64,000 nt of DNA from Kiloniellaceae bacterium (GTDB taxonomy: Bacteria; Pseudomonadota; Alphaproteobacteria; Kiloniellales; J153). Shown in pieces: positions 1-64,000 of the stretch. Made by a program: the position numbers and the translations under genes. The stretch spans positions 1-64,000 of the forward strand of contig JAJFGN010000010.1 in assembly GCA_021776115.1 (NCBI GenBank), written 5' to 3'. The notes beneath the pieces are model-generated. The model ran no database searches. It saw nothing but the letters and a program-made list of their open reading frames with translations, and was not told the DNA's origin. How positions within the stretch are numbered: position 1 is the first letter of the stretch; each line of letters opens with the position of its first letter.

Positions 1-619
1 CCACGCCGGCCACCGCCGCCAGAACGATGCTCGCGCTCACGTAGGTGTCGGCCGCGCTCTCGGCCAGGCTAAGCTCCTTGGCCTCGGTGTAGCGCAGGTA
101 TTCTTGAAGCGCCTCCTCAAGGGCCTCGGCCTGATGGGCGCTCTTGTTGACCTCCTCCAGGATCTCGCTCTGGGCGCCGTCAAGGGCGACCAGACCGCTG
201 TTCTCCTCGGCCAACTCGACGATCTTGTCGAGCTCCGCCTCATAGACCTGGATCGCGGCGTGAATACCCTCGAGCAGCTTCGCCTGCTCGGGATCCGCCG
301 ACGCCTCGATCTGCGCCAGCTCCTCGTCGATCTTGGCCCGCTCCGCGGCGAACTCCTTCTTGACGTCGGCGATGGTCTCCGGGCTCGGATCCGCCGCCAG
401 GTGGTACTCGCCGCGGTTGATGGCCATCACCTTGACCTCTATGTCCGCGCCGGCCGCCACCTCTTCGGCCGCGGCCTCCAAGTCGTGGGCCGCCTTATTC
501 AGGCTGCCCAGGGCGAAAATACCGACACCCGCGATGGTCCCGGCGACCAGGCCCAGCACACCCACGACCGTGAAGATCTTGGCCGCCAGGCGGGCGTTGT
601 TGAAATTGAGAAATCCCAT
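1..619 (-). CDS. methyl-accepting chemotaxis protein, N-terminal part
   Basis: The gene starts at 619 and runs off the left edge, so only 206 N-terminal residues are visible. A GGAG ribosome site lies 7 bases before the ATG. Residues about 12-36 form a transmembrane segment, followed by a long helical, acidic periplasmic stretch (about 40-190) like a four-helix-bundle chemoreceptor sensor, and a second hydrophobic segment begins at the window edge. This order (TM, helical sensor, TM) is that of MCP receptors; the HAMP and signalling domains would lie outside the window. The sensor type and ligand cannot be told from this part. It could also be the sensor half of a histidine kinase or a GGDEF protein with the same input domain. 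Confidence 0.7.
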   Translation of the reverse strand, partial: MGFLNFNNARLAAKIFTVVGVLGLVAGTIAGVGIFALGSLNKAAHDLEAAAEEVAAGADIEVKVMAINRGEYHLAADPSPETIADVKKEFAAERAKIDEELAQIEASADPEQAKLLEGIHAAIQVYEAELDKIVELAEENSGLVALDGAQSEILEEVNKSAHQAEALEEALQEYLRYTEAKELSLAESAADTYVSASIVLAAVAGV

Positions 620-652
620 GAGGTGTCTCCAAGACTAACGTTGAAACGGTGC

Positions 653-680
653 GGCGCCGGACCCTCCTGGGCCCGGCGCC
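653..680 (-). terminator. GC hairpin after the carbonic anhydrase gene
   Basis: An 8-bp perfect inverted repeat (GGCGCCGG / CCGGCGCC) with a 12-base loop lies 11 bases beyond the carbonic anhydrase stop codon. It has no clear U tract, so it may be a weak terminator or only an mRNA 3'-end structure. Confidence 0.3.
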
Positions 681-690
681 CAAGTAATCC

Positions 691-1572
691 TTAGCGGGGG
701 TCGAGCGGCGCCAGAACCAGGCGCTTGTTGACCGGCTGCAGCGGCCGTGCGTTGGCCCCGATGGTGACCTCGAACTGCTGCACCTGACGCGCGCCGATGC
801 TCACCGGCTCGGCCATGACGTACCAGTTCACGCCCTCGCTGCACGGCGGCGTGGTCAGGGAGCCCATGTAGCGGTAGTAACCGGTATCGCTCGGCAAGAG
901 ATCGCGGGCGTTGATCAGGACCTTCTTGTCGCGCTTGGTCTCGCCCGCCTTGCGCGGCATGAAGCCCCAGAACTCGCTCAAGGCCAGGTTGTCCGCGCCC
1001 TCTTCCATCAGGATCCCGACCACGGCCAATTCGCCGTCCGCGCTCTTGTGGACCAGATGCGCCTCCGCCGCCGCGCGCTGACCCTTCACCGCATGCTCGC
1101 TCGGGGTATGGAAGTGGAACTGCAACAACTCGTAGCGCTTGCCGGCCACGGTCATGCTGCTGCCCGGCGCGTAGTTGACCTGCACCGTGTGGCCGTTGTT
1201 GGTGAACTCGACCGGGCTCAGGGTGTAGTTGAAGGAAATCTCCGCGACGCTGGCGCCGTCGAAGCCGCCGGAACCGCCGATGTTGACCGGCGACTGCCCG
1301 ACCCCCGCCAGGCAAGCCTGAAATTCGCCCGACAAACGGCCCCAGTTCGCGGGGCCCTTCTTGCCGGCATAACCCCACAGCGATTTCCCGCGGCTCGGCT
1401 TCTCCGCCTCAGCCCCGGTTTCCTTGGCCGCAACCTGCGCCCCCTGATCCGCATCCGCCGCCGCAACACCCGGCGCTTCGTGCGATGCCGTTTCCGCTTG
1501 GGCGCCTGATGTTGCCAGCGCCACAACCAACGCTGGAACCAACCACTTCGCCTTGTCACAAACTTGTCTCAT
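691..1572 (-). CDS. alpha-class carbonic anhydrase, periplasmic
   Basis: Interconverts CO2 and bicarbonate. The 293-residue product has a signal peptide (hydrophobic residues 11-20, likely cut after AQA at 26), a low-complexity Ala/Glu linker to about 60, then an alpha-CA domain. The zinc ligands are visible as H153 and H155 in QFHFHTPSEH and H172 in AEAHLVH. The SLTTPPCSEGV motif is at 238-248, and C87 and C244 fit the usual disulfide. The ATG at 1572 was chosen because GGAG lies 7-8 bases upstream and it begins the signal peptide; an in-frame codon at 1695 gives no signal sequence. It is monocistronic. In an organism with a Calvin operon, a periplasmic enzyme probably helps supply inorganic carbon or balance pH; that role is inferred. 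Confidence 0.93.
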   Translation of the reverse strand: MRQVCDKAKWLVPALVVALATSGAQAETASHEAPGVAAADADQGAQVAAKETGAEAEKPSRGKSLWGYAGKKGPANWGRLSGEFQACLAGVGQSPVNIGGSGGFDGASVAEISFNYTLSPVEFTNNGHTVQVNYAPGSSMTVAGKRYELLQFHFHTPSEHAVKGQRAAAEAHLVHKSADGELAVVGILMEEGADNLALSEFWGFMPRKAGETKRDKKVLINARDLLPSDTGYYRYMGSLTTPPCSEGVNWYVMAEPVSIGARQVQQFEVTIGANARPLQPVNKRLVLAPLDPR

Positions 1573-1868
1573 GATCACTCCAATCCGCTCCGACCTTGAA
1601 CTGTGTCCGAAAATCGATCCGCGGGATTTCCCTACGAAAGGACAGCGCCACTCCAGAAAACAGCCATCTAAATTGCACGCATTGCGCGTATTCACGATTC
1701 GGCGACCATCACAGGTAGCGGTTAATTTTGTTCTAATTAGACGAGCATTTTTATAATTCTACATTCGTAATACGGGTAGTCACGACGGTAAACTGCCCCA
1801 AACCTCGACCCGTCGAATAGCGTATACACAGAAGCTCGTCATAGAATTTCAACAGTTTGAAATACAAC

Positions 1869-1911
1869 AAACAGCAATGGCTACATTGTTATATTTATTC
1901 GCTTGCTGTTT
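1869..1911. repeat. 9-bp perfect inverted repeat in the AT-rich region
   Basis: AAACAGCAA (1869-1877) and TTGCTGTTT (1903-1911) are perfect reverse complements separated by 25 bases. Arm centres are 34 bp apart, close to three helical turns, which would suit a dimeric or looped regulator site. No known factor is assigned. Confidence 0.4.
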
Positions 1912-1959
1912 TACATATTTTTATTTCACTAACTTAAATATTTAAATTGATTTTCTATA

Positions 1960-1974
1960 TTAAATTACTTTTAA
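1960..1974 (+). promoter_or_regulatory. candidate CtrA box (TTAA-N7-TTAA)
   Basis: TTAA, seven bases, TTAA, followed by C, matches the full CtrA binding consensus known from Caulobacter and other alphaproteobacteria. It ends 62 bases before the parA start codon. In an AT-rich stretch such a match can arise by chance, so it is a candidate only. The operon it precedes encodes a CtrA-like receiver domain, which adds some weight. Confidence 0.45.
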
Positions 1975-2036
1975 CACACCCCATACTACCCTCACGCACG
2001 ATAGTCGGTTGAATTTGCAGCGGGAGCCCCAAGGCG

Positions 2037-2750
2037 ATGCGCGTGATGGCGTTTGCCTCTCAGAAGGGTGGGTCGGGTAAGACGACCTTAGCCGGTCACG
2101 TCGCTGTCCAAGCGGAACGCGTTGGCGCGGGCCCCGTCGCGATCATCGATACCGACCCCCAAGGAAGCCTGTCGGATTGGTGGAACTGCCGCGAGGCCGA
2201 GACACCTGTTTTCGCGCAAACCTTTATTTCGCGCCTCGACGAAGACATCGAGCGGATGCGCGAGATCGGCATTGAACTCCTGATCTTCGACACGCCGCCC
2301 GCGATCACGGCCACGATCGAGCAAGTCGTTCGTCTGTGCGATCTCGTCGTTATCCCTACGCGCCCAAGCCCGCATGACTTGCGTGCCGTGGGCGCCACCG
2401 TCGATCTGTGCGAGAAGCTGGGCAAACCCCTGGTGTTTATTCTCAACGGCGCGACACAACGTGCGCGGATCACGGCGGAGGCCGCGATCGCTCTCTCGCA
2501 AGCGGGAACCGTGGCACCGGTAACAATCCATCACCGCACGGAGTTCGCCTCTAGCATGATCGATGGCCGGACAGTGATGGAAATCAGCTGCAATCCCCGC
2601 TCGGTCGAGGAAATCGAGCAGCTATGGGACTACCTGTCGGATCGGCTGGCGCGTAGCGTTCACCGGGCCGAAATGTCGATTGATGGGCGTGCGGCGGGGG
2701 GGAATCGCGCCTTTGAACATCTGGGTCGGGCAACGAGCGAGGTATTGTGA
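2037..2750 (+). CDS. ParA-family ATPase
   Basis: A 237-residue ParA/MinD-type P-loop ATPase. The deviant Walker A SQKGGSGKTT is at residues 8-17, the Walker A' segment IDTDPQGSLSDWW at about 38-50, and the Walker B-like LIFDTPP near 82-88. There is no N-terminal DNA-binding domain, as in small cargo-positioning ParA proteins. The ATG at 2037 is used; an ATG at 2043 fits an AAGG at 8 bases equally well. A ribbon-helix-helix protein follows one base after the stop and may be its partner, as ParB-like RHH proteins are for small ParAs. It heads a seven-gene operon next to a Tad pilus locus, so positioning of pilus or polar cargo is a plausible inference. No parB or parS is visible, so it is not the chromosomal ParA. 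Confidence 0.85.
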   Translation: MRVMAFASQKGGSGKTTLAGHVAVQAERVGAGPVAIIDTDPQGSLSDWWNCREAETPVFAQTFISRLDEDIERMREIGIELLIFDTPPAITATIEQVVRLCDLVVIPTRPSPHDLRAVGATVDLCEKLGKPLVFILNGATQRARITAEAAIALSQAGTVAPVTIHHRTEFASSMIDGRTVMEISCNPRSVEEIEQLWDYLSDRLARSVHRAEMSIDGRAAGGNRAFEHLGRATSEVL

Positions 2751-2751
2751 G

Positions 2752-3147
2752 ATGGCAAGTGTGGCGTTCCTCACGGCCGGATTGCTTAGCCGCAAAGGCT
2801 CAGCCCGCCCAATGCGGGTCCAGAAGCCGGAGTGCCGGGGTTCAGTCCAGGGCCACGCAAGGTGGGGTTCCGCCTCGCTGAATTACCTGAATTTGACAGC
2901 GCCCGCGCCGCGTAAGCGAGCCAAGGCCGCTCGACCGAAACAAGACCGGGTGCGTGCTTCACTGCGCCTGACACGAGACTTGCACCAAGATCTTAGGACC
3001 ATAAGCACCGCCACAGAGCGAACTCAGCAAAGCATCCTCGTACAGGCGCTTAAAGAATTCCTGGTTCATCATGAGGAACACTTGGAGCATGCCGGTGACC
3101 GTCGATGCCCGGCTAGCGAGGGCCTGGCCGAGAGTGGGCGGTCTTAG
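2752..3147 (+). CDS. ribbon-helix-helix protein linked to parA
   Basis: A small basic protein of 131 residues. The first 60 residues are of unclear fold. A Lys/Arg-rich segment at about 60-70 is followed by a ribbon-helix-helix-like unit: RVRASLRLT (beta strand), then LHQDLRTIS and TQQSILVQALKEFL (two helices), at about 70-110. This matches the CopG/Arc layout of DNA-binding dimers. The ATG sits one base after the parA stop, so the two are almost certainly co-translated. A role as the DNA- or ParA-binding partner of the ATPase is inferred from this pairing. The last 20 residues overlap in sequence the region just before the next gene. Confidence 0.6.
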   Translation: MASVAFLTAGLLSRKGSARPMRVQKPECRGSVQGHARWGSASLNYLNLTAPAPRKRAKAARPKQDRVRASLRLTRDLHQDLRTISTATERTQQSILVQALKEFLVHHEEHLEHAGDRRCPASEGLAESGRS

Positions 3148-3157
3148 GAGAGCGAAA

Positions 3158-3967
3158 TTGGGCCACATGGATCCAAGCGATATTCCGGACGACGGCACGG
3201 CAGAGAATGCCGAAGCGGGACCGCTTTCGGACACCAAGAGCGCACTAGGCGCGCCTGGGTCCCTCATGTCCGTGAAAATCCGCAAGCGGTCGCCAGCTTC
3301 ACACGGGCAATCCGCGCCACAGCAGGCACCGCAAGCTGATGCTCGCCCAGCCATATCCGTTACCTCATCCGACAGTGAAGAGTCCGACAAGGCCGGATCC
3401 ATGTCCGATGCCATCTCCCGCGTCGCACGCCGGGCGCAATCCGCAAGGGCGGAGCGCGCGCTGGCGCCGCGTCAGGCGCCGGTGCGCCGCCCATCCACTG
3501 CGCCGCCACCCGCTGTCTCCACACCGGCTCCAAGTGCGAGCCCGCCCCCGCCCCGCCATAGCGATATCGTCGCCTATTGGACCCGGTTAAGGGGCTCGCG
3601 GCGCTTTCCGAAGAGCACCGAGATCGATGCCGCGGCCATCGCGGAAAGCTGGCCCAACAGCATTTTGATGCGTTGCCGTCCCGGGAGCCGGGCCCTGGAG
3701 CCAGAAAAGGTATTCATGGCGGGAGAAGGCGTCACGCCCGGACTCTCAGGCTTGCGGGGGGGCTCGCGCGTCAACCTTTCACCCATGATGCTGCAATGGC
3801 TCTTGGCCTTGGCGGGTGAAGTTGTTCGGGAAAGCCGTCCTATGAACGACGTTGAAACCTTTCCGTCTGTAAAAAGGGTCGTCCGCTACCGCGCCGTAGC
3901 TCTCCCGTTCAGCGATAACGAAAGCGCGGTGGATCATGTGTTGTGCCACTTCCGACCGGAAACTTAA
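3158..3967 (+). CDS. PAS_5-like protein with long disordered N-terminus
   Basis: A 269-residue protein. The first 130 residues are rich in Ser, Pro and Ala and look disordered. The remainder resembles the alphaproteobacterial PAS_5 family: YWTRLRGSRRFPKSTEID at about 138-155 matches the typical opening of that family, and the strand-rich remainder fits. The start is probably the TTG at 3158, because GGAG lies exactly 7 bases before it; the ATG three codons later (3167) has its nearest GGAG 16 bases away. An upstream in-frame ATG at 3071 overlaps the previous gene and lacks a ribosome site. In the operon it could be a sensory or localisation component, but no ligand or partner is visible. Confidence 0.6.
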   Translation: MGHMDPSDIPDDGTAENAEAGPLSDTKSALGAPGSLMSVKIRKRSPASHGQSAPQQAPQADARPAISVTSSDSEESDKAGSMSDAISRVARRAQSARAERALAPRQAPVRRPSTAPPPAVSTPAPSASPPPPRHSDIVAYWTRLRGSRRFPKSTEIDAAAIAESWPNSILMRCRPGSRALEPEKVFMAGEGVTPGLSGLRGGSRVNLSPMMLQWLLALAGEVVRESRPMNDVETFPSVKRVVRYRAVALPFSDNESAVDHVLCHFRPET

Positions 3968-4014
3968 GGGGCGCACTCGGCGGCAGCGCGTACGATAGCA
4001 AAGGGTAACGAGTG

Positions 4015-5655
4015 ATGATATCGAGATATTCCGGGCGGCGCGCCTTGAAGAATGGAGCCTCGCTAGGAGGATTTCTTCTGCTGGCCGCCTGCTCCAGTCT
4101 GCCGAGCATCGGCCCGAACACGGCGACCGGCCTGCCGACACATGTGGATGGCGGCGCCGGCCAAGTCTTGCGGTTTTGCGAAAAGATGCACGACGCCGGA
4201 GACCTGACAACCGCGGCCGCGACATGTGAGCGAGCGCACCGCCTCAATCCAAGCGCGCCGGAGCCCCTGTTGGAGTTGGCCAGCATCCTTGGTGAGATGG
4301 GCGAGTCCGATCTTTCGATTGAAGCCTATCGCACGATCCTAAAGACGTCACCGGCCAACGCCGACGCGCACTACGGTCTAGGCAGAAGCTACTTGAACCG
4401 GGGACAGCACGACCTGGCCCTAACCGAATTCCAAGCCGCGCTGCGCAGCAATCCCAAGGATCCCCTCTTATATAAGGCGGTCGGCGTTGCGAGCGGCTTG
4501 TTGGGCGCGCACGCAGAAGCCCAAAGAGTCTTCCGGGAAGGGCTGTTAGTTGCCCCGGAAGACGCCGCGCTCCGAAACAACCTTGGCCTCTCCCTGGTTC
4601 AATCCGGACGCTACGATGAGGGTCTGCTGATACTGGAATCGCTGGCCAAAAACCCGGGTGCCGAACAGGTAAGCCATGACAACCTGCTGATGGCGCAAGG
4701 ACTTGCCGCCACCGCGCGAGCCGAGATCATGCTCGCCGAAGTCCGGGCGAAAGAGGAGGCCGAAGCAAACGCTGCGGCTCTTGCGGCTGCTCAAGCGGAG
4801 GCACAACGTCAAGCAGAAGGTCAGGCCGAGTTGACCCCCGGAAAACCAGGTGAACCGGCAATGGCTACATCCACTCCGGCGGCCTTGGTTTCCTCTCCGC
4901 AAAGCTCATGGCCCATGGACGGGCCCGGCGAGGACGGTGTAACGCCAATCGGCAATCTGGCCAGCAAAGCCGCCCCCAATAGGGCGCGCCAAAACCTGGT
5001 CGCGCGGGCCTTGAGCAAGCGGTCGGAATCGGGGCCCGTGACTGCCCCTACCGCTTTGACCAAAACCATGGCCCCGCCGCCAGCGCCAGCGAGCACGCCG
5101 TTGCGATCGCGACCGGCAAGGGCCGTGGCCAAAACTCGCACCCAGGCGGCCCAGGCACCACGGTCGCTCACAGGCCCCAAGGTGCGGCAAACGGCGCGCG
5201 CCGACCTCGGCGACACCAGCGATGCGGGCGCCGCCACGGCCAACAACCCCGGCACAACCGCCCCATCCGGGAGCCGCCAGCGGACGACCCCGACCCCCGC
5301 CCAACTGGTGGCAAAGCCGCCGCAGCCGGGTCCCCCCCCCACCGCGAAATCGGTACGGGACACCTACACAGTACAGTTCGCCTCTTACACCAGTGAAGAG
5401 CGGGCGTGGCGCGGCTGGGACTCGCTTCGGGGCGCGGCGAGCAGCCTGCTGAGCAACATCGAGCCAGACGTGCGCCGCGCCGACCTAGGCGGCGACACGG
5501 GAACAGTCTATCGCTTGCAGACCGAACCAGCCCCGAAACGGAACGCCAAGAGCCTCTGCTCCGCACTTAAGGCCGAGGGCGTCGAGTGTCTTGTAATTAA
5601 GTCAGAGCCTGAGATTGCCAAGGGCGGCGCCGCCAAGGGACCCGCCACCCTATGA
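4015..5655 (+). CDS. TPR and SPOR domain lipoprotein, TadD-like
   Basis: A lipoprotein of 546 residues: the signal peptide ends in a lipobox (LLLAAC, Cys about 26). Residues about 60-230 hold TPR repeats (LNPSAPEPLLELASILGEMG, NADAHYGLGRSYLNRGQHD). A long Ala/Gln then Pro/Thr/Ala-rich linker follows, and residues about 440-525 form a SPOR domain beginning TYTVQFASYTSEERAW. TPR lipoproteins of the TadD type serve pilus assembly; SPOR domains bind denuded glycan strands at division septa. Having both suggests a factor at the outer membrane that senses or reaches septal peptidoglycan. ATG 4015 follows AGGG by 9 bases; a GTG at 4012 is also possible. The next gene overlaps by ATGA. Confidence 0.8.
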   Translation: MISRYSGRRALKNGASLGGFLLLAACSSLPSIGPNTATGLPTHVDGGAGQVLRFCEKMHDAGDLTTAAATCERAHRLNPSAPEPLLELASILGEMGESDLSIEAYRTILKTSPANADAHYGLGRSYLNRGQHDLALTEFQAALRSNPKDPLLYKAVGVASGLLGAHAEAQRVFREGLLVAPEDAALRNNLGLSLVQSGRYDEGLLILESLAKNPGAEQVSHDNLLMAQGLAATARAEIMLAEVRAKEEAEANAAALAAAQAEAQRQAEGQAELTPGKPGEPAMATSTPAALVSSPQSSWPMDGPGEDGVTPIGNLASKAAPNRARQNLVARALSKRSESGPVTAPTALTKTMAPPPAPASTPLRSRPARAVAKTRTQAAQAPRSLTGPKVRQTARADLGDTSDAGAATANNPGTTAPSGSRQRTTPTPAQLVAKPPQPGPPPTAKSVRDTYTVQFASYTSEERAWRGWDSLRGAASSLLSNIEPDVRRADLGGDTGTVYRLQTEPAPKRNAKSLCSALKAEGVECLVIKSEPEIAKGGAAKGPATL

Positions 5656-6413
5656 ACACCCGGCGAGCCGTGCCAAGCGACGCGGTCCCACCCGCCGCCG
5701 TTGACGGCTCGCAGCCTGGGACGGCCCGTCTGATAGTTCCGCAAGTGCACATAGTCGCAGAACCAAAAAGGTCCGGCGCGCTGAGCGCCGCCGCCTTTTC
5801 GCTTGAGGCGCCCGATACAGCGCATCTGGCCAGGGAAGTCAGCAATCTATCGGCGCAGAACGAGCACCTGCTAAAAAGCGTCGATACGCTTCTACGCTTG
5901 CACGAAAGCGAGAAGGCGCAGCGTCAATCGTTGCAGACTACCTTGGATCGCTTGCTCGAAGAGATCGGGATAAACACACCGATCCAGTCGCTCGAGGCAG
6001 CGGGAACCGAGATTCGGAATGGCGTATCGGAAGACTTAAAACCGCTGCTGCACGCGATAATCGATCTTCTCGAGCTTTCGGTGCGGCGTGTGCCCGCGCC
6101 TTCTGCCAAATCGCCCGAATCAGGGAGTTGCCAGGGTGTAGATGGTTCCCGCGAAAGCACCTCCGGTCAACACCCCTCCGAGGATTTGCCTGGCGCGCTT
6201 CCTGAGATTCTCACCAAATCGGTGGAGGAGTTAGTGGGAAAGCAACGTGCAAGCCGCCCGAAAATCATCAAGTCCAGAGATTTGAGGTCAAACGCACGGC
6301 AGCCGGCCGGAAAGAATGAAACGGATACCGCCGGAAACGAACGGCGCGCCGCATCCAAAGGACCGCGCCCCCAGGCGTGGATCCCCGTTACATCCAGCGC
6401 GCTCAAACCCTAG
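5652..6413 (+). CDS. coiled-coil protein of unknown function
   Basis: I do not recognise this 253-residue protein. It begins in an ATGA overlap with the lipoprotein stop, so it is translationally coupled. Residues about 55-125 are predicted from heptad-like spacing to be coiled coil (HLAREVSNLSAQNEHLLKSV followed by a Glu/Gln/Leu-rich helix). Residues 130-255 are polar, with many Lys, Arg and Ser, and look flexible. There is no signal peptide or membrane segment, so it is probably cytoplasmic. Its place between a SPOR lipoprotein and a receiver-MipZ fusion suggests an adaptor or scaffold role, but this is only inference from context. Confidence 0.55.
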   Translation: MNTRRAVPSDAVPPAAVDGSQPGTARLIVPQVHIVAEPKRSGALSAAAFSLEAPDTAHLAREVSNLSAQNEHLLKSVDTLLRLHESEKAQRQSLQTTLDRLLEEIGINTPIQSLEAAGTEIRNGVSEDLKPLLHAIIDLLELSVRRVPAPSAKSPESGSCQGVDGSRESTSGQHPSEDLPGALPEILTKSVEELVGKQRASRPKIIKSRDLRSNARQPAGKNETDTAGNERRAASKGPRPQAWIPVTSSALKP

Positions 6414-6479
6414 TCGCTATCCGACAACAGACAGATCCCGGCTCAATCCATCACCACTCTGTGAACCCAACTTTGCCCG

Positions 6480-7901
6480 ATGCGCGCGCTCATCATAGAA
6501 GACGACCCTTCGGTCAGCCGAAGCATCGAGCTTATGCTGATGTCACGCGGCTACACGTGTGTCGTCGCGGAGACCGGCGCCGCGGGGATTGAGCTGGCTC
6601 GCGAACAGCAACAAGATATCGTTTTGCTCGACCTTTCCCTGCCCGACGTGGATGGGCACGCCGTGCTGCAACAGTTTCGGGCGCAACGGATCCGCACGCC
6701 GGTCCTCATTCTCTCGGGCAGTGACGATCGGCGAGACAAGATCAAAGGCCTTGGCGTCGGGGCCGACGACTACGTCACCAAACCTTTCGACAAAGACGAA
6801 CTGCTGGCACGCATAACGGCCATCCTCCGCCGCGCGACAGGGCGAACCCCACCGCCAAGGGCTGCGAACCTAGACAGCTTGTTGCTGGCCAAACGTGGAC
6901 GGGCCGCCGCGTGGAGCTTCAGCGACTCCTACGCGCCGCCGGACCCGAGCGAGCCGCCCCCAAATACCGTTAGTCTGGAAGCCTTGTCCCCGCAGGCGGC
7001 GGTAAGCGCCGGCACAGACCTTCAGAATCCCGGAATCGCCCTGGGTCCAGCGAAGATCATCGTGCTTGGCAACGGCAAGGGAGGGACCGGCAAGTCAACA
7101 ATTGCTATGCATTTGATCGTGGCCCTCCAGACCGCGGGCCACAAAGTCGCCAGCTTCGACTGCGATTGCCCGCAAGGCACACTGACGCGCTATATCGAAA
7201 ATCGCCGCCGTTTTGCCGTGGGCAAAACCCCGAACCTGGCGATACCCACCCATGAGACCCTGGACGCGGACGCACACAAGGACGGGAGAGCCGATCGTGC
7301 TTTGGACGGACAATCCAGATGCAACGACTACGTCGTTATCGACACGCCCGGATACGATTCGCCACTGTCCCGTTGGGCCCATGGCTACGCCGATATCCTA
7401 GTCACACCGATTAACGACAGCTTCGTCGACCTGGACGTCCTGGCCGAGGTCACCGAAAAGCCTCACCGCCTCGTGCGACCAAGCCACTACAGCGAGCTTG
7501 TTCAGGACGCGCGTCATCGAAAACCGGCGGCCCGGCAAAAAATCGACTGGATCGTGTTGCGCAACAGGCTTGCTAACCTGGATGCCCGGAACCGCCGCAG
7601 CATGTCGCAAATTCTTGCCAAAATATGTGGGTCCTTGGGGTTCCGCGAAGGGCCCGGCCTACGCGAACGGGTCATATACCGGGAGTTGTTCTTGTCTGGC
7701 CTGACGTTGCTCGACCTGCCGCGGGACGACGTGCGTCTGCGTTTCGCCATGAGCCACGTCGCCGCGCGGCAAGAACTTAGGCTGCTTCTAGAAGCCGTCC
7801 AGCCGCCAAGCCCGCCCGCCGGAATTAACCGCCCGGCAAAGCTGAAAAACGACACCGAACTTGGAGACGTGGCGACCGACATAAAACAGGCGGCCCCATG
7901 A
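6480..7901 (+). CDS. CtrA-like receiver fused to MipZ-type ATPase
   Basis: A 473-residue fusion. Residues 1-118 are a receiver domain with acidic D8/D9, phospho-acceptor D51 in LLDLSLPD, S80 and K101 in GADDYVTKPF. Its start, MRALIIEDD with IELML at 16-20, aligns without gaps to CtrA, whose phosphorylation site is also D51. Residues about 120-190 are a Pro/Ala linker. Residues 191-440 match MipZ: deviant Walker A GNGKGGTGKST (197-207), VIDTPGYDS, ADILVTPINDSFVDLD, WIVLRNRL and GLRERVIYREL, all MipZ signatures. MipZ is the ATPase that places the FtsZ ring in alphaproteobacteria. It is distinct from CpaE, which has its own gene at 13087. No ribosome site is seen before the ATG. Function inferred: a phosphorylation-controlled positioning ATPase. 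Confidence 0.85.
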   Translation: MRALIIEDDPSVSRSIELMLMSRGYTCVVAETGAAGIELAREQQQDIVLLDLSLPDVDGHAVLQQFRAQRIRTPVLILSGSDDRRDKIKGLGVGADDYVTKPFDKDELLARITAILRRATGRTPPPRAANLDSLLLAKRGRAAAWSFSDSYAPPDPSEPPPNTVSLEALSPQAAVSAGTDLQNPGIALGPAKIIVLGNGKGGTGKSTIAMHLIVALQTAGHKVASFDCDCPQGTLTRYIENRRRFAVGKTPNLAIPTHETLDADAHKDGRADRALDGQSRCNDYVVIDTPGYDSPLSRWAHGYADILVTPINDSFVDLDVLAEVTEKPHRLVRPSHYSELVQDARHRKPAARQKIDWIVLRNRLANLDARNRRSMSQILAKICGSLGFREGPGLRERVIYRELFLSGLTLLDLPRDDVRLRFAMSHVAARQELRLLLEAVQPPSPPAGINRPAKLKNDTELGDVATDIKQAAP

Positions 7902-9022
7902 GCGACACCCGGGTTCCGTTCCCAGCCGCTGAAGGCACGGAGATCGGCCGTGCCGCGCCCAAGAGGTTCCTGGAACTGTGGATCGCAACCGGCATGGATG
8001 TTCTTCGTCAGCAGGCATGGCTCATCGCCATCATGCTCGGCTACATCGCGCTGGGCATCGCGATTGGACGCTGGAACGGTCAGCTCATCAAGTTGACCCT
8101 CTATAGCGGGATCATGGGTTGGCTTTACTTATTCTTCGCAATCGTCGCCGTCACTGCGCGTGGCGCCAGTATCCTCCACGAGCACAAACCGGCGAGGCCG
8201 GTTTCCTTTCTAGCTGCCGACTTCAAGGCATTTTACTTGGCGCCGCACCGGCTCATGGCGCCGCTTCCGGTGCTTGTCCTGACACCGTCCTTCCTTTCCG
8301 TCGTATCGTCGATCAAGCGGCTGATACCCGAGATCAATCCCTTTAAGTGGGACCGAGACTTCTCCGAACTCGACCGGTTCCTGTTTGGAGGTGTCCACCC
8401 TTGGGAGCTATTGCAGCCTTACCTAGGGACTCCATTCGTCACCGGACTGATCTCCGAATTCTATAGCTATCCATGGCTTATCGTTGTCGCCTTGATGCAA
8501 TTTTGGCTCACCTTTACCTCGAACCCCGATCGTCAAAGGCTGCTTTTGACCACCGTTCTGGCGTGGATACTGCTAGGGAATGTCGCGGCCATCGCCTTCT
8601 CTTCCGCCGGTCCAGTGTACTATGAGCACTTCGTCGCTGGCGCGAACCCCTATCAGGACTTAATGGCCCATCTGGCGGCGGTCAACAAGGTGGCAGCCAT
8701 CGGCGCGGTAGATACGCAAAACTACCTGTGGTCCATGTATGTTACCGGCGACTTGCGTCCAGGATCGGGCATATCGGCAATGCCCAGTATGCATCTGAGC
8801 ATGGGGACGCTCCTGGTTCTTGCCGCACGGGGCCTGGATCGCCGGCTCATGGTCCTTGCTCTGGCTTATCTCGCCTTCCTTGAAATCGGCTCAATTCACC
8901 TGGGCTGGCACTACGCCATCGACGGTTATGCCGGGATCGCCGGCACCTTGGCGATCTGGTGGGCTCTGGGGCGGCTCCTGCCATGCAATGGCCCGTCCCA
9001 CGGGCAAGGCGCGGCCAGGTGA
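7898..9022 (+). CDS. PAP2-family integral membrane enzyme
   Basis: A 374-residue membrane protein with about six to eight hydrophobic segments. The C-terminal half carries the PAP2 phosphatase motifs: GSGISAMPSMHLSM (the SxxxH motif with catalytic His) near 288-302 and LGWHYAIDGYAG near 333-345 (second His and the D that activates it). The layout, with a conserved aromatic-rich N-terminal membrane part, is closest to the PAP2_3 or inositol phosphorylceramide synthase-like branch, which act on phospholipids or transfer phospho-head groups. It overlaps the receiver-MipZ stop by ATGA and ends the operon. Its tie to the other genes is not obvious; a lipid or lipid-carrier substrate is inferred from the family. 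Confidence 0.78.
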   Translation: MSDTRVPFPAAEGTEIGRAAPKRFLELWIATGMDVLRQQAWLIAIMLGYIALGIAIGRWNGQLIKLTLYSGIMGWLYLFFAIVAVTARGASILHEHKPARPVSFLAADFKAFYLAPHRLMAPLPVLVLTPSFLSVVSSIKRLIPEINPFKWDRDFSELDRFLFGGVHPWELLQPYLGTPFVTGLISEFYSYPWLIVVALMQFWLTFTSNPDRQRLLLTTVLAWILLGNVAAIAFSSAGPVYYEHFVAGANPYQDLMAHLAAVNKVAAIGAVDTQNYLWSMYVTGDLRPGSGISAMPSMHLSMGTLLVLAARGLDRRLMVLALAYLAFLEIGSIHLGWHYAIDGYAGIAGTLAIWWALGRLLPCNGPSHGQGAAR

Positions 9023-9233
9023 GCAGCCAGGTAAACTTCGGCCCAAAAGCCGTAGCTTATTCTCTAATATTTATCTTCTATAATAAATAATAAGCAACAT
9101 TATTATTGCACATATGAAATATTATAAAATTTAGATAAAATCTTTTATTTGTTTATTATTTGACTTCACCTTTTGTTAATGCGCCCGCTATAGAAATAAC
9201 CCCGGATGATGCGCTTTAAAAGGAGACCGTCTC
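9023..9233 (+). promoter_or_regulatory. AT-rich promoter region of flp
   Basis: A 211-base gap whose centre (about 9055-9180) is strikingly AT-rich, like the region before parA. It must carry the flp promoter; TTGACT at 9160-9165 resembles a -35 box but no well-spaced -10 was found. The flp ribosome site AAGGAG is strong and about 9 bases before the start codon. No TTAA-N7-TTAA box is present here. Confidence 0.5.
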
Positions 9234-9416
9234 ATGCTTACGAGCATCAAGCAGTTCTACGTCGACGAATCGGGCGCCACGGCCATCGAGTATGGCCTAA
9301 TCGCCGCTCTTGTGTCTGTGGCCGCCATTACAGCCCTGACCGCTATGGGTGATTCGCTGGTCACGATCTTTGGTCGTGTTTCGAGCGAGCTCAGCGGCGC
9401 GGTCGCGGTTCCGTAA
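9234..9416 (+). CDS. flp: Flp/type IVb pilin subunit
   Basis: The 60-residue product is a typical Flp prepilin: a short leader (about 13 residues) ending in ESG, then GATAIEYGLIAALVSVAAI, the conserved processing site and hydrophobic helix with Glu+5 and Tyr+6. The prepilin peptidase CpaA, encoded next, would cleave after the leader Gly. The pilin is assembled by the Tad machine into thin adhesive pili. A strong AAGGAG ribosome site and a following terminator indicate high, separate expression from the downstream assembly genes. Confidence 0.95.
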   Translation: MLTSIKQFYVDESGATAIEYGLIAALVSVAAITALTAMGDSLVTIFGRVSSELSGAVAVP

Positions 9417-9429
9417 CAGAACATAAAAA

Positions 9430-9454
9430 GGCCGAAGTGGATAAATATTCGGCC
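9430..9454 (+). terminator. first hairpin after flp
   Basis: GGCCGAA (9430-9436) pairs with TTCGGCC (9448-9454), a 7-bp stem with an 11-base AT-rich loop 14 bases after the flp stop. No U tract follows, so it may stabilise the pilin mRNA end rather than terminate. Confidence 0.45.
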
Positions 9455-9474
9455 CCAAAGTAAGAATTAATTGA

Positions 9475-9511
9475 GAGGCCGGGGCGGACTATCGCCACCG
9501 GCCTCCTTTTT
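9475..9511 (+). terminator. rho-independent terminator after flp
   Basis: GAGGCCGGGGCG pairs with CGCC and CCGGCCTC with a single bulged A, around a 6-base loop, followed by five T residues. This is a strong intrinsic terminator between flp and cpaA. The last T directly precedes the cpaA ATG at 9512. Confidence 0.85.
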
Positions 9512-10039
9512 ATGTGCGGCGCAATGGAATACGTGAATTCGTCCGACATCGCGGCGACAGTCGCCATTCTGGCGTATGTCGGTTTAGTCTTCGCGGCCGG
9601 GGTCAACGACGTCCTCACGTTGACGATTCCCAACCGCTTCTCGGGGGCGATCGTGCTGCTCTACCCGTCCTACGTCTTGTCGACAGTTTATCCGATCGAC
9701 TGGCTGAGTAGTCTCCTGATCGCTTTCGGCGCCCTGGTCTTCGCATCCGTACTCTTCGCCTTTGGCTTTTGGGGGGGCGGGGATGCAAAGCTCTTCGGCG
9801 CGGTCGCGCTTTGGGCCGGGCCGGATTTCATCTTGGATTTTACTCTAATTACCATGGCGACGGGCGGCGTCATCACTGCTTTCGTTTTGTTGCAGCACAC
9901 CCTGCCCCATGTATTCGTATCCGGCTTTTTCCGCTTCAGGGATGTCATTCCCAAGCTACGCGGCGAACCCATCCCCTATGGCGCGGCCATCGCCGTAGGA
10001 GCTCTTTACGGGGCTTTTACACTGCTCAAGGTAAGTTAA
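9512..10039 (+). CDS. cpaA: prepilin peptidase, CpaA/TadV type
   Basis: A 175-residue polytopic membrane aspartyl protease that processes Flp prepilin. The signature FWGGGDAKL (about 88-96) contains the conserved GxGD catalytic motif, and an Asp in the N-terminal NDVLTLTIPNRF segment (about 33) fits the second catalytic Asp. It lacks the N-methyltransferase domain of PilD, as usual for this class. The ATG at 9512 abuts the flp terminator; an ATG at 9524 (MEYVN) is an alternative, and neither has a clear ribosome site. cpaB begins 4 bases after its stop. Confidence 0.92.
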   Translation: MCGAMEYVNSSDIAATVAILAYVGLVFAAGVNDVLTLTIPNRFSGAIVLLYPSYVLSTVYPIDWLSSLLIAFGALVFASVLFAFGFWGGGDAKLFGAVALWAGPDFILDFTLITMATGGVITAFVLLQHTLPHVFVSGFFRFRDVIPKLRGEPIPYGAAIAVGALYGAFTLLKVS

Positions 10040-10043
10040 GGCC

Positions 10044-10940
10044 ATGTCAGCACGAAATATTATCCTCATTGTCGCGGCGGTTCTCATAACTGCCGGGACC
10101 GCATACTTGGCCCGAGACTGGCTTAACAACCAGCGCCCGCCGGCCCAAGCTGCCGCGCCACCGCCGCCTAAGATCGAAGGCGCCATGGTCTTGGTCGCGG
10201 CCGCCGACCTTCCCGCTGGCACCTTGTTGCAAGACAAGCACTTACGCTGGCAGATTTGGCCGAGTGACGCTGTCCCAGCAACCTACGTCGTAAAACCTAA
10301 GGCCGAAGACCGGCCCGATCCAATAATCGGCTTACTGGGTGCGGTTGTCCGCAAGGGCATTTCGACCGGTGACCCGGTCTCGCGTGGACGTATCCTTCAG
10401 CCGGGCGACCGCGGTTTTCTTGCAGCGGTGCTAAGACCGGGATACCGGGCCATGTCGATTCAGGTTACCGCAACTTCCGGTATCTCCGGCCTGGTTTTTC
10501 CCGGCGATAGAGTTGACCTAATCTTGACACACGCGGTCAAACGCGGCGGCAAGGACAGGCGTGCAAGTGAGACGGTGTTAACCAATGTCCGCGTGCTGGC
10601 CATCGATCAGACCATTGACGACCAATCGGGCAGCGCGCGCGTGTTCAAGAACGCAACTTTCGAGCTCACGCCCAAGCAGACCGAAATGCTTGCCGTCGTC
10701 GGAGAAATTGGGCGTCTTTCGTTGACGCTGCGCAGCTTGGCCAAGGACGAGGCAGAATTAGAGCGCCTGACCAACTCCGAGGAGCCCCTAGCCGAACCGG
10801 ATCCAGCGCGTGGCCTGACTCACACATGGGATACTGAGGTTAGCCGCCTTCTATGGCAACCCAGCAGCGCCAACGTCGACACCGTCCAAGTGTCCCGGGG
10901 TAATGAAACCAAAGAAGTAAAATTTCGCAGGCGCAAATGA
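10044..10940 (+). CDS. cpaB: Flp pilus assembly protein CpaB
   Basis: A 298-residue protein of the CpaB/RcpC family. It has an N-terminal membrane anchor (residues 5-22), then a SAF-like domain beginning AMVLVAAADLPAGTLLQDKH (about 48-67) and a conserved FPGDRVDLILTH segment near 151. CpaB is thought to work in the periplasm with the secretin CpaC. It overlaps cpaC by four bases (ATGATGA arrangement), so translation is coupled. Confidence 0.92.
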   Translation: MSARNIILIVAAVLITAGTAYLARDWLNNQRPPAQAAAPPPPKIEGAMVLVAAADLPAGTLLQDKHLRWQIWPSDAVPATYVVKPKAEDRPDPIIGLLGAVVRKGISTGDPVSRGRILQPGDRGFLAAVLRPGYRAMSIQVTATSGISGLVFPGDRVDLILTHAVKRGGKDRRASETVLTNVRVLAIDQTIDDQSGSARVFKNATFELTPKQTEMLAVVGEIGRLSLTLRSLAKDEAELERLTNSEEPLAEPDPARGLTHTWDTEVSRLLWQPSSANVDTVQVSRGNETKEVKFRRRK

Positions 10941-12355
10941 TGACCAGGATTTGTTCTCATCTACTCGCGCTCGCAGCAATTTTGGGCTCAATTTTGTGGT
11001 CGGAAACCAGCACCACGCTAGCCCAAGAGCGCGCGATAACCCAGAGCGACGGGCGCTTTGAGGTCCCGCGGCATCAGGGCCGTTTGGTACGCCTGTCAGC
11101 TCCGGCGGTGTCAGTCTTCATTGCCAACCCAGCGATCGCGGATGTCACCGTAAAGTCCTCCCGCATGGTCTATGTCTTCGGCAAGTCGCCGGGGACAACT
11201 ACGCTCTTCGCCGTCGACCGCAACGAGAACATCATTGCCGATATCGATATCGCCGTAACTCACGATCTGCCTAGCTTGGACCGAGCTATCGGTAAGTTGT
11301 TACCCAACGGAAGTGTGACAGTAGATTCCGTGCAAGGCGCAATTGTGTTGGAAGGCAGCGTCGCCAGCGTAACCGACGCCGAAAATGTTCGCCGGCTCGC
11401 GGTTCGTTTCATAGGAGAGGGTGAGGAAGTCATCAACCGCCTTGCGGTCACGGACCCCAACCAAGTTAACGTGCGAGTTCGCATCGCAGAGGTGTCGCGC
11501 ACGGCGGTCCGGCAACTCGGTCTCAACTTCGATATCACGAGAGGCGACTTCAGTTTCACCTCGGGTGAGACATTCTTGCAGAACCCGGCCGCCCTGTCGG
11601 GCCAAGGCGGGTTCACGCTACTTGGCGATCAATTCGGTGCCGGCCTAATTAGCAACCTCAATGTTGGACAAGCGACGATCAATGTCCTGTTCGACGCGCT
11701 CGAGGAAATCGGCCTCGCCAAAACCTTGGCGGAGCCGAACTTGACGGCCCTGTCCGGCGAAACCGCGAGCTTCTTGGCGGGCGGCGAGTTTCCAATCCCT
11801 ACGATCGACGAGGATGGCCGGGTTGTCGTTCAATTCAAGGAGTTCGGCATCAGTTTGGCCTTTACGCCAACGTTGATAAATGACGGGCGCATTAGCATGC
11901 GTGTCCGCCCGGAGGTCAGCCAACTTTCGGCCGCAGGCGCGGTGTCGGTGAACGGCCTGAGTATTTCAGCTCTGACCACCCGGCGCGCCGAAACCACGAT
12001 CGAACTGGCTTCCGGCCGCAGCTTCGCCATCGCGGGTCTATTCCAAGAGGATTTCCAGGATAGCGTTCGCCAGATACCCTTTCTCGGAGACGTGCCGTTG
12101 CTAGGTGAGTTGTTCAAGAGCGAGCAATTCCGCAGAAACGAGTCAGAGCTGATTATCTTGGTGACGCCTTACATCGTGCAGCCGTTTGAAGATCGCGATG
12201 TGCCGCTACCAACCGACCCCCTGACCAAATCGAACGTCGCTCTACAGAACAAGCGGCCACGGAATCTCTCCGCCAATCTGTCGCGAACCATTGAGGTGCC
12301 AATCGGACCCGCGGGCGGAACGCAATCGGGCGCAGCCACGTATATTTTGGATTGA
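10937..12355 (+). CDS. cpaC: type IVb pilus secretin CpaC
   Basis: The 472-residue outer membrane secretin of the Tad pilus. It has a signal peptide ending near TLAQ (residue 30), a pilus and secretin N-terminal domain (FEVPRHQGRLVRLSAPAVSV), a BON-like region around 110-150, and the secretin core from about 240, with VPLLGELFKSEQF and the terminal ELIILVTPYIV typical of the family. It forms the channel through which the Flp fibre leaves the cell. Neighbours cpaB and cpaD support this. Confidence 0.94.
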   Translation: MMTRICSHLLALAAILGSILWSETSTTLAQERAITQSDGRFEVPRHQGRLVRLSAPAVSVFIANPAIADVTVKSSRMVYVFGKSPGTTTLFAVDRNENIIADIDIAVTHDLPSLDRAIGKLLPNGSVTVDSVQGAIVLEGSVASVTDAENVRRLAVRFIGEGEEVINRLAVTDPNQVNVRVRIAEVSRTAVRQLGLNFDITRGDFSFTSGETFLQNPAALSGQGGFTLLGDQFGAGLISNLNVGQATINVLFDALEEIGLAKTLAEPNLTALSGETASFLAGGEFPIPTIDEDGRVVVQFKEFGISLAFTPTLINDGRISMRVRPEVSQLSAAGAVSVNGLSISALTTRRAETTIELASGRSFAIAGLFQEDFQDSVRQIPFLGDVPLLGELFKSEQFRRNESELIILVTPYIVQPFEDRDVPLPTDPLTKSNVALQNKRPRNLSANLSRTIEVPIGPAGGTQSGAATYILD

Positions 12356-12365
12356 GGTCACGGAG

Positions 12366-13079
12366 ATGATGTTCGTATCTACACGTACCTTCCGTTTCCG
12401 GTCGCTATACGTCACCTTGGCATCGGCGATGTTGTCGGGTTGCTTTTTGAACCCTGACAGTATGCCGCCGAACGAGGTGGTGCCTCTCCACCAACTCTAT
12501 AATTCTATGCTCAGTCTAGCGCCCGCGGTCGTCGAGCCACAGGCCGAGATCATCACTATGATTCATAAAACCAACTTCGCGTTTGGCGCCGACGATCTCA
12601 GCGACAGCGAGATGGTCCGTCTGAAGAAATTTCTACAGGACACCGGCGCGGACCGAACGACCCGGATCGAAATCAGTGGCCCACGCAAGGCCGCCGGCAA
12701 GCACGATGTGCTAACGGCCGCGCGAATAGGCTCTATATCCACGAGCCTCTCGAACCAAGGCATGAGGCCGGCGGTTGCTTCCCACCCGATCGATTCCATG
12801 ACCGTGCCGGATGATGCCATCGTCGTGACCGTCACCCGCGCCATGGTTATCGAACCGGACTGCAATGTGCCAAAGACAATCTACGGTCCTCGCCCCACCC
12901 ACATTTGGAGCTGTTCCAACACAGCGGTTCTCGGCCGAATGATCGTTGACCCACTTGACTTGGAACGCGGACGGCCGCAAGGCCCCGGCGACGGCGAGGC
13001 GCTCGCGCCCGGGATCGCGCGATATCGCGCCGGTAAGATTAAGGAAATCAAGTCCCAATCCGTCACTAGTTCGGAATGA
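12366..13079 (+). CDS. cpaD: Tad pilus lipoprotein CpaD
   Basis: A 237-residue lipoprotein of the CpaD family. The signal peptide ends in SAMLSGC, giving a lipobox Cys near 24. The central part has an OmpA/BON-like peptide (INFAFGADDLS type) and the C-terminal half contains the conserved Cys-bearing DCNVPKTIYGPRPTHIWSCS, close to the family signature around NFGCA. CpaD is the probable pilotin for the CpaC secretin. The start could be the ATG at 12366 or 12369; an earlier in-frame start at 12291 would lie inside cpaC and spoil the signal peptide. Confidence 0.85.
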   Translation: MMFVSTRTFRFRSLYVTLASAMLSGCFLNPDSMPPNEVVPLHQLYNSMLSLAPAVVEPQAEIITMIHKTNFAFGADDLSDSEMVRLKKFLQDTGADRTTRIEISGPRKAAGKHDVLTAARIGSISTSLSNQGMRPAVASHPIDSMTVPDDAIVVTVTRAMVIEPDCNVPKTIYGPRPTHIWSCSNTAVLGRMIVDPLDLERGRPQGPGDGEALAPGIARYRAGKIKEIKSQSVTSSE

Positions 13080-13086
13080 ATCTGAT

Positions 13087-14322
13087 ATGAGCGCCGCAGA
13101 AAAATTCCTGGACCCACAGGACTCGGAGCACGCCGCCGCGGAGTGCGTCGCCTTTGTCGGCGACAATCAGACGCACGACGTCGTCGAGGCGGTTGCTCGT
13201 CAATTCTTCGACGAACCCTATGTACGTGACGGCGGCAGCCAGCAAGCCCTCGACTACCTGGCAGAAGCCCCGACGCCGACGGTATTGATCGTCGATATCG
13301 GAGAATCCTCGGCGCCGCTGACCGCTATGCTGTCCTTGACCGCGGCGTTCAGCGAACAAACGCGTTTGATCGGCATCGGCACGATCAATGATATCAACCT
13401 GTATCGTGAGATGGTAGGCGCCGGCATTACCGATTACCTGATCAAGCCAGTTACGGAAAAGGCCTTGGCCGCAGCACTGTGCCGTACCGAGGACACACCG
13501 GCGGCGGCAGCTGCAACGGAAACGGGCACTGACAAGGTCAACAAAATTGCGGTAATAGGCTCTCGCGGCGGCGTCGGCGCCAGCGCCATCGCCGTAAACC
13601 TGGCTTGGCTGATCAGTCAAGAGCGCGGCCAAAAGACGGCTTTGATCGACCTCGATCTTGAATTTGGAACCGTAGCCCTATCATTGGATCTGGAGCCGAC
13701 GCGCGGCCTGCGCGAAGCGTTGGAGAGTCCGAACCGGATTGATAGCCTCTTCATCGAAAGTGCCACGGCAAAACTGACCGAAAAGCTGTCGGTCATGGCG
13801 ACCGAGGAAACCCTCGCACACCAGATCGAGTACAATCCGGACGCTATCGATATTCTATTCGACACAGTAGGGCGGTCCAACACGTGTATCGTCGCGGATG
13901 TTCCCCGATCCGCCTATACCGTCCGCCAGCGCGTATTTGAAGATTGCTCCAAGATACTTGTCGTGACCGACCTCACGTTGTCCGGTCTGCGCGACACCAT
14001 GCGCCTCATAACTGGAATCGAGGAAGTCGCGCCCGGCCGGCTAGTTTATATCGTCGCAAACCGCACCGGCGGTAAGTATCAGGCGATGACGACCAAGGAC
14101 TTTCAGAAAGCTCTCGGGCATAAGGTCAATTTCGTAGTTCCCGATGATCCTAAAACATTCAATCTTGCCGCAAATAACGGCAAACCAATCGCCCAAATTC
14201 AAACCAAGAATCCGGTTAGCAAGGCGATCCGCAAGATAGCCGAGGAAATGACGGAGATTGCAGCCGAAGACGTGGGTAGCGCCCCGAAGACTGGTTGGCG
14301 CCGGTTCTTCAAAAGAAAGTAG
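13087..14322 (+). CDS. cpaE: pilus assembly ATPase CpaE/TadZ
   Basis: A 411-residue protein with an atypical receiver domain (about 20-135, lacking the full acidic pocket) and a ParA/MinD-like ATPase domain (about 150-385). The nucleotide loop reads SRGGVGASAIAVNL, the CpaE form in which the usual GKT/S is changed to GAS. CpaE/TadZ directs the pilus machine to the cell pole. It is a second receiver-plus-ParA-fold protein in the same locus, but differs in all key motifs from the receiver-MipZ protein at 6480. The ATG at 13087 follows the cpaD stop by 7 bases; the longer open frame from 12946 overlaps cpaD and is rejected. Confidence 0.92.
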   Translation: MSAAEKFLDPQDSEHAAAECVAFVGDNQTHDVVEAVARQFFDEPYVRDGGSQQALDYLAEAPTPTVLIVDIGESSAPLTAMLSLTAAFSEQTRLIGIGTINDINLYREMVGAGITDYLIKPVTEKALAAALCRTEDTPAAAAATETGTDKVNKIAVIGSRGGVGASAIAVNLAWLISQERGQKTALIDLDLEFGTVALSLDLEPTRGLREALESPNRIDSLFIESATAKLTEKLSVMATEETLAHQIEYNPDAIDILFDTVGRSNTCIVADVPRSAYTVRQRVFEDCSKILVVTDLTLSGLRDTMRLITGIEEVAPGRLVYIVANRTGGKYQAMTTKDFQKALGHKVNFVVPDDPKTFNLAANNGKPIAQIQTKNPVSKAIRKIAEEMTEIAAEDVGSAPKTGWRRFFKRK

Positions 14323-14328
14323 CCGAAT

Positions 14329-16008
14329 ATGAAAGGCGCAACGGGCAACGCGCGTTCTGCGGGAACCACCCAACGAGGCGGTGCGGCGACCTTCGGCAAT
14401 GCTCAGCGCTTAGCGCAATATGTCGAAGAGCTCCGGCCCGAAGTTCTTAGCGCCTTTGAAGGCCAGAATCTGGCTGCTATTCCCCGCCCCGAGCTGGCCG
14501 TGCGCATCGGGCAGATCGTCACTACGGCGACAGAGACGGATTCTCAGTCACTCAATCTTTTGGATCGGCGCAATTTGGTTGCCGAGCTCATCAAATGGTT
14601 GTTGTTCGATAGCCCCTTGGCTCCGCCACCTCCAAGTGAGACTGAAGCATCCATGACGCCGGCGGCAGCGGCAGCGCTTAATGAAGTACCGGAATCACGT
14701 CAACCCCGGCGCGAACGCAATGAGGCCCGCAACAAACCAGCAGTCGAAGTTTCCGCCACGGTTGAGCGCACGAAACTAAAGATCGAGCCGACGGTAATGG
14801 ACCGTCTGGATGTCTCCGCTGCCTCCCAACTGCCGCGCGACGAATTGTCTCTCCAACTGCGTGAAATCGTCACCGAGGTGCTTGCGGAACAAAACCTGCG
14901 CCTCAACCAGATCGAACAGTTCAGCCTCGTCGAGCTACTCCTTGACGATATGTTGGGACTGGGGCCGCTGGAGCCCCTACTCGCCGACGAGACCGTGACC
15001 GACATTTTGATCAACGGTCCCAACCAAGTTTACGTGGAGCGAAAGGGTAAGCTGGACGCCACTGACGTTCGCTTCCGCGACAACGATCATGTACTCAATA
15101 TCGCGCGACGTATCGTCTCGATTATCGGCCGCCGCGTCGACGAAACGGTTCCACTCGTCGATGCCCGATTGCAGGACGGCAGTCGCGTAAACATTATCAT
15201 TCCACCATTAGCGATCGACGGCCCTACCATCTCCATCCGTAAGTTCTCCAAAAAGGGCATCACTCTCGATTTGATGGCCCGGCAGCACAACATTTCCGAG
15301 GCGATGGGTACCGTTCTCAAGATTGCCGCTCGCAGTCGTCTCAACATCTTAATCTCCGGTGGCACAGGTTCCGGCAAGACCACCCTCCTCAACGCCATGT
15401 CGCAAATGATCGACGAGCGCGAACGAATTGTTACCATTGAGGATGCGGCGGAACTGCAGCTCCAACAACCCCATGTCGTGCGGCTGGAGACACGACCCGC
15501 GAACCTAGAAGGTACTGGTGAGATCACGATGCGAGACTTAGTGAAGAATTCTCTTCGTATGCGTCCTGATCGTATCATCCTGGGCGAGGTGCGTGGCTCG
15601 GAAGCGGTGGACATGCTCCAGGCCATGAACACCGGCCATGACGGCTCGCTCGGCACGGTTCACGCCAACCGGCCGCGCGAAGCATTGACGCGACTTGAGA
15701 ACATGATTGGTATGGCCGGCATCAACCTACCGGCCAAAGCGGTTCGCACACAGATCGCTGCCGCAATCGACATGATTGTTCAGGTTTCGCGCATGCGCGA
15801 CGGGATGCGCCGGGTCACACACATTACCGAAATTATCGGCATGGAAGGCGACATCATTACCACCCAAGACCTTTTCACCTATGAATTCGAAGGTGAGGGT
15901 CTCGACGGCATGCTGAAGGGAAATTTCCGTTCGACCGGGCTGCGTCCCCACTTTGCAGCCAATGCCGCCTACTTTGGCCTCGACCGCCGCTTGCTGGAGT
16001 GCATGTGA
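14329..16008 (+). CDS. cpaF: Tad pilus assembly ATPase CpaF/TadA
   Basis: A 559-residue hexameric secretion ATPase of the GspE family that powers pilus extension and probably retraction. A variable N-terminal 150 residues precede the CpaF core. Walker A GGTGSGKTT is at about 345-353, the Asp box IVTIEDAAELQL follows, then LRMRPDRIILGEVRGSEA (Walker B) and the His box HDGSLGTVHANRPREAL. All catalytic motifs are intact. The stop codon overlaps the tadB start (TGATG). Confidence 0.95.
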   Translation: MKGATGNARSAGTTQRGGAATFGNAQRLAQYVEELRPEVLSAFEGQNLAAIPRPELAVRIGQIVTTATETDSQSLNLLDRRNLVAELIKWLLFDSPLAPPPPSETEASMTPAAAAALNEVPESRQPRRERNEARNKPAVEVSATVERTKLKIEPTVMDRLDVSAASQLPRDELSLQLREIVTEVLAEQNLRLNQIEQFSLVELLLDDMLGLGPLEPLLADETVTDILINGPNQVYVERKGKLDATDVRFRDNDHVLNIARRIVSIIGRRVDETVPLVDARLQDGSRVNIIIPPLAIDGPTISIRKFSKKGITLDLMARQHNISEAMGTVLKIAARSRLNILISGGTGSGKTTLLNAMSQMIDERERIVTIEDAAELQLQQPHVVRLETRPANLEGTGEITMRDLVKNSLRMRPDRIILGEVRGSEAVDMLQAMNTGHDGSLGTVHANRPREALTRLENMIGMAGINLPAKAVRTQIAAAIDMIVQVSRMRDGMRRVTHITEIIGMEGDIITTQDLFTYEFEGEGLDGMLKGNFRSTGLRPHFAANAAYFGLDRRLLECM

Positions 16009-17018
16009 TGGAGGTGTTTGAGTTTCTAAGTGGATCAGGCGCCGGCCCAGAAGCGCTGATTATCGTGCTATTACCGATCGGCTGCATCCTCCTCCTATTT
16101 GGCTTATTCTCGGGCAACGAGCGTGCGCCTCTCTACCGGCGCATAGAGATCGTCAGAGCGCATCACCAGAAGCGCGCGCCGGGCGAAGCACACGTCTCTA
16201 TTGCTCGCCAAAAGAAAAAAAATAGCGAGATCGAATTTCTCGACAATCTGCTCAGGCGGATTATCCCGCGCCAGGAAGTTCTGCGCCTGCGGATCGAGCG
16301 AGCGGGTATGAGCCTCTCCATCGGCGTCTACGTCCTGACGAGCCTGCTGATCGCCATGGCTGTCGCATTCTTGGTTGGCACGGTGGGGCGCGCACCCATC
16401 GCGATCGCGGTCCTGACTGGCTTCACCATAGGCCTTAGCTTTCCGCACAGCTTTCTCGGTTGGCGGATCAAGCGTCGCCAGACTCAATTTATCGAGCACT
16501 TCCCTGACGCGATCGATCTCATGGTGCGTGGCCTGAAGGCAGGTTTGCCAATCGGGGAGTCGATCAAAACCGCCGGTGAAGAAATCGCAGACCCCGTCGG
16601 ATTGGAGTTGCGGCGCGTTACTGACGGCGTTCGAATTGGCCGCCAGATGGATGAGGTCCTCTTTGAGGCCTCGCGGCGGGTCAACCTGCAGGAGTTCGAC
16701 TTCTTCACCATCGCTCTATCGATCCAAAGCGAGACCGGCGGCAACTTGGCGGAAACCCTCTCCAACCTCACCGATGTTCTGCGCGGGCGGCGCCAGATAA
16801 AACGTAAGATCCGGGCACTATCTTCGGAGGCCAAGGCCAGCGCTTATATCATCGGTTCGCTTCCGTTCATCATGACCCTGCTCATCTACATTATGAACAG
16901 CGAATACATCATTGGCTTGTTCACCGATCCGCGCGGTCAGGCCATGGTCGGCTTCGGCCTATTCATGGTCTTCGCCGGCGCCGGCGTCATGTTTAAGATG
17001 GTCAAGTTCGAGATATGA
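16008..17018 (+). CDS. tadB: Tad pilus inner-membrane platform protein TadB
   Basis: A 336-residue GspF-domain membrane protein with two N-terminal and two C-terminal hydrophobic segments around a cytoplasmic T2SF domain (about 155-285: FPDAIDLMVRGLKAGLPIGE ... QSETGGNLAETL). Together with TadC it forms the inner-membrane platform on which CpaF acts. The ATG at 16008 overlaps the cpaF stop and follows GGAG by 8 bases; an upstream GTG at 15999 is less likely. Confidence 0.93.
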   Translation: MEVFEFLSGSGAGPEALIIVLLPIGCILLLFGLFSGNERAPLYRRIEIVRAHHQKRAPGEAHVSIARQKKKNSEIEFLDNLLRRIIPRQEVLRLRIERAGMSLSIGVYVLTSLLIAMAVAFLVGTVGRAPIAIAVLTGFTIGLSFPHSFLGWRIKRRQTQFIEHFPDAIDLMVRGLKAGLPIGESIKTAGEEIADPVGLELRRVTDGVRIGRQMDEVLFEASRRVNLQEFDFFTIALSIQSETGGNLAETLSNLTDVLRGRRQIKRKIRALSSEAKASAYIIGSLPFIMTLLIYIMNSEYIIGLFTDPRGQAMVGFGLFMVFAGAGVMFKMVKFEI

Positions 17019-17995
17019 TCGCGGAGTTTTTCGATTTACTGGGGTTTTCGCAAGAGCAGATTCTGGTCTTCATGGCCAGTCTCTCCGCGGCAACGATCAG
17101 CATAACTGTATGGATCACTTTGCTGCACAAGGATCCTGGCGCGCGCAGGGCGAAGCTGATTGGCGCTCAGCGTGACGCCTTGCGTGCCGGCATAGTCGGC
17201 CCACGACGGCGGCAGGAACGGCTTCCAACGATTGGCTTGATGCGCCGCGTCGTGGATCGGTTGAATTTGCTCCGCTCGGCCCAGGCCGCCCGAATATCGA
17301 TTAAGTTGATGCGGGCCGGATGGCGTTCCAAAGATGCAATCATCCGGTACCTGTTTCTTAAAGTGGCCCTGCCCTTCGTTCTCGGCGCATTGGCCGTGAC
17401 GTTGTTTTACGGCCTGAACCTTTATGCCCTCAACACCGCGGGCAAGCTTGCAATTACCATCGGATGCGTTCTGCTGGGCGCGTATCTGCCAGACATCGTT
17501 ATCAAGAACGCCGCGAGCAAGCGCGCCGAAAATATCCGTAAGGCTCTGCCAGATGGGCTCGACCTCATGGTCATCTGCGCGGAGGCGGGCTTGAGCCTTG
17601 ACGCCACCCTCTTGAGGGTGTCGCAAGAAATGGAGAAAACCGCACCCGAACTGGCCGATGAGTTTAGCCTCACCGGCCTTGAACTCGGGTTCCTGCCAGA
17701 TCGGCGCAAAGCCCTTCAGAACCTGGCGCTGCGCGTCGATTTGCCCGGCGTGCGCGGAGTCGTCAACACGCTCATGCAAGCCGAACGCTACGGTACACCG
17801 CTGGCGCAATCCCTGCGTGTAATGTCAGCGGAGTCCCGGAACGAGCGGATTATGAAGGCCGAGGAAAAGGCTGCCCGCCTGCCAGCCCTTCTGACTGTAC
17901 CAATGATAGTCTTTATCTTGCCGCCGTTGTTCATCATCCTGATCGGTCGCGCGGTCCTAAAGGCCGTTGACGCAATCAGCGGCCTGTCGTTCTAA
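17015..17995 (+). CDS. tadC: Tad pilus inner-membrane platform protein TadC
   Basis: A 326-residue GspF-domain protein, partner of TadB, with which it overlaps by ATGA. The T2SF domain (about 175-300) includes LPDGLDLMVICAEAGLSLDA and NTLMQAERYGTPLAQSLRVM, and there are four hydrophobic segments in the TadC arrangement. It ends the pilus operon; the usual tadD, tadE, tadF and tadG genes do not follow. Confidence 0.93.
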   Translation: MIAEFFDLLGFSQEQILVFMASLSAATISITVWITLLHKDPGARRAKLIGAQRDALRAGIVGPRRRQERLPTIGLMRRVVDRLNLLRSAQAARISIKLMRAGWRSKDAIIRYLFLKVALPFVLGALAVTLFYGLNLYALNTAGKLAITIGCVLLGAYLPDIVIKNAASKRAENIRKALPDGLDLMVICAEAGLSLDATLLRVSQEMEKTAPELADEFSLTGLELGFLPDRRKALQNLALRVDLPGVRGVVNTLMQAERYGTPLAQSLRVMSAESRNERIMKAEEKAARLPALLTVPMIVFILPPLFIILIGRAVLKAVDAISGLSF

Positions 17996-18128
17996 ACCTA
18001 CGGCCCCACGAATGGTCGTCTGAGGCTGGCGGAACACCGTCCAACTTGCTATAGCCTGAACTTGCCTGGACTTGCCTCCGGGCGGCCTTGCCATGGCCTG
18101 GCGGTGCGCGGACCGGAGCCTAAAACCC

Positions 18129-19049
18129 TTGGATGTGTATCTCCCGATAGCAGGCGTAGCCGAGAACGTCTTCGTGCTCCTTGGCCTCGGCGCGATGATT
18201 GGCGTGCTATCCGGCCTGTTTGGAGTCGGTGGAGGTTTCCTGCTGACCCCGTTACTTATTCTCATTGGGATTCCAGCTCCTGTCGCGGTGTCATCGAGCG
18301 CGAACCAGGTAGTCGGCGCTTCGCTGTCCGGCGTATTCGCCCACTGGCGCCGGGGCAATGTCGACGTGAAATTGGGCGGATTTCTTATCGCGGGCGGCCT
18401 CGCCGGCTCCACCGTTGGTGTGACCCTGTTCAAGCTGCTCCGCAGTCTCGGTCAGATCGATCTGGTAATTTCTTTGGCCTATGTCGTGCTTCTCGGCACG
18501 GTCGGGATCCTGATGTTCGTCGAAAGCCTGCGCACCATCCTCAAACAGCGCAAACGCGCGTCCGGCCCGGGGGTTCGGGGGCCTCATCGCCGTACTTGGG
18601 CCCACCGACTTCCTTGGAAGATGCGATTCCCACGCTCAAAACTTTATATGAGCGCGTACTTACCTCTCGGCCTTGGGTTTCTGATCGGCGTACTTTCGGC
18701 GATCATGGGCGTTGGTGGCGGCTTCGTCCTGGTCCCTGCAATGATCTATTTCCTGGGCATGCCGACCAGCGTGGTGGTGGGCACATCCCTCCTTCAGGTT
18801 ATCTTCGTAACCGGGAACGTTACCTTCCTGCAGGCCGTCCAGACCCAGACAGTGGACATTGTCTTGGCCATCATCCTCTTGGCAGGTGGTGTGGTCGGCG
18901 CACAGATTGGCACTCGGATCGGCGCTGGGTTGCGAGGCGAACAATTACGAATCATCTTAGCCACCTTAGTAATCGCCGTTAGCCTTAAGGTTTTGTATGA
19001 CCTGACCATTCCGCCGGCTGACGTCTATTTCGTGGGCGCGCAGATCTGA
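18129..19049 (+). CDS. sulfite exporter TauE/SafE family protein
   Basis: A membrane permease of about 306 residues with eight or so hydrophobic segments and the two TauE repeats (GVLSGLFGVGGGFLLTPLLI and GVLSAIMGVGGGFVLVPAMI), each with the GVGGGF signature. The family exports sulfite, sulfoacetate and related organic anions. The likely start is TTG 18129, which gives LDVYLPIAG as in homologues and follows GGAG by 10 bases; an ATG at 18093 would add 12 polar residues. It shares a TGATG junction with the next dehydrogenase gene, so they probably work together, but the substrate is unknown. Confidence 0.82.
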   Translation: MDVYLPIAGVAENVFVLLGLGAMIGVLSGLFGVGGGFLLTPLLILIGIPAPVAVSSSANQVVGASLSGVFAHWRRGNVDVKLGGFLIAGGLAGSTVGVTLFKLLRSLGQIDLVISLAYVVLLGTVGILMFVESLRTILKQRKRASGPGVRGPHRRTWAHRLPWKMRFPRSKLYMSAYLPLGLGFLIGVLSAIMGVGGGFVLVPAMIYFLGMPTSVVVGTSLLQVIFVTGNVTFLQAVQTQTVDIVLAIILLAGGVVGAQIGTRIGAGLRGEQLRIILATLVIAVSLKVLYDLTIPPADVYFVGAQI

Positions 19050-20035
19050 TGTCCGCCGCGGCAACCGGCACAGCCAAACCCATTTCGCTCCTCGTTCACC
19101 ACGACCGGCCGGATTTGTTCCTGAACTTGATCGAGACCGAGTTCCCGGGGGCGCGCGTCACGTGCTGCCTGTCTTACGACGCACTGGCCGAGACCGTTTC
19201 CGCGACGCAGCCGGAGATCGTGCTGAGCTACAAGTTCGAGCCCCGCCCCTATCCGCGTGTACCGATCTTCGCGCAAGCCTCCGTACGTTGGGTCCATTGC
19301 GGCGGCGCAGGGATCGACCACTTGGCGCCCTGGGACCCGGCGCAAGCGACCGTGACCAACTCGGCCGGGATCGCGGCGGCAGCCATTGCAGAATACACCC
19401 TGGGCGCCATCTACGCCCTGAACATGAAACTGCCGGGTTATATGCGCCAGCAGGCCGAATGCCGCTGGCGCACGGGAGAGGTAACGACCGGGTCGCGCCA
19501 AACCTTGTGCGTGGTCGGCCTGGGTCACATTGGCACCGCCATCGCCAGGCTAGCGCGCGCGGCCGGGTTCCGGGTTATTGGCATCCACCGAAGCGGGGAT
19601 GCTAACGATGCGGTCGACACCGTCTACCCCACAAGCCGACTGGCCGAGGCCCTGGCCCAGGCTGACCACACGGCAGTTATCGTGCCCCTGACACCGGAAA
19701 CACGCGGCCTTGTCGGCGCCAGAGAGATCGCCACCATGAAGCCGGGCGGCACCTTAATCAACGTCTCGCGTGGCGGTGTGGTCGAGGAGGTGCCCTTGAT
19801 CGAAGCCCTGCGAGAAAACCGCCTAGGCGGCGCGGTCCTCGACGTTTTCGCGGCCGAGCCGCTGGCTGCCGACAGCCCGTTTTGGGCCTTGCCGAGCGTT
19901 ATCGTCACGCCGCATGTTGCCGGTTCGTTTACAGGTTGGGAACGTGCCGCGGCCGAGGTTTTTTGCAACAACTTGCGACGCTATCTAGCGGGCGACCCTC
20001 TAACCAACGTTGCTGATCCGGCCAGGGGTTACTAG
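19049..20035 (+). CDS. D-isomer-specific 2-hydroxyacid dehydrogenase
   Basis: A 328-residue NAD(P)H-dependent oxidoreductase. The Rossmann motif VVGLGHIGTAIARLARAAGF is at about 154-173; the conserved INVSRGGVVEEVPLIEAL is near 234-251 and the catalytic His lies in TPHVAGSFTGWE near 288. Such enzymes reduce glyoxylate, hydroxypyruvate or other 2-oxoacids. It is translationally coupled to the TauE-type exporter. With a serine-glyoxylate-type aminotransferase encoded a few kilobases away, glyoxylate or hydroxypyruvate is a fair guess for the substrate, but the sequence does not decide it. Confidence 0.88.
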   Translation: MSAAATGTAKPISLLVHHDRPDLFLNLIETEFPGARVTCCLSYDALAETVSATQPEIVLSYKFEPRPYPRVPIFAQASVRWVHCGGAGIDHLAPWDPAQATVTNSAGIAAAAIAEYTLGAIYALNMKLPGYMRQQAECRWRTGEVTTGSRQTLCVVGLGHIGTAIARLARAAGFRVIGIHRSGDANDAVDTVYPTSRLAEALAQADHTAVIVPLTPETRGLVGAREIATMKPGGTLINVSRGGVVEEVPLIEALRENRLGGAVLDVFAAEPLAADSPFWALPSVIVTPHVAGSFTGWERAAAEVFCNNLRRYLAGDPLTNVADPARGY

Positions 20036-20039
20036 CCCC

Positions 20040-21257
20040 CTAGGGCTCACCGGCCGCGATCACGGCACCGCGGTCAATCAGGGCATCGATCTCCGCCTTC
20101 GCGTAGCCGTGCTCGCCCAGAACGGCCCGGGTGTGCTGACCGTATAGCGGTGCGCCCATAGCCACCTCACCCGGCGTCTCGGAGAACTTGACCGGCAGGC
20201 CAATCGTCTTGACCGGCCCCAGGCGGGTATGCTCGGGCGCCGGCACCATATCGCGCGCGACCGCCTGGAGGTCTTGGTGCATCTCGCCAACGCTCAACAC
20301 AGGCCCGGCGGGTACGCCGGCGCCCTCCAAGCGCGCCAGCCAGTCGGCCGTGGTACGTTTTGAGAAGGCGACGCCTAGGGCCTGCTCCAGGTCCTTCAAG
20401 TGGCTCATGCGCGCGGCGTTGTCGGCGAAACGGGGGTCGTCGTTAATCTCCGGCATCCCGATCGCCTCAAGCACACGCAGCCAGTTCTTCTGGTTGGCCG
20501 CGCCCAGGTTGATCCAGCCGTCCGCCGTCCGGAACGCCTGATAGGGCGCGTTGAGCGGGTGCGCGGAACCCATGGGCCCAGGCGATTGGCCGGTCGCGAA
20601 GGCGATGGCGGACTGCCAATAGGTATGCACGATTCCGGCCTCGAACAGCGAGGTATCGACCCGCTGACCTTTACCGCTTTTCTGGCGCTCGACCACGGCG
20701 GCCAGGACACCCATCGCGCCCAGGATGCCGGCTGTGATATCCGTGACCGGGGCGCCGACCTTGACCGGCGGGCGTCCCTCACCCTCCCCGGTGATGCTCA
20801 TGAGGCCGCTCATGCCCTGGGCGATCAGGTCGAAGCCGCCGCGATCGGCGTAGGGGCCGCTACGACCGAAGCCGGAAATTTCGCAATAGATCAGGCCGGG
20901 GTTCTCGGTCCGCAAAGACTCATAACCCAAGCCCAAGCGCTCCATGGTGCCACGCCGGTAGTTCTCGATCACGACATCGGCCGATCTCAATAGGCGGCGC
21001 AGAACCTCGCGCCCCTCCTCCTGCTTGAGGTCCACGGCGATCCCACGCTTGTTGCGGTTCATCATCATGAAGGCCGCCGGTTCGCCCGCGATTTCGGGTG
21101 GCAGAAAGCGGCGGGAGTCGTCACCGCCCGGCACTTTCTCGACCTTGATGACCTCCGCGCCCATGTCGGCCAGCATCAGGCCGCAAACCGGCCCGGCCAT
21201 GATGTGGGCCAGTTCGATAACCTTCAATCCAGCGAGCGGTCCGCGCCGTTCGGGCAT
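20040..21257 (-). CDS. CaiB/BaiF family CoA-transferase (class III)
   Basis: A 405-residue formyl-CoA-transferase-like protein. It opens with LAGLKVIELAHIMAGPVCGLMLADMGAEVIKVE (here split), the family start, and has FMMMNRNKRGIAVDLK and ENYRRGTMERLGLGYE. The catalytic Asp is expected in the DVVIENYRRG region to GGFDLIAQGMSG. It moves CoA between carboxylic acids. Two bases separate it from the enoyl-CoA hydratase gene, and a TRAP carboxylate transporter precedes both, so it probably activates the acid imported by that transporter. Confidence 0.9.
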   Translation of the reverse strand: MPERRGPLAGLKVIELAHIMAGPVCGLMLADMGAEVIKVEKVPGGDDSRRFLPPEIAGEPAAFMMMNRNKRGIAVDLKQEEGREVLRRLLRSADVVIENYRRGTMERLGLGYESLRTENPGLIYCEISGFGRSGPYADRGGFDLIAQGMSGLMSITGEGEGRPPVKVGAPVTDITAGILGAMGVLAAVVERQKSGKGQRVDTSLFEAGIVHTYWQSAIAFATGQSPGPMGSAHPLNAPYQAFRTADGWINLGAANQKNWLRVLEAIGMPEINDDPRFADNAARMSHLKDLEQALGVAFSKRTTADWLARLEGAGVPAGPVLSVGEMHQDLQAVARDMVPAPEHTRLGPVKTIGLPVKFSETPGEVAMGAPLYGQHTRAVLGEHGYAKAEIDALIDRGAVIAAGEP

Positions 21258-21258
21258 A

Positions 21259-22038
21259 TCAGCGGCCCTTGAAATCCGGCTTGGTTTTGGTCAGGAAGGA
21301 GCGGTACCCGATCTGAAAATCCTCGGTGTCGTAGCAGGCGAATCCCTCGTCGAGCTCTTCTGGGGTCAAGGGCTGCGGCTGGGCCAGGCGGCGCAAGAAC
21401 TTCTTATGCCAGCGCGCAACCAGCGGCGCCCCGTCGGCGATGCGCCGTGCCGTCGCCATGGCTTCCCGTTCGACCTCGGCGTCAGGCACCACGCGATTGA
21501 CCAAGCCTTTTTCCTTGGCCTCGGCGGCGCCGAACACCCGTCCCTCCAGCAAGATTTCCAGGGCCACAGAGCGGCCGACCAGATCGACCAAGCCGGCAAT
21601 CTCAGGATAGGCCATGACCAGGCCCAAGCGCTTGATCGGCACCCCAAAGCGGCTCGATTCGCCACAGATGCGCATGTCGCACAGCGCCGCGATCTCCAAT
21701 CCGCCGCCGACGCAAATACCCTCGATCAAAGCCAGCGTCGGATGCGGGCAGTCTTTCAAGGCGCCCAAGGCGTGGTGGAGCACTTCACCATAGGCCTTGG
21801 CCGAGGCTGGGTCGTGGCGCTCGGTCTCGAACTCGGAGATATCGTTGCCGGGTGAAAAGGCCTTGCCGCCCGCCCCGCGCAAGACGACACAGCGCAGAGC
21901 CGTGTCCGCCGCAACCTCCCTCAAGGCATCGCCGAGTCGCCGCCACATGGGCTTGGTCATGGCATTGAGCTTGTTGGGGCGATTGAGCACCACGGTTGCA
22001 ATCGCGCCGTCGCGTTGAACCAGGATCGGGTCGGTCAT
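21259..22038 (-). CDS. enoyl-CoA hydratase/isomerase family protein
   Basis: A 259-residue crotonase-fold enzyme. The oxyanion-hole segments GAGGKAFSPGNDISEF (about 55-70) and IEGICVGGGLEIAALCDMRI (about 104-123) are present. The first catalytic Glu position of classical hydratases falls in GGGLEIAALCD, while the second (around 144) reads in the GVPIKRLGLVMAYPEIAG segment, where the usual Glu is less clear, so the exact reaction (hydration, isomerisation or hydrolysis) is open. Operonic with the CoA-transferase and the TRAP transporter. Confidence 0.88.
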   Translation of the reverse strand: MTDPILVQRDGAIATVVLNRPNKLNAMTKPMWRRLGDALREVAADTALRCVVLRGAGGKAFSPGNDISEFETERHDPASAKAYGEVLHHALGALKDCPHPTLALIEGICVGGGLEIAALCDMRICGESSRFGVPIKRLGLVMAYPEIAGLVDLVGRSVALEILLEGRVFGAAEAKEKGLVNRVVPDAEVEREAMATARRIADGAPLVARWHKKFLRRLAQPQPLTPEELDEGFACYDTEDFQIGYRSFLTKTKPDFKGR

Positions 22039-22054
22039 CGAGGCATTTCTCCGC

Positions 22055-23338
22055 TCAGCGGTAGAAGTATTCGACCAGAGTCATGGGCACGGCCGGAACG
22101 TAGGTCACCAGAATAAGGATCGCAAACAGGATGGCGACGAAATTGATATTGACCTTGCTGACTTCCCAAACATTGGCCTTGGCCACGGCGCAAGCCGTGA
22201 TAAGCACGCTGGCGACCGGCGGCGTCTGCTGTCCGATCCCCAAATTAAGCGTCACGATCAAGCCGAAGTGAACCGGGTCGATGCCAACCGCGAGGACCAG
22301 CGGCATAACCACCGGCACGACCAGGATGATCGCCGCCGCCGAGTGCAGGAACAGTCCGACCGCGAGGAAAAAGACGTTAAGCAAGGCCAGAACGGCGAAA
22401 CGGTTATCGGTCCAATCCAAGATCGCCGCCGCCAACTTCTGCGGCACCTGCAATTCGGTCAGAAACACACCGATCAGGGCCGAGGCCGCAACCAACAACA
22501 TGACGACGGCGGTCTGTACACCACCCTCGATCGCCGCTTCACGCAGGAAGCGCCAGTTGAACTCCCGGTAAATGCCGCCGCCTACGACGAGCGCCGCGAC
22601 GACCGCCAGGCCCGCGCCCTCGGTCGCCGTGACGAAGCCGCCGAAGATGCCGCCCAGGATGATGACCGGCAGCACCAGGGCCGGCAACGCGTCCAGGAAG
22701 GTGGTGCGCACGCGCGCAAGCTGAAACACTTCTTCGACCGGCCAGTTGTGCCGGCGCGCCATCCAGTAGGAGACACCCATCATGCCAAAACCGCCCAGCA
22801 GCCCAGGAACAACACCCGCCACGAAGAGCTGCACGATCGAGGAATCGGACATGACCCCGTAAAGGATCATGGGAATAGACGGTGGGATGATGACCGCCAG
22901 TGTGGCGGAGGACGAAGTAACCGCGGCCGCGAAAGCTTTTGGGTAACCCTTTCGCCGCATCGCCGGAATCATGACCGAGCCGAGCGCGGCCACGTCGGCG
23001 ACCGCCGAGCCGGAGATTTCGGCAAAGAACAGCGACACCGCGATGTTGACCATGGCCAAAGCGCCGCGCACGAAGCCGAGCATGGCCGAAGCGAAGGCGA
23101 TCAGACGCCGCGAAATGCCGGAGGCGTTCATGATCGCCCCGGCCAGGATGAACAAGGGAATAGCCAGGAGGGGGAACTTGGTCGCCCCATCGAACATGAC
23201 CAGCGCCACGTTCGGCAGGATATCTGCCCCTTGAGTCAGGACCATGGAGATGACAGCGATAAGCCCCAAGGCTACGGCGATGGGCACATCGATCATAATC
23301 AGGGCCAGCAATCCGGCGATCATCAGGGCAATGATCAT
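22055..23338 (-). CDS. dctM: TRAP transporter large permease DctM
   Basis: A 427-residue polytopic protein (about 12 membrane segments) of the DctM family: FPLLAIPLFILAGAIMNASG, ALAMVNIAVSLFFAEISGSA and LGIGQQTPPVASVL are family hallmarks. It is the transport subunit of a sodium-coupled, binding-protein-dependent importer for organic acids. It overlaps the small permease gene by four bases. Confidence 0.95.
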   Translation of the reverse strand: MIIALMIAGLLALIMIDVPIAVALGLIAVISMVLTQGADILPNVALVMFDGATKFPLLAIPLFILAGAIMNASGISRRLIAFASAMLGFVRGALAMVNIAVSLFFAEISGSAVADVAALGSVMIPAMRRKGYPKAFAAAVTSSSATLAVIIPPSIPMILYGVMSDSSIVQLFVAGVVPGLLGGFGMMGVSYWMARRHNWPVEEVFQLARVRTTFLDALPALVLPVIILGGIFGGFVTATEGAGLAVVAALVVGGGIYREFNWRFLREAAIEGGVQTAVVMLLVAASALIGVFLTELQVPQKLAAAILDWTDNRFAVLALLNVFFLAVGLFLHSAAAIILVVPVVMPLVLAVGIDPVHFGLIVTLNLGIGQQTPPVASVLITACAVAKANVWEVSKVNINFVAILFAILILVTYVPAVPMTLVEYFYR

Positions 23339-23889
23339 GGCGCCACATGACCCTGGTTAGAACCGGCGTCATTGTCCCCCAGAGATTCTTCGAGCGAAGA
23401 CTGGCCTAGATTGCGCCAATGGCCTGGCAGGCTCAGCAGCTCGCAAACGATGAAAAGGGCGGCACTGATCGGCATGACGGACTGGGTAATCTGAACCGAA
23501 ATTTCGGGTAAGCTAACCAGCGTGTCGCCTTCCAGAACCAGCAAGACTACCCAACCGGTCCAGGCCAGAATCGCGAAGAAGGCGATGACGCAGGTCTCCG
23601 ATATCGCGAGAAAGACCAAGCGCCAGCCTGGCGGTACGGCGCGAACGATACCGTCGAAACCGATATGCGCGCGCTTCAATGCGGCCAGGCAGGAGCCGTA
23701 ATAGGTTAGCCAGGCCAGCATGATTGAAGCCACTTCATCGTACCAAGCGAGGGAATTGCCCAGCTTGCGGTAGACGACGGCGACCACCACGACCACGGTT
23801 AACGCGATGATTAGGCCAATAACGGCACTCTCGAGCAGGCGCTCCAGCCCTCGAGACGCCCGCTGCGACGCACGCGCAAGACTCCCCAC
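23335..23889 (-). CDS. dctQ: TRAP transporter small permease DctQ
   Basis: A 184-residue protein with four membrane segments. WYDEVASIMLAWLTYYGS (about 44-61) matches the DctQ core, in which the aromatic-Glu-Glu/Ala pattern is typical. The likely start is a GTG at 23889 with GGGAG about 10 bases upstream. It pairs with DctM. Confidence 0.9.
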   Translation of the reverse strand: MGSLARASQRASRGLERLLESAVIGLIIALTVVVVVAVVYRKLGNSLAWYDEVASIMLAWLTYYGSCLAALKRAHIGFDGIVRAVPPGWRLVFLAISETCVIAFFAILAWTGWVVLLVLEGDTLVSLPEISVQITQSVMPISAALFIVCELLSLPGHWRNLGQSSLEESLGDNDAGSNQGHVAP

Positions 23890-23940
23890 TTCGCCCTCGC
23901 TCCCTTAATCGCGCCAAGGTTCGCGCGCAGCCGCCCCACA

Positions 23941-23962
23941 CCCGGACCCAAATGGGTCCGGG
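23941..23962 (-). promoter_or_regulatory. intercistronic hairpin between dctP and dctQ
   Basis: A perfect 9-bp stem (CCCGGACCC / GGGTCCGGG) with a 4-base loop lies between the dctP stop and the dctQ start. There is no U tract. Such structures often protect the upstream mRNA or partly stop transcription so that the binding protein is made in excess over the permeases. Confidence 0.65.
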
Positions 23963-23989
23963 CCCTGGGAGTGAAAACGCTTTTTTGGC

Positions 23990-24973
23990 TTAGGAACCGT
24001 CAGCCAGACTCAGGGCTTTGTCGACCATCTTCTTGCCTCCAGGCACCGCGGCCGCGTAGTCCTTGTAGATCCCAGCGCTGGCCTTAACGAAGGCAGCCTT
24101 ATCGGCGGTATTGACCTGCATTCCACCGGACTTGAGCTTGTTCAGCAGATCGGTTTCCAGGGCCGCGGCCGTCTGATGGACGAAGGCCTGCGTTTCCTTG
24201 GCGATCTTTTCCAATTCGGCGCGGATGTCGGCGGGTAAGCTATCCCATTTCTTCTTTCCGACCAGCACATAGGCTGGGGTGTAAACGTGCCCGGTAAGGG
24301 AAAGGTATTTCTGAACCTCCTGGAACTTGGCGCTGTAGATCTGGGCGAAGGGGTTTTCTTGGCCGTCGATCACGCCCGTCTTGAGTGCGGTGAAGACCTC
24401 GGAGAACGCCATCGGGGTCGGGTTCGCGCCGTAGGACTTGAACATCTTTACCCGCCAGGCGCCTTTGGGTGTGCGTAGCTTAATACCCTGAAGGTCCGCC
24501 GGTTGATCGATCGGGCGCAGGTTGTTGGTGATGTGGCGGAAGCCGTTCTCCCACACAGCCAAAACCTTGTAGCCTTTGGCTTCGGCGGAAGGCGCGATCT
24601 CGGACCAGAAAATCTCTTTCTCTATCCGCTTCATGTGGTCGCGGTTTTGGACCAAGTACGGCATCTCGAACAGGCCGAATTGATCGCTGACTGTCGACAT
24701 GACGCTGGACGGCAAGGAAAAATCGACAGTGCCGAGCTTCAGCTTCTGCAGCAACTCCTTATCCTTGCCGAGTTGGCTCGAGCCGAAGGTCACGATTTTG
24801 ACCTTACCCTTCATCTGGTCGTTAACGCGCTTGGCGAATTCGTTGACTGAGGTCTCGAAAAGCGAGCCCGGCGCGCCGACGTGGCCGAACTTCAATTCCG
24901 TTTCCGCGGCCATTGCCGGCCCGGCGAGAAAACCGACCACCGCGGCCGTGCTCAATATTTTAAATAGGCGCAT
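23990..24973 (-). CDS. dctP: TRAP transporter substrate-binding protein DctP
   Basis: A 327-residue periplasmic protein with a signal peptide ending AMA (residue 22). The DctP family signature is visible as GFRHITNNLRPIDQPADLQGIKLRTPK (in two parts, about 145-171), including the conserved Arg that binds the carboxylate, and FSEVFTALKTGVIDGQENP. A strong GGAGG site precedes the ATG. It confers specificity on the DctQM permease; the ligand is some carboxylate, perhaps the acid handled by the CoA-transferase. Confidence 0.94.
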   Translation of the reverse strand: MRLFKILSTAAVVGFLAGPAMAAETELKFGHVGAPGSLFETSVNEFAKRVNDQMKGKVKIVTFGSSQLGKDKELLQKLKLGTVDFSLPSSVMSTVSDQFGLFEMPYLVQNRDHMKRIEKEIFWSEIAPSAEAKGYKVLAVWENGFRHITNNLRPIDQPADLQGIKLRTPKGAWRVKMFKSYGANPTPMAFSEVFTALKTGVIDGQENPFAQIYSAKFQEVQKYLSLTGHVYTPAYVLVGKKKWDSLPADIRAELEKIAKETQAFVHQTAAALETDLLNKLKSGGMQVNTADKAAFVKASAGIYKDYAAAVPGGKKMVDKALSLADGS

Positions 24974-25006
24974 TTTGTCCTCCTGTTCGGTTTGTTATTT
25001 CAGTTT

Positions 25007-26230
25007 TCACGACGCGCGGGCTTTCTCCGTAACCTCCCACGCTTTCCCTTCGTCCTGCGCGGCGGTTTCGCCGCTTAGAAAATCCATGGCGACCTGAACG
25101 CCGCCCTTACCATGCGGCACGCCAGCCGCGGTTAGCCCCATCTCCACCCCCGCCAGGGTGCCTGCCAGCATGAGATCGTTGAAATCGCCCAGATGGCCGA
25201 TCCGGAACACCTTGCCCTGCAGCTTACCCAGGCCGTTGCCCAACGACATGTTGAAGCGTTCCAGCGTGGTCTTGCGGAAGGCGTCGGCATCGTGCCCGGC
25301 CGGCATCAGGACGGCGGTCAGGGAGCCACTGTACTCCGCCGGGTCGAGGCACAGCACCTCCAGTCCCCAGGCGCGCACCGCGCGGCGCGTTGCCTCGGCA
25401 TGGCGGGCATGGCGCGCGAAGACATTGTCCAAGCCCTCCTCCTGCAGCATGCGAATTGCCTCGCGCAGGCCATACAGAAGATTGGTCGCCGGCGTGTAGG
25501 GAAAATAGCCAGTTTCATTGGCGTTCAACATCTCCTGCCAATCCCAATAGGACCGGGTAAGGCGAGCCGATTTTCCTGCTTTGAGCGCCTTCTCGCTGAC
25601 CGCATTGAAGCTCAAGCCCGGTGGCAGCATCAGGCCCTTCTGAGACCCGGCGACCGTGACATCGACGCCCCATTCGTCATGCCGGTAGTCGATGGAGGCG
25701 AGCGAGGAAATGGTGTCGACGAAGAACAAGGCGGGATGCCCGGCGCGGTCGATCGCCGCGCGGACGGCGCCGACCCGGCTGGCAACTCCTGTCGAGGTCT
25801 CGTTGTGGACCATGCAGACGCCCTTGATCTCCTGGGCCCGGTCTTCGCCCAACCTGGCCTCCACGGCCTCGGGGTCGACGCCGTGCCGCCAGTCGCCGGG
25901 CACGTACTCGACCTCAAGGCCCAGGCGCTCCGCAAGACGGTTCCACAAGGTGGCGAAATGTCCGGTCTCGAACATGAGGACCTTGTCGCCGGGTGAGAGG
26001 GTGTTGACGAGCGCCGCTTCCCACGCGCCGGTGCCCGAGGCGGGATAGATCACGACCGGCCCCGCAGTCTTGAATATCGATCCCAGGCCCGCCAGAACCT
26101 CGCGGCCGAGGGCCCCAAAGTCGGGCCCACGGTGGTCTATGGTCGGATGGTCTATCGCCCGCAAGATACGGTCAGGCACATTGGTCGGGCCGGGGATTTG
26201 CAAGAAGTGGCGCCCCCTGTGTCTTGTCAT
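25007..26230 (-). CDS. serine-glyoxylate-type aminotransferase (class V)
   Basis: A 407-residue PLP enzyme of the alanine/serine-glyoxylate aminotransferase family. LQIPGPTNVPDRILRAI opens the domain, MVHNETSTGV is the family motif near 148, and the PLP Lys lies in VAGSQKGLMLPPGL (about 198-211). It is close to the bacterial SgaA group, which makes glycine and hydroxypyruvate from serine and glyoxylate. The ATG at 26230 (AGGG 9 bases upstream) is preferred over an in-frame codon at 26299, which adds an unrelated segment. Upstream of the TRAP genes on the same strand; divergent from the FAD dehydrogenase. Confidence 0.88.
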   Translation of the reverse strand: MTRHRGRHFLQIPGPTNVPDRILRAIDHPTIDHRGPDFGALGREVLAGLGSIFKTAGPVVIYPASGTGAWEAALVNTLSPGDKVLMFETGHFATLWNRLAERLGLEVEYVPGDWRHGVDPEAVEARLGEDRAQEIKGVCMVHNETSTGVASRVGAVRAAIDRAGHPALFFVDTISSLASIDYRHDEWGVDVTVAGSQKGLMLPPGLSFNAVSEKALKAGKSARLTRSYWDWQEMLNANETGYFPYTPATNLLYGLREAIRMLQEEGLDNVFARHARHAEATRRAVRAWGLEVLCLDPAEYSGSLTAVLMPAGHDADAFRKTTLERFNMSLGNGLGKLQGKVFRIGHLGDFNDLMLAGTLAGVEMGLTAAGVPHGKGGVQVAMDFLSGETAAQDEGKAWEVTEKARAS

Positions 26231-26525
26231 ATCTGTCTGTCCCTGCAAATTGGGCGATGAGCCCGGATCGTTGTCCTCAGCCAAGCACATTATGCGCATA
26301 ACGCATAGCGCTTACCTTGCCGCGCATCGTGTTTTGAATTATGCATACATCGAAGCGGCGATCAACGCGGTTAATACGATGTGCGAAGATCCATTTTATT
26401 GTAGTTTAAACAATATGTTATATGGTAAACGATAGCGATCGAATGAACGAACTTCACGATTTACTTCTGCATGCAAAATGTTATTGCGGCAGAAACGCCC
26501 AATTTTCACCGCTGGGACATGCTGA
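26231..26525. promoter_or_regulatory. divergent control region with two palindromes
   Basis: 295 bases between the divergent aminotransferase and FAD dehydrogenase genes. It holds TATTGT-N7-ACAATA (26397-26415), shaped like the short inverted repeats bound by FCD-type GntR regulators, and a perfect 10-bp palindrome TATGCGCATA (26291-26300). A GntR gene lies downstream at 29492 and could act here. No gene is seen in the gap. Confidence 0.5.
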
Positions 26526-29477
26526 ATGAGCGCAGTGGCGGCGGATGCCGCTAAGATCGCGACCCGAGGAAGGGGCCGAATTGGCGACAGCACCCTCGCC
26601 CGGCGCTTGAGCCGCGAAATCGCCGGCGAGGTCCTTTTCGATGCCTTCAGCCGGGGCCGCTATAGCACCGACGCCTCGATTTATCAGATCGAGCCGATCG
26701 GGGTCGTGGTGCCCCGTGACGAGCAGGACGTGCGCAGATGTATTCAAGTCGCGGCCGAGGAAGGGATCCCTCTCCTGCCCCGCGGCGGCGGCACCTCGCA
26801 GTGCGGCCAGACCGTCGGCGAGGCCCTGATCGTCGATGTGAGCAAGCACCTGAACCGGGTGCTGGAGATCGATGCCGAGGCACGCCGCGCCAGGGTGCAG
26901 CCGGGCTTGGTCCTCGACCACCTGAATGCGGCCCTAAAACCGCATGGCTTGTTCTTTCCGGTCGATGTCTCGACCAGCAGCCGGGCGACCCTCGGCGGTA
27001 TGGCCGGGAACAATAGCTGCGGCGCCCGGTCTATTCGCTATGGAACCATGCGGCGCAACGTGCGCGCCATCGACGCCATTCTCATGAACGGTGAACAAGC
27101 GACCTTCGGCGAGATGCCAGCCAAACCGGGCGACCGGGAAAACGGCTCGGAACCTGCGATCGAACTGACCGAGCGCTTGCTATCGCTCGGCCAGCGCGAG
27201 GCGGATGAAATCGCGGCCCGTTTCCCCAAGTTGCACCGGCGGGTCGGCGGCTACAACATAGATGCCCTAACCGGCAACACGCCGATCAATCTCAGCCACC
27301 TCCTGGTCGGCTCGGAGGGCACCCTCGCCTTCTCGACCGCGATCGAACTCGATCTACAGCCGATCCCACCCCACAAGGTACTGGGTGTCTGCCACTTCCC
27401 AAGCTTCTATCAGGCGATGGATGCGACCCGGCACATCGTCGCCCTGAATCCCGCGGCGGTCGAGCTGGTCGACCGCACCATGATCGAGCTGGCCCGCGAC
27501 ATCCCCTTGTTCCGCGCCACCCTGGACCGCTTCGTTGTCGGCGCGCCGGAGGCCCTGTTGCTGGTCGAATTCGCTGGCGAGGACCACGCCGCGCAGTTAC
27601 ACGATCTGGCGCGCCTTGACGAACTCATGGGTTCGCTCGGTTTTCCCGGCGCGGTTGTCGAGGCGGTCGAGCCTTCGTTCCAGAGTGCCATCTGGGAAGT
27701 CCGCAAGGCCGGCCTGAACATCATGATGTCGATGAAGGGCGACGGAAAGCCGGTCTCCTTCATCGAAGATTGCGCCGTGCCGCTGGATGACCTGGCCGAC
27801 TACACCGACCGCCTGACCAAGGTCTTTCATAAGCACGGCACGACCGGCACCTGGTATGCCCACGCCTCGGAAGGCTGCCTGCACGTTCGCCCGATCCTCA
27901 ACCTGAAATTGGAGGCCGACGCCAAGAAGATGCGCGCCATCGCCGAGGAGACCTTTGCCATGGTGCGCGAGTACAAGGGCTCGCACTCGGGCGAGCACGG
28001 CGACGGCCTGGTGCGCTCGGAATTCCACGAACCCATGTTCGGGACGCGCATGGTGCGCAGCTTCGAGGAGGTCAAGGACGCCTTCGATCCGGCCGGCCTC
28101 CTCAACCCCGGCAAGGTCGTCCGTTCTACGCGCATGGACGACCGCGGTTTATTCCGTTTCAAGCCGGATTATAAGCTTCGGCCCCTCGATACCGCGCTCG
28201 ACTGGTCGGAATGGGGCAGCTTGGGCGGCGCGGTCGAGATGTGCAACAATAACGGCGCCTGCCGCAAGTTCGACACCGCTGTCATGTGCCCCTCCTACCG
28301 CGTGACCGGCGACGAGCAGCACCTGACGCGCGGCCGCGCCAATAGCCTTCGCCTCGCCCTCTCCGGACAGCTTGGGCCCGACGCCCTGACCTCCGACGAT
28401 ATGCTGGAGACTCTCAAACTCTGTGTCGGCTGCAAGGGCTGCAAGCGCGAATGCCCGACTGGCGTCGACATGGCGCGGATGAAGACCGAGGTTTTGTACC
28501 AACGCGCCAAGAAGCGTGGCGTCCCGCTGCGCGAACGCTTGGTCGCCAACCTGCCCCGTTACGGGCCCTGGCTTAGTGCTCTGGCGCCGCTCGCCAACAT
28601 GCGCGACCGTGTGCCGGGGCTGGCCGCGCTGAGCGAGCGCCTGCTTGGCCTTAGCGCGCGGCGCAGTCTGCCGCTTTGGCGGCGCGACCGTTTCGCTCCG
28701 GTGAAACCAGAGACCGGGAACCCGGACGGGCGCGAGGTGGTACTGTTGGCGGACACCTTCAACACCTATTTCGAGCCCGAGAACCTGCGCGCCGCCGTGA
28801 CGGTGTTGCGCACGGCGGGGTATCGCCTCCACCTGGCACAGCCAAAAAGCGGCGGACGGCCCTTGTGCTGCGGCCGGACCTACCTGGCCGCGGGCATGGT
28901 CGACGAGGCGCGCGCGGAGGCGCGGCGGACCCTGGAGGCCGTCCTGCCCTTCGCCGCCCGCGGCGTCCCGGTGGTCGGTTTGGAGCCCTCTTGCCTGCTG
29001 ACCCTGCGCGACGAGTTCAAAGTCATGCTGCCCGGCGCGCAGAGCGAAACCCTGGCCGGCCAGGCAATGTTGCTCGAGGAATTCCTGGCTGCCGAGCACG
29101 AAGCCGGCCACTTGGATCTCGACCTCGAGCAACTTGAGCCGGCCCGCGCGCTGCTGCACGGCCATTGCCACCAGAAGGCCTTCGCCACCATGCCCGCCCT
29201 TGAGACGGTCCTTGGGTTGGTTCCGGGCCTCGCGGTCGAGACGATCCAGTCGAGCTGTTGCGGTATGGCCGGGGCCTTCGGCTACAATGCCGAGACCTAC
29301 GATTTGTCGATGAAGATGAGCGAACTGGCCTTACTCCCGGCCGTGCGCGCGGCCGAGGCCAATACCTTCGTGGTGGCGAACGGAACCTCTTGTCGCCATC
29401 AAATCAAGGATGGCGCCGGCCGAACGGCCGTGCACATCGCCCGAATCCTGGAGCAAGCGCTCGGCGAGCGGATATAA
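26526..29477 (+). CDS. FAD-linked oxidase with Fe-S domains, YdiJ-like
   Basis: A 983-residue single-chain dehydrogenase. Residues about 50-260 are the FAD_binding_4 domain (VPLLPRGGGTS-type loop, read here as IPLLPRGGGTSQCG), 280-545 the FAD-oxidase C domain, then Fe-S motifs: MCNNNGACRKFD...MCPSY near 575-592 and CVGCKGCKRECPTGVDM near 633-649, and two CCG domains (PLCCGRTYLAAGM near 778; SSCCGMAGAFGY near 911) as in GlcF and YdiJ. The family oxidises D-2-hydroxy acids such as D-lactate or D-2-hydroxyglutarate and passes electrons to the respiratory chain. The GntR gene follows 15 bases later. Confidence 0.92.
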   Translation: MSAVAADAAKIATRGRGRIGDSTLARRLSREIAGEVLFDAFSRGRYSTDASIYQIEPIGVVVPRDEQDVRRCIQVAAEEGIPLLPRGGGTSQCGQTVGEALIVDVSKHLNRVLEIDAEARRARVQPGLVLDHLNAALKPHGLFFPVDVSTSSRATLGGMAGNNSCGARSIRYGTMRRNVRAIDAILMNGEQATFGEMPAKPGDRENGSEPAIELTERLLSLGQREADEIAARFPKLHRRVGGYNIDALTGNTPINLSHLLVGSEGTLAFSTAIELDLQPIPPHKVLGVCHFPSFYQAMDATRHIVALNPAAVELVDRTMIELARDIPLFRATLDRFVVGAPEALLLVEFAGEDHAAQLHDLARLDELMGSLGFPGAVVEAVEPSFQSAIWEVRKAGLNIMMSMKGDGKPVSFIEDCAVPLDDLADYTDRLTKVFHKHGTTGTWYAHASEGCLHVRPILNLKLEADAKKMRAIAEETFAMVREYKGSHSGEHGDGLVRSEFHEPMFGTRMVRSFEEVKDAFDPAGLLNPGKVVRSTRMDDRGLFRFKPDYKLRPLDTALDWSEWGSLGGAVEMCNNNGACRKFDTAVMCPSYRVTGDEQHLTRGRANSLRLALSGQLGPDALTSDDMLETLKLCVGCKGCKRECPTGVDMARMKTEVLYQRAKKRGVPLRERLVANLPRYGPWLSALAPLANMRDRVPGLAALSERLLGLSARRSLPLWRRDRFAPVKPETGNPDGREVVLLADTFNTYFEPENLRAAVTVLRTAGYRLHLAQPKSGGRPLCCGRTYLAAGMVDEARAEARRTLEAVLPFAARGVPVVGLEPSCLLTLRDEFKVMLPGAQSETLAGQAMLLEEFLAAEHEAGHLDLDLEQLEPARALLHGHCHQKAFATMPALETVLGLVPGLAVETIQSSCCGMAGAFGYNAETYDLSMKMSELALLPAVRAAEANTFVVANGTSCRHQIKDGAGRTAVHIARILEQALGERI

Positions 29478-29491
29478 CGGAGCTGCGAGAC

Positions 29492-30235
29492 ATGGAAGAT
29501 GCGAACCTGAACCGACAGCCCGGCGATGCGACGGCCGCAGCAAGTGGATCGCCGGCCACGCGCATCCCGCGCGCCACGCTGCACGACGAATTGGTGGGAG
29601 GCCTGCGCGACCTGATCGTCGAGGGCGAATTGACGCCGGGCACGCGGGTGCCGGAACGCGAACTCTGCACGCGCTTCGGGGTCTCGCGGACACCGCTGCG
29701 CGAAGCGCTCAAGGTCCTCGCCTCGGAAGGGCTGCTGGCGCTCCTGCCCAATCGCGGGGCGCAAGTGACCGGCCTGACCACCGCCGACATCGACGAGATG
29801 TTCCCGGTCATGGGGGCCTTGGAGGCCCTGGCGGGAGAGCTCGCCTGCGCCCGCATCACGGACGAGGAGATCGCGGAAATTAGGGCCCTGCACTACAACA
29901 TGGTGCTTCAATATACGCGCCGCGAACTGCCTGAGTATTTCCGCCTCAACCAAAGTATTCACAAACGCATCCTGGAAATCGCCGGAAATGCAACTCTGAC
30001 GCGCATGTATGCGGGCCTGGCTGGACGGGCGCGCCGGGCCCGCTACGTCGCTAACATGACCAAGGCGCGCTGGGACCAAGCGGTCGAGGAGCATGAGGCG
30101 ATCCTAGACGCTTTGGCCCAACGCGACGGCCCCCGCCTCGCCCGCATTCTGAAGATGCACCTGCAGAACAAGTGCGAGACGGTCAAGGAGTCGCTCTTGG
30201 CCGAGTCCGCCACCGCCCCGAAAACCGATCGCTAG
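29492..30235 (+). CDS. GntR family regulator, FCD type
   Basis: A 247-residue regulator. The winged helix is at about 30-95, with helix-turn-helix ELCTRFGVSRTPLREALKVL, and the all-helical FCD ligand domain follows with metal-site residues in HYNMVLQY, NQSIHKRILE and VEEHEAILDAL (Asp/His positions typical of FCD). The ATG at 29492 follows GGAG by 9 bases; an open frame starting at 29258 overlaps the dehydrogenase and is rejected. It probably controls the neighbouring hydroxy-acid genes in response to a carboxylate. Confidence 0.92.
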   Translation: MEDANLNRQPGDATAAASGSPATRIPRATLHDELVGGLRDLIVEGELTPGTRVPERELCTRFGVSRTPLREALKVLASEGLLALLPNRGAQVTGLTTADIDEMFPVMGALEALAGELACARITDEEIAEIRALHYNMVLQYTRRELPEYFRLNQSIHKRILEIAGNATLTRMYAGLAGRARRARYVANMTKARWDQAVEEHEAILDALAQRDGPRLARILKMHLQNKCETVKESLLAESATAPKTDR

Positions 30236-30281
30236 GCCCGTCTCGACGAGTCGAATTCCACGAACGAACGGATCCAAGGAC

Positions 30282-31289
30282 ATGAACTATCGCAGGCTTG
30301 GCCGCAGCGGCCTTCACGTCTCGCCGATTTGCCTCGGCACCATGATGTTCGGTGACCGCACGGACGAGAAGGTCGCGGGGCGCATCGTCGCCAAGGCGCG
30401 CGAGGCGGGAATCAATTTCATCGACACGGCGGACGTCTACACCAAGGGCGCGTCGGAAGAGATCACCGGCAAGCTCCTAAAGCGGGACCGCGACGCCTGG
30501 GTCCTGGCGACCAAGGCCGGCAATGTCATGGGCGACACCCCCAACATGGGCGGCCTCGGGCGCAAATGGCTGTTGCGCGATATCGAGGACAGCCTAACGC
30601 GCCTAAAAACTGACTACGTCGATATCTATTATCTGCACCGGCCCGACCCCGGCACGCCCCTGGAGGAAACCCTGGGCGCGATCGGCGATATTATCGCCTC
30701 GGGCAAGGCGCGCTATTTCGGCGTCAGCAACTTTCGCGGCTGGGAACACGCGAACATCGCGCGGTTGTGCCAGCTCATGGGCGTGCCTAGCCCGGTGGTC
30801 TCGCAGCCCTACTACAATGCCATGACCCGGGTGCCGGAGGTCGATGTCCTGCCGGCCTGCGCGCATTTCGGCCTCGGTGTCGTACCCTACAGCCCCCTCG
30901 CGCGCGGCGTGCTGACCGGCAAGTATCTGCCCGATGCGGCGCCCGCAGGGGAAAGCCGGGTCGCACGGCAGGACAAGCGCATGATGGAGACCGAGTTCCG
31001 CCAGGAATCCCTGGAGCATGCCCAACAGATCAAGGCGCGGGCCGAGGCGCGCGGTATGACCGCCGGTCAGTTCGCGCTCAACTGGGTTCTGGCCAACCCG
31101 ATCATAACCGCGGTGCTGGCCGGCCCGCGCACCCTGGCGCAGTGGGAGGAATACCTGGGCGCTTTGGCGCACGACTTGACGCTGGAGGACGAGGACTTCA
31201 TCGATTCCCTGGTCACGCCCGGTCACCCCTCCACGCCCGGCTACAACGACCCCAGCTATCCCCTGACCGGCCGGCCGAGGCGGGAGTAG
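30282..31289 (+). CDS. aldo/keto reductase
   Basis: A 335-residue NADPH-dependent reductase of the AKR superfamily: the start MNYRRLGRSGLHVSPICLGTMMFG is typical (shown in parts), with catalytic Asp/Tyr in NFIDTADVYTKGASE (about 46-60), Lys in LATKAGN and His in IYYLHRPDP. It resembles the YghZ/GPR69-like branch. It follows the GntR gene on the same strand by 46 bases; the substrate aldehyde is unknown. Confidence 0.92.
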   Translation: MNYRRLGRSGLHVSPICLGTMMFGDRTDEKVAGRIVAKAREAGINFIDTADVYTKGASEEITGKLLKRDRDAWVLATKAGNVMGDTPNMGGLGRKWLLRDIEDSLTRLKTDYVDIYYLHRPDPGTPLEETLGAIGDIIASGKARYFGVSNFRGWEHANIARLCQLMGVPSPVVSQPYYNAMTRVPEVDVLPACAHFGLGVVPYSPLARGVLTGKYLPDAAPAGESRVARQDKRMMETEFRQESLEHAQQIKARAEARGMTAGQFALNWVLANPIITAVLAGPRTLAQWEEYLGALAHDLTLEDEDFIDSLVTPGHPSTPGYNDPSYPLTGRPRRE

Positions 31290-31380
31290 GAGGCCCTGGG
31301 ACCCTGGACACCCCCGCCCGGCTCCGGCAGTCTGCCGCCCGTGCCCGGATTCCTGCCCGCCCCCAATCAGCTATCGCCCC

Positions 31381-31797
31381 ATGCCGGATAGTCCACCCCC
31401 CGACCGACCGCCGTTGCACGGCCCCTTTGCCGGCGTCGTGGGATATGAGCTCAGCGATTGGACGGAAGACCGCGCGGTCGTAACCTTGCAGATCGACGAC
31501 CGCCATATGAACCGCAGCGGTATCCTCCACGGCGGGGTCATGGCCACCCTCATCGACAGCGCCTGCGGCTTCGCCGGTTGTTACCGCGCACCGCCCCAGG
31601 CCAAGCGGCGGGCCATGACGCTATCTCTGCACAGCCAGTTCCTAGGTGCGGTTCTGCCCGGCGCTACACTCACTGCCGAAGCCACGAAGACCGGCGGCGG
31701 AAAACAAATTTTCTTCTCGTCGTGCGAGGTGCGCGACCAAGACGGAAACCTAGTCGGGCGCGGCGATGGGACTTTCCGTTACCGAAGCGAACGCTGA
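31381..31797 (+). CDS. PaaI-family acyl-CoA thioesterase
   Basis: A 138-residue hotdog-fold protein. NRSGILHGGVMATLIDSACGFA is the PaaI signature: the HGG turn and the Asp/Ser region of the active site at about 44-60 (listed in two parts). Such proteins hydrolyse small or aromatic acyl-CoA. It ends convergently just before thiE. Confidence 0.87.
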   Translation: MPDSPPPDRPPLHGPFAGVVGYELSDWTEDRAVVTLQIDDRHMNRSGILHGGVMATLIDSACGFAGCYRAPPQAKRRAMTLSLHSQFLGAVLPGATLTAEATKTGGGKQIFFSSCEVRDQDGNLVGRGDGTFRYRSER

Positions 31798-31806
31798 CAC
31801 CCTGGT

Positions 31807-32463
31807 CTAGCTAGCAACCTTGGCCCGACCCAAGTCAATGGCTTGACGCAAGTTTCGAGCCGCAACTTCCGGATCGCGCGCGCCGCAAATAGCTGAAACC
31901 ACCGCGATACCCGCGACCCCGCTTGCCATGACCGCCTCCGCCTGCTTGGCGCCAATCCCACCGATGGCAACGACAGGTAGCGGAATCCGCTCTTTCAGCG
32001 CCATCAAACCCTGGATGCCGATCGGCGCCCCGGCATCCGGCTTGGTCGCGGTTGGATAGACCGAGCCAACACCGGCGTAGTCGGCCAAGGCCGGATCGAC
32101 CAAGGCCGCCTCATCCGGGGTGCCGGCGGAGACACCGACAATCATATCCGGGCCCAAGGCGGCGCGTGCCTGTGCGGCATCGATGTCATCCGTGCCGAGG
32201 TGAACGCCGTCCGCCCCCGCAGCCAAGGCGACCTTTATACGATCATTGATTATCAGTGGAATTCCATAAGGGTGCAGGCGTTCTTTGATTTCACGAGCCA
32301 ATTCGATCATGGCCCCGTCCGGCAAGGATTTCTCACGTAGCTGAACCAGGGTCACACCGCCGCGCGCGGCGGCCACGATCACCTCGACCAGCCGCCGGCC
32401 AGGCGCGGCCGCACTGCCGGCCACCAAATACAGCGTGAGATCGAACCTGGGTCGCGCGCCCAT
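31807..32463 (-). CDS. thiE: thiamine-phosphate synthase
   Basis: A 218-residue TIM barrel joining the pyrimidine and thiazole precursors of thiamine. Visible motifs are VTLVQLREKSLPDG (substrate and diphosphate binding), IINDRIKVALAAGADGVHLG, and VAIGGIGAKQA near the C-terminus. The ATG at 32463 follows GGAG by 8 bases and is preferred to an upstream in-frame start at 32490. No TPP riboswitch was found upstream. Confidence 0.92.
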   Translation of the reverse strand: MGARPRFDLTLYLVAGSAAAPGRRLVEVIVAAARGGVTLVQLREKSLPDGAMIELAREIKERLHPYGIPLIINDRIKVALAAGADGVHLGTDDIDAAQARAALGPDMIVGVSAGTPDEAALVDPALADYAGVGSVYPTATKPDAGAPIGIQGLMALKERIPLPVVAIGGIGAKQAEAVMASGVAGIAVVSAICGARDPEVAARNLRQAIDLGRAKVAS

Positions 32464-32511
32464 ACCGGAATCTCCCTTGCGGCGGCCCATTTGCGAGTCC
32501 GCTCACCAGCC

Positions 32512-32524
32512 GATATCTGATATC
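32512..32524. promoter_or_regulatory. paired GATATC palindrome between thiE and pyrE
   Basis: GATATC-T-GATATC is two copies of a perfect palindrome in tandem, in the 118-base gap between divergent thiE and pyrE. It could be an operator, but no factor is known and chance is possible. Confidence 0.2.
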
Positions 32525-32581
32525 TAGGGACGAGCCAAGCCCCAGCAATCTATCGAGACCGGCATCCTACCGAGAGTCGAA

Positions 32582-33274
32582 ATGTCCGAAATCACCGAAA
32601 CGTCCCGCGCGACCGTGGCGAGCCTGATGGAGATCGAGGCGATTCTATTCCGTCCGGACGATCCCTTCACCTTCACCTCGGGCCGCGCCAGCCCGGTCTA
32701 CGTCGATTGCCGTAAGATCATCTCCTTCCCCAAGGTTCGCGGTCACCTAATGGACCTGGCGGTCGACATGGTGGGGCGGGAGGTTGGGCGCGGCGAGATC
32801 GACGTGATCGCCGGCGGCGAGACCGCGGGTATCCCCTTCGCCGCCTGGATTGCCGAGCGCCTAGACTTGCCGATGATATACGTGCGCAAGAAACCCAAGG
32901 GCTTTGGCCGCGACGCGCAGATCGAAGGAACCTTCGAGGACGGCGCGCGCGTTCTGCTGGTCGAGGATCTGGCAACCGACGGAGGCTCGAAGCTCAATTT
33001 CGTCGAGGCAATTCGCAAGGCAGGCGGAAAGGTCGCCGACACTTTCGTCATTTTCCACTACGGTATTTTCCCGCAAGGCATCGCCATGCTGGCGGAACGC
33101 GGTGTCCGCCTGCATGCGCTGGCCACCTGGTGGGACGCCTTGACGGTGGCGCAGGAGCGCGGCTACCTCTCAGAGGCCGGGCTAGCCACCGTACGCGACT
33201 TTCTCAAAGATCCGGAAGCCTGGTCGGCCGCGCACGGCGGCAAGCCCGGCATGGAACGGGGAGCCAGAAAGTAG
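32582..33274 (+). CDS. pyrE: orotate phosphoribosyltransferase
   Basis: A 230-residue pyrimidine biosynthesis enzyme that makes OMP from orotate and PRPP. The PRPP-binding motif [14 protein letters not shown] (about 124-137) is clear, and [16 protein letters not shown] near 31-46 and [17 protein letters not shown] near 101-117 match the alphaproteobacterial PyrE branch. Confidence 0.94.
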
Positions 33275-33307
33275 GCTCGACATGAAATCACCCAGAGGGA
33301 CAGGGCG

Positions 33308-34795
33308 ATGAGCGAACTCAAGACCTATCAGATGTACATCGGCGGTGAATTCGTCGATCCCGCCGGCGGCGAGTGGTTCGAGTCCTTCAATCCCTATACC
33401 GGCAAGCCCTGGGCGCGCATCCCGCGCGGCACGGCGGAGGACGTCGCGCGTGCCGTCGACGCCGCGCACGCGGCCTTCACCGGCGGCGACTGGCCCAAGC
33501 TGAACGCGAGCCAACGCGGTGCCCTGCTGCGCGCGCTGGGCGACCTGGTCGCGGAACACGCACAAGAGTTGGCCGAGGTCGAGGTCCGCGACAACGGCAA
33601 ATTGATCGCGGAGATGGGCGGCCAACTGCGCTACGTGCCACAGTGGTACTATTACTACGGCGGTCTGGCGGACAAGGTCGAGGGATCGGTCATCCCGACT
33701 GACAAGGCCCAGGTCTTCAACTTCACCCGCCACGAGCCGCTCGGCGTGGTCGCGGCGATCACGCCCTGGAACTCGCCTCTGCTGCTAACCTCCTGGAAGC
33801 TGGCACCGGCGCTGGCCGCCGGCAACACGGTGGTGCTCAAGCCTTCCGAGTTCACGTCGGCCTCGGCGCTTGAATTCGTCAAACTGGTTGAAGAAGCCGG
33901 CTTCCCGCCCGGCGTGGTCAACGTCGTGACCGGCTTCGGCAAGGACGTGGGGGAGCCCCTGGTCGGCCACGCCAAGGTGCGCAAGGTCGCCTTCACCGGC
34001 GGCGAGATGAGCGGCCAAAGGGTCTACGAGACCGCGGCCAAGGGCCTGAAGAAGGTCAGCCTGGAGCTGGGTGGCAAGTCGCCCAACATTGTCTTCGACG
34101 ACGCTGACCTGGACAACGCGGTCAAGGGCGCCATCTCCGGCATCTTCGCAGCCACGGGGCAGACCTGTATCGCCGGCTCGCGCCTGCTGGTGCAGGAATC
34201 GATCCACAATGACTTCGTCGACCGCCTGGTCGCCTTCGCCAAGACCGCGCGCATGGGCAATCCCATGTCGCTGGAAACCCAGGTCGGCCCGGTCACCACC
34301 TTGCCGCAGTACGAAAAGATCCTGGGCTACATGGAACTCGCCAAGGGCGAAGGCGCCAAGGTCGCGCTCGGCGGCGGTAAGGCCAGCCGCCCGGAATGCG
34401 GCGACGGCTGGTTCGTGGAGCCGACTGTCTTCACCGGGGTCGGCAACGAGATGCGCATCGCCCAGGAAGAGGTCTTCGGCCCCGTGCTCTCTGTCATTCC
34501 GTTCCGCGACGAAAAGGAGGCGGTCGCCATCGCCAACGACGTGCTCTACGGCCTGGCGGCGGGGGTCTGGACCCAAAGCATGCGCCGCGCCATCACCATG
34601 TCGGAGCGCCTGCAGGCGGGCACGGTCTGGGTCAACATGTACCGGGCGGTCAGCTACACCTCGCCCTTCGGCGGCTACAAGCGCTCCGGCCTCGGCCGCG
34701 AAAACGGCCAGGACGCAATCTACGACTACCTGCAGACTAAAAGCGTCTGGATCAACCTGGCCGAGGAAATCCCGAATCCCTTTGTCATGGGATAA
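33308..34795 (+). CDS. NAD-dependent aldehyde dehydrogenase
   Basis: A 495-residue ALDH superfamily enzyme. The catalytic Cys is C287 in GQTCIAGSR, the general base is E253 in LELGGKSPN, and ITPWNSPLLL (about 153) binds cofactor. The C-terminal KSVWINL is usual. The C-terminal half resembles gamma-hydroxybutyrate or amino-aldehyde enzymes, but the substrate cannot be fixed. It starts 33 bases after pyrE, though a shared role is unlikely. Confidence 0.93.
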   Translation: MSELKTYQMYIGGEFVDPAGGEWFESFNPYTGKPWARIPRGTAEDVARAVDAAHAAFTGGDWPKLNASQRGALLRALGDLVAEHAQELAEVEVRDNGKLIAEMGGQLRYVPQWYYYYGGLADKVEGSVIPTDKAQVFNFTRHEPLGVVAAITPWNSPLLLTSWKLAPALAAGNTVVLKPSEFTSASALEFVKLVEEAGFPPGVVNVVTGFGKDVGEPLVGHAKVRKVAFTGGEMSGQRVYETAAKGLKKVSLELGGKSPNIVFDDADLDNAVKGAISGIFAATGQTCIAGSRLLVQESIHNDFVDRLVAFAKTARMGNPMSLETQVGPVTTLPQYEKILGYMELAKGEGAKVALGGGKASRPECGDGWFVEPTVFTGVGNEMRIAQEEVFGPVLSVIPFRDEKEAVAIANDVLYGLAAGVWTQSMRRAITMSERLQAGTVWVNMYRAVSYTSPFGGYKRSGLGRENGQDAIYDYLQTKSVWINLAEEIPNPFVMG

Positions 34796-34833
34796 GTTGC
34801 GCGCCGGACAGGGTCGGATAGCCTATTTGGGGT

Positions 34834-35136
34834 TCACCCTTTTAGGAAAGCTTGCGAGCGGGTGACCGGCTTTTGGAAGCGTTCCACGAAGGCTTGAAGC
34901 GCCAGCGTGCGCGGCCCCTTATCCAATACCGTGCTGGCATGCTGGAGCCGGCAGGCGTAGTGAACATGGGCGACGCCGCCAGCATGCTCATGGACACTGA
35001 TGATCTCGGCCGTCTCCACAACGTCCCGGGCTCCCGTACGCGCAAAGGTCGCCCCTGTCTTGATCTGGCTCGCGTCGATCGGGGTCTTACCGAATACCGG
35101 GCGCCGCCTGCCGGCTCGGACCGCAAAAAGGCTCAT
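34834..35136 (-). CDS. small uncharacterised protein
   Basis: A 100-residue protein with no signal or membrane segment. Its centre, FARTGARDVVETAEIISVHEH followed by GGVAHVHYAC, and the end RTLALQAFVERF resemble small alphaproteobacterial proteins of unknown function that share the pattern V-E-x-A, GIPHVRF-like and RTLALxxF. The similarity is from memory and weak. It is convergent with the aldehyde dehydrogenase gene. Good codon structure supports a real gene. Confidence 0.5.
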   Translation of the reverse strand: MSLFAVRAGRRRPVFGKTPIDASQIKTGATFARTGARDVVETAEIISVHEHAGGVAHVHYACRLQHASTVLDKGPRTLALQAFVERFQKPVTRSQAFLKG

Positions 35137-35458
35137 TTCTTAACGTCCTCGGTTAGAATCCGCCCGGCTCCGTACCAGGGCTGTCATGTCCATCTAACAG
35201 CCAAGGTTACGAATGTTCCCTTACCCGGGTTGTGGCAAATTGGGGACATACGACAAGCGGCCCGGATACAGGGGCTTAGACCATGCTCTAGCGGCGTTCG
35301 TGCGGTTGGTGTAGGCTGCGGCCGTGGTGGGGTTCTTTTGCACGTCGGTGCGGGTTGGGCACAGAATTGTCACACAGTAATCGGACTCGGCTTTGTTATC
35401 CTCGGGCCAGGGCCCTGGACGGAACGCTGCAGCGCCAGGTGCAGCGGAGCCGGAAATC
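35137..35458. other. intergenic region before the bactofilins
   Basis: 322 bases without a supported gene. It should hold the bactofilin promoter and that of the small leftward gene. No convincing -35/-10 pair, RNA gene or repeat was found. Confidence 0.4.
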
Positions 35459-35872
35459 ATGTTCCTAAATATCGGTACGGTTCGTGACCACCTGACCGCC
35501 CGTGCCGGAGACTCCGTATGGCCGGATTCCGCGAGCGACACCTACACCGTGATACACAGCGATCTTGTCATTACCGGGGACCTTCGCACAGATGGCCACA
35601 TCGAGGTTAACGGCCGAATTGAAGGCACCTCCAACAGCCGTAGTATCCTGGTACGCGAGGACGGTTGGATCGAGGGCTCCATCCTGGCGGACATCGCAGA
35701 AATCAGGGGTACCGTGGTCGGCGCCGTGCGCGCAACGACCGTCATCATTGGCAGTAATGCGCGCGTACATGGCAGTATCTTCCACAATTCACTGACAATC
35801 GAACCGGGCGCTCAGCTCGAGGGGCGCCGCCCCTGGCGGCCCCAAATCGACCGGAAACAGGAAACGGCCTAG
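35459..35872 (+). CDS. bactofilin family protein
   Basis: A 137-residue bactofilin, a polymerising cytoskeletal protein built as a right-handed beta helix. The repeats run from about 28 to 125: HSDLVITGDLRTDGHIEVNG, RIEGTSNSRSILVREDGWIE, VVGAVRATTVIIGSNARVHG (each about 17-20 residues). The start at 35459 is preferred to an in-frame codon at 35393. It is followed 44 bases later by a second bactofilin gene. Such proteins position cell-wall enzymes or polar structures; no peptidase partner is encoded next to it. Confidence 0.88.
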   Translation: MFLNIGTVRDHLTARAGDSVWPDSASDTYTVIHSDLVITGDLRTDGHIEVNGRIEGTSNSRSILVREDGWIEGSILADIAEIRGTVVGAVRATTVIIGSNARVHGSIFHNSLTIEPGAQLEGRRPWRPQIDRKQETA

Positions 35873-35916
35873 ATCCTGGGCATGGACCGGGAAAAGCACC
35901 ATCAACGGAGGACCAG

Positions 35917-36384
35917 ATGTTTTCTCAAAGCAACAAACAACCCGAAGCGAAATCGCAGCCCCAGGCGAGCCCACCGGCCCCGGCGCCCAGAAAACCGAGC
36001 GCTGAGCCTTCGATTATCAGTGCCGACCTGCGTGTGGTGGGCGATCTGCATTGTTCGGGCGACTTGCAGGTCAAAGGCAATGTCGAGGGCGATATCAAGA
36101 GCCGCTCCGTGAGCATCGGCGAGGGCGCCCACGTTCAAGGCTCGGTCATGGCCGAAACGGTCCACATAGCGGGCTCTATCAAGGGCCAGGTCGAAGCACC
36201 GGCGGTAACGGTCGCGCGTTCCGCGCGTGTGCAAGGCGACATCGTACACCAGACCCTAGCGGTCGAGGCCGGCGCCTTCCTCGACGGCAATTGCCGCCAT
36301 CTGGACAACAAGGCCGCAGCCGGCGGCATCTCGCCCATGAAGACCGCGAAGCCCGAAGAAAAGAAAACCGCGACCGCGTCTTAA
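35917..36384 (+). CDS. second bactofilin family protein
   Basis: A 155-residue bactofilin with a Pro/Gln-rich N-terminal tail (1-35), a beta-helical core (about 36-125; SADLRVVGDLHCSGDLQVKG, SVSIGEGAHVQGSVMAETVH) and a Lys-rich C-terminal tail. A GGAGG site lies 6 bases before the ATG. The two proteins share the fold but are quite different in sequence, so they may form distinct or mixed filaments. A fragment of a close relative of this gene lies at 37943-38010. Confidence 0.9.
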   Translation: MFSQSNKQPEAKSQPQASPPAPAPRKPSAEPSIISADLRVVGDLHCSGDLQVKGNVEGDIKSRSVSIGEGAHVQGSVMAETVHIAGSIKGQVEAPAVTVARSARVQGDIVHQTLAVEAGAFLDGNCRHLDNKAAAGGISPMKTAKPEEKKTATAS

Positions 36385-36408
36385 ACGGCTCAATCTTGCC
36401 TTGAGATC

Positions 36409-36437
36409 GGGGCGGGCCGTTTATTCGGCCCCGCCCC
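36409..36437. terminator. GC hairpin between bactofilin and OsmC remnant
   Basis: GGGGCGGGCCG pairs with CGGCCCCGCCCC (one bulged C) around a TTTATT loop. It is placed to end both convergent genes. A near copy is at 38013-38041, where the intact osmC-type gene ends. Confidence 0.45.
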
Positions 36438-36537
36438 GCTCCAGAATCTCGAAATCCTGCGTGATTTCGGCCATCTTGCCAATCGCCGCACGGGCCGAAC
36501 AGTATTTCTCGGCTGAAAGCTGGACAGCCGCGACGGG
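36421..36537 (-). pseudogene. 3' remnant of an OsmC-family gene
   Basis: Read leftwards, the segment encodes the last 38 or so residues of an OsmC-like protein, with VQLSAEKYCSA and DFEILERGG, in frame and ending in TAA. It matches the C-terminus of the intact gene at 38023-38451 residue by residue, with many synonymous changes. Everything upstream of the match is missing. It is one of two flanks of the MFS gene. Confidence 0.8.
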
Positions 36538-36633
36538 CTGGCGATCAGTTCCTTTGTCATCGTAGCGCTGGCCGTTTTCTTCGACCTGTCTTCGATAGCG
36601 GTTATCGGGAAAGGCTTCGGGAGCCAGGGATAC

Positions 36634-37932
36634 ATGAAAGAGGATGAATCGCCCCCCGCACCGATGACTCAGCAGCAGAGCCGCAAGGCGCGAGTCGCCG
36701 GTATCGTCGGCAATGTCGTCGAGTGGTACGACTTCGCGCTCTATGGCTATCTGGCCGCGATTATCGGGCGCCTGTTCTTCCCGAGCGAAGACCCGACCGC
36801 CTCGTTGCTGGCCAGCTACGGGGTGTTCGCGGCGGGCTTCGTGATGCGTCCATTAGGGGCCGCGGTGTTCGGCTGGCTCGGCGATACCATTGGGCGCGCG
36901 CGAACCATGCTGATTTCTGTCGCCATGATGGCGCTCCCAACGATCGCGCTCGGCCTCTTGCCCGATTACCACAGCATCGGCTTCGCAGCGCCCGTGTTGC
37001 TGGTCGTCATACGTCTTGTGCAGGGCCTGTCAGTGGGCGGCGAGTTCTCAAGCTCAGTCACCTATATGGTCGAGACCGCGCCCGAGGATGCGCGCGGGCG
37101 CGCCGGTTCCTGGGCCAATGTCGGCAGTATGTCGGGCATGCTGCTGGGTTCGGCGGCGGCGGCCATCGTCACCACCGTCTTCCCGGGCGATGCCCTCGAT
37201 AGCTGGGGCTGGCGCCTGCCTTTCCTGTTCGGCGGCGTGATTGGCCTGGTTGCGATTTTGCTTCGCCGTCATCTGCCCCGATCCCCGCATTTTCAGGCGC
37301 ATGAGGCGGGTACGCCATCGAAATCACCGCTCCGGCAGGTTTGGACGCAGAATCGCAGCGAGGCGGTGCAGGCCTTCCTGTTCGCCGCAAGCTATGGAAT
37401 GGTTTTCTATCTTGTGATGGTCTATCTGCCCGGCTGGCTGTCGCGCGAGGCGGGAATGGACGAGGCCCAAGCGCTTCAGGTAAACAGCGCCCTGACTGTG
37501 GTCATCATACCCATAATGGTTCTCTTTGCGTGGATCGGTGACCGCTGGGTCCGGCGCACCCGGCTCATCGCGGTCGCGATGGTAATGGCCGCTTTCGCAG
37601 CTTGGCCGCTTGGTCGGTCGATGGTCGATGGCGGCATCCCGGCGATGATTTTCGGGCAAGCGATCCTTGTCCTGTTGCTTGCGGTTCCGCTTGGCTCGGC
37701 ACCGGCGACCTTTGTCGAACTGTTTCCCAGCGAGGACCGGCTCACCGGATATTCTATCTCCTTCAATCTGGGTGTCGGTGTCGTGGGTGGCGCCACGCCG
37801 ATGCTGGCCACCTGGCTTGTCGAAGCAACCGGCCACCCCCTTGCGCCGGCCTGGCTGATGATCGCGGCAGCAGCAACCGCCGCCCTGACACTGCTGTGGA
37901 TGCAAGATCGTAGCCGCGAGCCGCTCCGCTGA
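36634..37932 (+). CDS. MFS transporter, metabolite:H+ symporter type
   Basis: A 432-residue 12-helix transporter of the MHS group (ProP, KgtP relatives). GNVVEWYDFALYGYLA opens the first helix, GWLGDTIGRARTM is the loop 2-3 motif and RLVQGLSVGGEFSSSVTYM is the helix 4-5 signature. It probably imports a dicarboxylate, betaine or proline with protons. The ATG at 36634 has GGGA near; an ATG at 36664 is also possible. It sits alone on the plus strand between a bactofilin/OsmC junction and its second copy, so it looks inserted. Confidence 0.92.
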   Translation: MKEDESPPAPMTQQQSRKARVAGIVGNVVEWYDFALYGYLAAIIGRLFFPSEDPTASLLASYGVFAAGFVMRPLGAAVFGWLGDTIGRARTMLISVAMMALPTIALGLLPDYHSIGFAAPVLLVVIRLVQGLSVGGEFSSSVTYMVETAPEDARGRAGSWANVGSMSGMLLGSAAAAIVTTVFPGDALDSWGWRLPFLFGGVIGLVAILLRRHLPRSPHFQAHEAGTPSKSPLRQVWTQNRSEAVQAFLFAASYGMVFYLVMVYLPGWLSREAGMDEAQALQVNSALTVVIIPIMVLFAWIGDRWVRRTRLIAVAMVMAAFAAWPLGRSMVDGGIPAMIFGQAILVLLLAVPLGSAPATFVELFPSEDRLTGYSISFNLGVGVVGGATPMLATWLVEATGHPLAPAWLMIAAAATAALTLLWMQDRSREPLR

Positions 37933-37942
37933 AGATTTGCCC

Positions 37943-38010
37943 AGCGGTAACGGGCATGCTCTGCCCGCGTTCCGGGTGACAACGTGCACCAGACTCTGGC
38001 GGTCGAGGCC
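37943..38010 (+). pseudogene. fragment of a bactofilin gene
   Basis: Bases 37979-38010 match 36239-36270 of the second bactofilin gene at 28 of 32 positions; three of the four changes are synonymous in the bactofilin frame and the fourth turns Ile to Asn. Bases 37943-37978 match more loosely. Right after it the sequence jumps to the OsmC 3' end, skipping the bactofilin tail. It is the second flank of the inserted MFS segment. Confidence 0.7.
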
Positions 38011-38022
38011 GTGGCGGGCCGT

Positions 38023-38451
38023 TTACCCGGCCCCGCCCCGCTCCAGAATCTCAAAATCGTGCGTGATTTCCGCGGTCTTGCCGAGCATCGCACTGGCCGA
38101 GCAGTATTTTTCAGCTGAGAGCTGGATCGCCCGCGCGACCTTAGACTCATCGAGGCCGCAGCCGGTTATCACAAAATGAGCGTGGATATGGGTGAAGACT
38201 TTGGGCATGTCTTCCGCCCGCCTCGCCTCCAGCTCAACGACGCAATCTTCGATATTCTGCCGGCCTTTGCGCAAGATCTCGATCACGTCAAAGGCCGTAC
38301 ATCCGCCCAGGCCAAGCAACACCATCTCCATCGGCCGGACGCCCAGGTTCTGGCCACCCGCTTCCGGCGCGCCGTCCATGATCACGCTATGCCCGCTGCC
38401 GCTTTGACCGGCAAAGGACACGCCTTCGACCCACTTGATCCGTGCTTTCAG
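38023..38451 (-). CDS. OsmC family protein, YhfA-like
   Basis: An OsmC/Ohr-fold protein of about 142 residues, close in outline to E. coli YhfA: KWVEGVSFAGQSGSGHSV, MEMVLLGLGGCTAFDVIEIL with the first active-site Cys, and AEKYCSASAMLG with the second. These two Cys form the redox centre in peroxidase members. The start is unclear: no ATG fits. A CTG at 38451 lies 8 bases after AGGAG and aligns exactly with the start Met of YhfA, while a GTG at 38421 would lose the first conserved strand. I chose the CTG. Confidence 0.85.
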   Translation of the reverse strand: MKARIKWVEGVSFAGQSGSGHSVIMDGAPEAGGQNLGVRPMEMVLLGLGGCTAFDVIEILRKGRQNIEDCVVELEARRAEDMPKVFTHIHAHFVITGCGLDESKVARAIQLSAEKYCSASAMLGKTAEITHDFEILERGGAG

Positions 38452-38479
38452 GTTCGCCTCTCCTGAAGCCGAGCGCTCC

Positions 38480-39562
38480 CTAAGCCTCGACGCCCTCGAC
38501 GTACCAGTCCATGGTCGCGATTTCCTTTTCGCTTAGGATCTCGCCCTCAGCCACACGCAGGACACCCTTCTGGTCCTTGATCGGCCCGATGAAGGGATGG
38601 CGCGCACCTGAAATAATCCCGTCGCGCGCCGCATCGGCTTCCTGGCGAACGTTCTCCGGCACGGCAGGGCCGTAGGGTGCCATCTTGACCATGCCTTCCT
38701 TCAGGCCCCACCAGATAGATTGCGACTTCCAAGTATCGTCCAGCACATCCTGCGTACGCTGAATGTAGTAGCCGTCCCAGACGTCTAGGATCGCAGTCAG
38801 TTGCGCGTTCGGGGCGAAGGCTTTCATGTCCGAAGCTTGGCCAAAACCGTGGATGCCGCGCGTTTCCGCGACCTGTAGGGGCGCCGGGCTGTCGGTGTGT
38901 TGGCACATGATGTCAGCGCCCTGGTCGACAAGCGCCTTGGCGCCATCGCCTTCCTTGCCCGGATCGTACCAGGAGTTGGCCCAAACCACCTTGACCTTGA
39001 TGTCGGGCCGGATCTTACGTGCTGCCAGCGTGAAGGCATTAATGCCCATAACGACTTCCGGAATCGGGAACGACCCGATGTAGCCGACAACACCAGATTT
39101 AGTGACGTGACCCGCGATGGTGCCGCAGACGACCCGCCCTTCGTGGAAGCGGGCGTTGTAGACCGAGAGATTAGGGGCGGTCTGGTAACCGGTCGCGTGC
39201 TCGAACTTGACCTTGGGGAACTGCTTGGCGACGCGCAAAGTCGGGTTCATAAACCCGAATGAGGTGCTGAAGACCAGCCCGTGGCCCGAACTGGCGAGCT
39301 GACGGATGACCCGCTCCGCGTCCGGCCCCTCGGCCACGTTTTCGACGAAGGTCGTCTTAACCTTATCGCCAAAATGCGCCTCGATCGCCTTACGGCCCTG
39401 GTCGTGTCCATGAGTCCAGCCAAAATCGCCGATCGGCCCGACATAGACGAAACCAACCTTCAGTGGCTCGGCCGCGAAAGCGCGGGGCCCAACCAGGCCA
39501 AGGGCGCCGGCAGCGGCGGCAGAGCCGAGAACGAAGTTCCGGCGGGTGGCGGTAATTTTCAT
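38480..39562 (-). CDS. BMP family ABC transporter substrate-binding protein
   Basis: A 360-residue periplasmic binding protein of the BMP (basic membrane protein / nucleoside) family, with a Tat-like signal TRRNFVLG and cleavage near AFA (30). VGFVYVGPIGDFGWTHGHDQG is the family start (in part), and GYIGSFPIPEVVMGINAF, ADIMCQHTDSPAP and WDGYYIQRTQDVL follow the family pattern. It feeds the two permeases and the ATPase encoded upstream; a purine nucleoside or base is the usual ligand. Confidence 0.92.
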   Translation of the reverse strand: MKITATRRNFVLGSAAAAGALGLVGPRAFAAEPLKVGFVYVGPIGDFGWTHGHDQGRKAIEAHFGDKVKTTFVENVAEGPDAERVIRQLASSGHGLVFSTSFGFMNPTLRVAKQFPKVKFEHATGYQTAPNLSVYNARFHEGRVVCGTIAGHVTKSGVVGYIGSFPIPEVVMGINAFTLAARKIRPDIKVKVVWANSWYDPGKEGDGAKALVDQGADIMCQHTDSPAPLQVAETRGIHGFGQASDMKAFAPNAQLTAILDVWDGYYIQRTQDVLDDTWKSQSIWWGLKEGMVKMAPYGPAVPENVRQEADAARDGIISGARHPFIGPIKDQKGVLRVAEGEILSEKEIATMDWYVEGVEA

Positions 39563-39599
39563 GACTTGAGTCTCCCTGTCTCAATTTTATCGTTATTTT

Positions 39600-40529
39600 T
39601 CAGGTCGATGGCCTGAAGGGTTTACCTAGACAGGCAGGCGCGTCGAGGCGCCCCCTCCATGGCCCGGCAGCAATAATCGTCAGGACCGCAATGGTCGCAA
39701 GGTAGGGCAGCATCGACAAAACCTGTGCCGGAATGCCCAGGCCGCCCGCGCCCTGCGCGTGAAGCTGGAGAATAGTTACCCCGCCGAACAGGTACGCGCC
39801 AAGCAAAACCCGACCTGGCCGCCAGGATGAAAAGACGACCAGGGCCAAGGCGATCCATCCGCGCCCGGCAGTCATTTCCTCGGCCCACATCGGGGTATGA
39901 GAAAGGGACATAAAGGCCCCGGCCAGGCCCGACATGGCGCCTCCGAACAAGACCGCCAGATAGCGCACACGGATAACACTAAAGCCTATGGAATGGGCCG
40001 ATTCGTCCGACTCGCCGACCGCGCGCAGAATCATGCCGCCGCGCGTGCGCGTCAGAAACCATCCGACGCCGGCGGTCGCCAGAATGGACAGGTAAATCAG
40101 GGCATCGTGCCCGAATAGCAGCGGACCGATGACCGGCAAGTCGCTGACCCCGGGGACCGCGAGCTTGGGCAAGGGCACAACCGGCACCCCGACAAAGCCG
40201 GAGCCCACCAGCGCGGACAGGCCGATCCCGAAGATCGTCAATGCCAGCCCGGTCGCCACCTGGTTCGCCGCCAAGGTCAGGGTCAGTATGCCGAAGACCA
40301 AGGATAGGAGGGCGCCGGCCGCAGCCGCGCACAGGATGCCCAAAACCGCGCTGCCGGTCGTGACCGTGACCGCAAAACCGCTGACCGCGCCAGCCAGCAT
40401 CATGCCTTCCACGCCCAGGTTGAGGACGCCCGACTTCTCGACCACCAATTCGCCCAGCGCCGCGAAAAGCAGCGGCGTCGCCGCGCTGATGACCGTCAGC
40501 ATGATCAGGACCGCCGATTCCGCGCTCAC
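39600..40529 (-). CDS. ABC transporter permease, nucleoside type (second)
   Basis: A 309-residue permease of the BPD_transp_2 family with about nine hydrophobic segments; LGVEGMMLAGAVSGFAVT is its signature. The start is a GTG at 40529 overlapping the stop of the previous permease (GTGA). It pairs with that permease in a BMP-type nucleoside importer. Confidence 0.9.
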   Translation of the reverse strand: MSAESAVLIMLTVISAATPLLFAALGELVVEKSGVLNLGVEGMMLAGAVSGFAVTVTTGSAVLGILCAAAAGALLSLVFGILTLTLAANQVATGLALTIFGIGLSALVGSGFVGVPVVPLPKLAVPGVSDLPVIGPLLFGHDALIYLSILATAGVGWFLTRTRGGMILRAVGESDESAHSIGFSVIRVRYLAVLFGGAMSGLAGAFMSLSHTPMWAEEMTAGRGWIALALVVFSSWRPGRVLLGAYLFGGVTILQLHAQGAGGLGIPAQVLSMLPYLATIAVLTIIAAGPWRGRLDAPACLGKPFRPST

Positions 40530-41614
40530 CCCGCTACAGCTCCCACCAGGCGTATCCGGTAGCGAACCAGAAAATCCGAGGCGAGCAGAAAGAACAGCAG
40601 CAAGCCCTGAAATACCCCCGTCACGGCTTGCGGCAGGCCGACCTCGACCTGTGCGTTCTCACCCCCGATGTAAGAAAGCGCCACCACCAGGCCCGACAGC
40701 ACAATGCCCAAAGGGTGCAGGCGGCCCAGGAAGGCGACGATGATGGCGGTGAAGCCGTATCCTGGCGTGATCGACGGAATCAGTTGGCCGATCGGTCCGG
40801 CGATCTCGAATGTCCCGGCCAGCCCTGCAAATCCGCCGCTCATCAAGAGGCAGGTCCATATAAGGCGCTTGCGATGAAAGCCCGCATAGCGCGCGGCGGC
40901 GGGGGCCTGTCCGAGAACGCGGATCTGAAAACCGATGATCGTGAAGGTCATCAAGACCCAGACCGCGACGGCGATCATAAGAGCAATGATCGCACCGAAA
41001 TGCAGCCGGGTTCCCGCCAACACGATCGGGAGCAGAGCCGACTCCGTGAACATGCGGGATTGCGGAAAGTTGAACCCGGCCGGGTCTTTCAAGGGGCCAT
41101 AGACCAAGGTGCCTAAGAAAAGCGTCGCGACGTAGGTCAGCATCAAGCTGGTCAGGATCTCGTTGACGTCGAAGCGCGTTTTCAAAAATGCCGGAATCGC
41201 GGCATAGGCCATACCGCCAAACGCGCCGGCCAAGCACATGAGGGGCAGTACCCACACCCCCTCTTGCTCCCAGAACGCCAGTGCCACGACGCCAGCGGCG
41301 ATGGCGCCGCAAGTCAATTGCCCTTCGGCCCCAATATTCCAAACGTTGGCCCGAAACCCGACCGCCAGGCCGACACCGATCATGATCAGCGGCGCCGCCT
41401 TAACCAGAAGCTCACTTACGCCGTAGAGCGACAAAAGCGGCGATATGCCGAAATGATAGAGTGCGAGAACCGGGTCATGGCCCATGGCGGCGAAAAGGAC
41501 GAAGCCCGTCAACACCGTCATCGCCACCGCCAGTACGGGTGAAAGATAAAGCAGACCGCGAAACATCTCCCGGCGCTGCTCGATTCTGAATGACATGCCG
41601 GGCCTAAACGGCAT
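40526..41614 (-). CDS. ABC transporter permease, nucleoside type (first)
   Basis: A permease of 362 residues with about ten hydrophobic segments, of the BPD_transp_2 family; FRANVWNIGAEGQLTCGAIA is the matching signature. The ATG at 41614 follows GGGAG by 8 bases and overlaps the ATPase gene by 11 bases; an ATG at 41596 is an alternative. Forms the membrane channel with the second permease. Confidence 0.9.
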   Translation of the reverse strand: MPFRPGMSFRIEQRREMFRGLLYLSPVLAVAMTVLTGFVLFAAMGHDPVLALYHFGISPLLSLYGVSELLVKAAPLIMIGVGLAVGFRANVWNIGAEGQLTCGAIAAGVVALAFWEQEGVWVLPLMCLAGAFGGMAYAAIPAFLKTRFDVNEILTSLMLTYVATLFLGTLVYGPLKDPAGFNFPQSRMFTESALLPIVLAGTRLHFGAIIALMIAVAVWVLMTFTIIGFQIRVLGQAPAAARYAGFHRKRLIWTCLLMSGGFAGLAGTFEIAGPIGQLIPSITPGYGFTAIIVAFLGRLHPLGIVLSGLVVALSYIGGENAQVEVGLPQAVTGVFQGLLLFFLLASDFLVRYRIRLVGAVAG

Positions 41615-43199
41615 GCCTGTCGCTCCCGCTGGACCTGTCAGAGCCGGGGGCAGTCCCATGAACGCCCCCCATCAGCAACCCAATTTTCTCGACCGAAACC
41701 TGGGATGTCACCAGGGGCGCGGATAAGACGCCCAACCCAATCACGGCCAGGCGGTCGGTGATCTGAAGCAATTCGTCCAGATCCTGCGATATGATCACGA
41801 CCGCGGCGCCGTCCGCCGCTAGGTCGGCCATCGCCTGATGAATGGCCGCCGCCGCGCCGGCATCGACCCCCCAGGTCGGTTGAGACACGATAAGGACGCC
41901 GGGCGATTGCAAGATCTCACGTCCGACAATGAACTTTTGCAGGTTGCCGCCCGATAGGCTGCCGGCGGAAACACCGGTACCCGGCGCGCGGACGTCGAAG
42001 GTTTCCACTACGCGCTTGGCAAAACGGCGCGCCTCACCATCCTTGATAAAAATCGAGGACAACAACTTCATGCGGTCGTATCCGCTAAGGATCACGTTTT
42101 CCACCAGGCTCATGGCCGGCACCGCGCCATGGCCTCGCCGCCCTTCCGGCACGCACCCCAAACCCAGGTGGCGCCGCGCCCGGGTGTTTAAGTGGCCGGC
42201 CTTGTGGCCGTCGATACGAACGGCCTCCGCCACTTTGGCCCGGCGTTCCCCGGACAGCGCCAGTTCCAGCTCTTTCTGACCGTTACCGGCGACGCCCGCG
42301 ATCCCGAAGAGCTCACCCGCGCGCACACTGAATGAGATATTTTTCAGGTTGACGCCGTGAATCTCCTCGGCGGCAAGATCGAGCCCCTCGACCGCCAGGC
42401 GCACCGATCCCTGGTCCACTCCCGGGTCGTGGCCGGCGCGGCGTTTCGCTGTCTTTAGCTCGGCGCCGATCATGAGTCGGGCCAAGCTGCCCTTGGTTTC
42501 GGTAGCGGGATTGCATTCCGCCACCACGCGCCCGTCGCGCAAGATCGTCGCCCGGTCGCACAGCACTTTGATCTCTTCCAGCTTGTGGGAGATGTAGAGA
42601 ATCGAGCAACCTTCGCGCGCTAGTTTCCGCAAGGTTTCGAACAACCGTTCCACTTCCTGCGGGGTCAGGACGGAAGTCGGCTCATCCATGATAAGCAGCT
42701 TCGGATTCTGCAGCAGGCAGCGTACGATTTCGATGCGTTGGCGCTCGCCGACCGAGAGCGTATGGACGCCGCGCGATGGATCGAGGGCCAGACCATAACT
42801 GGCGGAAACTTCGCTCACGCGCCGCGCTAACGCCGCCATCCCACCGGGATCGTCCATGCCCAGCGCGACGTTCTCCAAAACCGACATGGCCTCGAACAGG
42901 GAGAAATGCTGAAACACCATACCGATACCAAGGCGCCGGGCCGCGCGCGGATCCTCGATCCGTACCACACGGCCATCCCACCGGATCTCGCCTTCGTCGG
43001 GGTGGAGCACGCCGTAGATCATACGCACAAGTGTGCTTTTACCCGCGCCATTCTCGCCCAGCAGGGCATGAATCTCGCCTGGCGCGACGGCAAAATCGAC
43101 GCCATCGTTGGCCAGAACGCCGGGAAAACGCTTGGTTAGTGCGCGCACTTGCAGGCGCGGACCGAGGCCATGCCGGGCACCGGCCGCGCCGTTACTCAC
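41604..43199 (-). CDS. ABC transporter ATPase, nucleoside/sugar type
   Basis: A 531-residue protein with two ABC domains. The first has Walker A GENGAGKST, an LSVGERQRIEI signature and LLIMDEPTSVL. The second has the degenerate nucleotide loop AGVAGNGQKELELALSG and a normal signature SLSGGNLQK, the asymmetry usual in this branch (YufO/NupO, RbsA). It energises the two permeases downstream. First gene of the operon. Confidence 0.94.
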   Translation of the reverse strand: MSNGAAGARHGLGPRLQVRALTKRFPGVLANDGVDFAVAPGEIHALLGENGAGKSTLVRMIYGVLHPDEGEIRWDGRVVRIEDPRAARRLGIGMVFQHFSLFEAMSVLENVALGMDDPGGMAALARRVSEVSASYGLALDPSRGVHTLSVGERQRIEIVRCLLQNPKLLIMDEPTSVLTPQEVERLFETLRKLAREGCSILYISHKLEEIKVLCDRATILRDGRVVAECNPATETKGSLARLMIGAELKTAKRRAGHDPGVDQGSVRLAVEGLDLAAEEIHGVNLKNISFSVRAGELFGIAGVAGNGQKELELALSGERRAKVAEAVRIDGHKAGHLNTRARRHLGLGCVPEGRRGHGAVPAMSLVENVILSGYDRMKLLSSIFIKDGEARRFAKRVVETFDVRAPGTGVSAGSLSGGNLQKFIVGREILQSPGVLIVSQPTWGVDAGAAAAIHQAMADLAADGAAVVIISQDLDELLQITDRLAVIGLGVLSAPLVTSQVSVEKIGLLMGGVHGTAPGSDRSSGSDRHAV

Positions 43200-43358
43200 G
43201 CGGCGGCTCCGCGGACGCCGGGCTGTTCAAGCACTATCGAAACCAAGAAAGACCCCTGCCCCCCAATGCGACAACGCGATGCCGCGCCGCATTTGGCGCC
43301 CAGCCTAGCAGTCCGCCTCAAGCCATGCCACTGCTGGCGTGGGCGGCAGAGAGTCTAA

Positions 43359-44213
43359 TTACGAGTTTCGGGCGGAGACGAGCCAGGTTGCCGCACCCAG
43401 GACAATGCCGTCCGGCGTCTCGTGCGCCGCGAGGGCCTCGCACATATCGGCCGCGATGCGGGACTTGGTCGCCTCATCGGCCTCCGACTGAACGATGGCT
43501 CCACTGGCCGGTCCCATTTGCATGGCAAATTCGACCGCATTATCGAGACCGTTGCCCAAGGAGAAAGCCGTATCGCAGCTGGTAATCGCTATGTCGGAAA
43601 AGCCGGCCCCAGACAGAATGCGTTTGACTCTCGCACTATCGCAGAAAGCGGTTGGACCAGGTTCCTCCGGTCCGGGGGGTTCCGGCAGTGGCACGTGCAG
43701 CCCGATAACCTCAAGAGGCTTCCTTATCCATTCGTTCTCCTTGGTACCCTGCCAGCAAATGAAAACCATGCGCCCGCCGGGCTTTAGGGCGCGCCGAATA
43801 TTGCGAAAGGCCGCGAGAGAATCGTCGAAAAACATGACGCCGAAGCGCGAAACGACGAGGTCGAAGGCCGCCTCCGCGAAGCGATGTGTCTGTGCGTCGG
43901 CGGTCTCGAAGCTAACGTTCTTATGGGAGGCGGACTCCGCCCGCGTTCGGGCTCGCGCCAATATCGGCTCCGAAATATCGACGCCCAGCACGCGGCCGTC
44001 CGGCCCGGCCTCGCGCGCCATCCGGATTGCGGTATCCCCGCACCCGCACCCTACGTCGAGGATCGCTTCGCCGGCTGAGATTGCTGCCTCGTCTATGACC
44101 TTTTGACCGAAAGGAAGAAGGTGTACGTCCATCCTTTCTTGGAACCGCAGCCATTTCTGGCCACCCTCGCCGTTCCAATATTCGTTCATATTGGCGTTGA
44201 CTATATCGTTCAC
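43359..44213 (-). CDS. SAM-dependent class I methyltransferase
   Basis: A 284-residue methyltransferase. Motif I is ILDVGCGCGDTAIRMA (about 50), the acidic loop GVDISEPILARA follows, and RALKPGGRMVFICWQG is motif post-II. The start is probably GTG 44213: GGAG lies 8 bases before it and it yields VNDIVNANMNEYWNGEGG, an opening seen in relatives; ATG 44189 is 8 codons later. It follows the DUF2182 gene by 20 bases on the same strand, so the two probably belong to one operon; the substrate is unknown. Confidence 0.85.
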   Translation of the reverse strand: MNDIVNANMNEYWNGEGGQKWLRFQERMDVHLLPFGQKVIDEAAISAGEAILDVGCGCGDTAIRMAREAGPDGRVLGVDISEPILARARTRAESASHKNVSFETADAQTHRFAEAAFDLVVSRFGVMFFDDSLAAFRNIRRALKPGGRMVFICWQGTKENEWIRKPLEVIGLHVPLPEPPGPEEPGPTAFCDSARVKRILSGAGFSDIAITSCDTAFSLGNGLDNAVEFAMQMGPASGAIVQSEADEATKSRIAADMCEALAAHETPDGIVLGAATWLVSARNS

Positions 44214-44233
44214 GTGATCGTCTCCAGAATATG

Positions 44234-44986
44234 TTAGCGTACGGACATCAGTATCCAGCCACCCCATGCAACCAGCCCGGTGCCGACAAAACGGGGCAGC
44301 CAAGAAACGGGCGGCGCGATCTTCTCGACAAGGACGAGGACGGAGAGCAAAGCAATCCACAGCAAGTTCATGACACCACCGACAAATAGTAACGCCATCA
44401 AGGCCCAACAACACCCAACGCAATAGGCACCGTGTGTGAGGCCCATACGAAATGCGCCCCCGGAACCGTCGCGCCATCGCGTCATGAGAAAACCCAGCGG
44501 TGTCTGGCAGTGCCGCAAGCAGGCGTGCTTCAGCGGTGTCCATTGGTAGACGCCGGCGGCAACAAGCACCAGGCCAGCGAACACGGAATTCGTGCTGGCC
44601 ATCATGGGTGAGAGCAACCCGGCACTCTGCAGGCCCCACTGCGACAGCGTCGCGGCCAAGCTAAAGCCTGTCCAAATCACGATGTAGCCGAAAACAAAAG
44701 CCCCGGTGGGCCCCAACAGGTCTTTTTCAACCTGACTCCGGGTGATCTTGGCAAACATCAAGATCATGGGGCTGGCGCTGGGCAGCATCATCCCAACCAT
44801 CATCACGGCCCACATGAGGAACATCAATCCGAAATCGGTGGCTCCCCAAGACGCGATGCCCGCGCCGCCGGAAACCGCCATCCCAGAACCCATGGAAGCC
44901 AAGTAAAACCACGCCAACGCGGTTACGCCAAGGAGGCAAGAGACAACGATCCAGCGATCCCGCCTTATGGTGGAGCGGAGCTGCAT
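44234..44986 (-). CDS. DUF2182 membrane protein
   Basis: A 250-residue membrane protein with about six to seven hydrophobic segments and the DUF2182 marks: MWAVMMVGMMLPSASPMIL, YQWTPLKHACLRHCQTPLGF and GLTHGAYCVGCCWALMALLF. The paired Cys motifs (CLRHC; CVGCC) suggest metal or thiol chemistry at the membrane, but the function of the family is unsettled. It starts 6 bases after the rhodanese stop. DUF2182 genes are often found next to DUF1326 genes, as here. Confidence 0.88.
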   Translation of the reverse strand: MQLRSTIRRDRWIVVSCLLGVTALAWFYLASMGSGMAVSGGAGIASWGATDFGLMFLMWAVMMVGMMLPSASPMILMFAKITRSQVEKDLLGPTGAFVFGYIVIWTGFSLAATLSQWGLQSAGLLSPMMASTNSVFAGLVLVAAGVYQWTPLKHACLRHCQTPLGFLMTRWRDGSGGAFRMGLTHGAYCVGCCWALMALLFVGGVMNLLWIALLSVLVLVEKIAPPVSWLPRFVGTGLVAWGGWILMSVR

Positions 44987-44991
44987 GACAA

Positions 44992-45894
44992 TCAGTCCTT
45001 TTCCATCGGCAAGGAGTCGTCGTAGCCCCATTCAGACAGGGAGGCATCGTATACGGCCACGTTGTCATGCCCCAAAAGCGCGAGCGCGAAGGCGTCGTTC
45101 GACGCGGCGATGCCACTGCCGCAGTAGGTAATGATTCGCTCCGCTTTGCGCGAGAGCACGGCCTCAAGCTTCGCCTCCAATTGCGCGGCGGGCAGGTAGA
45201 TACCGGTATCGGGATCGTGCAGGGACCCGAAGGGGACGCTGAGACTGCCAGGGATCCGCCCCTTGCGGCCGAATACCGGTCCGCCCGTTCCAGAGAAAAT
45301 CATGGATGGCAGCGCGTTGACGGTGGAAACACCCTCCTCGCCAATGGCCGCGAGGACGGCGTCCTTGCCGACGATCGCGCCAGGGCGAGTCCGTGCATTG
45401 AACTGAGCCGGCGGATACGCCTCGAACTCCCTTGAGACAGGACGCCCTTCCGCGCTCCATTTCGCCCAACCGCCGTTCAGAATGGCGGCGTTGTCGAATC
45501 CGAACGCGCGCAGCATCCACCAGATCCGGGCCGCCCATATGGGTTCCGCCGTGCTGTAAAGCACAACCTTTGAGGTGTTCGCGACGCCGGCCTTCCCCAT
45601 TGCATCGGCGAAGAGTTTCCCGGACGGCATCATGAAGGGAAGCCGCGACGAGGTATCGGACAACTCGCCTAAGAGGTTGAGAAATCCCGCGCCCGGAACA
45701 TGACCGCCATCGAAATTCGCGCGGCCGCTTTCGAACGCAAAGGGGAATTCTCTGCCCGTATCCAGATCTGTCTTCATGCTGGCCATCACGGTGCAATCGA
45801 AGACCCGCAGATCCGGGTCCTTCAGGTGATTCTCGAGCCAGTCGGCTTCAACCAGAAGCTCGGGTTGTCGATACTCATTTTCGGTGGTCGTCAT
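44992..45894 (-). CDS. sulfurtransferase (tandem rhodanese)
   Basis: A 300-residue protein with two rhodanese domains. The catalytic Cys is C258 in ITYCGSGIAASN; the CGSG form resembles 3-mercaptopyruvate sulfurtransferases more than thiosulfate ones. The N-terminal domain is inactive (VLYSTAEPIWAARIWWML with no Cys at the loop). It is the first of a three-gene run with DUF2182 and the methyltransferase, and it follows the DUF1326 gene by about 120 bases. Confidence 0.92.
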   Translation of the reverse strand: MTTTENEYRQPELLVEADWLENHLKDPDLRVFDCTVMASMKTDLDTGREFPFAFESGRANFDGGHVPGAGFLNLLGELSDTSSRLPFMMPSGKLFADAMGKAGVANTSKVVLYSTAEPIWAARIWWMLRAFGFDNAAILNGGWAKWSAEGRPVSREFEAYPPAQFNARTRPGAIVGKDAVLAAIGEEGVSTVNALPSMIFSGTGGPVFGRKGRIPGSLSVPFGSLHDPDTGIYLPAAQLEAKLEAVLSRKAERIITYCGSGIAASNDAFALALLGHDNVAVYDASLSEWGYDDSLPMEKD

Positions 45895-46011
45895 CGAGGT
45901 TCCTTTCCGTGTTCAGACTGTCGCGACGAGTAGCGGCATCGCGTCCCGCCGGATGGGCGCGTGGAAAAATTCTCATTGGCCTGGTATAAGTTGCGGGGTT
46001 TCGGCGGCGCC

Positions 46012-46617
46012 TTAGGGCCCGGCGTAGCTAAACGGCGAAAAGAAGCCGGTTTTCTCGTTGATATCCCAACTCATCCCGTGGTCCGCATAAACGAAATGGC
46101 TGGACCGGCTCGCCACAGCGGGATATCCGGGCGCGACACACAAGGGGTGCCCGCTGATAGTGACGTCCCCTTCGCCCTGACCGACGATGGCCGCTATCTC
46201 GACGTCTGCCACGTTGGGGATCGAGACCGATCGCTTCTTGCCGTTGGCCACATATTTGATTGGCAGGCTGCGTACGCCGAGATCGGTGACGATGTGAGAG
46301 GCCAGCTTGGATGGACTTCCGCCAAGCGTGCCGGTGAAGATCCGTGTGAGAGCGTCGGTCTGCGCTTCGTTTGCCGTATCGTCCAGATAAAGCGCCGCGG
46401 TCCAGGGGACTTCCAGCATGTGACCTGGCGTGTATATCGCCCTGGCAACATTGAGGCCGTCCAGCGTGACCGCGCCGGACATGCCTTTGTCGATGTGCCA
46501 GCCGATAAACACCGTGCAGTCGCCCGTCGTGGGCGCGCTCAAGAACACGCAGGGACAGGCCGCATCGCAGTTGCAGGCCTCGAAATAAGTGCCCTCAAGT
46601 TTCCATTTCGCAGTCAT
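46012..46617 (-). CDS. DUF1326 domain protein
   Basis: A 201-residue protein that opens with WKLEGTYFEACNCDAACPC, a Cys-rich motif (C-N-C-x3-C-x-C) that marks DUF1326, with a fifth Cys in TGDCTVF and one in HPLCVAPG. The rest is beta-rich. Function unknown; the thiol cluster suggests metal binding, which I infer. It leads the leftward cluster with rhodanese and DUF2182 and is divergent from an AraC-type regulator. Confidence 0.9.
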   Translation of the reverse strand: MTAKWKLEGTYFEACNCDAACPCVFLSAPTTGDCTVFIGWHIDKGMSGAVTLDGLNVARAIYTPGHMLEVPWTAALYLDDTANEAQTDALTRIFTGTLGGSPSKLASHIVTDLGVRSLPIKYVANGKKRSVSIPNVADVEIAAIVGQGEGDVTISGHPLCVAPGYPAVASRSSHFVYADHGMSWDINEKTGFFSPFSYAGP

Positions 46618-46745
46618 ACTTCCTCATCCTCCTTGTCGTTCCGCTGCAGGCTTAGCTCCCCTAGAGCCCGCCCTGCCGGGGCCTGGGATTAGGGATTTGC
46701 TCAGTAGTAGACGCTAATATATATTCGTGGTTCCTGGCGCTTCCA

Positions 46746-46773
46746 TGGCGCAAACGGCACCTTTTGTGGCGCA
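46746..46773 (+). promoter_or_regulatory. direct repeat, candidate AraC operator
   Basis: TGGCGCA occurs at 46746-46752 and again at 46767-46773, exactly 21 bases (two helical turns) apart, in the gap between the AraC gene and the DUF1326 gene. AraC-family proteins commonly bind such direct repeats, so it may serve autoregulation or control of the divergent cluster. Confidence 0.5.
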
Positions 46774-46800
46774 TCGTCTTGAATTCGGAGAGTCCTCGCC

Positions 46801-47730
46801 ATGGACGTACTGAGCGATATCCTGCACGCGGTGCACCTCTCGGGCGCGATCCTGGGCCGTGCGGAATTCACCTCACCCTGGGGCGTGTCGTCCGAAGGGC
46901 TGTCGTCGCCGATGTTTCACATCGTCCTCAGCGGCAATGGCTTCATTACGCTGGAAGGCGACGACCCGATAGCCTTGGGCACCGGCGACCTCATCATGAT
47001 GCCGCATGGCCATACCCATCGCCTGCAAAGCGACTTGTCGGTTCCAACCGTGAAATTCATGGATCTCATGGTCGGCGACCCGCCGCGCAAGCCGGATATC
47101 ATAAGTAGTGGCGGCGGCGGTGCGGTAACGGCCATTTCCTGCGGTCATCTGGCCTTCGATCGCGGCGAGATGCATCCGTTGTTGGCGCAATTGCCTCCAC
47201 TCATCCACATACGCGGCGGCGGCAAGGAATCTCACGAATGGCTTGAGACGACATCGCAACTCATCTCAAGCGAATTACGTGCCGAACGCATGGGTACGTC
47301 AGCCTTACTCGATCGCTTGGGTGGTGTGCTGTTCATTCAAGTTATCCGCAGCTACGTCGAACAACTTCCGCCGGGCCAGGCCGGATGGCTCGGCGCTTTG
47401 CGCGATCAACGCATCGGCGGCGCGCTCGCGCATATCCATGAACAGCCCGCCAAGGCGTGGACTGTCGACGAGCTGGCCGGCAAAGTCGGCATGTCGCGCT
47501 CGGCCTTCGCCGGCCGTTTCAAATCGCTCGTCGGTGAGACCCCGATGCAATATCTGACGCGATGGCGCATGCACCGCGCCGCCCATTATCTGCGCACCGA
47601 AGGATTAGCCATTCCCCAGGTCGCGAATAGTGTTGGCTACGAGTCAGACGCCACCTTCTCCAAGGCCTTCAAGCGCTACATTGGGAGCGCGCCGGCGGCA
47701 TACCGGCGCGCCGGCGGGACTTCGATCTGA
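46801..47730 (+). CDS. AraC-family regulator with cupin domain
   Basis: A 309-residue transcription factor. The N-terminal cupin domain (about 10-190) includes FHIVLSGNGFITLEGDDPIALGTGDLIMMPHG (seen in parts), the sensor type often labelled cupin_6. The C-terminal HTH pair has WTVDELAGKVGMSRSAFAGRF and IPQVANSVGYESDATFSKAFKRY. A direct repeat upstream could be its site, and it lies divergent to the DUF1326-rhodanese-DUF2182 cluster. Confidence 0.93.
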   Translation: MDVLSDILHAVHLSGAILGRAEFTSPWGVSSEGLSSPMFHIVLSGNGFITLEGDDPIALGTGDLIMMPHGHTHRLQSDLSVPTVKFMDLMVGDPPRKPDIISSGGGGAVTAISCGHLAFDRGEMHPLLAQLPPLIHIRGGGKESHEWLETTSQLISSELRAERMGTSALLDRLGGVLFIQVIRSYVEQLPPGQAGWLGALRDQRIGGALAHIHEQPAKAWTVDELAGKVGMSRSAFAGRFKSLVGETPMQYLTRWRMHRAAHYLRTEGLAIPQVANSVGYESDATFSKAFKRYIGSAPAAYRRAGGTSI

Positions 47731-47744
47731 AACTCGGCGGGCGG

Positions 47745-48557
47745 TTAGGACTGCAGTTTCGAGGCACCCGCTTTCGCCTCCAACAAGGCGGCCGCAAGCT
47801 CGCAAAAACCCGCCGCGCTTTCGCCCTGGGTCACCCATGTCGGCTCGGCCGGCAAAATGGCGCTGCGAACGTTCGCGACGCCGACTGAATTCTTGAAAAA
47901 TGCGAACATGGGCGCATCGTTCGGGGAGTCGCCGGCGAAGACGATCTCCTCGTTTTGGATTTGCAGGTCGATCCCCAAAAGCTCCCGCAGGCACCGGCCG
48001 GTCATGGTCAGCTTGTCGTAGTCGCCGAACCAGCCGTTGACGTGTATGGAACTGACCTTCGCCGTTGCCCCGGCCTCCTCGAAGATCGCGACGATCCGCG
48101 CGACCCGATCGGGTGGCAAGGGATCGACATCCTCGCAAAAGTCGATGGCCAGATCGGCAATTCGATAGTCCTGGTCCGACGCAATACCTGCACCTGGAAC
48201 TTCGGTTAGGATTCTTTCGCGAAGGTCATTTAGACGAGACCGGTCTCTCTGGCGTTCTTCGAACGTCTTGGCAAAGCCGGACGTCATCTTCCTAGCTTTC
48301 CGATTGTAGGAAAAGTACAGCGCGCCATTCTCGCCGACGACAGCATCGACCGGCCACATACGCACGAAGTGGTCGCACCAGCCCGCGGGCCGGCCGGTGA
48401 CCGGGATGACGATCATGCCGGCGGCGCTCAAGGCCTCCAAAGCCGCCAAGCTGGCTGACGGCAGGAGTCCGTTCATCGTCAGCGTGTCGTCGATGTCGAA
48501 CAAGACCACACGGACGCGCTGCCTCTCTTCAAGTGGAAATTCAGATAGTGGACGCAT
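47745..48557 (-). CDS. HAD-IIB family phosphatase
   Basis: A 270-residue haloacid-dehalogenase-fold hydrolase of the sucrose-phosphate or mannosyl phosphate phosphatase type: motif I LFDIDDTLTMNG, motif II IPVTGRP, and motif IV GDSPNDAPMF. The long cap between them defines class IIB. The substrate is unknown, though the next gene encodes a class II aldolase, so a sugar phosphate is likely. Transcribed after it on the same strand. Confidence 0.9.
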   Translation of the reverse strand: MRPLSEFPLEERQRVRVVLFDIDDTLTMNGLLPSASLAALEALSAAGMIVIPVTGRPAGWCDHFVRMWPVDAVVGENGALYFSYNRKARKMTSGFAKTFEERQRDRSRLNDLRERILTEVPGAGIASDQDYRIADLAIDFCEDVDPLPPDRVARIVAIFEEAGATAKVSSIHVNGWFGDYDKLTMTGRCLRELLGIDLQIQNEEIVFAGDSPNDAPMFAFFKNSVGVANVRSAILPAEPTWVTQGESAAGFCELAAALLEAKAGASKLQS

Positions 48558-48587
48558 GATAGTTTCTCTATGTGACCGCGCCCGTGG

Positions 48588-49244
48588 TCAAGTCTGAGCC
48601 TTGAGCCGTGGCCCGTAGCTTTTGAATTTTTCAATAACACGTTCGATTTCATCGTCGGAGAGGACGACCGGTTTGCCGAACTGGCGGCTCAAGTAATATT
48701 GGCGCGCCAAGGTCTCCAGTTCATCGGCAAGCCAAAACGCCTTGCCCAGGGTCGTACCGCAGGCGATGGACCCGTGATTGGCAAGCAGACAACACAGCCG
48801 CCCCTGCAGCGCTTGCAACGCATTGTTCGACAACTCGTCCGTGCCGAAGGTCGCGTAGGGCGCACAACGCACGGTCGAGCCGCCCGCTGCGGCGATCATA
48901 TAGTGAACCGCCGGGATGTCTTCTCCTGTGATCGCGATCGCCGTGCAATAAGGCGGATGAGCGTGGACGACTGCGCCGAGGTCCTGCCTTTCCGCCAAAA
49001 TATCGCGGTGAAAGCGCCATTCCGACGATGGCTTGTGCGGCCCGGTGGGAGTTCCGTCCATCGCCAGGAAGACGATGTCGTCCGCAGCCATGGTGTCGTA
49101 GACAAGCCCGGAGGGCGTGATCAGTAACCCGTCGCGCCAGCGCACGCTGATGTTGCCGGAGGTGCCCTGATTAATGTCCTGCCGATCCATGGACCGGCAG
49201 GTCGCGATGATTTCCATGCGAAGAGCGTATTCGGCGTCGTCCAT
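48588..49244 (-). CDS. class II aldolase/adducin family protein
   Basis: A 218-residue aldolase of the L-fuculose-phosphate or ribulose-5-phosphate epimerase family. TSGNISVRW (about 30) and SGLVYDTM bind phosphate and HAHPPYCTAIAITGED carries two of the zinc His ligands; H155 in LANHGSIACG supplies the third. It splits a phosphorylated ketose or acts as an epimerase. The substrate cannot be told from the sequence. Confidence 0.9.
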   Translation of the reverse strand: MDDAEYALRMEIIATCRSMDRQDINQGTSGNISVRWRDGLLITPSGLVYDTMAADDIVFLAMDGTPTGPHKPSSEWRFHRDILAERQDLGAVVHAHPPYCTAIAITGEDIPAVHYMIAAAGGSTVRCAPYATFGTDELSNNALQALQGRLCCLLANHGSIACGTTLGKAFWLADELETLARQYYLSRQFGKPVVLSDDEIERVIEKFKSYGPRLKAQT

Positions 49245-49614
49245 GGTACGTCCCGTTTCTATCTAAGATTATCGTCTAAGACGGCAATTTTACTTGAGAA
49301 GCACCGGCGCCGCTATCCGATCCATTACGATCCCGGTCAACACCGCACGGCCCAGAATAGCCGCCCCACCGGTGTAATTCGATTGCGACGCGCCCGCCAA
49401 CCTTGTTCGTGGTGGCATAGCCGCGACGTATCTTTTCCGCTCTGGATCATCCCCGGAAGGTCGGCGGCCCGGCGCAAGAATCTGGAAATAGCGGGCTCCC
49501 GCTACGGTTCTTGACGTCTTCTATATTATATTTTATCCCCTATGCTATATACATATGACTGTAGATTACGTGTTTCCGCTGCGATAACCGTAACAGAGAG
49601 GTAAACTGGCAACC
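49245..49614. other. intergenic region before the amino acid synthesis-like gene
   Basis: A gap of 370 bases. A promoter candidate for the plus-strand genes is TTGACG (49511-49516), 17 bases, then TATCCC (49534-49539), inside a locally AT-rich patch at 49520-49570. No gene or repeat was recognised in the rest. Confidence 0.4.
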
Positions 49615-50163
49615 ATGTCCATAATCTTCCGAAAAATCTGTGGCTTCACAGAGACTGTTCATTTTGAAGGTAAAGAACTCGCAAGGCCATTCCGCCAAGT
49701 TGCCTTCGCCGCTGTTTTCAAGAATCCCTGGTTGGATCGAGGTTTTGTAGAAGACCTCTCGCCAGAGATCGAACGCCTCTCGCCCCAATTGGGCGAGGTA
49801 TTGGCCGGCGAGTGCATCGCTCAGTTGGGCGGCCCCCAGAATGTCGCCTGCTTTGGCAAGGCGGCGGTAGTTGGTCTCGCGGGGGAGATCGAACACGGCA
49901 ATGCGCTGATCCACACGGTGAGCTTCGGAAACCCGATCCGCACGGCTATCGGGGGCGAAACCTGGATGGTCTCAAGCCAGAAACGGGCTGCTGCTGGATG
50001 CACGCTAGAGATACCCGTCGCCCACAAGACCATCGACAAGAACCAGGCGAGCTATCACAGCGTGGAAATCAGAATCCCGGATGCGCCCTTCGATAACGAG
50101 CTTGTGGTTGCTGTCGCCATGACGGACTCGGTCAGACCGCAGGCGCGGCCGAAGAAGGATTAA
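49615..50163 (+). CDS. amino acid synthesis family protein (DUF1185-like)
   Basis: A 182-residue protein resembling the AA_synth family: FGKAAVVGLAGEIEHGNALI and IGGETWMVSSQKR are typical patches, with HKTIDKNQASYHSVEIRIPD near the end. The biochemical role of this family is not settled. It lies 16 bases before a ketopantoate reductase-like gene with an XRE-cupin regulator beyond, suggesting a small operon. Confidence 0.75.
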   Translation: MSIIFRKICGFTETVHFEGKELARPFRQVAFAAVFKNPWLDRGFVEDLSPEIERLSPQLGEVLAGECIAQLGGPQNVACFGKAAVVGLAGEIEHGNALIHTVSFGNPIRTAIGGETWMVSSQKRAAAGCTLEIPVAHKTIDKNQASYHSVEIRIPDAPFDNELVVAVAMTDSVRPQARPKKD

Positions 50164-50179
50164 GGGTGAGTCTATTCCC

Positions 50180-51109
50180 ATGCGAATTCTGATCCTTGGA
50201 GCCGGTGCGATCGGCGGTTATTTCGGTGGCCGTCTTGTCGAGGCGGGAGCCGATGTCACTTTCCTGGTTCGCCCCCGGCGAGCGGAGCAGCTTGCGCGCG
50301 ACGGGCTCGTCATCGAAAGCGATTTTGGAAACGTAAAGCTGCCGGTCAAGTGCATAACCGGTGGGGCCGGCGACGCGTCCTTCGATATGGCGATCGTCGC
50401 CTGCAAGGCCTACGACCTGACGGCGGCCGTCTCGGACATAGCGCCATACGTCGGGCAGGACGCGGGTATACTTCCCCTGCTGAATGGGATAGCACACCTC
50501 GATCTCTTGCGTGAGACCTTCGGCGCGGAAAATGTCCTCGGTGGGACTTGTCATATCGGCGCCACTGTCACGCCGTCCGGCGCCGTCCGCCATCTCAATA
50601 GGCTTCAATCGATTACCTTTGGGGAACTTTCGGGAGACCAAAGCGAAAGGGCCAGCACCTTCGGGAATCTCCTCGAAAGAGCAAAGCTGGATGCGCGGCT
50701 AAGCACGGACATACTCCAAGATATGTGGAACAAGTTTGTTATGTTGGCGACTCTGGCGGGCACGACTTGTCTTATGCGCGCTTCTATCGGCGATATTATG
50801 AAGTGCGAAGGCGGTCGCCATCTCATCACCGAAATGCTTCAGGAATGTGAGGACATCGCAGCCGCCGCGGGCCGCCGTCCCGATGCCGACTTCATGGCGC
50901 GGACGCGCCGCGATCTCACCACGCGGGGGTCGCCTCAAACATCGTCGATGCTGAGAGACGTGCGGTCCGGCGGCCGAACCGAGGCGGATCATATCCTTGG
51001 CGACATGGTCCGCCGCGCGCAAGGAGCAGGGATCGCGGCGCCGCTGATCCACGCTGCCTACTGTCATCTTCAGGCTTACGAAATGGGCCACCAAGCCAAG
51101 GATCAATAA
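50180..51109 (+). CDS. ketopantoate reductase family protein (PanE/ApbA)
   Basis: A 309-residue Rossmann-fold reductase: ILILGAGAIGGYFGGRLVEAGADVTFLVRP (in parts) binds NADP, and the C-terminal helical domain contains KFVMLATLAGTTCLMRASIG and the conserved SSMLRDVRSGGRTEADHILG. It might not make pantoate, since many ApbA-type proteins act on other 2-oxoacids, and its neighbours suggest a catabolic setting. Confidence 0.85.
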   Translation: MRILILGAGAIGGYFGGRLVEAGADVTFLVRPRRAEQLARDGLVIESDFGNVKLPVKCITGGAGDASFDMAIVACKAYDLTAAVSDIAPYVGQDAGILPLLNGIAHLDLLRETFGAENVLGGTCHIGATVTPSGAVRHLNRLQSITFGELSGDQSERASTFGNLLERAKLDARLSTDILQDMWNKFVMLATLAGTTCLMRASIGDIMKCEGGRHLITEMLQECEDIAAAAGRRPDADFMARTRRDLTTRGSPQTSSMLRDVRSGGRTEADHILGDMVRRAQGAGIAAPLIHAAYCHLQAYEMGHQAKDQ

Positions 51110-51125
51110 TGATCGGGGGAACCCT

Positions 51126-51683
51126 ATGGTTGCGCGGCTCGGCGAACACCTGAAAGCACTTCGCCTACAGAGGTCATTGACGTTGCAACAACTGGCCGAA
51201 GCGGCGGGGGTTAGCAAATCGATGATCTCGAAGATCGAACGCGGCGACGCGGATCCGACGACGAATGTCTTGAGCCGAATTGCCGAGGGGCTGGAAGTCA
51301 GCGTTTCGCAACTCGTGGGCGGTGACCCCGGCCGCAACACAGTCGTGATAAAGCAAAAGAACCAACCCACATTCCGCGATCCGGAGACCGGCTTCGAACG
51401 CCGCTCCCTGTCGCCCCTACTCCCGAGCCGCGGTGTCGATTTTGTCGTGAACACCCTGCCGCCGGGCCAAAGCGCGGGCCCTTTCGAACCCCATCACCGT
51501 GGCGTCGACGAGTATCTCGTCGTAACCCAGGGTAAGCTGAAGCTGCGTCTAGGTAACGGCACCCATATTCTGAACCAAGGCGATTCTATCGTGTTCAGTG
51601 GCGATGTGGAGCATCACTTTCAGAATCTGAGCGACGGCCCCTGCATTTATTACATCGTTATCGATTCCTACAGATGGCGCTAG
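51126..51683 (+). CDS. XRE-family regulator with cupin domain
   Basis: A 185-residue regulator. The N-terminal HTH is LQQLAEAAGVSKSMISKIER (about 20-39) and the C-terminal cupin domain (about 110-180) has FEPHHRGVDEYLVVTQGKL and FSGDVEHHFQNLSD, with possible metal His. It resembles PuuR-type regulators of amine and amino acid catabolism. It is convergent, with a 4-base overlap, with the PLP decarboxylase gene, which it may control. Confidence 0.9.
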   Translation: MVARLGEHLKALRLQRSLTLQQLAEAAGVSKSMISKIERGDADPTTNVLSRIAEGLEVSVSQLVGGDPGRNTVVIKQKNQPTFRDPETGFERRSLSPLLPSRGVDFVVNTLPPGQSAGPFEPHHRGVDEYLVVTQGKLKLRLGNGTHILNQGDSIVFSGDVEHHFQNLSDGPCIYYIVIDSYRWR

Positions 51684-53104
51684 GGCTGACGACCTTCGGA
51701 GATAAGTGACGATAGTGAGTCCTGGAGCGCCTGCAATTGCGCGGTCCCGGTCTCAGGCGACAGCAGCACGGATCTGAAGAGAAGTTCGCCCCGCCATCGC
51801 GAGAGGCTAACCCATGGACCGCCAGCCCCCGTAAGTTCGCGGTGAATTTTCGTCATTGCCTCATCGCCAAGGTGACCCCGAGGCTTGAAGCAAAGCAGGT
51901 TGAGGTCGGGCGCATGGGTTGGCTGGAGCACTTCGTCGACCCGCAGCAGGCCGTGAAGCGTCTTGGTCAAGGCAATGGCATTGTCGACCGTTTCGCCGAT
52001 GTTTTTGAGTCCGAGGGTTTGCAAAGTCAGCCACAAGGTGACCGCGTCCGCACGGCGCGACCCCTGCAGGCCCCATTTACCGCGATGCGCCTCGCCGGTG
52101 GCTGAATAAGGCAGATCGACACCCAGCGATTGGTCGAAGATATCCCGGCCCTTGATCAAGACCACGGCCGAGAGCCGCGGCACGTACATCCATTTTTGCG
52201 GCCCAAGCGCAATGGAGTCGGCGCGATCGATGCCCTTGAGGACTTGGCGGTTCCGGCTGCTAAAGGCCAAGGCCCCGCCATAGATGGCATCGACGTGAAA
52301 CCAGGCGCCGTGCTTGCGGGCCATCGTCCCGAGTTCGTCGAGAGGATCGACCGCACCGTGGATCGTCGAACCTAGAACACCGACGACGATGTTCCGGAAA
52401 TCGCGATTGTCATTCAGGCTCGCGTCCAAGGCTTCCGGACGCATACGCCCGGTCTCGTCGCTGGCGACGATAATGACCTGACTCGGCGTCATGCCCAAAA
52501 CTGCCGCCGATTTCTTCACGGAAGCATGGATCGAGTCCGTTACATAAACACGGACACGATCGCGCCCTCCCGGCTCGGTGAAGCCGCCGCAGGCTGCGAA
52601 AAGGGCCGTTAGATTAGCCAAGGACCCGCCGCTTGCGAAGGTACCGGCCCAGTCCTCGCCCAAAGCGAGCCGCTCGATAAAGAGCGCAAGCAGTGCTTCT
52701 TCGATTTGGCTGGCGATCGGCGACAGTTCGCGAAAGAGAAGATTGTTGTTGAGTGCGGAGACAACGGCATCGGACAAGGCCGCGACCGGATGTGGCGCTG
52801 TGTCCATGTGTCCCATCATCAGCGGCGACGCGAGCCGGGAACTGCCGGCCACGACAAGCGACCAGAGCTCGGGCAGGGCCTCGTGGCCGCGCCCCTCCTC
52901 GGGCAGATCCGGAAGCACCGGCACGTTTGTGGGGATTGGGCTCGCCGGCGCATAGATCTCGTTGACTTGATCGCATAGATTCTCGGCCAAGAGCCGTATC
53001 GCGTCTCTCGGTAGCCGCACCGTCAACGACCCCCGGCAGACAAGATCCGCGCCCGGCATTGGCGAACGCGAGAGTGCGGGAGACACCGTAAGTTCAAGTT
53101 GCAA
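51680..53104 (-). CDS. PLP-dependent decarboxylase (group II, DDC/GAD-like)
   Basis: A 474-residue PLP enzyme. It has TFASGGSLANLTALFAACGG (about 155), WFHVDAIYGGALAFSS (Asp pairs with the cofactor N) and the PLP Lys in LGPQKWMYVPRL (about 302). This fits aromatic-L-amino-acid, diaminobutyrate or glutamate decarboxylases, and the substrate is unknown. The start is uncertain: TTG 53104, GTG 53086 and ATG 53059 are all possible and none has a clear ribosome site. The upstream aminotransferase gene is on the same strand. Confidence 0.85.
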   Translation of the reverse strand: MQLELTVSPALSRSPMPGADLVCRGSLTVRLPRDAIRLLAENLCDQVNEIYAPASPIPTNVPVLPDLPEEGRGHEALPELWSLVVAGSSRLASPLMMGHMDTAPHPVAALSDAVVSALNNNLLFRELSPIASQIEEALLALFIERLALGEDWAGTFASGGSLANLTALFAACGGFTEPGGRDRVRVYVTDSIHASVKKSAAVLGMTPSQVIIVASDETGRMRPEALDASLNDNRDFRNIVVGVLGSTIHGAVDPLDELGTMARKHGAWFHVDAIYGGALAFSSRNRQVLKGIDRADSIALGPQKWMYVPRLSAVVLIKGRDIFDQSLGVDLPYSATGEAHRGKWGLQGSRRADAVTLWLTLQTLGLKNIGETVDNAIALTKTLHGLLRVDEVLQPTHAPDLNLLCFKPRGHLGDEAMTKIHRELTGAGGPWVSLSRWRGELLFRSVLLSPETGTAQLQALQDSLSSLISEGRQP

Positions 53105-53178
53105 GTTACGAAGTTAAGATCCGCTGACGTTCCGCCCATGTACGCTCATTTCCATCAAGGTGATAATGTTTTCATGCG

Positions 53179-54573
53179 TTATGAAATTTCTCCGGCCACT
53201 TGATCGATGGCTTTCTTCGCCATGTCGACTATCCGGTCGGCCTCGTCCTTCTCGAGGCAAAGCGGCGGCGCGAAGCCCAGGATATCACCCTGCGGCATCG
53301 CCCGGGCAATCAAGCCATGTTCCAAGGCCGCGGCCGCGACGCGAGGCCCGACCTTGAGCGCCGGATCGAAGAAGCGTGGCGCGTCCTTGTCGACAGCGAA
53401 CTCAACGGCCGCGAGCAAACCCTCACCGCGTACGTCACCGACAATGGGATTGTCGAGTAGTGCATCCTTGAGCGCCGCATTGAAGTAGCCGCCAACTTCG
53501 CGAGCGTTTTCCACCAAGCCCTCGTCGCGAACAATCTTCAGATTGGCGATGCCGGCCGCCGCGCAGATCGGATGGGCCGAGTAGGTCCAGCCGTGCCCAA
53601 TAGGGCCGAGTCGGTCCGAGCCCTGCTCCAGAACCCGCCAAACTTTCTCGCCGACGAGGACGCCGGAGAGCGGCGCATAGGCGCTGGTCAAGCCCTTGGC
53701 GATGGTGATGAGATCCGGCTCTATGCCGTAGTGGGTGGAGCCGAATTCGGAACCCAGGCGGCCGAACCCGGTAATCACTTCGTCCGCAATCAGCAGCACG
53801 TCGTATTTCTTCAGGACCGCTTGAATCTTCGACCAATATCCGCTGGGCGGCGGCACGATGCCGCCGGTGCCCAGGCACGGTTCTCCGATGAAGGCGGCGA
53901 CGGTTTCCGGCCCCTCCTCCAGGATCATGGCTTCGAGCTTGTCGGCGCAGAATTGCGAGAACGCCTCTTCGCTCTGGCCGCGGTCGGCACGGCGGAAGTA
54001 GTAAGGCGATTCGGTATGACGCACGGGAGCGAGCGGCAGGTCGAACGCGTTATGAAAAACGTCCAGCCCGGTCAAAGAACCGCTCATGATCCCGGAGCCA
54101 TGGTAGCCCCGCCAGCGCGAGATGATTTTCTTCTTCTCGGGCCGGCCCAGGACGTTGTTGTAGTACCAGACCAGCTTGACGTTGGTCTCGTTCGCATCCG
54201 ATCCCGACAGGCCGTAGTATACGCGCGACATGCCCTTGGGCGCGCGCTCGATGATCATCCGCGAAAGACGGATCGCCGGCTCGTTCGAGTGCCCGACATA
54301 GGAGTGGTAGTAGGCAAGCTTGCGCGCTTGCTCGGCAATCGCATCGGCAACTTCCTGGCGACCGTAACCGATGTTGACGCAATAGAGCCCCGCGAACCCA
54401 TCCAGGCTCCGCTTGCCCTGACGATCGACGATGTAAACACCCTCGCCGCCTTCGATGATGCGGTTCGGCGTATTGCCCCGGGCATGCTCGGCCATGTGGG
54501 TGGAGGGATGGAAGAAATGGTCGCGATCCCAAGCTTCTAGCTCATCTCGGTTCAGGCGAAGGGCAGTTTCCAT
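53179..54573 (-). CDS. class III aminotransferase (omega-type)
   Basis: A 464-residue PLP enzyme that moves amino groups from amines or beta-alanine to pyruvate or similar. GLSGSDANETNVKLVWYY binds PLP phosphate, LLIADEVITGFGRLGSEFG carries the Asp, and DLITIAKGLTSAYAPLSGV carries the catalytic Lys. HFFHPSTHMAEH at the start is the putrescine- or taurine-pyruvate transaminase type. ATG 54573 follows GGGAG by 8 bases and is preferred to an upstream frame at 54615. Confidence 0.92.
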   Translation of the reverse strand: METALRLNRDELEAWDRDHFFHPSTHMAEHARGNTPNRIIEGGEGVYIVDRQGKRSLDGFAGLYCVNIGYGRQEVADAIAEQARKLAYYHSYVGHSNEPAIRLSRMIIERAPKGMSRVYYGLSGSDANETNVKLVWYYNNVLGRPEKKKIISRWRGYHGSGIMSGSLTGLDVFHNAFDLPLAPVRHTESPYYFRRADRGQSEEAFSQFCADKLEAMILEEGPETVAAFIGEPCLGTGGIVPPPSGYWSKIQAVLKKYDVLLIADEVITGFGRLGSEFGSTHYGIEPDLITIAKGLTSAYAPLSGVLVGEKVWRVLEQGSDRLGPIGHGWTYSAHPICAAAGIANLKIVRDEGLVENAREVGGYFNAALKDALLDNPIVGDVRGEGLLAAVEFAVDKDAPRFFDPALKVGPRVAAAALEHGLIARAMPQGDILGFAPPLCLEKDEADRIVDMAKKAIDQVAGEIS

Positions 54574-54898
54574 GATCTCGACTCCCGTGTTCGTAGGTTT
54601 CTGTGCGGATCGCAAACGACTAGCGATATCAGTACGGCCTAGGTGGCATCAAGGCAGACGTACGCGACCTCAGGGAACGCCTCCAACCCATGGCGCAACC
54701 CTTCACCACTCAATCCCGACTATTTGAATTCATTGAAGGGAACGGGGGCGGCAAAGTTGACCTCCGCCTCAAAGGCGGCCCAGCGGGGAGTCTGCCCCTG
54801 GCAGCGGGCAAAAAAGTACCCGTCCATCGTCCGGATGGGCGGCGTTACGGCGACGCCGCACGAATCCGCACGCGGGCACCGATCCAGCGCATCCTGCT
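54574..54898. other. intergenic region between aminotransferase and TetR genes
   Basis: 325 bases with no supported gene; weak open frames on the plus strand (for example 54690-55049) overlap the TetR gene and have unlikely composition. No repeat or RNA gene was recognised. Confidence 0.35.
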
Positions 54899-55552
54899 CT
54901 ATTCCGTCAACGCAAGAAGATCTCTCGGCAACACGCGCTTGAATGTTGCAATGATCCGATCACCTTCTTTTCTTTCGAGCGTGATGGCATGGCGGACCGC
55001 TGCGGCGATGAGGTGCATGGTCAATAGAGAAAACCCGGCCAGCACCTGAACGTCATGATCTGGCGCGAGGCGTTTTAGAGCATCGCACAGAATAGCGGCA
55101 AGCACCTCCATATCTGCTTTGTCGAGGTCCTGCAGGGTCTTGTCTGCTTGCGTCGCATACCAGATATCGCGCATCACCGGGTCATCGAGAAACATTTGGT
55201 AATAGCCGTCGATCATTCGGCACAGGGCCGGATGCAAGTCGCGGACTGTCTTGACCGGCGATAATTCAGTGTCCACGCATGCATGTCCAATGGCGTTGTA
55301 GCGCTCGGCAAGGGTGCCGATGATCGCGGTTCTGTCCGGAAAGTATTGATAGAGCGAACCGAAGGGCACGCCTGCGCGCTCGACAATATCGCTCATGCGT
55401 AGCGCTTCACCGCCCTTCTCGGCAATGATCTGCGCCGCGGTTTCCAAAATCCGGTTATACCGCTCACGGCTACGGTGTTGGGCCGGAACACGTCGTGCCA
55501 GACCAGCCGTCTGGAAAGTGACATGCGGCGTGTTTTTGGGCTTTCGGGCCAT
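54899..55552 (-). CDS. TetR/AcrR family regulator
   Basis: A 217-residue repressor. The HTH is RMSDIVERAGVPFGSLYQYF (about 50-69), followed by a helical ligand domain. The ATG at 55552 (MARKPKNTPH) is preferred to 55588, because the latter would begin inside the operator found just upstream. It is divergent from an NmrA-type oxidoreductase gene, with three copies of a 9-bp sequence between them. Confidence 0.9.
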   Translation of the reverse strand: MARKPKNTPHVTFQTAGLARRVPAQHRSRERYNRILETAAQIIAEKGGEALRMSDIVERAGVPFGSLYQYFPDRTAIIGTLAERYNAIGHACVDTELSPVKTVRDLHPALCRMIDGYYQMFLDDPVMRDIWYATQADKTLQDLDKADMEVLAAILCDALKRLAPDHDVQVLAGFSLLTMHLIAAAVRHAITLERKEGDRIIATFKRVLPRDLLALTE

Positions 55553-55586
55553 CGGGTCAAACCTGTCGGTGATAACTTGACAAATC

Positions 55587-55635
55587 AAATACGAGGGTTT
55601 ATCGCTTTTTGCAAATACGAGGTTTTCTCGTATTT
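55587..55635. promoter_or_regulatory. candidate TetR operator with three half-sites
   Basis: AAATACGAG at 55587-55595 is repeated at 55613-55621, which pairs with CTCGTATTT at 55627-55635 as a perfect 9-bp inverted repeat with a 5-base spacer. TetR dimers usually bind such palindromes. The extra half-site lies 26 bases upstream. It sits 30 bases before the NmrA-type gene and 34 before the TetR gene. Confidence 0.7.
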
Positions 55636-55665
55636 CAACCCAGCCGCAAAGGACCGGCGAGAACT

Positions 55666-56493
55666 ATGCAAAACGCACCCATCCTCATTGTCGGCGGCAA
55701 TGGCAAAACCGGCCGGCGAGTCGACGCAATCCTCCAGGCGCGGGGCCTAACCACCCGGCCTGTCTCACGCTCCACGGACCCGTCCTTCGACTGGACGAAA
55801 CCCGATTCTTGGGCCGACGCCATAAAGCATGTCTCAAGTGCCTACGTGACTTTTCAGCCCGATTTAGCGGTATCAGGCGCCGTGGAGGCAATCGCGAATT
55901 TTGGCGAACTTGCACGCGAGACCGGTTTGGAACGCGTCGTGTTGTTGTCCGGGCGCGGCGAAGAAGGCGCACAGCGGGCGGAAGAGGCTCTAAAAGCGTC
56001 CGGCGTGACCTGGACAATTGTGCGCGCCAGCTGGTTCAGCCAGAACTTCAGCGAAAACTTCCTGCTTGATGGGGTGCTCGCCGGTGAGATCGCCTTGCCG
56101 GCGGGCGATGTCCGCGAACCCTTCATCGATGTGGATGATATCGCAGATGTCGTTGTAGCGGCCCTGACCGAGGATGGACATGCGAATCGGCTCTACGAGG
56201 TGACGGGCCCGCGCGCCTTGACCTTTGCAGAGGCGGTCGAGGACATCGCACAAACTCTGGGCCGGCCGATCCGCTATATCAGGATCACTCCTGAGGATTT
56301 TGTTAGAGGCATGCAGCAGAGCGGGGTTCCGGCCGATCTCGCCGATCTTCTGCACGAGCTCTTTACGACTATTCTCGACGGCCGGAATTCTGGTGTGACA
56401 CATGGCGTCGAGCAGGCCTTGGGCCGTCCGCCCGGCGATTTTTCAGACTATGTCCGCAAGACCGCCGCCAGCGGCATATGGAACATGCCTTGA
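55666..56493 (+). CDS. NmrA-like NAD(P)-binding oxidoreductase
   Basis: A 275-residue Rossmann protein of the atypical SDR or NmrA type. ILIVGGNGKTGRRVDAILQ (6-24) binds cofactor, RVVLLSGRGEEGAQRAEEAL is the midsection and FIDVDDIADVVVAAL the usual C-terminal motif. Such proteins act as quinone or carbonyl reductases or as NADPH sensors. The ATG at 55666 lies just after the TetR operator, and its stop overlaps the next gene (TGATG). Confidence 0.85.
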   Translation: MQNAPILIVGGNGKTGRRVDAILQARGLTTRPVSRSTDPSFDWTKPDSWADAIKHVSSAYVTFQPDLAVSGAVEAIANFGELARETGLERVVLLSGRGEEGAQRAEEALKASGVTWTIVRASWFSQNFSENFLLDGVLAGEIALPAGDVREPFIDVDDIADVVVAALTEDGHANRLYEVTGPRALTFAEAVEDIAQTLGRPIRYIRITPEDFVRGMQQSGVPADLADLLHELFTTILDGRNSGVTHGVEQALGRPPGDFSDYVRKTAASGIWNMP

Positions 56494-56978
56494 TGAGCCA
56501 GCTTTTCCTTTCAATCCTGCTCTGGGCATGCGCAATCGGAAGCGGCCTGATCGCCGGCATCTTCTTCGCGTTCTCGACATTCATTATGACGGCCTTCTCC
56601 CGCATCCCTCAAAGCCATGGGATGTTGGCCATGCAGTCAATCAATATGACCATCCTTAGATCGCTGTTCATGCCCATCTTCTTCGGAACCGCGATTGGCG
56701 GTCTCGTTTTGATCGCCGCAGCTTTGCTCCGTTGGGGTGAGCCGAGCGCCATGGTCGCGCTCGCCGCCAGCGTTCTTTATATTGCCGGGATGTTTCTCAG
56801 CACGATTATCTTCAACGTACCGCTAAACAACGCCCTTGCGTCAGTCGATGCAGGTCTCCCCGAGGCAACGGTCGTTTGGGCGCGTTACCTCAGGAAGTGG
56901 ACAGCATGGAACCATGTTCGGACCGTGGCATCCATGGTCTCACACGGACTGTTTATCCTCGCGATCGCGCTGCAATAG
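56493..56978 (+). CDS. DUF1772 family membrane protein
   Basis: A 161-residue protein with four hydrophobic segments, a GLIAGIFFAFSTFIM start and NVPLNNALA and WTAWNHVRTVAS motifs typical of the DUF1772/anthrone oxygenase-like family. It is translationally coupled to the NmrA-like gene under TetR control, so the two probably detoxify or reduce a compound sensed by the repressor. Confidence 0.82.
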   Translation: MSQLFLSILLWACAIGSGLIAGIFFAFSTFIMTAFSRIPQSHGMLAMQSINMTILRSLFMPIFFGTAIGGLVLIAAALLRWGEPSAMVALAASVLYIAGMFLSTIIFNVPLNNALASVDAGLPEATVVWARYLRKWTAWNHVRTVASMVSHGLFILAIALQ

Positions 56979-57198
56979 ATCGGTGGAGCGAGAGAGCTCT
57001 TGGCCGCTCGAACTTTGCCATCGAGCTTGGCGGAAACTTGACCTCTACCGGTACCTATATGGCACCCAAAAGCACAAAGCCCGCTTCACGCGAAGCGAGC
57101 TCTGTGGCACAACGATTTGGCGTAGTTGTGTAATTTTTGTTGCGGGGCCCGCAACCAAGGATATCAGCAGGCGCTTTTCCAAGCGGCGGGATGGAGAG

Positions 57199-57555
57199 TC
57201 ACGTGTCGCCGCGGTAGACGACCATGGATTGCCCCTGGGTTTGGCGCTTGTTGTCGTAGCCGATAATGCGGATATGGTGACCCCGGTTCGCGTTCCGGCA
57301 GGCGGTCAACTCGTTCATGATCTTATCGACGTTGCGTTCGCCGAACATCGGCAGCTTCCACATGTACCAGTAGTCGTCAGCGGCCCGCACCGGCTCGACG
57401 TGCTCTACGGCGCAGTTCCAGCCCTTTGCAATCATGTAGTCCACCTGCTTACAGATCGAGGCCGCGTCCAATTCCGGTAGATAGGAAAAGGTGCCGAACT
57501 TCTTCGACGCCGGATCTCCCATGCGGGAGCCATAGTCTCGCATTGTCATGTCCAT
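57199..57555 (-). CDS. cbbS: RuBisCO small subunit
   Basis: A 118-residue small subunit of form I RuBisCO. FGTFSYLPELDAASICKQVD, VEHVEP, DDYWYMWKLPMFGERNVDK and IRIIGYDNKRQTQGQSMVVY (parts) are clear matches. An extra N-terminal segment before the conserved FSYLP (PASKKF) is as in non-carboxysomal form IA proteins; this is from memory. It ends the operon, 31 bases after cbbL. A GGAG site lies 9-10 bases before the ATG. Confidence 0.96.
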   Translation of the reverse strand: MDMTMRDYGSRMGDPASKKFGTFSYLPELDAASICKQVDYMIAKGWNCAVEHVEPVRAADDYWYMWKLPMFGERNVDKIMNELTACRNANRGHHIRIIGYDNKRQTQGQSMVVYRGDT

Positions 57556-57586
57556 GGCCGCTCACTCCTTCATTTCAAACATTCGG

Positions 57587-59008
57587 TTAGGCGGTGGCGA
57601 CGTCGAGCTTGTCCACCACGTCGAACTCGAACTTGATCTCTCGCCATGTCTCCATCGCTGCGGCGAGCTCGGGCGAGTGTTTCGCCGCTTCGGTCAGGAT
57701 CTCGCGCGATTCCTTCTCCAAGTGACGGCCCTCGTTGCGCGCCTTGACGCAGGCTTCGACCGCGACCCGGTTGGCCGCCGCCCCCGCGGCATTGCCCCAG
57801 GGATGGCCCAGAGTGCCGCCGCCGAACTGCAGGACAGCATCGTCTCCGAATATCGAGACCAGCGCCGGCATATGCCAGACATGAATGCCGCCCGAGGCCA
57901 CCGGGAACATACCCGGCATGTGGCCGAAATCCTGATCGAAGAAGATGCCCCTGGCGCGGTTCTCGGGAATGAATTTTTCCCGCATCAGGTCGATCCAGCC
58001 AAGAGTCGCTTCGCGATCCCCCTCCAGCTTGCCAACCACGGTACCGGAGTGCATGTGGTCGCCACCGGAGAGGCGCAGACACTTGGCCAAGACGCGGAAG
58101 TGGATACCGTGATGTGGGTTACGGTCGACCACCGCGTGCATCGCCCGGTGAATGTGCAGCAACATGCCGTTGTCGCGGCACCAGTTGGCAAGCGACGTGT
58201 TGGCGGTGAAGCCAGCGGTGAAGAAGTCGTGCATGATAATGGGCATGTCGAGTTCCTTGGCGAACTCGGCCCGTTTGTACATCTCCTCAACAGTCCCCGC
58301 TGTCACGTTGAGGTAGTGACCCTTGCGTTCGCCGGTCTCGGTTTCCGCCTTCTTTACGGCTTCGGCGACAAACTCGAACCGATGCCGCCAGCGCATGAAG
58401 GGTTGGCTGTTGACGTTCTCGTCATCCTTGGTGAAGTCGAGGCCGCCACGCAAGCACTCGTAGACCGCGCGGCCATAGTTCTTGGCTGAAAGGCCGAGCT
58501 TCGGCTTGATCGTGCAGCCAAGCATTGGCCGGCCGTATTTGTTCATCTTGTCCCGCTCGACCGTGATGCCGTTCGGCGGACCGCCGCAGGTCAGCACATA
58601 GTGCAGCGGGAAGCGAATGTCCTCGAGACGAAGAGCGCGGATTGCCTTGAACCCGAAGACGTTGCCGACCAAGGACGTCAACACATTGACGATCGACCCC
58701 TCCTCGAACAAATCGATCGGATAGGCGACGAAGGCATAAAAGCAGGTGTCGTCGCCCGGCACATTCTCCACGCGGTAAGCCCGGCCTTTGTAGTACTCAA
58801 GATCCGTGAGCAGGTCGGTCCATACCGTGGTCCAGGTTCCGGTCGAGGATTCGGCAGCAACCGCGGCCGCGGCCTCCTCGCGGGGCACGCCCTCCTGCGG
58901 CGTGATTTTGAAGCAGGCCAGAATATCGGTGTCCTTCGGCGTGTAGCCGGGATCCCAATAGGTATCCCGATAGGCCTTCACACCGGCGTCGTACTTTTTT
59001 CCAGACAT
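57587..59008 (-). CDS. cbbL: RuBisCO large subunit, form IA-like
   Basis: A 473-residue CO2-fixing subunit. K168 in TIKPKLGLS, the carbamylated K194 in DFTKDDEN with D196 and E197, H287 in HIHRAMHAV and K327 in VVGKLEGD are all intact. [20 protein letters not shown] and [20 protein letters not shown] mark the green type form IA; red-type form IC has a different N-terminus. The ATG at 59008 follows GGAG by 8 bases. The open frame extends upstream to 59557, but that part is the shadow of the aldolase gene. No activase gene (cbbX, cbbQ or cbbO) is seen next to it. Confidence 0.97.
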
Positions 59009-59033
59009 ACCAAGATCTCCATTCTGACAGATT

Positions 59034-60119
59034 TCACTCAGCGGCTTGGGTGACATACGCGATTTCGGGATCGAGCGCGCCCGCCGCGTACCGTTTCGCC
59101 ATAACCGGCATGGGGATCGGCTTGATTTTCGACGCCTGCCCGGCGGTCCCGAATTGCTCGTAACGGTCCTGGCAGAGCTTTCGCATGGCATCGGTCGCCG
59201 GTTTGAGGAACTTGCGCGGGTCGAATTCGTCTTTTTTCTCGCTCGCGACTTTGCGCAAGACCCCAGCCATGGCCAGGCGGCAGTCGGTGTCGATATTGAC
59301 TTTGCGCACGCCGAACTTGATGCCCCTTTGTATTTCCTCCACCGGCACGCCGAAGGTTTGCGGCATCGCGCCACCGAAAGCATTGAAGACGTCCTGCAAT
59401 GCCTGCGGCACGCTCGACGATCCGTGCATGACGAGATGGGTGTTGGGCAGGCGCTCGTTGATCGCCTGCACCACCTGCATGGCCAGAATTTCGCCGTCGG
59501 GCTTGCGGCTGAACTTATAAGCGCCGTGCGAGGTTCCCATGGCGATAGCAAGCGCATCGACCTTGGTTTTAGAGACGAAATCGACGGCCTGTTCCGGATC
59601 GGTCAGCAACTGATCCTTGGACAGTTTGCCCTCGAATCCATGACCGTCCTCGGCCTCACCCTCGCCGGTTTCCAGCGAGCCGAGGCAACCTAGCTCCCCT
59701 TCCACCGATACGCCGACGGCGTGTGCCAACTCGGTAACCCTGCCGGTAATGCGCAGGTTGTAGTCGTAGGATGCCGGCGTCTTAGCGTCGGCCTCGAGCG
59801 AGCCGTCCATCATCACGGAGGAAAACCCGGATTGAATCGCGGACAGACAAGTCGCTTCGTTGTTGCCATGATCCTGATGCAGGCAAATCGGAATCTCGGG
59901 GTACATCTCCTCCGCCGCTTCGACCATCTTGCGGATCATGGGGTCGCCGGCGTAGGAGCGCGCGCCCCGGCTGGCCTGAAGAATCACGGGCGCGTCGGTT
60001 GCCCGCGCCGCTTCCATGATCGCGAGCACTTGCTCCATGTTGTTGATGTTGAACGCAGGCACGCCATAGCCGTGCTCCGCCGCGTGATCCAGAAGCTGTC
60101 GCAGGGTGATACGGGCCAT
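59034..60119 (-). CDS. cbbA: class II fructose-bisphosphate aldolase, Calvin type
   Basis: A 361-residue zinc aldolase of the CbbA branch. The opening [20 protein letters not shown], the zinc region [11 protein letters not shown] (two His), MMDGSLEAD and [17 protein letters not shown] are typical. It joins triose phosphates to fructose-1,6-bisphosphate and erythrose-4-phosphate with DHAP to sedoheptulose bisphosphate. It lies between transketolase and cbbL with short spacers. Confidence 0.96.
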
Positions 60120-60123
60120 GGCC

Positions 60124-62151
<2,028 letters not shown>

Positions 62152-62167
62152 GATACCCTCCACAAGG

Positions 62168-63043
62168 TCACGACGCCCGCCGCTTGCGCTCGACGAACTT
62201 TAGGATCATCGGCGTCAGGATTAGTTGCATGGCGATGTCGAGTTTGCCGCCCGGGATCACGATCGAGTTGGCCCGCGACATGAAACTGTCGTGAATCATC
62301 GACACCAGATAGGGAAAGTCGATACCGCGCGGGTTCTTGAAGCGAATAACGACCATCGACTCGTCCGCTGTCGGAATCCACCGGGCGACAAAGGGGTTGG
62401 ACGTATCCACCGTTGGGACGCGTTGAAAGTTGATATCTGTTTCCGTGAACTGCGGGCAGATGTAGCGGATATAGTCCGGCATCCGCCGCAGAATGGTGTC
62501 CATGACAGCTTCGGTCGAATACCCGCGAGCACCTTTATCGCGATGTATTTTCTGGATCCATTCGAGATTGATGACGGGCACAACGCCGATCTTGAGGTCG
62601 GCATGCCGGGCGATGTCGACCTTGTCGGTGACCACCGCACCGTGCAGACCTTCATAGAAAAGTAGGTCGGAGTCAGACGATATATCCTGCCAATCGGTGA
62701 ATGTTCCAGGCGGTACTCCGTAAAGTTTGGACTCCGCATCGTCGTGAACGTAGTGGCGGGTCCGTCCGGTGCCGGATTCGCTGTATTGCCCGAACACCGC
62801 CTCGAGTTCCTCGAACAAGTTGGACTCGGGTCCAAAATGGCTGAAATGATTGTTGCCCCCCTCGGCCGCCTCCTGCATGGCCTGCTTCATCTCGGCCCGG
62901 TCGAAGCGGTGAAAGGCGTCGCCTTCGATAGATACGGCGGTGATATTTTCGCGTCGAAAGATCTGATCGAACGTGTGCCTTACCGTCGAGGTGCCAGCTC
63001 CAGACGAACCGGTAACCGATATGATGGGATGTTTGGTGGACAT
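62168..63043 (-). CDS. cbbP: phosphoribulokinase
   Basis: A 291-residue class I proteobacterial phosphoribulokinase, which makes ribulose-1,5-bisphosphate and thereby marks the Calvin cycle. The P-loop GSSGAGTST (12-20), GDAFHRFDR, and [12 protein letters not shown] are characteristic. The operon neighbours confirm it. Confidence 0.97.
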
Positions 63044-63054
63044 TGAGGAGCCCC

Positions 63055-64000
63055 TCAGGTGCGGAACAAGCTGCGGCGGCCGAACAGCGGTGAGCGCTCA
63101 CCGATGGAGTGACGGTCGGTGTGGTAGCGTGCGACGCGATCTACCTTGTCGCTTGAACCAAAGGCCAGCGGCACGCGCTGGTGCAACTCTGTCGGGATAA
63201 GATCCAGGATCCGGTGCTCACCGTCCGTCGCCGCACCACCGGCCTGTTCGACAACGAAGGCGATCGGATTCGCCTCGTAAACGAGACGGAGACGGCCATG
63301 TTGGTAGCCCGGCCGATTGTCGCGCGGATAGAGAAAGATCCCGCCGCGAACAAGGACCCGAAACGCTTCAGCAACGAGGGAAGCGATCCAGCGCATATTG
63401 AAGTTTTCGCCGCGCGGCCCCTCGGCGCCGGATATGCAATCGTCGACATAGGCCTGTACCGGCTCATCCCAGTGCCGGTAGTTCGATGCATTAATTGCAT
63501 ATTCCCGTCTGCCCTTCGGGATCTGAACATTCGCGCAGGTCAGCAGAAAAACGCTGCTCTCGCGGTCTAGGGTGAAAATGTGCGTGCCCTGACCCAGAGT
63601 CAGAACGAGGGCGGTTTGCGGCCCATAGATCACGAAACCCGCCGCGAGTTGGTTGCTTCCCGCTTGCTGGAACACGGTCTCGCCCCGCCCCTCCCCCACA
63701 CCGGCCATCGGCAGAATCGAGAAGATCGTCCCGATCGAAACGTTGGTGTCGATATTCGACGAACCATCCAAGGGATCTATAGCTACTGCGAGCGGAGCGT
63801 CATCTTGCAGAATCAGCGCCGTCTCGCTTTCCTCAGAGCCGAGAACCGCGACCGGCGCGCTCTTCAGAGCGGCGACGAACAAAGCGTGGGCCCGGAGATC
63901 AAGCTCCTTCTGTTCGTCGCCGGCGGCATTTCCCCCAACCACTGCGTGGAGCTCACCCGCCATAGGCCCCTGTGCTATGAGACCGGACACCTGCACCGCG
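63055..64000 (-). CDS. cbbF: class I fructose-1,6-bisphosphatase, C-terminal part
   Basis: The gene runs off the right edge; the last 315 residues or so are visible. The substrate and metal motif is AIDPLDGSSNIDTN; YVDDCISG and GGIFLYPRDNR and AFVVEQAGGAATDGEH (here VVEQAGG) are hallmarks. The visible 5' GTG at 63996 is an internal Val codon, because the N-terminal part of the family is missing. It hydrolyses fructose-1,6-bisphosphate, and in this operon also sedoheptulose-1,7-bisphosphate, as an inference. Confidence 0.95.
   Translation of the reverse strand, partial: AVQVSGLIAQGPMAGELHAVVGGNAAGDEQKELDLRAHALFVAALKSAPVAVLGSEESETALILQDDAPLAVAIDPLDGSSNIDTNVSIGTIFSILPMAGVGEGRGETVFQQAGSNQLAAGFVIYGPQTALVLTLGQGTHIFTLDRESSVFLLTCANVQIPKGRREYAINASNYRHWDEPVQAYVDDCISGAEGPRGENFNMRWIASLVAEAFRVLVRGGIFLYPRDNRPGYQHGRLRLVYEANPIAFVVEQAGGAATDGEHRILDLIPTELHQRVPLAFGSSDKVDRVARYHTDRHSIGERSPLFGRRSLFRT

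Follow-up and report, generated by a model that had tools for sequence, protein, structure and literature searches.

In alphaproteobacteria, cell-cycle phosphorelays are known to act on positioning ATPases mainly via transcription, through the CtrA circuit. The gene studied here lies in a window of 64,000 nucleotides (the whole stretch of DNA analyzed, from a Kiloniellaceae bacterium), and its product, designated REC-MipZ, resembles several described proteins in part. MipZ of Caulobacter crescentus (PF09140; PDB 2xj4, 2xj9) shares with REC-MipZ the ATPase fold, the deviant Walker A motif, and the catalytic Asp, with nucleoid-binding positions kept in part. However, Caulobacter MipZ possesses no receiver, and REC-MipZ stands apart from it in the tree, is linked to Tad pilus genes, and is changed at R198 and R242. 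The receiver of CtrA (4qpj) has the same catalytic and dimer-face residues as REC-MipZ, which differs from CtrA in the absence of the DNA-binding domain and in forming its own group beside the CtrA orthologues. CpaE/TadZ proteins, described in PMC13170226 (citing Xu et al. 2012) as an atypical receiver joined to a ParA/MinD ATPase that acts in localisation, are like REC-MipZ in layout only, with a receiver followed by a ParA/MinD-superfamily ATPase and a link to pili. They are unlike it in having an atypical receiver and an ATPase of the MinD branch, and the window encodes a CpaE of its own. In TerB-MipZ and PAS_5-MipZ proteins, too, an extra N-terminal domain precedes the MipZ ATPase, although that domain differs; PAS_5-MipZ is the closest relative of the ATPase of the fusion.

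The layout of a receiver and a ParA/MinD ATPase is thus already known from CpaE/TadZ, and what is new here is the intact CtrA-clade receiver, the MipZ branch of the ATPase, and the Tad-linked setting headed by a putative CtrA box. No fusion of MipZ and a receiver was found in a full-text literature search judged by title and abstract, in which subscription journals were thinly covered; within that coverage, the original prediction that the fusion was undescribed agrees with what was found.

A CtrA-type receiver fused to a MipZ-family ATPase

The analysis confirmed that positions 6480-7901 encode a true fusion of a CtrA-type receiver and a MipZ-family ATPase, with the following parts:

6480..7901, plus strand: REC-MipZ fusion gene, 473 aa, with profile matches and orthologues in five further genomes
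6480..6848, plus strand: CtrA-family receiver domain, residues 1-123, with acidic pocket E7/D8, phospho-acceptor D51, S79, Y98, and K101
6849..7043, plus strand: linker, residues 124-188, with pLDDT < 50 over most of it (alignment and AlphaFold2)
7050..7802, plus strand: MipZ-family ATPase domain, residues 191-441 (Pfam, structures, and tree)

The list of open reading frames and the translation give a single plus-strand frame of 473 residues without interruption, and orthologous fusions occur in other genomes, in line with the proposal that both halves form one polypeptide. Pfam matches were obtained to Response_reg at residues 4-112 (E 4e-27) and to MipZ PF09140 at residues 193-441 (E 4e-87), the latter scoring 292 bits against a gathering cut-off of 20.7. 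Pfam revealed no DNA-binding output domain or C-terminal winged helix, MipZ occupying that place. Among the NCBIfam receiver models, CtrA was the top match (residues 1-123, 153 bits), followed by PmrA (108). The closest solved structures by sequence were Caulobacter MipZ 2xj4 and the CtrA receiver 4qpj_C, the latter aligned without gaps over residues 1-118, Asp51 included, as had been proposed from the sequence; the MipZ-type nature assigned to the C-terminal half was borne out by the profile score and the best-matching structure. Within the linker, a conserved stretch, LLLAKRG-AA-W-F--SYAPP, lies at about residues 135-155.

An AlphaFold2 model built on a 73-row alignment (a 6-row alignment gave a poor model) showed two confident domains, with a mean pLDDT of 82, values > 90 across the greater part of each domain, and values < 50 for most of residues 123-176 and 455-473. 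The modelled ATPase matched MipZ 2xj4 with Z 32.1 and an rmsd of 1.9 over 252 residues, and the modelled receiver matched the CtrA receiver 4qpj with Z 23.1 and an rmsd of 1.1 over 118 residues, OmpR-type receivers also being matched. Since the linker is modelled at low confidence, no fixed contact between receiver and ATPase can be claimed.

Besides the window genome (G000), orthologues of REC-MipZ, 54-79% identical to the window protein, were detected in G001, G002, G003, G005, and G008. The fusion is thus present in six of the nine genomes of the family, comprising 4/4 of the window's own genus and 2/2 of a second genus. The remaining three genomes of the family, which are 59%, 81%, and 90% complete, showed no such fusion, nor did the order's other families (61 genomes in all), plasmid records, or 385 genomes sampled class-wide at E 1e-80, a threshold that could miss a fusion broken into two weaker pieces. 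A contig search with receiver peptides returned stand-alone receivers only and has little bearing on distribution. All carriers belong to a little-studied group of alphaproteobacteria and are draft genomes, probably of uncultivated bacteria, that of the window being in 85 contigs. In four genomes of the window's genus, dN/dS was 0.12-0.18 in the receiver and in the ATPase, and higher in the linker; both halves are under purifying selection. Two sets of further candidates were rejected as fusions. In G004 and G033, MipZ is surrounded by long frames that look like read-through in a non-coding frame adjacent to an oxidoreductase gene, and the CtrA-like proteins of G004 and G007 proved to be a receiver bearing a PilZ-like tail and the product of a second CtrA-like gene.

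Ancestry and functional residues of the two halves

The window genome encodes one CtrA of 242 aa on contig C19, separate from the fusion, and comparison of this protein with the REC-MipZ receiver showed 56% identity over 123 residues without gaps. In a tree of 46 receivers, those of the fusions formed one group (100/95) beside the CtrA orthologues, and the clade that unites the fusion receivers with CtrA and with CtrA-like receivers, of which some have a PilZ output, had a support of 100/98; the N-terminal half therefore does not group with unrelated receivers. As the fusion receivers fall outside the CtrA orthologues, the REC-MipZ receiver is a CtrA paralogue. CtrA orthology was rejected on this separate clade, the lack of a DNA-binding domain, and the presence of the genome's own CtrA elsewhere. 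Other CtrA-clade receivers were noted in these genomes: L007 (G000:C17:100195-100557), fused to PilZ according to Pfam, L098, apparently of the same type, and L101. Besides its normal CtrA, G007 encodes another CtrA-like regulator, L096 (G007:C217:6128-6970), whose C-terminus is of the DNA-binding type.

The residues of phosphorylation and switching (E7, D8, D51, S79, Y98, and K101) are kept in all fusions where readable, as are the dimer-face residues D96, D97, E107, R111, R117, and R118. Previous work has indicated that OmpR-type receivers dimerise upon phosphorylation and that the dimer face of CtrA carries the salt bridges D96-R118 and D97-R111 (PMC9981736), which the fusion residues match. 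Matches to the ChpT family were found in all six fusion genomes, lying in the window genome about 10 kb from ctrA. The positions contacting ChpT were taken from the Brucella complex (CtrA D9, A11, S15, L18, and M19); the window protein has D, S, S, L, and M at positions 9, 11, 15, 18, and 19, the fusions in general D, S, S, L, and a hydrophobic residue, and CtrA D, A, S, L/M, and M. Position 11 carries Ser for Ala in CpdR, another ChpT substrate, and positions 11 and 19 are variable. Of these five positions, 0-2 agree with CtrA in most unrelated receivers of these genomes, and 2-4 in CtrA-clade receivers. The contact residues of REC-MipZ are compatible with ChpT, but kinship with CtrA could account for them.

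In the ATPase half, K200, G201, K205, and D229 correspond to K13, G14, K18, and D42 of Caulobacter MipZ, whose functional positions were taken from PMC7229837 and PMC3355305, and are invariant in the six fusions. Six of nine DNA-binding positions are kept in kind in the window protein (R194, R196, K197 as R, R219, R221, and L237), and three are altered (R198 to S, R242 to V, and L248 to M). R198 and R242 are both important to DNA binding by Caulobacter MipZ; by sequence inspection R198 is also missing in the core MipZ of the window genome, so its change is not diagnostic. The ATPase halves grouped in a single clade (96/88) at a great distance from CpaE and ParA, and membership in CpaE/TadZ or ParA was rejected on the tree and the profile scores. 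In an outgroup-free tree, they joined the PAS_5-MipZ fusions of another family (100/99), apart from 35 other MipZ proteins, a placement whose long branches call for care. Identity with canonical MipZ was rejected on this separate clade and an AU test, which excluded grouping with the core MipZ of the window genome (p 0.0001). The original prediction of joined CtrA and MipZ therefore stands as to a CtrA-clade receiver and a MipZ-family ATPase, but both are paralogues, and the genome has a separate CtrA and MipZ.

Three further MipZ paralogues were identified in the window genome: the core copy in the ParA-SPOR-MipZ locus of contig C40, a TerB-MipZ on C67, and a copy by an oxidoreductase-type gene on C84. 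Related architectures were also observed elsewhere. A PAS_5 (MopJ-like) domain precedes a MipZ-family ATPase in L044 and L046 (G036 and G039), to which the ATPase half of REC-MipZ is most closely related. A TerB-like N-terminus precedes a MipZ paralogue in L004 (G000:C67:30806-31657), L050, and L053, and probably in L047, L048, L051, L052, L054, and L055; such paralogues occur across the order, with a weak TerB match in some of the part scanned. A MipZ-like ATPase gene is also present at L002, L045, L036, and L097, adjoined in three of them, as judged by eye, by a molybdopterin oxidoreductase-type gene.

Tad pilus neighbourhood and putative CtrA box

The fusion adjoins a Tad pilus locus in all six genomes that carry it. 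In the window, the neighbourhood is composed as follows:

1960..1974, no strand assigned: putative CtrA box TTAAATTACTTTTAA, 62 nt before the ParA start, the only perfect TTAA-N7-TTAA of the window
2037..2750, plus strand: ParA-type ATPase, first gene of the run (profile matches and conserved order)
2680..3147, plus strand: small conserved protein that probably begins near 2746-2752, judged ribbon-helix-helix only by eye, without a Pfam match
3071..3967, plus strand: protein with a weak PAS_5/MopJ-like domain (profile matches, conserved order)
4012..5655, plus strand: TPR protein with a C-terminal SPOR-like domain (Pfam, conserved order)
5652..6413, plus strand: possible coiled-coil protein, directly upstream of the fusion, with weak ZapB similarity below cut-off
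7898..9022, plus strand: PAP2-family membrane protein, overlapping the stop codon of the fusion (Pfam)
9234..9416, plus strand: Flp/Tad pilin PilA
9512..17995, plus strand: Tad locus with cpaA, cpaB, cpaC, cpaD, cpaE (13087-14322), cpaF, tadB, and tadC

Within the Tad locus, CpaD and CpaE were checked individually and the remaining genes were named from translation and gene order. Five genomes show the co-directed order ParA, small protein, PAS_5-like, TPR/SPOR, coiled-coil-like, REC-MipZ, PAP2, cpaA, cpaB, cpaC, cpaD, cpaE, and cpaF, the PAP2 gene being present in four of these five; the sixth carries the fusion on a short contig, with cpaA after it. The window has its Flp pilin gene between PAP2 and cpaA. 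The upstream run was not found at the Tad loci of relatives lacking the fusion. Its ParA is highly conserved and is paralogous to, but distinct from, the ParA encoded at the core mipZ locus, and the PAS_5 half of the PAS-MipZ fusion of G039 is 28% identical to the PAS_5-like protein of the run (E 1e-8), a hint that a PAS_5-like protein and a MipZ-like ATPase may act together. The combination of a ParA-type ATPase, a SPOR protein, and a MipZ-type ATPase occurs twice in the window genome, at the core locus L226 (C40) and at the Tad-linked positions 2037-7901. Elsewhere in the window, a Calvin cycle run was recognized by eye at 57587-63996 (RuBisCO large subunit, aldolase, transketolase, phosphoribulokinase, and FBPase).

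In Caulobacter, cpa genes have been described as controlled by CtrA (PMC5182063). Each of four other loci has exactly one perfect TTAA-N7-TTAA, in the same promoter (5/5 testable genomes including the window), and the window genome as a whole has 37 against 21 in a reversed control. Shuffles of the 250-nt upstream regions gave 0.5-4.6% per genome, with the three closest genomes not being independent; in G003 and G005, the box is kept amid diverged flanks (shuffle P 0.005 and 0.010). The longer CtrA motif TTAACCAT-N6-TTAA gave no result.

Proposed working and alternative explanations

The Tad linkage and the putative CtrA box, which are the strongest contextual evidence and were absent from the original prediction, point to a possible role in pilus placement at least as much as in the control of FtsZ. 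Our main reading, tentative and with a probability of roughly 0.4, is that REC-MipZ belongs to the MipZ family, is gated by phosphorylation, and serves the Tad pilus. CtrA would switch on the gene run headed by the putative box, and the CckA-ChpT relay, or a related kinase, would phosphorylate the receiver, after which phosphorylated receivers would pair through the alpha4-beta5-alpha5 face. This pairing would lift the local concentration of MipZ domains, and the slow ATP-sandwich dimer would form. MipZ dimers are weak (Kd about 8 uM), and their formation, aided by ParB, limits the cycle (PMC3355305); with dimerisation both weak and rate-limiting, an added dimeriser is plausible as a control point. 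The dimer would remain on the nucleoid until ATP hydrolysis, the phosphorylation state deciding where and when the ATPase is active. A pilus-related client is favoured by the constant Tad linkage and the separate core MipZ, although the linkage does not prove joint action, since neighbouring genes need not act together. This client would likely be the Tad machine or its partners (CpaE, or the TPR/SPOR, PAS, and coiled-coil-like proteins of the run) and not the division ring, which the core MipZ could serve. The core MipZ probably performs division placement, since searches of the fusion genomes revealed no MinC. The placement or timing of the Tad machine would thereby be tied to the CtrA circuit; the architecture and the linkage are what the data show, and the phosphodonor, gradient, and target named in this scheme are ones that we infer. 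The scheme draws on the kept phosphorylation, dimer-face, and ATPase-cycle residues, the ChpT-contact positions, and the putative CtrA box; against it stand the low-confidence linker, the variation at ChpT-contact positions 11 and 19, and the changes at R198 and R242. It is doubtful that the CckA-ChpT relay has, beside CtrA and CpdR, a third kind of output in which it directly phosphorylates a gradient-forming ATPase while CtrA controls transcription of the same ATPase, so that one relay sets both its amount and its spatial state for the Tad pilus.

Possible, if on the unlikely side, is that REC-MipZ acts as a second, phospho-gated regulator of the division site, inhibiting FtsZ as Caulobacter MipZ does but only when the CtrA relay permits, which would bring division placement under cell-cycle control. 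The MipZ fold and the residues of the ATPase cycle are kept, the upstream neighbours have SPOR-like and weakly ZapB-like features, and the core mipZ is likewise flanked by SPOR and ParA genes. However, the fusion is linked to Tad genes in every carrier, its ATPase is far from canonical MipZ, and the window genome encodes its core MipZ separately, along with two other MipZ paralogues. It also seems unlikely that, instead of being a phospho-switch tied to ChpT, the receiver is acted on by another kinase or by none and serves for docking or multimerisation, attaching the ATPase to a partner as the CpaE/TadZ receiver may in the Tad machine. The CpaE of the same locus has a similar layout with a weak receiver match, and dimer-dimer contacts of CpaE are thought to use the receiver domains (PMC13170226), whereas REC-MipZ, unlike a degenerate receiver, keeps the full catalytic set and the salt bridges of the phospho-dimer. 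Very unlikely is a receiver serving as a phosphate sink or persisting as a vestigial CtrA duplicate, with the ATPase half working alone: a CtrA paralogue stripped of its DNA-binding domain would fit, but the dN/dS of the receiver is as low as that of the ATPase, and the dimer face is kept. That an assembly or sequencing error fused two genes has practically no chance of being true and was rejected, for although the source is a draft genome, the same fusion recurs in six genomes of two genera whose DNA has diverged.

Under the main reading of a phosphorylation-gated ATPase serving the Tad pilus, the fusion suggests that a positioning protein may come under the direct control of the signalling chain of the cell cycle. 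The link lies within a single chain, in which direct phospho-control of a ParA/MinD-superfamily ATPase is testable by one point mutation (D51). Receiver dimerisation via a flexible linker would be a simple natural design to switch ATPases of the ParA/MinD type, and REC-MipZ would represent a possible tie of the CtrA circuit to the place and time of Tad pilus building.
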